From IMG/VR virus record IMGVR_UViG_3300012954_000117, positions 1 through 20,763 of that record: a DNA stretch of 20,763 nt; one strand, given 5' to 3'. Under the pieces are notes generated by a model. The model was not told the origin of the DNA. It ran no database searches and saw only the letters and a list, made by a program, of their open reading frames with translations. Positions 1 to 20,763 of this stretch are shown here, piece by piece. Both the position numbers and the translations under genes were made by a program. Each line of letters opens with the position of its first letter. Within the stretch, counting starts at the first letter, position 1. This stretch comes from a virus.

Positions 1-1
1 A

Positions 2-1303
2 CTAAGAACAATGAATCCACCAGAACTAGCCGCCAAAGAAGCAGAGTTTAAAAATAAGATAGATGCACAAGAATCAACAATCAAAGAATTACAAAAAGTA
101 AAAGATGAAATCATTGAAAAAACCATACCATTGTTGCAGGAAAAAGCGGCAGAAGAAAGACTAGCACAAGGTGACAGAGCCAATCTTATAAGTGGTGACA
201 GATATCTTACACAAAGTGAATTGTTTGGAAGAAGTAAACTTGATGACAATAAAAGTCACCCTGTAAGTTTTGATATTGCAAATGTAAACAGTAAAGCTAC
301 CAATGGACCAGATGAAAATGACACAAGCGGTGCTGTTTTCCTTGGAGCTGTAGAACTCAATCTAAACAGTATGGGTGATTTAGTGCAACAGCAAATTAAT
401 ATCAAAGGAGATCCTTATTGGCTTGGTAGACCTAAAAGTAGAAAAGCTACATTGTTTGGTGCAAACTATTCCAGAGGTGGGGTAAGTTATTTTTTAAATC
501 TTAACTTCCCGACATATCCAAATCAAGACACAGGTTTGATGCAAATACCAGAAGCAAACTTTGGTATAGTAGGCGCCTATCGGGTGCATACTGTAGTTGC
601 TAGATACCAAGATGGTCAATTTACTATGACGTTGCAATCCTACAGAGATATACAAACCAACGTTGGGTTGTTGTATGACCTATTGCAAAAAGGCTCAATG
701 GAATTAGGAGAACCTACACAATTATCGCCAAACAAAATAGAAGATCAAGGTGAAGGTGACCAAGATGGCGAACTAGAACCATTTGGAGGCGCAGGTCCAA
801 CGATAATAAATCCTTTACCCGACGGTGATGCTACTGGAGTTGTTACCCAAAGTCAAGTTGGTTCAAGTAAAATTAGAAATCAACCTATTGCAAACGATTT
901 AAATAGCATCCTAGCACAAGCTGGTGCGGCGGCTGGCTTAAATGTAAATGTTACCAGCGGAGGTCAACCCCCACTTGGTAGTGGAGGCAGAAGAACAGGA
1001 AGCACTAGGCATGACAATGGTCATGCGGCTGATGTGCAATTATCGTTGGCTAATGGAAGAACACTTAGTTTGAACAATCCAGCAGATGTACCTCTTATAC
1101 AAAACTTTATAAGAGAAACAAAAAGATTTGGTGCTACAGGCATTGGTGCAGGAAATGGATACATGGGAGATAATACTTTTCATATTGATAATGCTAGTCA
1201 ATACGGACAAGGTAATGCAGGTTTTTGGGGCGGACAGAAAGATGGCGGAACTTATCGTAGTAGGAATGCTCCCAAATGGTTAAGAGATATATTTACAGTA
1301 TAG
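2..1303 (+). CDS. Baseplate hub protein with C-terminal M15-type peptidase domain (5' partial)
   Basis: The frame is open to the left edge, so this is probably the C-terminal part of a longer protein. The first ATG is at 11 with only a weak AAGAA before it, and residues are numbered from that ATG. Residues ~5-50 are Lys/Glu-rich and likely coiled coil. Residues ~175-215 (GAYRVHTVVARYQDGQFTMT) resemble the end of gp27/gpD-like tail hub proteins. A Gly/Pro-rich linker (~245-300) leads to residues ~300-430, which carry an M15-type zinc motif: RHDNGHAAD with H334 and D341, then GIG...FHID with H391 and D393. Family knowledge says this H/D/H set holds the zinc of D-Ala-D-Ala or L-Ala-D-Glu peptidases. 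The inferred role is cutting peptidoglycan cross-links during tail penetration. The next gene starts 9 bases downstream and encodes the spike, which supports a hub location. The M15 call is fairly good; the hub call is moderate because the N-terminus is missing. Confidence 0.7.
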   Translation, partial: LRTMNPPELAAKEAEFKNKIDAQESTIKELQKVKDEIIEKTIPLLQEKAAEERLAQGDRANLISGDRYLTQSELFGRSKLDDNKSHPVSFDIANVNSKATNGPDENDTSGAVFLGAVELNLNSMGDLVQQQINIKGDPYWLGRPKSRKATLFGANYSRGGVSYFLNLNFPTYPNQDTGLMQIPEANFGIVGAYRVHTVVARYQDGQFTMTLQSYRDIQTNVGLLYDLLQKGSMELGEPTQLSPNKIEDQGEGDQDGELEPFGGAGPTIINPLPDGDATGVVTQSQVGSSKIRNQPIANDLNSILAQAGAAAGLNVNVTSGGQPPLGSGGRRTGSTRHDNGHAADVQLSLANGRTLSLNNPADVPLIQNFIRETKRFGATGIGAGNGYMGDNTFHIDNASQYGQGNAGFWGGQKDGGTYRSRNAPKWLRDIFTV

Positions 1304-1312
1304 GAAAAAACA

Positions 1313-2722
1313 ATGAGTAGATACAGTGGAGCTAATGAAACAAGTCGAGGAGTTCCAAAGTCACAATTTGACAAAACAAGAGGACTAACTGGAGTAGTAA
1401 AAAACTCCGGAATGTTTGTTGGAAAAGTAATTGAAACAGTTGATGATCGTTATGAAGGTTATTTGCATGTAGAAATTTTTGGACAAGGTTATATTGGGGA
1501 AACTGATAGCAAGGAAGAACGTGCAAATTATGTAAGAGTAAGACGAGGCAGTCCTTACGGAGGAAGTTATCAATTTGCAAATGCAACAAATAGCTATGGA
1601 ATGAGTAGTCACCCACCAGCACCAGGCACATCAGTATTGGTTGCTTTTCCTGCTAATAGTAATACAGGAATAATGGTATGTGTACTACCTGATGTTACAA
1701 GAAACGCAAGTATTCCAACAGATCCTACATCTTTTGTAGATAGTGAAAACAATGCTATTGGACCTACATTAGATCCAAGTGTAAAGAAACAAACAGACAA
1801 AAATAAAAAACCAAGAGCTACTCCGCAAACAATTCAAAGTGAAGCAACAGATCAAAAAGACAAAATAAATGACAGTGAAATTACAAGTCAAGGTATTGGG
1901 TTGGACAGTATTAGAGGATTGAGTAGCAGTAGTCAGAGAAGAGAATCTCCCACACAGGTTTTTGGTTTTAACACACCCGGCGGACACCAGTTTGTTATGG
2001 ATGATGGTACACTGCCTAACAGTGACACATGTTTGACTCCTGACAAAGAAAGAGAAGGTGGATTAAGCAAACTCACACGTTTTAGAAGTGCTGGCGGTGC
2101 TCAAATATTATTCCATGATGGTGCAGGAATTGTTTACATTATCAATCAAAACGGAAGCAGTTGGATTCAAATGGGCAGTGATGGCAAAATTGATGTATAT
2201 TCTGAGAGTGATATTAGTATGCATACAGAAACTGATTTTAATTTTCACTGTGGTGGAGATTTTAACATAGATGCTGATAGTATAAACATGAAAGCCAGAG
2301 GAACAGACGGTGCTACTATCGAAACTGCAACTGGAGAATTTAATCTACATGCAAACAAAGATATAAAACTAACATCTGATCTAAACGGACACATCAAATG
2401 TAGTGGATTCATAAGAGAAACTGCAAGTCTGATTGATATGAATGGTCCTGAGGCAACAGCCGCTACCAAAACAACTGCAAATAATCTTACAGTGAATAGA
2501 ACAGTAAAAGAAAGTATTACAGGCAGAGTACCTGAAGCAGAACCTTGGGGCGGACATGATGAGGAACAAGAAAACATTGCACAAGCCGCTAGTCCTGACA
2601 GTAATTTTTCCGCTACTGATATTGATATGGCTAGTATAATGAATAATCAGCAACCTACTCCAGAACAAACCACACAGCAAAAATCAAATGCAAGAGTTAC
2701 TAATCCAAGAGGTCCGAGATGA
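1313..2722 (+). CDS. 5: gp5-like baseplate central spike protein lacking a lysozyme domain
   Basis: This 469-aa protein would form the trimeric spike under the hub that pierces the outer membrane. Residues ~34-135 look like the gp5 OB-fold domain (MFVGKVIE, then YVRVRRGSPYG, then PAPGTSVLVAFPAN). A polar linker follows (~140-205). Residues 209-233 are the conserved gp5/VgrG junction (RRESPTQVFG, then GGHQFVMDDGT). Residues ~250-400 have the alternating short strands of a beta-helix (GSDGKIDVYSESDI, then GGDFNIDADSINM). The last ~65 residues are polar and probably disordered. T4 gp5 has a lysozyme domain between the OB fold and the helix; here only a short linker occupies that place. The start at 1313 is preceded by AGGAAAA at a suitable distance. 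The stop overlaps the next start as ATGA at 2719-2722, suggesting translational coupling. The family assignment is confident; the exact domain limits are estimates. Confidence 0.88.
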   Translation: MSRYSGANETSRGVPKSQFDKTRGLTGVVKNSGMFVGKVIETVDDRYEGYLHVEIFGQGYIGETDSKEERANYVRVRRGSPYGGSYQFANATNSYGMSSHPPAPGTSVLVAFPANSNTGIMVCVLPDVTRNASIPTDPTSFVDSENNAIGPTLDPSVKKQTDKNKKPRATPQTIQSEATDQKDKINDSEITSQGIGLDSIRGLSSSSQRRESPTQVFGFNTPGGHQFVMDDGTLPNSDTCLTPDKEREGGLSKLTRFRSAGGAQILFHDGAGIVYIINQNGSSWIQMGSDGKIDVYSESDISMHTETDFNFHCGGDFNIDADSINMKARGTDGATIETATGEFNLHANKDIKLTSDLNGHIKCSGFIRETASLIDMNGPEATAATKTTANNLTVNRTVKESITGRVPEAEPWGGHDEEQENIAQAASPDSNFSATDIDMASIMNNQQPTPEQTTQQKSNARVTNPRGPR

Positions 2723-3618
2723 CAACTACAGTAGAAGCAAGATTTACAAGAAACTGGAGTGACTTTACAGTAAAGGATCATACTGCCTATCATACAATGC
2801 TGAACATAGCAAATGTTACATCAAGCCAAAAAGCAATAGATTGTGCATTAGGTTTTTTTGCAAATTACAGTGGATTTGATACTACTGCATACGGAGAAGG
2901 CAAATATTCTACAGGATTAACTGAACAACAAGCGTTTGATTTGTGGAAAGATTCATATAACAAACAGGAATTGCTTGCAAAAAAACAATTATCATCCAAT
3001 GGAATAACAACAATAAGTCAATCTGTTTATGATGCAATGATACTTTATCATTGGGCAACAGGTAAATTATTTGAAGTATTTCACGGAAAAGTAATTTATG
3101 AAATATTACCTGTGTTAAAACAAGGCAACTATAATACCCTAGCTGATATGATAATAAACAGCCAAATCAATAAAACACTGTGCATTAGAATTGCAACTAT
3201 TTTGCGACTTGCAGATTATGGTAAAATTAAAACAAGGACATGGTATCGAAGTAATGGCGTATTTAAAATGCGTGATTTCAATGAAAAAGGTACGCTGAAC
3301 AATGACCAATTGTCAAGAGCAAGATTTGCCTACTATGCAGAAACAGGAAATTTTTTGCCCAATACTCCGGAAGGACTGAGCAGAAAAATTGTTACAGACT
3401 ATAACAATACCTTGGTTACACAAATTTTTACATTTGATGGAACAAACGTTTTTGATCTACTTGCTAATGCTAGTATGAGTCCAGTAGAAAAACTCTCAGT
3501 CACTATAAATGACAATATTCAACAGCATTTCTTTGATTTTACATTGGATGGATTTTCACTTACAATCACCAAAGCAATGAATACTGGTGATATTGTAAAA
3601 ACAGTAGTTAAGATTTAA
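2719..3618 (+). CDS. Lysozyme-fold-like structural protein with C-terminal beta-sandwich module
   Basis: This 299-aa protein is not firmly identified. Residues ~35-180 show a faint GH24 lysozyme-like order: GFDTTAYGEGKYSTG (52-66), then LTEQQAFDLW, then a QSVYDAM helix (from ~101) and ILRLADYGKIKTRTWYRSNG (161-180). These match the positions, not the identities, of the family's AY-D-G-TIG, Q-DAL and terminal Arg-rich helix. The catalytic Glu that normally precedes this block is not evident, so any activity is doubtful. Residues 234-299 form a separate beta-rich module of the 'FTFDG...LSVTINDN...TLDGFSLTITKAMNTGDIV' type, common on phage fibres and also seen near residue 241 of the giant protein here. 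The start overlaps the spike gene's stop (ATGA) and has AGAGG upstream. Directly behind a gp5 that lacks lysozyme, it may be a detached, remodelled lysozyme part of the spike complex. An unrelated helical tail protein remains possible. Confidence 0.5.
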   Translation: MTTTVEARFTRNWSDFTVKDHTAYHTMLNIANVTSSQKAIDCALGFFANYSGFDTTAYGEGKYSTGLTEQQAFDLWKDSYNKQELLAKKQLSSNGITTISQSVYDAMILYHWATGKLFEVFHGKVIYEILPVLKQGNYNTLADMIINSQINKTLCIRIATILRLADYGKIKTRTWYRSNGVFKMRDFNEKGTLNNDQLSRARFAYYAETGNFLPNTPEGLSRKIVTDYNNTLVTQIFTFDGTNVFDLLANASMSPVEKLSVTINDNIQQHFFDFTLDGFSLTITKAMNTGDIVKTVVKI

Positions 3619-3636
3619 CATAGTATTTAATTTTAC

Positions 3637-3644
3637 CATAAATA
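3637..3644 (+). promoter_or_regulatory. Late-promoter-like element upstream of gp25
   Basis: The octamer CATAAATA differs from the T4 late promoter consensus TATAAATA at one base and lies in the only real gap of the left half of the window (3619-3649). In T4 the transcript starts about 6 bases after the octamer, which here would be at or next to the A of the gp25 ATG at 3650. No Shine-Dalgarno sequence lies before that ATG, so a leaderless or near-leaderless message is inferred. The element would drive gp25, gp6 and the giant gene. Confidence 0.55.
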
Positions 3645-3649
3645 ATAGT

Positions 3650-4012
3650 ATGGTAACCTACATCGGATATAGCACAATAGACAGTATAAGTGGTAGCAAA
3701 ACATTAACAGATGTTAATATTGCCAAACGTGATTTATTAAATCATTTTTACACAAGACGTGGCGAAAGGGTAGGATTTCCTTTATTTGGAAGCATACTGC
3801 CAAATTTAGTCTTTGAACCATTGGATAGTGCAACAGAAAGAGAAGCATTAGATGATGTAAACAAAATTGTTAACAATGATCCACGTTGGCGAGTATTGGA
3901 AACACTGTTGAGTAAACCCGATGATCACACATTAGAAATTAAAGTTAGGTTAGAATACAACGACACAGGAACAGCAGAAGAACTGTTTTTGAGATTTATA
4001 GGTGAAGAATAA
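3650..4012 (+). CDS. 25: gp25-like baseplate wedge subunit
   Basis: This 120-aa protein belongs to the gp25/GPW family, a small, widely conserved wedge component that in contractile systems joins the wedge to the sheath and hub. The family pattern is clear: an N-terminal segment leading to LLNHFYTRRGERVGFPLFGS (the conserved 'T-R-G-R-P-FG' core, residues ~29-48), then a Leu/Phe-Glu-Pro-Leu segment, a helix with EREALDDVNKIVNNDPRW, and terminal strands (HTLEIKVRLEYND). The length is close to T4 gp25 (about 130 aa). The ATG at 3650 fits the family's length but lacks a Shine-Dalgarno sequence; see the late-promoter entry. The stop shares one base with the gp6 start (TAATG at 4010-4014), so the two are probably coupled in translation. 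Confidence 0.93.
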   Translation: MVTYIGYSTIDSISGSKTLTDVNIAKRDLLNHFYTRRGERVGFPLFGSILPNLVFEPLDSATEREALDDVNKIVNNDPRWRVLETLLSKPDDHTLEIKVRLEYNDTGTAEELFLRFIGEE

Positions 4013-7000
4013 TGGCACAAGGCGCAAGACAAGCTAGTTTATTTGCCGCAGAAGATTTTACAGTAGCATATGAAAGTTTTGCTCAAGCAAACTTACAAGC
4101 ATATGATTTTGATACAATCAGAACTGCAATGGTAAATTATATTAGTACAAACTATCCAGAGAATTTTAATGATTATATTAATTCAAGTGAATTTATAGCA
4201 CTTATTGAATTAATGGCATTCCTAGGACATAACCTAGCATTTAGAGCAGATCTTGGTCAAAGAGAAAACTACCTAAGTACAGCAGAACGTAGAGAAAGCG
4301 CCTTGCGTATTGCTGAATTTTTAGGTTATACTCCTACTAGAAATGTTGTTGCAAGTGGTTACTTAAAAATAGATACAGTTGAAACTAATGAACAAGTGTT
4401 TGATTCAAATGGCGTTAGTTTAGCAAATGTTAGCACTCAGTTTGAAGATGCAACAAATCCAACAAGCTATCAAAACTTTTTAACTATTATGAATTCAATA
4501 TTTCAAAGCAGTAGTAAGTTTGGATCTCCTTTTGCTACATCAACTACAGGAACGATTATAAACGAAATTTATAGAACCAATAGTACCAATAATACAGCTA
4601 CAAGAGAATTTACAAATAAAATAAATGGTGCTAGTGCTACATTTAGTTTGTACAGTGCAGGAGTTGACACTGCAACAAACGCACTTATAGAAAAGATTCC
4701 TAATCCTTATGGTGCAGTTGATTTGCTTTATAGAAATGACAACAGTGGATTTGGTTCACCAAACACAGGATTCTTTATTGGATTTAAACAAGGATCTCTA
4801 TCATTTAAAGACTTTGAAATCAACAACGGATTGCCAAATCTTTCAATTGATATCAATGCAGACAATGTAGCCAACGGACAAATTTGGGTACAGAATGTTG
4901 ACGAAGTTGGACAAGTACAAAAAACATGGACAAGAGTTGATAGATTGTTTGGTGCAAGTGCAATGTTCAACGCTAGACAAAATAAAATACGCGACATATA
5001 TTCTGTTAGCAGTAGAGAGAATGACCAAGTTAGTATTGTATTCAGCGATGGTAATTTTGGTAATATTCCAAGGGGAATAATTAGAGTTTGGTACAGAACA
5101 GGACTTAACCAAACATACAGCTTAGTGCCTGATTCATTTAATCAAACTTCATTTAGTATTGATTATATTAGTTCTTCAGGTAACCTGCACACTGCTAAGT
5201 TTAAAGCAAGTTTAAAATCTATCGTTAGCAATGCAAGCGAAAGAGAGTCAGTAGCTAGTATTAAAGCCAATGCTCCTAGATTCTTTGCTACACAAGATAG
5301 AATGATCACAGCAGAAGATTATGCAATTACACCATTGACTGCTAGTGAAAATATAAGAAAAATTAAAAGTATAAACAGAGTACACAGTGGACACAGTAGA
5401 TTTAGAGATATATATGATCCTACAGCAACCTACAGTGATGCAACACAATACAGTGATGACATTTATCTTTATGAACAAGGCACAACAAACAGAAGCGTGG
5501 TAAGTCTACCATCTAGTTTGACTGGTACACAAATATACGACAAGTATGTAAAACCTATGCTTGCTGATCCAGAAATATTTAATTTTTACTACAGCAGACA
5601 AGGTTGGTCTTCTACAACACATGATGCAAAATTTGACTTCAACAACACTAGTGACGGCATTACATTCTTTAATAGTAATGCTACTGAAACAAATGTTTTT
5701 AGATGGAATCAAATTACAAAAGGCAGTGATGGTTGTAGTGGATATTTTACTTACAATAGTATTGTACAACGTGTTGGTGACACAGCTACAAACAGTTTGA
5801 AAAAAGCTGATGTAAACGGACTTGTTGAATTTATTGATGCTCCTTACAAAATGGGATATATCAGTATTGCTACAGTAGTAAATGGAGGTAGTGGATACAC
5901 AACTACACCTACAGTCACTATTACTGGAAAAGGAACTGGAGCAACAGCCGTTTGTACGGTAGCTAATGGTGCAGTTACTAGTGTTTCAATTACAGACAGT
6001 GGCAGTGGATATGATCAAAGCACAAATATTTCAATTACTGGTGGTGGAGGCACAGGTGCTCTTGTCAGAGGCACTATTATAGATGCAAAAACACAATGGG
6101 TAAAAGTTGATAGACTTTATAAAAATGGACTAGGTGATGATAACAGTGCAGGCAATCCAACAGGTATTGACAATACTGGCAAAGGTTCAATAGTTTTAAA
6201 TGCAGTTGTCAGCAACGGAGCAAGAGTAAGAAGATTAGTGCCAAGATTGAGTACAGATTTAGATGCTACAACTAGAACAAATGTTATTAGTAAAATCAAT
6301 AACAAAAATACTTTTGGTTTACGTTACAACGCAAGTTCACAGAAATGGATTATTATTGATAGTGCCAATCTTCCAGCCAATAGCACAACACTTAATTCAG
6401 TTGCAAACTGGAGTTTAGAACATGCAGGTGATGGAAGCAGTACTGGTATTGACAACAGCTGGATCATAAGATTAAATCATGGTACAACAGAATGGGAGAT
6501 GTTGACTAGAAGAACGCAATATGTTATAGGAAGTGCTAACAAATTGAAGTTTACTAATTTAAATTTCAACAACACATTTAGTAGCGAAACAAGTAAACCT
6601 CTCAGAGATAATATAAAAATATTGAAGATTAATCCTAAGAGTGAATCTGATCCTAACCCACTAGGAAAAGATTATAAGTTTAATGCATATGGATACTTTA
6701 CATATGCAGATGGCTATACAGATCCAAACAATATTAGAGTTACACTTGCTGATCCAGACAACGATGGTTATCCAAATGATCCTGAAGCATTCAGCAATAT
6801 TGTGGGTAGTTCGACTATAAAGTTAGGTACAAAAACTGTAGATGGGTTTGACTATACAACAATAGACCCAGACACCGGAACAACAGTTGTAAGTGGAGTT
6901 GGTAATTTACACACACAATACAACAGAATAGCTGACTTGAATTCATTGATTGATCCTAGTACAACTAATATTATTGATACATATGTTCTATTGAACAGTT

Positions 7001-7611
7001 TCAACAATGAGTATAGGAATTGGGCATTACATGATGGTAGGGCAGAAACACAACCAAATCCTCCAACTATAAGTGAACTTACAGATACTTTTCAAAGTTT
7101 AAACACTAAAAAATCTATAAGCGACCAAGTGATTTATAGACCAGTAAAATATAAACTATTGTTTGGAGATCTAGCTAGTGGTGAACTACAAGCAACATTC
7201 AATGTTACAAAAACAAGCAACAGTACAATAAGTGATACAGAAGTCAAGCAGAGAGTAATTAGTCTTATCAATCAATATTTTAACATTGATAATTGGGACT
7301 TTGGAGAAGATTTTTACTTTACTGAAATGGCGGCTTATATTCATAATAACATGATTGGTGAGATAAGTCAAGTAACAATTTCAAGTGTAAGTAATCCAGC
7401 AGATGGTACAAGTTTATTTGAGATTTCAAGCAACAGTGATGAATTATTTTTACCACTAGTGAAACAAAATAACATTTCAGTACAAGGTTCGTCCAATGCT
7501 AACTTGACAACAATAGGCGAGAATCAAACTGGTAATATTACTACAAGTTCAGGAACATCAGGTGGTAGCGGCTCCGGCGGTGGCGGCGGTGGCGGCGGTG
7601 GAGGTTACTAA
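4012..7611 (+). CDS. 6: gp6-like baseplate wedge subunit, enlarged (1199 aa)
   Basis: gp6 forms the ring that ties baseplate wedges together. Residues ~20-115 carry the family's N-terminal block (DFDTIRTAMVNYI, then FIALIELMAFLGHNLAFRAD, then REsALRIAEFLGYTP). Residues ~420-470 carry the RMITAEDYAITPL and INRVHSGHSRFRDIYDP block. A C-terminal block follows at ~1041-1165 (VIYRPVKYKLLFGD, then NQYFNIDNWDFGEDF, then MAAYIHNNMIGEI). T4 gp6 is about 660 aa; the excess lies mainly between ~540 and ~1040. It includes two Gly-Ser-Gly-Tyr repeats (~620-693) and an Asp-rich DPDNDGYPNDPE loop (from ~914) that looks able to bind calcium. The tail is a Gly run (~1183-1198) ending in Tyr. AGGTGA at 4000-4005 sits before the start, and the start overlaps the gp25 stop (TAATG). 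Identity is confident; the function of the insert is unknown. Confidence 0.92.
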   Translation: MAQGARQASLFAAEDFTVAYESFAQANLQAYDFDTIRTAMVNYISTNYPENFNDYINSSEFIALIELMAFLGHNLAFRADLGQRENYLSTAERRESALRIAEFLGYTPTRNVVASGYLKIDTVETNEQVFDSNGVSLANVSTQFEDATNPTSYQNFLTIMNSIFQSSSKFGSPFATSTTGTIINEIYRTNSTNNTATREFTNKINGASATFSLYSAGVDTATNALIEKIPNPYGAVDLLYRNDNSGFGSPNTGFFIGFKQGSLSFKDFEINNGLPNLSIDINADNVANGQIWVQNVDEVGQVQKTWTRVDRLFGASAMFNARQNKIRDIYSVSSRENDQVSIVFSDGNFGNIPRGIIRVWYRTGLNQTYSLVPDSFNQTSFSIDYISSSGNLHTAKFKASLKSIVSNASERESVASIKANAPRFFATQDRMITAEDYAITPLTASENIRKIKSINRVHSGHSRFRDIYDPTATYSDATQYSDDIYLYEQGTTNRSVVSLPSSLTGTQIYDKYVKPMLADPEIFNFYYSRQGWSSTTHDAKFDFNNTSDGITFFNSNATETNVFRWNQITKGSDGCSGYFTYNSIVQRVGDTATNSLKKADVNGLVEFIDAPYKMGYISIATVVNGGSGYTTTPTVTITGKGTGATAVCTVANGAVTSVSITDSGSGYDQSTNISITGGGGTGALVRGTIIDAKTQWVKVDRLYKNGLGDDNSAGNPTGIDNTGKGSIVLNAVVSNGARVRRLVPRLSTDLDATTRTNVISKINNKNTFGLRYNASSQKWIIIDSANLPANSTTLNSVANWSLEHAGDGSSTGIDNSWIIRLNHGTTEWEMLTRRTQYVIGSANKLKFTNLNFNNTFSSETSKPLRDNIKILKINPKSESDPNPLGKDYKFNAYGYFTYADGYTDPNNIRVTLADPDNDGYPNDPEAFSNIVGSSTIKLGTKTVDGFDYTTIDPDTGTTVVSGVGNLHTQYNRIADLNSLIDPSTTNIIDTYVLLNSFNNEYRNWALHDGRAETQPNPPTISELTDTFQSLNTKKSISDQVIYRPVKYKLLFGDLASGELQATFNVTKTSNSTISDTEVKQRVISLINQYFNIDNWDFGEDFYFTEMAAYIHNNMIGEISQVTISSVSNPADGTSLFEISSNSDELFLPLVKQNNISVQGSSNANLTTIGENQTGNITTSSGTSGGSGSGGGGGGGGGGY
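5866..6093 (+). repeat. Two Gly-Ser-Gly-Tyr repeats inside gp6
   Basis: Two adjacent copies of a short beta-rich unit occur at residues ~619-694 of gp6. The first contains VVNGGSGYTTTPTVTITG, then GTGATAVCTVANGAVTSV. The second contains ITDSGSGYDQSTNISITG, then GGGTGALVRGTI. A related copy lies in the giant protein at 12198-12393, and both places share the 14-base string ggtagtggatacac (5887-5900 and 12231-12244). The unit looks like a mobile surface module of phage structural proteins; its ligand is unknown. Confidence 0.8.
7560..7608 (+). repeat. Poly-Gly codon tract ending gp6
   Basis: A run of GGC/GGT codons, broken by a few Ser codons, encodes the Gly-rich tail of gp6. It is a short GC-rich island in an otherwise AT-rich sequence. 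Its last part, GGAGGT (7600-7605), is also a full Shine-Dalgarno sequence for the giant gene that starts at 7611. Confidence 0.9.
7600..7605 (+). promoter_or_regulatory. Strong ribosome binding site of the giant gene
   Basis: GGAGGT lies 5 bases before ATG 7611, the ideal match and spacing for the 16S rRNA tail. It decides the start: the next in-frame ATG, at 7671 (codon 21), has only A/T-rich sequence before it. The Asn/Ser-rich first 20 residues are therefore likely translated. Confidence 0.8.
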
Positions 7612-10600
7612 TGAGTTACCATAACAATAATTCAAATTCTAGCAATTCAAATAACAATAGCAATAATAGTATGGCTAGTGGCGGCGAACGTAGTCCTAAA
7701 ACAAAACTATCACCTAATATATCGAGACCAGGCGAAAGTTTAGAAAAAACAGGCTCTAATAGAGTAACGCAACTTTTACCTTCCATTCTTCAAACAACTG
7801 TAAACAAACAATTTTTTGATTCTACATTTGAACAATTACTTGCTAGTGGTAGTTTAGAAAGTATTAAACATTTTGTTGGAGAAACAACAGGAGATGATGT
7901 TAGAGATGCTGTACCAGCAGTGACTGATAATTATTTGCTGGATAACAGATCCAATGATCCGTATCAGTTTCAACCAGGAATGGTTACAAAGAGTGACGAC
8001 AATGAGATAAGCACAGCACTTGCATATGATGATTTGATTAGAAGTTTTGATTATAATGAAGTTGACACAAACAACCATCATAAGTTTTTAGGTGAACTAG
8101 GATACACATTAGACTCACCAATAAACTATGATATGTTTATTAACTATCACAGATACTATTGGGTCTTAGATGTTCTCCCACCTTGTGAATTACAGTATAC
8201 AAGTATTTTTGACATGGACACTGTTAATGGTGAAACATCATATACAACTCCTGTAATGAAAAATGGCAAAACACTAACACTTGAAAATGGAATGAGAATT
8301 AAACTTGCTCCGCACACTGTGGATAGGTTTACACAAACCAATAGTGCAAATGTAACTTTTACAGCAACAGTGCAAAATGGAGTAAACGATTCGTTGCAGG
8401 TTTATAAAAATAATGTAAGACAAACTGTTACAACAGATTATACATACAACGCAACAACTGGTGTTGTTACTTTTACAACTGCGCCAGCACTAAACGAAGA
8501 AGTAGAAATACACACATACTATTCTTATAGCACATCAGGAACTTATGAAAATGATGCAATTCTCATAGTTGATGGAGTTGGAGATCCAAATGGTATAGTG
8601 CTAACAACACAATTTAGTCCAGGACAATACGAAGGCAAGCAAGGCAAAAGAGTATGGTGTAATATTACAACATACAGTGCTCAAGAGCCAAGTGGATTTG
8701 ATGCGGATCAATACAGTTTTGATTTTAGAAAATTTGATCTCAGAGAACATAGAATGACCACTAGAGATTATACTGTAGAGCAAAGACAGTCGCCTGATCA
8801 AAGTGCATGGAGTAGAAGTAATCTTTGGGTACACGAAGAAACAATCAAAAACGTTTTAATTTACCAAGCTGTAACAGATGATGTATATACGTTAGATCGT
8901 TATAGAGCAGTAAGACCAATCATTGAATACAAAACAAATCTAGAGAAATATAACTTTGGTAAAAAACATGTTGCAAATATTGACCATGCATTGGAAAGTG
9001 CTATAGACCCAGCAACTGATATAGTTGGTCAAACAAGTTATAACGTATTTCCAATTGGTTTTAATACTGAATGGCAAATAGGAAAAGGATACGACTTTGG
9101 AGAAAAAGTTAAAGTAACAAGTGGTGCAAGTCCTAATCTTGTAATTACATATTGGGAATGTGTAAAAGCACATGGCGAAGAACGCAAACCAACACATGGT
9201 GAAAACAGAGAATTCTGGGAACAAGTTACTCCTGTAGAATTAGAAAACAATGATTTAATTATATTTTTCAACACAACCAACAGTGCGTACACCAATAAAA
9301 TATTTACAGCTACCGGAGTTGGTACAAGCATAGTACTAACAGAAACATATAACTTTGATGGTAGCAATGGTGCAACGCAATTAAACGCTGGTGAAAAAGT
9401 AGTTATTCTCAATGGTTATAATGTTACTGATAAAGTTTTAACTGGTGAAACTGTTTCAAACAGAGAAGCTCCACTAAGTGGTAGTGAAATATATTTTGAT
9501 GGTACTACATGGATACAAAGTCAACAGAAAGAACATAGAAGTCAAGGTATGAAAGTACAGCTATATGACGTAAACCTAACAAAGTTAGACGATCAAGCTC
9601 AGTATCCGGAAAGCACTTTCAACGGTTCAACTATTTTTGATTTTGTACACAGTACTACCAGTGCTTATGATGATGCACTTGGATTTAACGCTGAATATGT
9701 TGATTATGGAAATACTCCAGGTTTGAATTTTGATGCACAGCTATTGAGTAAAAAATCCACATATGTGCAAAAAAGTAATGATGGTAGTAAAAATCAAATC
9801 AAAAACATATCAGGTCAATACTATTACAAAGATTTTGTAACTGGCAGATATTATAATGGATGGACAGCAGATAGATTCGGACAAGTTGTTAAAAAACGCA
9901 TTAGAAAAGTTATTACTGATGCTACAAAACCTTTGCTAGTAGATGTTGGACATTCAAAAACAGTTTCGGATAGATACTACAATATATTCCAAGAAAGCGG
10001 AACACTCGCAGTAAGCACACAACCAACAGCATTGGTTGACGATGGTAGGGTTACGAGAGTTGGCGGTAAGTTGCCAACATTGTTTTTCTTCAATGATAAC
10101 ACCTATACAATCTCAACACACTTTCCTCAAGCAGAAATAGAGTTTGTGAACATGGATGGATCTCCAGTTGGTGCTGGTATAACAAGAACAGCAGGCAGTG
10201 GAAATACATTTAGTATAGTAATTGCAACACCTACTGTCAACAGTATAAAATACAGATTAGTATCTGATCCAGCAAAGTTTGGTGTAATATTCTTTACTAC
10301 AAATGCAAATGAAACAAACGTTGAAGTAAGGAAAAACGGTGATATATTTACAAACTTTACACATGTAAATGATATTGTAACAATTAACAGTGGGCTAATA
10401 TTAGACGACATTTATGAATTTGTGTTCAAATCAGATACAAATTATAGTGCTACAGGAGAAGGTAATTTTGAAGTTGCTAGCACACAACTTAGTAATCCAC
10501 TTAATCAAAACTTTGAAAAAGTCAGCTATGGAGATTTAATCAGACACTTGACTTCACAAATGAAAGCAAATCCGTTGTTCAGCGGTTCTTTGCATGGCAC

Positions 10601-13600
10601 AAACAATTATAGAAACATTGTGCAAACACATGATACAGGTGGATTAATAAAACAACAACCATACAGTACGGAACTAGCAAATCAATTATTAGTGGATAAC
10701 AATACAAATCCATATAGTGCTTTGCAATTTACAAACTCCAATTACAATGAATTTATTAACAAATTTAAAAATAAAATTAAACAGCTTCATAATAGTACAG
10801 AAATAAATGTGCCAGTATACCAACTAGTTGATAAAACACTTGAAGCATTAAACATTGGAAAAAATAGTGATCATGCTTTTGCAGGCAGTCAAATGGCAAT
10901 GTATAGAGATTATAAAAGTTTTGATGGTAGTTGGGTACTCAATCAAACACCTACATTCAACTTGCCTGAAGAAGTAAACACCTATGATGATACCTTCAAT
11001 CATGTGCAAGTATGGATACAGATTCCAGATAGCAATGGTGAACATACTTGGAGAGGACTGATTAAAGATGTAGATTACACCATGGATGATTACAGTGTGA
11101 CAGTTACACTAAGTGGTATAACCTTTCCAGGCAGTGGTAAAAACAATATACATATTAGATGGTACAAAAGAGGAAGTGTAAGTTTTGTACCTTACAGTGC
11201 AGTCAAACTAGGAATGATTAAACCTTTTGTTCCTGAATTAAGAAGTGACTACAGCAAAGATAGTACTGGTACAGCAACAGACAATGTTATTATTGGACAC
11301 GATGGTAATGTACATGTACGCAACGGGACAGAATTATACGCTAGAACAGTAGTAGGATTTGATCCTATAGATGCAGGGTTGTGGGATCTAGAATTGAGAA
11401 TATACAACAACCTCAATAGAAATCTTGACAATGTTGTAAATCAAAGCACTTACTCACCCAATGCACACAGACCAGCAGTGTACACATGGAATGAAGTAAA
11501 CAACACAATTAGAAGTGAATTTAACAAGTACAAGTCTGCTAACAATATTGTGGCGCTCAATAGTACAACATACTTTGATGGTGCTGATAAATTTACTTGG
11601 AACTATAGCAGTGTGTCGCCTAACATTGGTGGTTGGAGAGGTATATATCATTACTTCTTTAGAACAGACAGACCACATACTCATCCTTGGGAAATGCTAG
11701 GATTCAACAAAAAACCTACTTGGTGGGACGCAAACTACAGTTGGACAGATGCTGTTAAACGTGCGTCATTGTTACTAGCACTTGAATTTGGAAAAACAAG
11801 TGATCCAAGCGGTAGTGATACATTTGATGTTGACTACAGTTATAAAAATTATGATTGGCAAAACAACACATTGGTTACGCTGTTGGGAGCATTAAATGAT
11901 CCAGTTGCCGCAGGTGTATGTTCTACACCAACATTGGAAGATAGACAAAAAGACTTTGTGTTTGGAGACTGGGGACCTGTTGAAGCAGAATGGCGTAGAA
12001 CAAGTCAAGGAAAGATTGCAAACATAATTTCATTTATGAGAACAAGACCACTTATTGCACTTAACAACTACTTTAGAACACAAAGAAGAATAGTTAAAAA
12101 TCTTGCAGGTTATGATATACCTTACATAATGGATATTGCTTACAAAGGATTAAACAGTTGGAGCACCACAGCGTTGACAGGATCAAGCAATATAGGAAAA
12201 ATTATTGAAAGTGTCAATATTATCAATCCAGGTAGTGGATACACTAGTACACCTAATGTTACTGTTACAGATAATTTTGGTAGTGGCGGGTCAGTCACAG
12301 TCAAGGTAGAAAATGGAGCTATTGTGGGAGCTAAAGTAAACTTTCAAGGTGTACAATATTACAATAGACCAACGCTAGATTTAAGTACAGGTAATGCAGT
12401 ATTAGATCCTATACTAGCTGATGATACTAAAACATATTTTGATGGACTAGCAAATGCAATTATTGAATTTGGTAACACATACGGAACAGATGCTGATGCT
12501 TTAGCAAAAAGATTTAACAATATAAGTTTTAGACCTATAATTAAAGCAGGAGGCTTTGTAAACAAAAATCAACAATTTATTTTGGAGAGCAGTCAAGATA
12601 AAGGTAGAGTGTTTGTACCAGAAGAGAATGTTGATACAATTTTATACACTAGTAAACCTTCACAAGAATATTTCTTTGGCGGTATCAAAGTCAACAAGAC
12701 TGCAAATGGTTACACAATAAATGGCTATGACAATAGCCAAGCATTTTTCAATTACTACAAGCCAAAAACAAACACGCCTGGCATTACTGTAAGTTTTGAA
12801 GGAGTAATAACTGTACAGGTTTTGAGATACAAAGAATATGATACGAACTTATCACAAATGGATTACAACACTGAAGTAAGATCAATTCAAGAAGTATACG
12901 ACTTTATCAATGGATATGGTTATTACTTGAATACACTAGGATTTAACCAACAATGGAGATCATCTGCTAGTAACTTTGTAACTTGGGCAGTAGGTTCAAG
13001 CACCACAGAATTACCATTGATTCCAGACGCATCTAGAGTTACAGTGAATGATGGACAAGATGGTTACTTTGATAATATTGATAAAAAATATGACGGAGTC
13101 TACAATATAATAGACGCCAACGGAAATCAAATTAGAGCAACTGATATTATTATTGATAGAAAAAGTATGGAGCCTGACAGTGAAACACTATTTCAAGTTA
13201 AAAATGAAGAAACACAAATTTATGGAATAAGACTTTACAAAGTGCAACTTGAACACATATTCATTTTTGATAATGTTACAAATTTTGATGATGCTATACA
13301 TGATCCAACTATTTTCCTTGCACACAAAAGAATAATTTGGAGAGGAAGTAGAACAAAAAATTGGAATGGTAAATTATATTCACCGGGCTATATTGTTGAT
13401 GGTGATAAAATACTTCCAAACTTTGATACTACAGCTAGAGAAGTAGACTTGTATTATGGAAAAACTAAAACTCTAGGCAACAAACAGATTAGTGATATAG
13501 CAAGATTCAATGCAGGATACAATAGACCAGAATGGAGTCATAAACTTGACTTAGATGATGATGCAGTATATGAATTTGTAAAAGGAAGTTACAAATACAG

Positions 13601-16600
13601 AGGTACAGATCATGCTCTAAATGCATTTATGAGAAACAGTAGTTTGTTTGATGGAAATGCTACAGCAGAACTATTAGAAAACTGGGCAATAAGAACAGCT
13701 GACTTTGGTGATACAAGAAAAAGAGAAACACTAGAATTTCAAATTACACCTGACTTGCTAACAACAAGTCCTCAGCCTATTAGATTTACAGATGAATTAA
13801 AATATGATGTGCTAAGTGACATTGTAATTGACATAGACAGTATAAGTCCATTAAAAGTATACGATAGTGGTACAACTTTTAACACAAGACCAGTTAACAA
13901 TTACAAAGCTACTAGTGATGAATTATTTGATAGTGATCTCAACAAAGCAGGATTACCATTATTGTCAGAAAGTGACTACAGAGTAATAAACAAAGAAGAC
14001 TTTACTCAGTTTCCAACTGAAGTCAAATCTGCATATGACCACAGCGGTGATTGGCAAGATATTGGACAGTGGGACAGTACTATTAGCTACAAATTTAATG
14101 AGAAGGTACTTTACAATGGTAGAAGTTGGGCAATGCTTGACGAAGATGGAAGCAGTGGATTCAGTACAGCAAACAATCCAATTGATGTCTTAGGATCAAA
14201 TCAACTTCCAGTAATACCTAGCACTGGACAAACTTTGATACTTGATGGTAACACTATTACTTTATCAAAAACAGCAACAAGTCAAACTAGAAATACAATT
14301 ACTGTGATAGGCAGTCAAAACATAGCCAGTGCAAATGTTGTAACACATGGTTCTACAGTAATACTAGGCGAAAGTACAACAAGCAATACAACAATTACTT
14401 TTAGCAATAGTGTAGTTACTACAACCTTTAATGATATAACAAAGACAGGAACAACTATTAATCCAACTATACAAGGTAGTGCAACTGCAACATTGATTTT
14501 TGATGGTAACACAGTCAGCTTTAATGATCCGCAAAATATAACAACAAACATTACAGCCCAGCAAGCATACGAAAACGCTTTTAACACAAGTTGGATACAA
14601 AATCAATCCAATATATCAAGTACAGCTACAACTAGAATTAGTAGAATTGAAGGTTTGAGAGCGGCATATGTTGCGGCTAATAGTGCGTCAGCGTGGACAA
14701 CTTGGATAACAACTTACTACACAAATGACGCAGGTCTTAACATAGATCATTTGCGTACTCTTATACTTGCAGGAGGCAGTACACAACAACCTGCAGAATT
14801 CTTGTTAGATCAAGACTTGATTATTATTAATAATATAAAAGGTACAAGCTATACAGGCACACAAGTTATATCCGGAGCACAAACTGTTGGAGCCAGTGAT
14901 ATCACTGATTCTCAAGGCGCAATGAATAATGGTACACATACAGGTGATATTGCAACATATCTTAAAGATAGTGCAAATGCATCAACTACATTCGCAACAG
15001 GAACAATAGTAGCAACTACAACTACACCTGGATTTAAATTGTATTCACTTGCTGATATAGTGCAAGAAATAAATGATGCAGGCATAAGCAATATTACAGC
15101 AAGTGCAGATCCAAGTAGTAGACTAAGCATTACTAAAACTACAAATGATAACACAACATCTTTTAGTTTAAGTATTAGTGTAGGCACAGAAAATGCTCAA
15201 GTTGGATTTAACACTGCTACTGAAACAATTAATAGTCAAGGTTCTAATACACAAACTACACCAGAACTTTCAATACAGCAGGTCATTGATCAAATCAATA
15301 ACGCAGGAGTTAGCGGAGTAAGTGCCCAAAGAGCAACGTCAAACAATGCATTGTTACAGATTAATTCAACAAATGATAATTTGTTTGTTGGTGCTGGTAC
15401 AGCTAACAGTGTAATTGGATTGCCTACTGGACTTATTCCAGCTACAGTCACAACTGCAACTGCTCCTGTAGGGTTAAGCATTACTGATATTGTTGAAAAA
15501 ATTAATAATGCAGGCATTACTGGAGTTACAGCGACTAACCAATCCAATAAAGTAAAACTGACAAGCACTAATAGCACACTTGTAATTGGTGCTGGAACAG
15601 CCAATGCTACAATAGGATTTGTTGCTACGACTTTGAGTGCAACGCAATCACAAGTAAGTTCAGTGTTCAATGCATTGGTTGATGCAAATGGAAATCCAGT
15701 TTTCAAAGAACAAAGCAACGATCCAAATATTTTCAACATATGGGTAGCAGATGACAGTGAATTTGGAAACTATAATCTAGGATATCAAGTTTATCAAACC
15801 ATGGACTTTGGTATGTACACTTATGATATTTGTGCAGGCACAGTAAGTGCTGATGAAGCACAGATAAAAGTAAAAAGACAAACTGGTGATAAACAATCAC
15901 ATAACCTGTCAGTAGGAGACTACATACTGGTTAGAGGCAGTGATAGCGTACCTAGTATTGATGGCATACACAGAGTAACAAGAGTAGATAATGATACATC
16001 AATATTCTACATAGATGAGTTTATCGAAACAAACGGACATGTAGGCAACATTTATCCTTTGAGAAAAGTTAGATTTGGTAGCTACGCTGAACTAGAAGCA
16101 AACAGACAAGACAAAGTAAATGATATTTTCAAATACAACTTTGCAGATATAAGACAAAACAACACAAGCAATCCAATTTATGCTTTTGTAGATGATGATG
16201 GTACAGGTTCAAGTGCAGTGTACAGTTGGAAAGGTACTTGGAGTGAAAACAATGGTCATGTAGGCGAATGGTTGCTTGTTAGAAAAGGTATTAAGCAAGC
16301 AAGAAATGATCTCATTGAGAATGTAAAACTTTACAATGCAGATACACAAACTACTATTACAAACCTTGAGATATTTGATCCAGCAAAAGGCATACTGTTT
16401 GGGTTTATTGAAAATGAAATAGATTACAAAATTACAAATGATATTGCAAACTATAATTTCAATAACATAGATGGACAAGTTGAAAACGTAGAAGCCTGGG
16501 GAAGAGAATATATAGGAAGACGTTGGTGGAACACAAGCACCGCAGTCTATTTGGATTATGAGCAAGGTTCAATTGATTATCAACAAAATAATTGGGGTAG

Positions 16601-19600
16601 ACTAGCAGATGGTGCAAGTATTGACATTTATGAGTGGACAGCAAGTCCTGTGCTTCCGGAACAATGGGCAGACTTGGTAGCTTCAAAAGCACAAATAGAT
16701 GGCAATGAAGCTAGTGGAGAAGCCTATAGTAATATAATCAATGGACAGACTGTTTACAATTGGACAGAAGAAAACTATTACAATGATAAGCGTAAACAAA
16801 CTGAAACAACTTATTACTATTGGGTAAAAAATAAAACTTCTAGTATAAGGAAAAGTAATTACAACATACTTCAAGTATCTCAGATAATTAACAATCCTAC
16901 TAACTTCAATCTTGCTTGGGCGGCTCAAACAGGCAGTGATACAATACTACTAGCAAACATACGTCCGTTTATATCACCAAGCACAGTAGCACAAGTAAAT
17001 CTAAAAGTCACAAGCAATGCTAGTCCAATGCAGGAATGGTTGATGTTAGCAGAAGGTGATCCAAATGTTACAGTACCAGAATATCTGCATATTAAAATGC
17101 GTGACAGTTTAGCTGGCTTCAACAGATTTAGTATTGACAAACCATTTACAACTTGGTCAGCAACAACAGTATACAACAAAGACGAAGTAGTAAAATATGA
17201 CGACAAATATTACATTAGTTTGATTGCAAATAATCTAAATGATCAACCTGATTTAGACACAAACCAAGAAGAGTGGAGCAGAATATATGATTTCAATTTA
17301 ATTGAAAGCACACAAAGTGATGACATTAGTATATGGAGAGGACAGCCTGTACCAGATTTAAAACTGCACAAATACAACAGATATGGTCATCAGATCAGAC
17401 CTAGACAAAGTTTGTTCAGAGATTTAAAAGAAGCTAGACAAAACTTTGTTCATAGTGTAAACTCATTGTTAAGTGAAGTAAATGTCATTGATGAAATCAA
17501 TAATTGGGAAAATGCATTCAGCACAACCTTTGTAGAAGGAACAGTAACATACAGAGTAAAAGACTATGTCAATCTCATTGACTGGCATCTAGCTGGATTC
17601 AATCCTAACACAGTTGCTGATTTGGTATACAACACCAAACAAGACTATATTGATGCAGGTGAACCAACTGATGATGGTACATATGTGTTGATTAAGAGTA
17701 CAAGCCCAGGAGCAGATATTGATAGAAGTGAAATGTATCACTTTACAGGAGGCACAGACGTACTAGTTTTCAAAGAAAAAGCTACAGTACAAGTTAGTGA
17801 GGAAATGTGGAATCAAGCAAAGTTTGGACATGGATATGATACAATTGGCTTTGATGTTACTCCTTTTGATAGTTGTAGCGACAACGTTATTGGTAAACTT
17901 ATGGATCTGCTTAGAACAGAAATATTCATAGGCAGACATCATGTTATGTATAATAAAATGTGGTTTAAACTGTTGTACAGTGCAATATTACAAAACACAG
18001 CAAGTGATTTTGCATTCAAAACAACTTACACACATCTAGGAGTTAAGAGACCATTGCTTACTGCAAAACAAAATTATCAAGAATACAATATACAAACTGT
18101 TGAAGATTTTGTAAAAGATATTAAACCATTCCATACAAAACTACTAAGCAGTATGGAAAGCAATACTTTTGGTGAAGCAACTAACATAGAGATAGACGAA
18201 GAACCTAGGACTGGTGTTATTACTCTCAAGTATGCAGATCACAGCGTAAGAGAATGGGAAGGCGATACTGAATTACTTGGAGGTCAATTTGGTGTACCGC
18301 ACAATACAAATTTAGATGAATCTCAATTCACAACTGCACAAGCTAGTTTTACTGATATCTACGATGGCAATGTGTTTATACAACCAGTGCAAGAAGGTTG
18401 GGGCGAAGAACTTGTTCCTACAGACTTTACAGAGAATATCAACATGCTAGTACAAACAAACGAAAGCGGTGCTATTACAGTTACAGCAGGTCCAACTTAC
18501 AGTGTGAATGCACAAGAAACTGGGCCTAGAGGAATTACATTTAACAACGATGGAACAAAAATGTTTATCACTGGTACAACTGGTGATGATGTAAATGAAT
18601 ATACTCTTTCAAATGGATTTGATTTATCATCAACTGTTACTTTTGTAGACAGTTATGCAGTTACAGAATGTCCAAATCCAACCGCAGTAAAATTTAACGC
18701 TAACGGAACACAAATGTTTGTTACTGGCGTAGGCAATAGTAATGTACATGAATATGCATTGACAACTGGCTTTGATGTTTCAACTGCTGGCTTTACCCAA
18801 ACACTAGTAACTACAGTTGACAGTGATAACTTTGGACTTGATTTTAAACCTGATGGCACTAAAATGTGGATTACAGGTGATCAAAATAACAAAATATATG
18901 AATTCAATTTAAGCAGTGCATTTGATATTTCAACTGCAACATTCAATCAAGATTTGACTATGACTGCTATAGACGTAGAACCATTTGGTATAGAGTGGAG
19001 CCCCAATGGTAAAAGATTGTTTGTAGTAGGAACACGTGGTAATGGTGTAGATGAATGGAGAGCAAGCACAGCCTTTGATATTTCAACGCTAACACATGTA
19101 GGATTTTATAGTATTGGTGGTAATCCTTCCGGTATACATTTTAGTCCAGACGGATTAAACATGTTCATAACTGGTAATGTAAGTGATTTAGTTAAATCCT
19201 ATACACTGTCAGATCCTTATAGATTGATAGTAAACGATGGTATTACTGCTGGACCAGATACTAGAACATTTAGAATGATGCAATATCAACCAATGAATAT
19301 TCAAATTAGTAATGCTATTGTAGATGCACAAAAAACAACATTGACTGCGAATATAACTGAGTTTGATACAACAATACCAGTTACAGACGCTAGTATATTA
19401 GATGATCCTAATACAATTTCAGCAGTGCCTGGAGTAATTTATATTGGATCAGAAAGAATAGAATACCAAGCTATAGAGCAAAATAACTTGTTGTTCTGTA
19501 CAAGAGGTACATTAGGTACAAGTATCAAAGCACACACAAGTGGTGATACAGTGGTTAACAGTGGCCCAACAACAGAAATTCCAATAGTAGATGAGTTCTC

Positions 19601-19715
19601 ACATTATGGTGATGGACTACGCCTTGCATACAATGATAGTGGCATAAGCCTATCAGCACCAGGAACTACGCCCGAACATGCTTTCATTAGAAATGCAGGC
19701 AAAGGAACGATATAA
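7611..19715 (+). CDS. Giant multi-module virion structural protein (4034 aa) in the gp7 position of the baseplate wedge cluster
   Basis: One uninterrupted frame of 12.1 kb follows gp6 with a TAATG overlap. T4 has gp7 (about 1030 aa) here, so a wedge/baseplate role is inferred from position. Modules in order: Asn/Ser-rich start (1-20); a conserved-looking block QLLPSILQTTVNKQFFDSTF with FEQLLASGSLE (~54-85); beta-sandwich module (241-306); carbohydrate-binding-like W/Y segment (~485-541); DRPHTHPWEMLGF...KPTWW block (~1351-1373); Gly-Ser-Gly-Tyr module (1530-1594); a second W/Y segment (~2153-2186); Thr/Asn-rich strands with two LDGNT-type repeats (~2209-2301); three hook-IN-like motifs (2477-2680); a third W/Y segment (~3180-3229); EDFVKDIKPFHTKLL (~3497-3511); five beta-propeller-like repeats (3627-3868); and a GVIYIGSERIEY...RGTLGT module (3939-3985). 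I recall similar very large proteins next to gp6 in marine T4-like phages, but cannot name a family. A tail-fibre or adsorption role for the outer modules is possible. There is no signal peptide or membrane segment. Confidence 0.75.
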   Translation: MSYHNNNSNSSNSNNNSNNSMASGGERSPKTKLSPNISRPGESLEKTGSNRVTQLLPSILQTTVNKQFFDSTFEQLLASGSLESIKHFVGETTGDDVRDAVPAVTDNYLLDNRSNDPYQFQPGMVTKSDDNEISTALAYDDLIRSFDYNEVDTNNHHKFLGELGYTLDSPINYDMFINYHRYYWVLDVLPPCELQYTSIFDMDTVNGETSYTTPVMKNGKTLTLENGMRIKLAPHTVDRFTQTNSANVTFTATVQNGVNDSLQVYKNNVRQTVTTDYTYNATTGVVTFTTAPALNEEVEIHTYYSYSTSGTYENDAILIVDGVGDPNGIVLTTQFSPGQYEGKQGKRVWCNITTYSAQEPSGFDADQYSFDFRKFDLREHRMTTRDYTVEQRQSPDQSAWSRSNLWVHEETIKNVLIYQAVTDDVYTLDRYRAVRPIIEYKTNLEKYNFGKKHVANIDHALESAIDPATDIVGQTSYNVFPIGFNTEWQIGKGYDFGEKVKVTSGASPNLVITYWECVKAHGEERKPTHGENREFWEQVTPVELENNDLIIFFNTTNSAYTNKIFTATGVGTSIVLTETYNFDGSNGATQLNAGEKVVILNGYNVTDKVLTGETVSNREAPLSGSEIYFDGTTWIQSQQKEHRSQGMKVQLYDVNLTKLDDQAQYPESTFNGSTIFDFVHSTTSAYDDALGFNAEYVDYGNTPGLNFDAQLLSKKSTYVQKSNDGSKNQIKNISGQYYYKDFVTGRYYNGWTADRFGQVVKKRIRKVITDATKPLLVDVGHSKTVSDRYYNIFQESGTLAVSTQPTALVDDGRVTRVGGKLPTLFFFNDNTYTISTHFPQAEIEFVNMDGSPVGAGITRTAGSGNTFSIVIATPTVNSIKYRLVSDPAKFGVIFFTTNANETNVEVRKNGDIFTNFTHVNDIVTINSGLILDDIYEFVFKSDTNYSATGEGNFEVASTQLSNPLNQNFEKVSYGDLIRHLTSQMKANPLFSGSLHGTNNYRNIVQTHDTGGLIKQQPYSTELANQLLVDNNTNPYSALQFTNSNYNEFINKFKNKIKQLHNSTEINVPVYQLVDKTLEALNIGKNSDHAFAGSQMAMYRDYKSFDGSWVLNQTPTFNLPEEVNTYDDTFNHVQVWIQIPDSNGEHTWRGLIKDVDYTMDDYSVTVTLSGITFPGSGKNNIHIRWYKRGSVSFVPYSAVKLGMIKPFVPELRSDYSKDSTGTATDNVIIGHDGNVHVRNGTELYARTVVGFDPIDAGLWDLELRIYNNLNRNLDNVVNQSTYSPNAHRPAVYTWNEVNNTIRSEFNKYKSANNIVALNSTTYFDGADKFTWNYSSVSPNIGGWRGIYHYFFRTDRPHTHPWEMLGFNKKPTWWDANYSWTDAVKRASLLLALEFGKTSDPSGSDTFDVDYSYKNYDWQNNTLVTLLGALNDPVAAGVCSTPTLEDRQKDFVFGDWGPVEAEWRRTSQGKIANIISFMRTRPLIALNNYFRTQRRIVKNLAGYDIPYIMDIAYKGLNSWSTTALTGSSNIGKIIESVNIINPGSGYTSTPNVTVTDNFGSGGSVTVKVENGAIVGAKVNFQGVQYYNRPTLDLSTGNAVLDPILADDTKTYFDGLANAIIEFGNTYGTDADALAKRFNNISFRPIIKAGGFVNKNQQFILESSQDKGRVFVPEENVDTILYTSKPSQEYFFGGIKVNKTANGYTINGYDNSQAFFNYYKPKTNTPGITVSFEGVITVQVLRYKEYDTNLSQMDYNTEVRSIQEVYDFINGYGYYLNTLGFNQQWRSSASNFVTWAVGSSTTELPLIPDASRVTVNDGQDGYFDNIDKKYDGVYNIIDANGNQIRATDIIIDRKSMEPDSETLFQVKNEETQIYGIRLYKVQLEHIFIFDNVTNFDDAIHDPTIFLAHKRIIWRGSRTKNWNGKLYSPGYIVDGDKILPNFDTTAREVDLYYGKTKTLGNKQISDIARFNAGYNRPEWSHKLDLDDDAVYEFVKGSYKYRGTDHALNAFMRNSSLFDGNATAELLENWAIRTADFGDTRKRETLEFQITPDLLTTSPQPIRFTDELKYDVLSDIVIDIDSISPLKVYDSGTTFNTRPVNNYKATSDELFDSDLNKAGLPLLSESDYRVINKEDFTQFPTEVKSAYDHSGDWQDIGQWDSTISYKFNEKVLYNGRSWAMLDEDGSSGFSTANNPIDVLGSNQLPVIPSTGQTLILDGNTITLSKTATSQTRNTITVIGSQNIASANVVTHGSTVILGESTTSNTTITFSNSVVTTTFNDITKTGTTINPTIQGSATATLIFDGNTVSFNDPQNITTNITAQQAYENAFNTSWIQNQSNISSTATTRISRIEGLRAAYVAANSASAWTTWITTYYTNDAGLNIDHLRTLILAGGSTQQPAEFLLDQDLIIINNIKGTSYTGTQVISGAQTVGASDITDSQGAMNNGTHTGDIATYLKDSANASTTFATGTIVATTTTPGFKLYSLADIVQEINDAGISNITASADPSSRLSITKTTNDNTTSFSLSISVGTENAQVGFNTATETINSQGSNTQTTPELSIQQVIDQINNAGVSGVSAQRATSNNALLQINSTNDNLFVGAGTANSVIGLPTGLIPATVTTATAPVGLSITDIVEKINNAGITGVTATNQSNKVKLTSTNSTLVIGAGTANATIGFVATTLSATQSQVSSVFNALVDANGNPVFKEQSNDPNIFNIWVADDSEFGNYNLGYQVYQTMDFGMYTYDICAGTVSADEAQIKVKRQTGDKQSHNLSVGDYILVRGSDSVPSIDGIHRVTRVDNDTSIFYIDEFIETNGHVGNIYPLRKVRFGSYAELEANRQDKVNDIFKYNFADIRQNNTSNPIYAFVDDDGTGSSAVYSWKGTWSENNGHVGEWLLVRKGIKQARNDLIENVKLYNADTQTTITNLEIFDPAKGILFGFIENEIDYKITNDIANYNFNNIDGQVENVEAWGREYIGRRWWNTSTAVYLDYEQGSIDYQQNNWGRLADGASIDIYEWTASPVLPEQWADLVASKAQIDGNEASGEAYSNIINGQTVYNWTEENYYNDKRKQTETTYYYWVKNKTSSIRKSNYNILQVSQIINNPTNFNLAWAAQTGSDTILLANIRPFISPSTVAQVNLKVTSNASPMQEWLMLAEGDPNVTVPEYLHIKMRDSLAGFNRFSIDKPFTTWSATTVYNKDEVVKYDDKYYISLIANNLNDQPDLDTNQEEWSRIYDFNLIESTQSDDISIWRGQPVPDLKLHKYNRYGHQIRPRQSLFRDLKEARQNFVHSVNSLLSEVNVIDEINNWENAFSTTFVEGTVTYRVKDYVNLIDWHLAGFNPNTVADLVYNTKQDYIDAGEPTDDGTYVLIKSTSPGADIDRSEMYHFTGGTDVLVFKEKATVQVSEEMWNQAKFGHGYDTIGFDVTPFDSCSDNVIGKLMDLLRTEIFIGRHHVMYNKMWFKLLYSAILQNTASDFAFKTTYTHLGVKRPLLTAKQNYQEYNIQTVEDFVKDIKPFHTKLLSSMESNTFGEATNIEIDEEPRTGVITLKYADHSVREWEGDTELLGGQFGVPHNTNLDESQFTTAQASFTDIYDGNVFIQPVQEGWGEELVPTDFTENINMLVQTNESGAITVTAGPTYSVNAQETGPRGITFNNDGTKMFITGTTGDDVNEYTLSNGFDLSSTVTFVDSYAVTECPNPTAVKFNANGTQMFVTGVGNSNVHEYALTTGFDVSTAGFTQTLVTTVDSDNFGLDFKPDGTKMWITGDQNNKIYEFNLSSAFDISTATFNQDLTMTAIDVEPFGIEWSPNGKRLFVVGTRGNGVDEWRASTAFDISTLTHVGFYSIGGNPSGIHFSPDGLNMFITGNVSDLVKSYTLSDPYRLIVNDGITAGPDTRTFRMMQYQPMNIQISNAIVDAQKTTLTANITEFDTTIPVTDASILDDPNTISAVPGVIYIGSERIEYQAIEQNNLLFCTRGTLGTSIKAHTSGDTVVNSGPTTEIPIVDEFSHYGDGLRLAYNDSGISLSAPGTTPEHAFIRNAGKGTI
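7620..7673 (+). repeat. Asn/Ser-codon low-complexity tract
   Basis: The first codons of the giant gene are almost only AAT/AAC and AGT/AGC/TCT, giving an Asn/Ser-rich head of about 20 residues. It directly follows the poly-Gly tail of gp6, so the gene junction is flanked by low complexity on both sides. It is probably a flexible leader. Confidence 0.8.
12198..12393 (+). repeat. Gly-Ser-Gly-Tyr module in the giant protein
   Basis: Residues 1530-1594 (NPGSGYTSTPNVTVTD, then GSVTVKVENGAIVGAKV) match the repeat unit found twice in gp6 at 5866-6093. The order of GSGY, Thr-Pro, paired strands and 'NGAI/NGAV' is the same. It suggests exchange or duplication of a surface module between two wedge-cluster genes. 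Confidence 0.75.
14235..14512 (+). repeat. LDGNT-type repeat pair in Thr/Asn-rich strands
   Basis: Two 20-base stretches, ttgatacttgatggtaacac (14235-14254) and ttgatttttgatggtaacac (14493-14512), are 18/20 identical. They encode LILDGNTITL and LIFDGNTVSF. The segment between them is rich in Thr, Ser and Asn and reads as repeated beta strands. It leads, through about 175 residues with no recognised motif, to the hook-IN-like array. Confidence 0.6.
15039..15650 (+). repeat. Three tandem flagellar hook-IN-like motifs
   Basis: Three units start at residues ~2477, ~2553 and ~2622 of the giant protein: SLADIVQEINDAGISNITA, LSIQQVIDQINNAGVSGVSA and LSITDIVEKINNAGITGVTA. Each continues with a strand ('RLSITKT', 'LLQINST', 'KVKLTST'); the second and third then carry 'VGAGTAN..IG' or 'IGAGTAN..IG'. 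This 'I..IN.AG..GVTA' plus 'IGAGTAN' pattern is that of the hook IN motif known from FliD/FlgK-type flagellar cap and hook proteins. The resemblance is read by eye; the copies are diverged at DNA level. Confidence 0.7.
18489..19215 (+). repeat. Five-repeat beta-propeller-like array near the giant protein's C-terminus
   Basis: Five units of about 50 residues begin with PRGITFNNDGTKMFITG (P3639), PTAVKFNANGTQMFVTG (3690), NFGLDFKPDGTKMWITG (3740), PFGIEWSPNGKRLFVVG (3791) and PSGIHFSPDGLNMFITG (3839). Most continue with 'V.EY.L...FD.ST'. The spacing (51, 50, 51, 48) and the 'P.GI.F..DG..MFITG' core are those of YncE/SMP-30/WD-like propeller blades. Five blades, or six with a closing blade made of flanking strands, is the likely fold. 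It could bind a receptor or a glycan. Confidence 0.82.
19425..19566 (+). other. RGTLGT module region in the giant protein
   Basis: Residues 3939-3985 (PGVIYIGSERIEYQAI, then CTRGTLGTSIKAHTSGD) match a short beta-rich pattern I have seen in marine phage structural proteins: strand, 'IG.E.I.Y', strand, 'RG..GT...H..G..V'. Its function is unknown. It lies between the propeller-like array and the final ~50 residues. Confidence 0.55.
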
Positions 19716-19718
19716 ATA
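19711..19718 (+). promoter_or_regulatory. T4-type late promoter TATAAATA
   Basis: This is an exact match to the T4 late promoter octamer. It overlaps the giant gene's TAA stop (19713-19715). The expected transcript start is ~19724, just before the ATG at 19725 and 13 bases before the ATG at 19737. It would give the last two genes their own late transcript. Confidence 0.75.
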
Positions 19719-19726
19719 CATTAAAT

Positions 19727-19734
19727 GGAAAGAG
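19727..19734 (+). promoter_or_regulatory. Ribosome binding site deciding the start at 19737
   Basis: GGAAAGAG lies 2 bases (6 from its GGAA part) before the ATG at 19737. It begins inside the upstream in-frame ATG (19725-19727), which itself has no Shine-Dalgarno sequence. This favours 19737 as the main start. Confidence 0.55.
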
Positions 19735-19736
19735 CT

Positions 19737-20339
19737 ATGAGTTTAGACAAGATTAACGATACATCACTAATAGGCATTGAGGGACACATTAAGATATGGG
19801 ATCCACAGTCTGGTGAAATTCTAGTCAAAAGAAGAAATGCTATTAATTATGAAAACATGAGTATTGCTCTTGCAAGTTTACTTGCAAACGAAGCTGGTAA
19901 CACGGGTTCACATCAAATAGCTACAATGAGATTTGGAAACGGTGGTACAACTATAGACGGACTAGGAAATGTTACATATAAAGCAACCAATACCAACAGT
20001 GCAAGTGGTGCATTATATAACCAAACATTTAGCCAAGCAGTAGATGAAGCTGTAAGTGGAAGTGCATTAAACGGCACAGAAATCAGTCATACTGCACCAA
20101 ATACATTTACAGATGTTATTACAACATGCACATTAGATTATGGAAGTGTTAGTGGACAAGATAGCACAGATACAGCTACTAGCATGGATGGAACATATGT
20201 ATTTGACGAGCTGGCAATATACAGTGGCAACAACGATTTGTTGACACATGTAGTCTTTCACCCAGTGCAAAAAAGTGAAAACAGAAAAATACAAGTAATT
20301 TATACATTAAGAATTAGGTCAAGTTTCGCAGACTTGTAA
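19737..20339 (+). CDS. Virion structural protein, ~200 aa, probable baseplate or fibre-associated
   Basis: From ATG 19737 the product is 200 aa; from ATG 19725 it is 204 aa (four extra residues, MERA). I choose 19737 for the GGAAAGAG before it. The protein reads as beta-rich: LIGIEGHIKIWDPQSGEILV (~11-30), a helix with NYENMSIALASLLANE, a Gly/Thr/Asn-rich middle (~65-150), and a closing strand set with VFDELAIYSGNNDLLTHVVF then HPVQKSENRKIQVIYTLRI. That final 'FDELG.Y...LLTHV.FHPV.KS' pattern is familiar from uncharacterised structural proteins of marine T4-like phages. Position behind a late promoter and next to a fibre-like gene supports a virion role. It is not similar by eye to T4 gp8, gp9 or gp10. 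The specific function is unknown. Confidence 0.72.
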   Translation: MSLDKINDTSLIGIEGHIKIWDPQSGEILVKRRNAINYENMSIALASLLANEAGNTGSHQIATMRFGNGGTTIDGLGNVTYKATNTNSASGALYNQTFSQAVDEAVSGSALNGTEISHTAPNTFTDVITTCTLDYGSVSGQDSTDTATSMDGTYVFDELAIYSGNNDLLTHVVFHPVQKSENRKIQVIYTLRIRSSFADL

Positions 20340-20349
20340 GGAATAAGAT

Positions 20350-20763
20350 ATGCCATATACAATAGATTATAGTCAAAGTAGTAAAACAGCAATAGTTGTG
20401 AATGACGGTACAATAGATACTAGTACGAGTATTGGACTTATAGGTAAAAACTATACTCGTTTTGGTGAAATACTAAATGAAAACATGTTGCACATGTTGG
20501 AAAATTTTGCTAATACTAATGCTCCAAGCAATCCAAGTGAAGGGCAACTTTGGTATGATACAGCAAATAGTCAACTTAAAATATACGACAACGGTATTTG
20601 GAGTACAATTTTAAGTGGCGCTGGTACAACTAAAATTGAATTTAGAAACAGAAAAGACACAGGCGGTAATTACCACAAAACAATAGAATTAATAGTTGAT
20701 TCAAATATTGTCCATATCACTACAGATGATACCACAGCTTGGACACCTCACAATGATGAAAAA
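20350..20763 (+). CDS. Fibre-like virion structural protein, N-terminal part (3' partial)
   Basis: The frame opens at ATG 20350, 10 bases after the previous stop, with AAGGA (20338-20342) as a good ribosome binding site. It runs without a stop to the window end (138 codons). Residues ~28-83 hold a pattern I recognise from tail-fibre-like structural proteins of marine T4-like phages: IGLIGKNYTRFGEILNENML, then LENFANTNAPSNPSEGQLWY, then DTANSQLKIYDNGIW. The 'P..GQLWYDT....L.IYDG..W' part is a common fibre strand motif. The rest is beta-rich (IELIVDSNIVHITTDD). It is probably an attachment or collar-type domain followed by a longer shaft beyond the window. An alternative is a baseplate-attached structural protein with no receptor role. 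Confidence 0.75.
   Translation, partial: MPYTIDYSQSSKTAIVVNDGTIDTSTSIGLIGKNYTRFGEILNENMLHMLENFANTNAPSNPSEGQLWYDTANSQLKIYDNGIWSTILSGAGTTKIEFRNRKDTGGNYHKTIELIVDSNIVHITTDDTTAWTPHNDEK

Follow-up and report, generated by a model that had tools for sequence, protein, structure and literature searches.

A 4034-residue protein encoded directly after gp6 is a member of the giant virion protein family of jumbo myophages, with plausible but unproven homology to gp7

The window, by which we mean the whole analysed stretch of 20,763 bases, is an entire IMG/VR record and evidently a genome fragment. The giant gene at 7611..19715 (+) encodes a virion/baseplate-region protein of 4034 aa and represents, in the window, PHROG 10938, the giant virion protein known from RaK2-like jumbo myophages and related phages. 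This family of giant baseplate-region proteins is widespread among large T4-related phages and already catalogued, and the window's member is ordinary for its kind. We favour, with a probability of roughly 0.6, the reading that it is a gp7-position wedge protein present in one copy per wedge, which binds gp6 and carries inserted beta domains as docking and contact sites.

Results

The giant gene and its neighbours

The frame starts with ATG and comprises 4034 codons without an internal stop. The TAA of the gp6-like ORF shares its final A with the ATG of the giant (TAATG junction), and this junction is also found in all eight near relatives compared (8/8). With 12,105 of 20,763 bases (58%) the giant occupies more than half of the window, and at 4034 versus 1032 residues it is 3.9-fold longer than T4 gp7. 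In these respects the first-pass annotation, which had described a single open frame starting by overlap with gp6 and about four times as long as T4 gp7, is confirmed, and the frame is coding. The profile PHROG 10938 (‘virion structural protein’, 3324 positions) matches the protein in four stretches (E 5.7e-230). Due to this match, the blocks common with six isolates and 92 further ORFs of the same family, we regard the giant as a real gene.

T4-type baseplate genes are located next to it on the plus strand. These code for a gp5-like baseplate hub protein (1313..2722, phrog_13211 E 3.3e-13), a gp25-like baseplate wedge protein (3650..4012, phrog_43 E 1.1e-11; Pfam GPW_gp25 E 4.4e-5, which is below the cut-off) and a gp6-like baseplate wedge protein (4012..7611, phrog_10646 E 2.7e-259, phrog_219 E 6.7e-24). 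The giant is followed by a conserved partner gene for a protein of ~200 aa (204 aa here; 19725..20339, +), assigned by profile match to PHROG 11259, and by the start of a tail-fibre-type gene (20350..20763, +, PHROG 15511/14394) that runs off the window. In relatives, too, PHROG 11259 and then fibre-type genes lie downstream of the giant. With regard to this last gene, two relatives exhibit a Collar and a gp53-like C-terminal domain, and tail-fibre PHROGs are found in relatives.

Some further observations concern the surroundings. The gp6 of the window is likewise enlarged (1199 aa). Its residues ~599-708 match phrog_460/phrog_1922, and S-PM2p084 also matches phrog_460; the element in question is a small beta repeat of the GSGY type, which baseplate proteins seem to share. 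The C-terminal part of the 5’-open ORF (851-1300) contains an HxxGxAxD-like pattern, which we take to be the look of an M15-type peptidase; Pfam lists no domain for this part at E ≤ 0.1. A near-palindrome of 24 bases is located within the giant gene at 8652-8675 (minus-strand self match, 92%).

The giant family follows gp6

A tblastn search with residues 1601-3333 of the giant identified relatives in 60 records of isolate phages; with gp6 the number was 61. All of them are less than 60% identical. The protein encoded directly after gp6 has 3323 aa in 121Q, 3340 aa in CBB, 3313 aa in XacN1, 4449 aa in Atu_ph07, 3857 aa in PA5oct and 3771 aa in Vibrio phage 2.275, and the gap between both genes in these six RaK2-like or related jumbo phages ranges from -1 to 91 bases. 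Hence the giant follows gp6 in six of the seven isolate jumbo phages examined. The exception is Salicola phage SCTP-2, where a giant of 3807 aa (127770-139193, minus strand) is ~90 kb away from gp6 (231230-234955, plus strand), yet is kept together as a unit with a PHROG 11259-type protein and a fibre-type gene. This unit (L235:12986-26489; gp6 at L234:15001-18726) is preceded by a 3096-aa protein.

A conserved-block search of viral contigs revealed at least 546 confirmed relatives among at least 599 candidate stretches, 80 of which were kept for further analysis. We obtained 93 ORFs of the giant family with ≥ 1200 aa including the window, 63 of them complete with 2991-5067 aa (two contigs are counted twice in these numbers). 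Seven of the 92 ORFs outside the window are cut at the 5’ end; in 84 of the remaining 85, gp6 is found within 300 bases upstream, 43 times with the same 1-base overlap. The sole exception (L053) is an ORF starting 62 bases from its contig end. The joining of wedge position and fibre-type modules noted in the first-pass annotation stands, but the protein is not exceptional, since giants follow gp6 in 6/7 isolates and 84/85 contig relatives.

Domain anatomy

Blocks common with the isolates cover residues ~20-250, 380-470, 610-740, 920-1100, 1190-1505, 1630-2120, 2886-3310 and 3316-3520. Residues 2120-2886 show hardly any match to the isolates.

Three kinds of fibre-type modules had been suggested for the chain, namely carbohydrate-binding-like, propeller-like and hook-IN-like. 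The propeller is the one that passes Pfam cut-offs: a lactonase-type beta-propeller cassette comprises residues 3626-3877 (18486..19241, +), with Lactonase at 26.9 bits (cut-off 21.7) and SGL at 27.1 bits (cut-off 26.3). It is present or absent in frame among relatives, occurring in 5 of 99 aligned giants, the window included, and missing as one block from a relative (L011) that is 87% identical over residues 26-3621. Similar propellers are found elsewhere, in roseophages, S-SKS1 and an uncultured 484-kb phage, whose record LR756508 has nine places matching the propeller. CBM_5_12-like motifs at 14067..14132 (+, E 4.7e-4, 20.6 bits) and 17151..17225 (+, E 2.9e-4, 21.3 bits) stay below the cut-off of 26.2 bits. 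For the hook-IN-like domain Pfam lists nothing in residues 2461-2695 at a limit of E 10, whereby the HMMER filters drop most matches above E ~0.1 despite this limit.

The AlphaFold2 model of residues 26-1205 (pLDDT 83, pTM 0.77) consists mostly of beta domains. Residues ~233-304 (8307..8522, +) are predicted to adopt a tail-fibre-anchor fold; VIA-align superimposes them on LME-1 (9efk_AE) with Z 10.7 and rmsd 1.4, and on T7 gp17 (7boz_b) with Z 9.0 and rmsd 2.4, with 66 aligned residues each. A second model was built for a 1200-residue piece of a compact relative, L063 (pLDDT 77, pTM 0.58). It contains a barrel resembling endosialidase tail spikes (Z 10.0) and equally E1-FCCH domains (Z up to 11.5), so that this type of barrel is known from the model of the relative and not from the window's own giant. 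Altogether, Foldseek and VIA on the two models indicate fibre-anchor, cupredoxin-like and E1-FCCH/endosialidase-type barrel domains. The fold-search rows 9f4b_FA and 9f4a_AM, of 607 and 654 residues, represent chains from the baseplate region of a Klebsiella phage KP1 variant. The top rows from BFVD include the Atu_ph07 giant, which is of the same family; the other names are mostly uncharacterised or absent. PDB sequence searches with the whole giant and three alignments gave best E values of 0.6, 1.6, none and 0.19.

Comparison with gp7

The first-pass annotation placed the giant in the gp7 slot. As a statement on position this holds, as the gene lies directly after gp6. Homology to gp7 was not supported by profiles: no Pfam gp7 domain matches the giant or the jumbo proteins, no gp7 profile matches the giant in the same PHROG scan that finds gp6 and gp25, and hhalign of the giant family against seven T4-type gp7s gave no match (Prob 0.1). 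The gp7 profile phrog_964 was found in none of six jumbo genomes; it was found in both T4-type controls, but S-PM2 was missed too. The gp6 profile phrog_219 detected gp6 in 6/6 jumbo genomes. Since its genome search missed the window's own gp6, which hmmscan finds, negatives of this search are soft. A search for P2 gpI (Tail_P2_I) in jumbo proteins or genomes yielded nothing and is worthless here because T4 and S-PM2 were likewise missed. Structure comparison of both models returned no row named gp7 among the best 50 rows of each list, which says little because single domains fill the lists; moreover, the fold searches barely cover the region of the KGT motif described below. Two further gp7 motifs scored without clear signal, the N-terminal helix motif with 13.9 forward versus 20.8 reversed (22-row profile with the T4 row mis-anchored) and the HPxGF motif with 15.5 forward versus 13.5 reversed (10-row profile). 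Matches to phrog_4406, which comprises the gp7-slot proteins of cyanophages, and to phrog_438, from one of 54 members each, were ascribed to the GSGY-type beta repeat and not counted as support.

The place most like the cyanophage gp7 core is a KGT motif with the stretch following it (residues ~1993-2030; 13587..13700, +). We divided the giant family into 65 overlapping blocks and scanned each in forward and reversed orientation. Against a set of cyanophage and pelagiphage gp7s the KGT site was the best forward block with 27.0 (overlapping block 25.8), compared to 15.2 for the next unrelated forward block and 16.4 for the best reversed control. A smaller mixed gp7 set gave 23.7 for the site, 15.9 for the next block and 16.6 for the reversed control. 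With T4-type gp7 alone the best forward block (24.8; reversed 22.0) was located elsewhere and the KGT site fell outside the best six, although the only listed match of the A5 alignment was in the right place, at gp7 positions 728-745 (Prob 0.2). When T4-type rows were added to the larger set, the KGT site scored highest of the forward blocks (24.1), yet one of the reversed controls reached 29.6. Among single sequences, 14 of the 15 top forward matches fell on the KGT motif, the best with 4.9 bits and thus below the best reversed match (6.7 bits). The hhalign probabilities of the site against the sets containing cyanophages amount to 15-31% when the A5 alignment is used and to 6-26% when blocks are scanned. 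In the model of L063 the motif is flanked by two predicted helices (residues 213-226 and 230-238 of the modelled piece) with a local pLDDT of ~65-74.

As a control, the cyanophage and pelagiphage gp7-slot proteins, pooled into one set, match the KG(T/I) motif of T4 gp7 with an hhalign Prob of 96 (P 4.5e-9), and gp7-slot giants of P-SSM2 (5195 aa) and S-SM2 (4156 aa) are annotated as gp7. Post-gp6 proteins with the T4 gp7 KGT motif were observed in S-PM2 (L034:7073-16219) and at L115, L116, L119 and L120. A pelagimyophage paper (PMC7029224) states that pelagi- and cyanomyophages lack gp7 and that VrlC appears to take its place. Contrary to this we argue, from the motif match, that gp7 is probably present next to gp6 in cyanophages and pelagiphages. 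For the window's giant the resemblance at the KGT site is below significance: the site leads the cyanophage scans, yet the probabilities are low and controls rival it. Hence gp7 homology is plausible at the sequence level but unproven.

gp8 and gp10

It had also been proposed that one gene may replace gp8 and perhaps gp10 in addition to gp7. With PHROGs at E ≤ 1 no gp7, gp8 or gp10 profile was found in the window's giant, and in PA5oct the C-terminal region of gp10 is encoded by a separate gene three genes downstream of the giant (E 2.2e-17). A replacement of gp10 is thus not supported. In six jumbo genomes, T4-type and cyanophage-type gp8 profiles detected no separate gp8 gene; loss, divergence and absorption are all compatible with this result. 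S-PM2 possesses a separate gp8 despite its gp7-slot protein of 3048 aa. The cyanophage gp8 profile phrog_438 has six matches in Atu_ph07 (best E 1.8e-8), and all of them fall inside the giant, the sole result that could be taken for an absorption of gp8 parts. They cover profile positions 185-273 only, and because other S-PM2 giants match the same stretch we read it as a probable shared beta repeat.

Counterparts in virions

Counterparts of the giant in other phages are shown to be virion components. CBB_236 is listed in virion mass spectrometry of CBB with 21 unique peptides and 7.72% coverage (PMC5259590). Gp245 of phAPEC6 (381.88 kDa) was detected in virions with 17 peptides (7.6%); it is listed beside the baseplate wedge protein gp244, and we take it as a counterpart by size and neighbour (PMC7247149). 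The published map of the phAPEC6 tail has a resolution of ~25 Å. ORF361 of RsoM2USA (2541 aa) adjoins gp6, has a CBB structural protein as best match and is ‘most likely’ assigned by the authors to a gel band > 288 kDa (PMC8504454). The sequence record of PA5oct gp355 carries an ESI-MS/MS note. For Atu_ph07, 131 virion proteins are reported, mostly clustered, with a cluster of CDS 170-215 that spans gp180 (PMC6102473). The virion data on the counterparts speak against a wholesale cleavage of the giant while leaving room for cleavage.

Discussion

The giant gene lies between gp6, which it directly follows, and the genes for a conserved ~200-aa protein and a fibre-type protein. We infer that the giant acts as the gp7-position wedge protein, with one copy per wedge and six per virion, and that it would be bound to two gp6 chains via its conserved core. 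The inserted beta domains, i.e. the fibre-anchor-like domain, the CBM-like motifs and the exchangeable propeller, would project from the baseplate rim, where fibres may dock onto them and where they may mediate a weak first contact with the cell surface. In a related contractile system, the part resembling gp7 is described as binding fibres and as a hotspot of re-engineering (PMC8894135). It is possible, albeit doubtful, that the giant is even a true but exploded gp7, in which inserts push the KGT core to residue ~2000 and which combines a wedge arm and a host-contact skirt, while closely related phages gain or lose a propeller as a cassette. In T4, the KGT core follows the N-terminal helix motif at a distance of ~60-110 residues.

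A rather unlikely explanation, which nevertheless deserves weight, is that the position after gp6 was taken over by a platform at the baseplate rim or for fibre anchoring that has no relation to gp7. The true gp7 would then be lost or represented by another gene, e.g. the ~200-aa PHROG 11259 protein or a part of the enlarged gp6. The missing gp7 profile match is in line with this explanation, as are fold matches to fibre anchors, to barrels of the tail-spike type and to generic beta domains, and the unit of giant, PHROG 11259 and fibre-type gene in SCTP-2 that stays together far from gp6. It has difficulty with the near-universal adjacency to gp6 (84/85) and with the KGT site, which among all forward blocks of the chain matches cyanophage gp7 best.

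We consider it very improbable that one chain replaces gp7, gp8 and gp10 together, as suggested earlier. The failure of the profiles to find a separate gp8 in six jumbo genomes, in each of which gp6 is detected by its profile, and the position of all phrog_438 matches of Atu_ph07 within the giant would fit. However, these matches are limited to positions 185-273 and recur in other S-PM2 giants, the window's chain matches neither a gp8 nor a gp10 profile, PA5oct has its separate gp10 C-terminal gene, the downstream genes are themselves fibre-type, and S-PM2 keeps a gp8 beside its own gp7-slot giant. The least credible reading is that the ORF arose by chimeric assembly or that its product is cleaved into several virion proteins. 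Length alone and the low coverage of counterparts in mass spectrometry (7-8%) point in this direction. Against it stand 62 other complete contig ORFs of 2991-5067 aa (two contigs counted twice) together with six in named isolates, as well as the > 288 kDa band to which RsoM2USA ORF361 is ‘most likely’ assigned (PMC8504454); chimeric assembly was rejected.

Very large virion proteins of this kind are encoded in 60 records of isolate phages and in viral contig stretches numbering in the hundreds. If the giants are gp7, thousands of residues with exchangeable surface-binding domains would have been built onto the conserved core of the T4 baseplate as their chassis, which would have a bearing on host-range evolution in jumbo phages. 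The open-access literature, a scope with subscription journals and bioRxiv preprints mostly outside it, yielded in its accessible text no paper assigning the giant to gp7; the CBB paper refers to it as a structural protein (PMC5259590) and the phAPEC6 paper as a hypothetical protein (PMC7247149).

Comparison with known systems

The giant resembles T4 gp7 (1032 aa) in gene position and overlap with gp6. It differs by showing no profile match and one short motif of weak similarity, and T4 gp7 has only about a quarter of its length. With the N-terminal tail-fibre anchor of T7 gp17 it shares a predicted fold, here as a single domain within a wedge-slot protein.

The cyanophage gp7-slot giants (P-SSM2, S-SM2, Syn33 with 6376 aa, S-PM2p084 with 3048 aa) are likewise of giant size and encoded directly after gp6, and small beta repeats are common to both. 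In contrast to the weak motif of the window's family, the gp7-slot proteins of cyanophages and pelagiphages exhibit a clear gp7 KGT motif.

Closest are the PHROG 10938 giants of isolates, i.e. 121Q gp582, CBB_236, PA5oct gp355 and Atu_ph07 gp180, which agree with the window's giant in profile, place after gp6, size class and blocks. Compared to the isolate giants of PHROG 10938, the window's protein is 23-44% identical per block and stands apart by its propeller and by a middle part (2120-2886) that is little shared.
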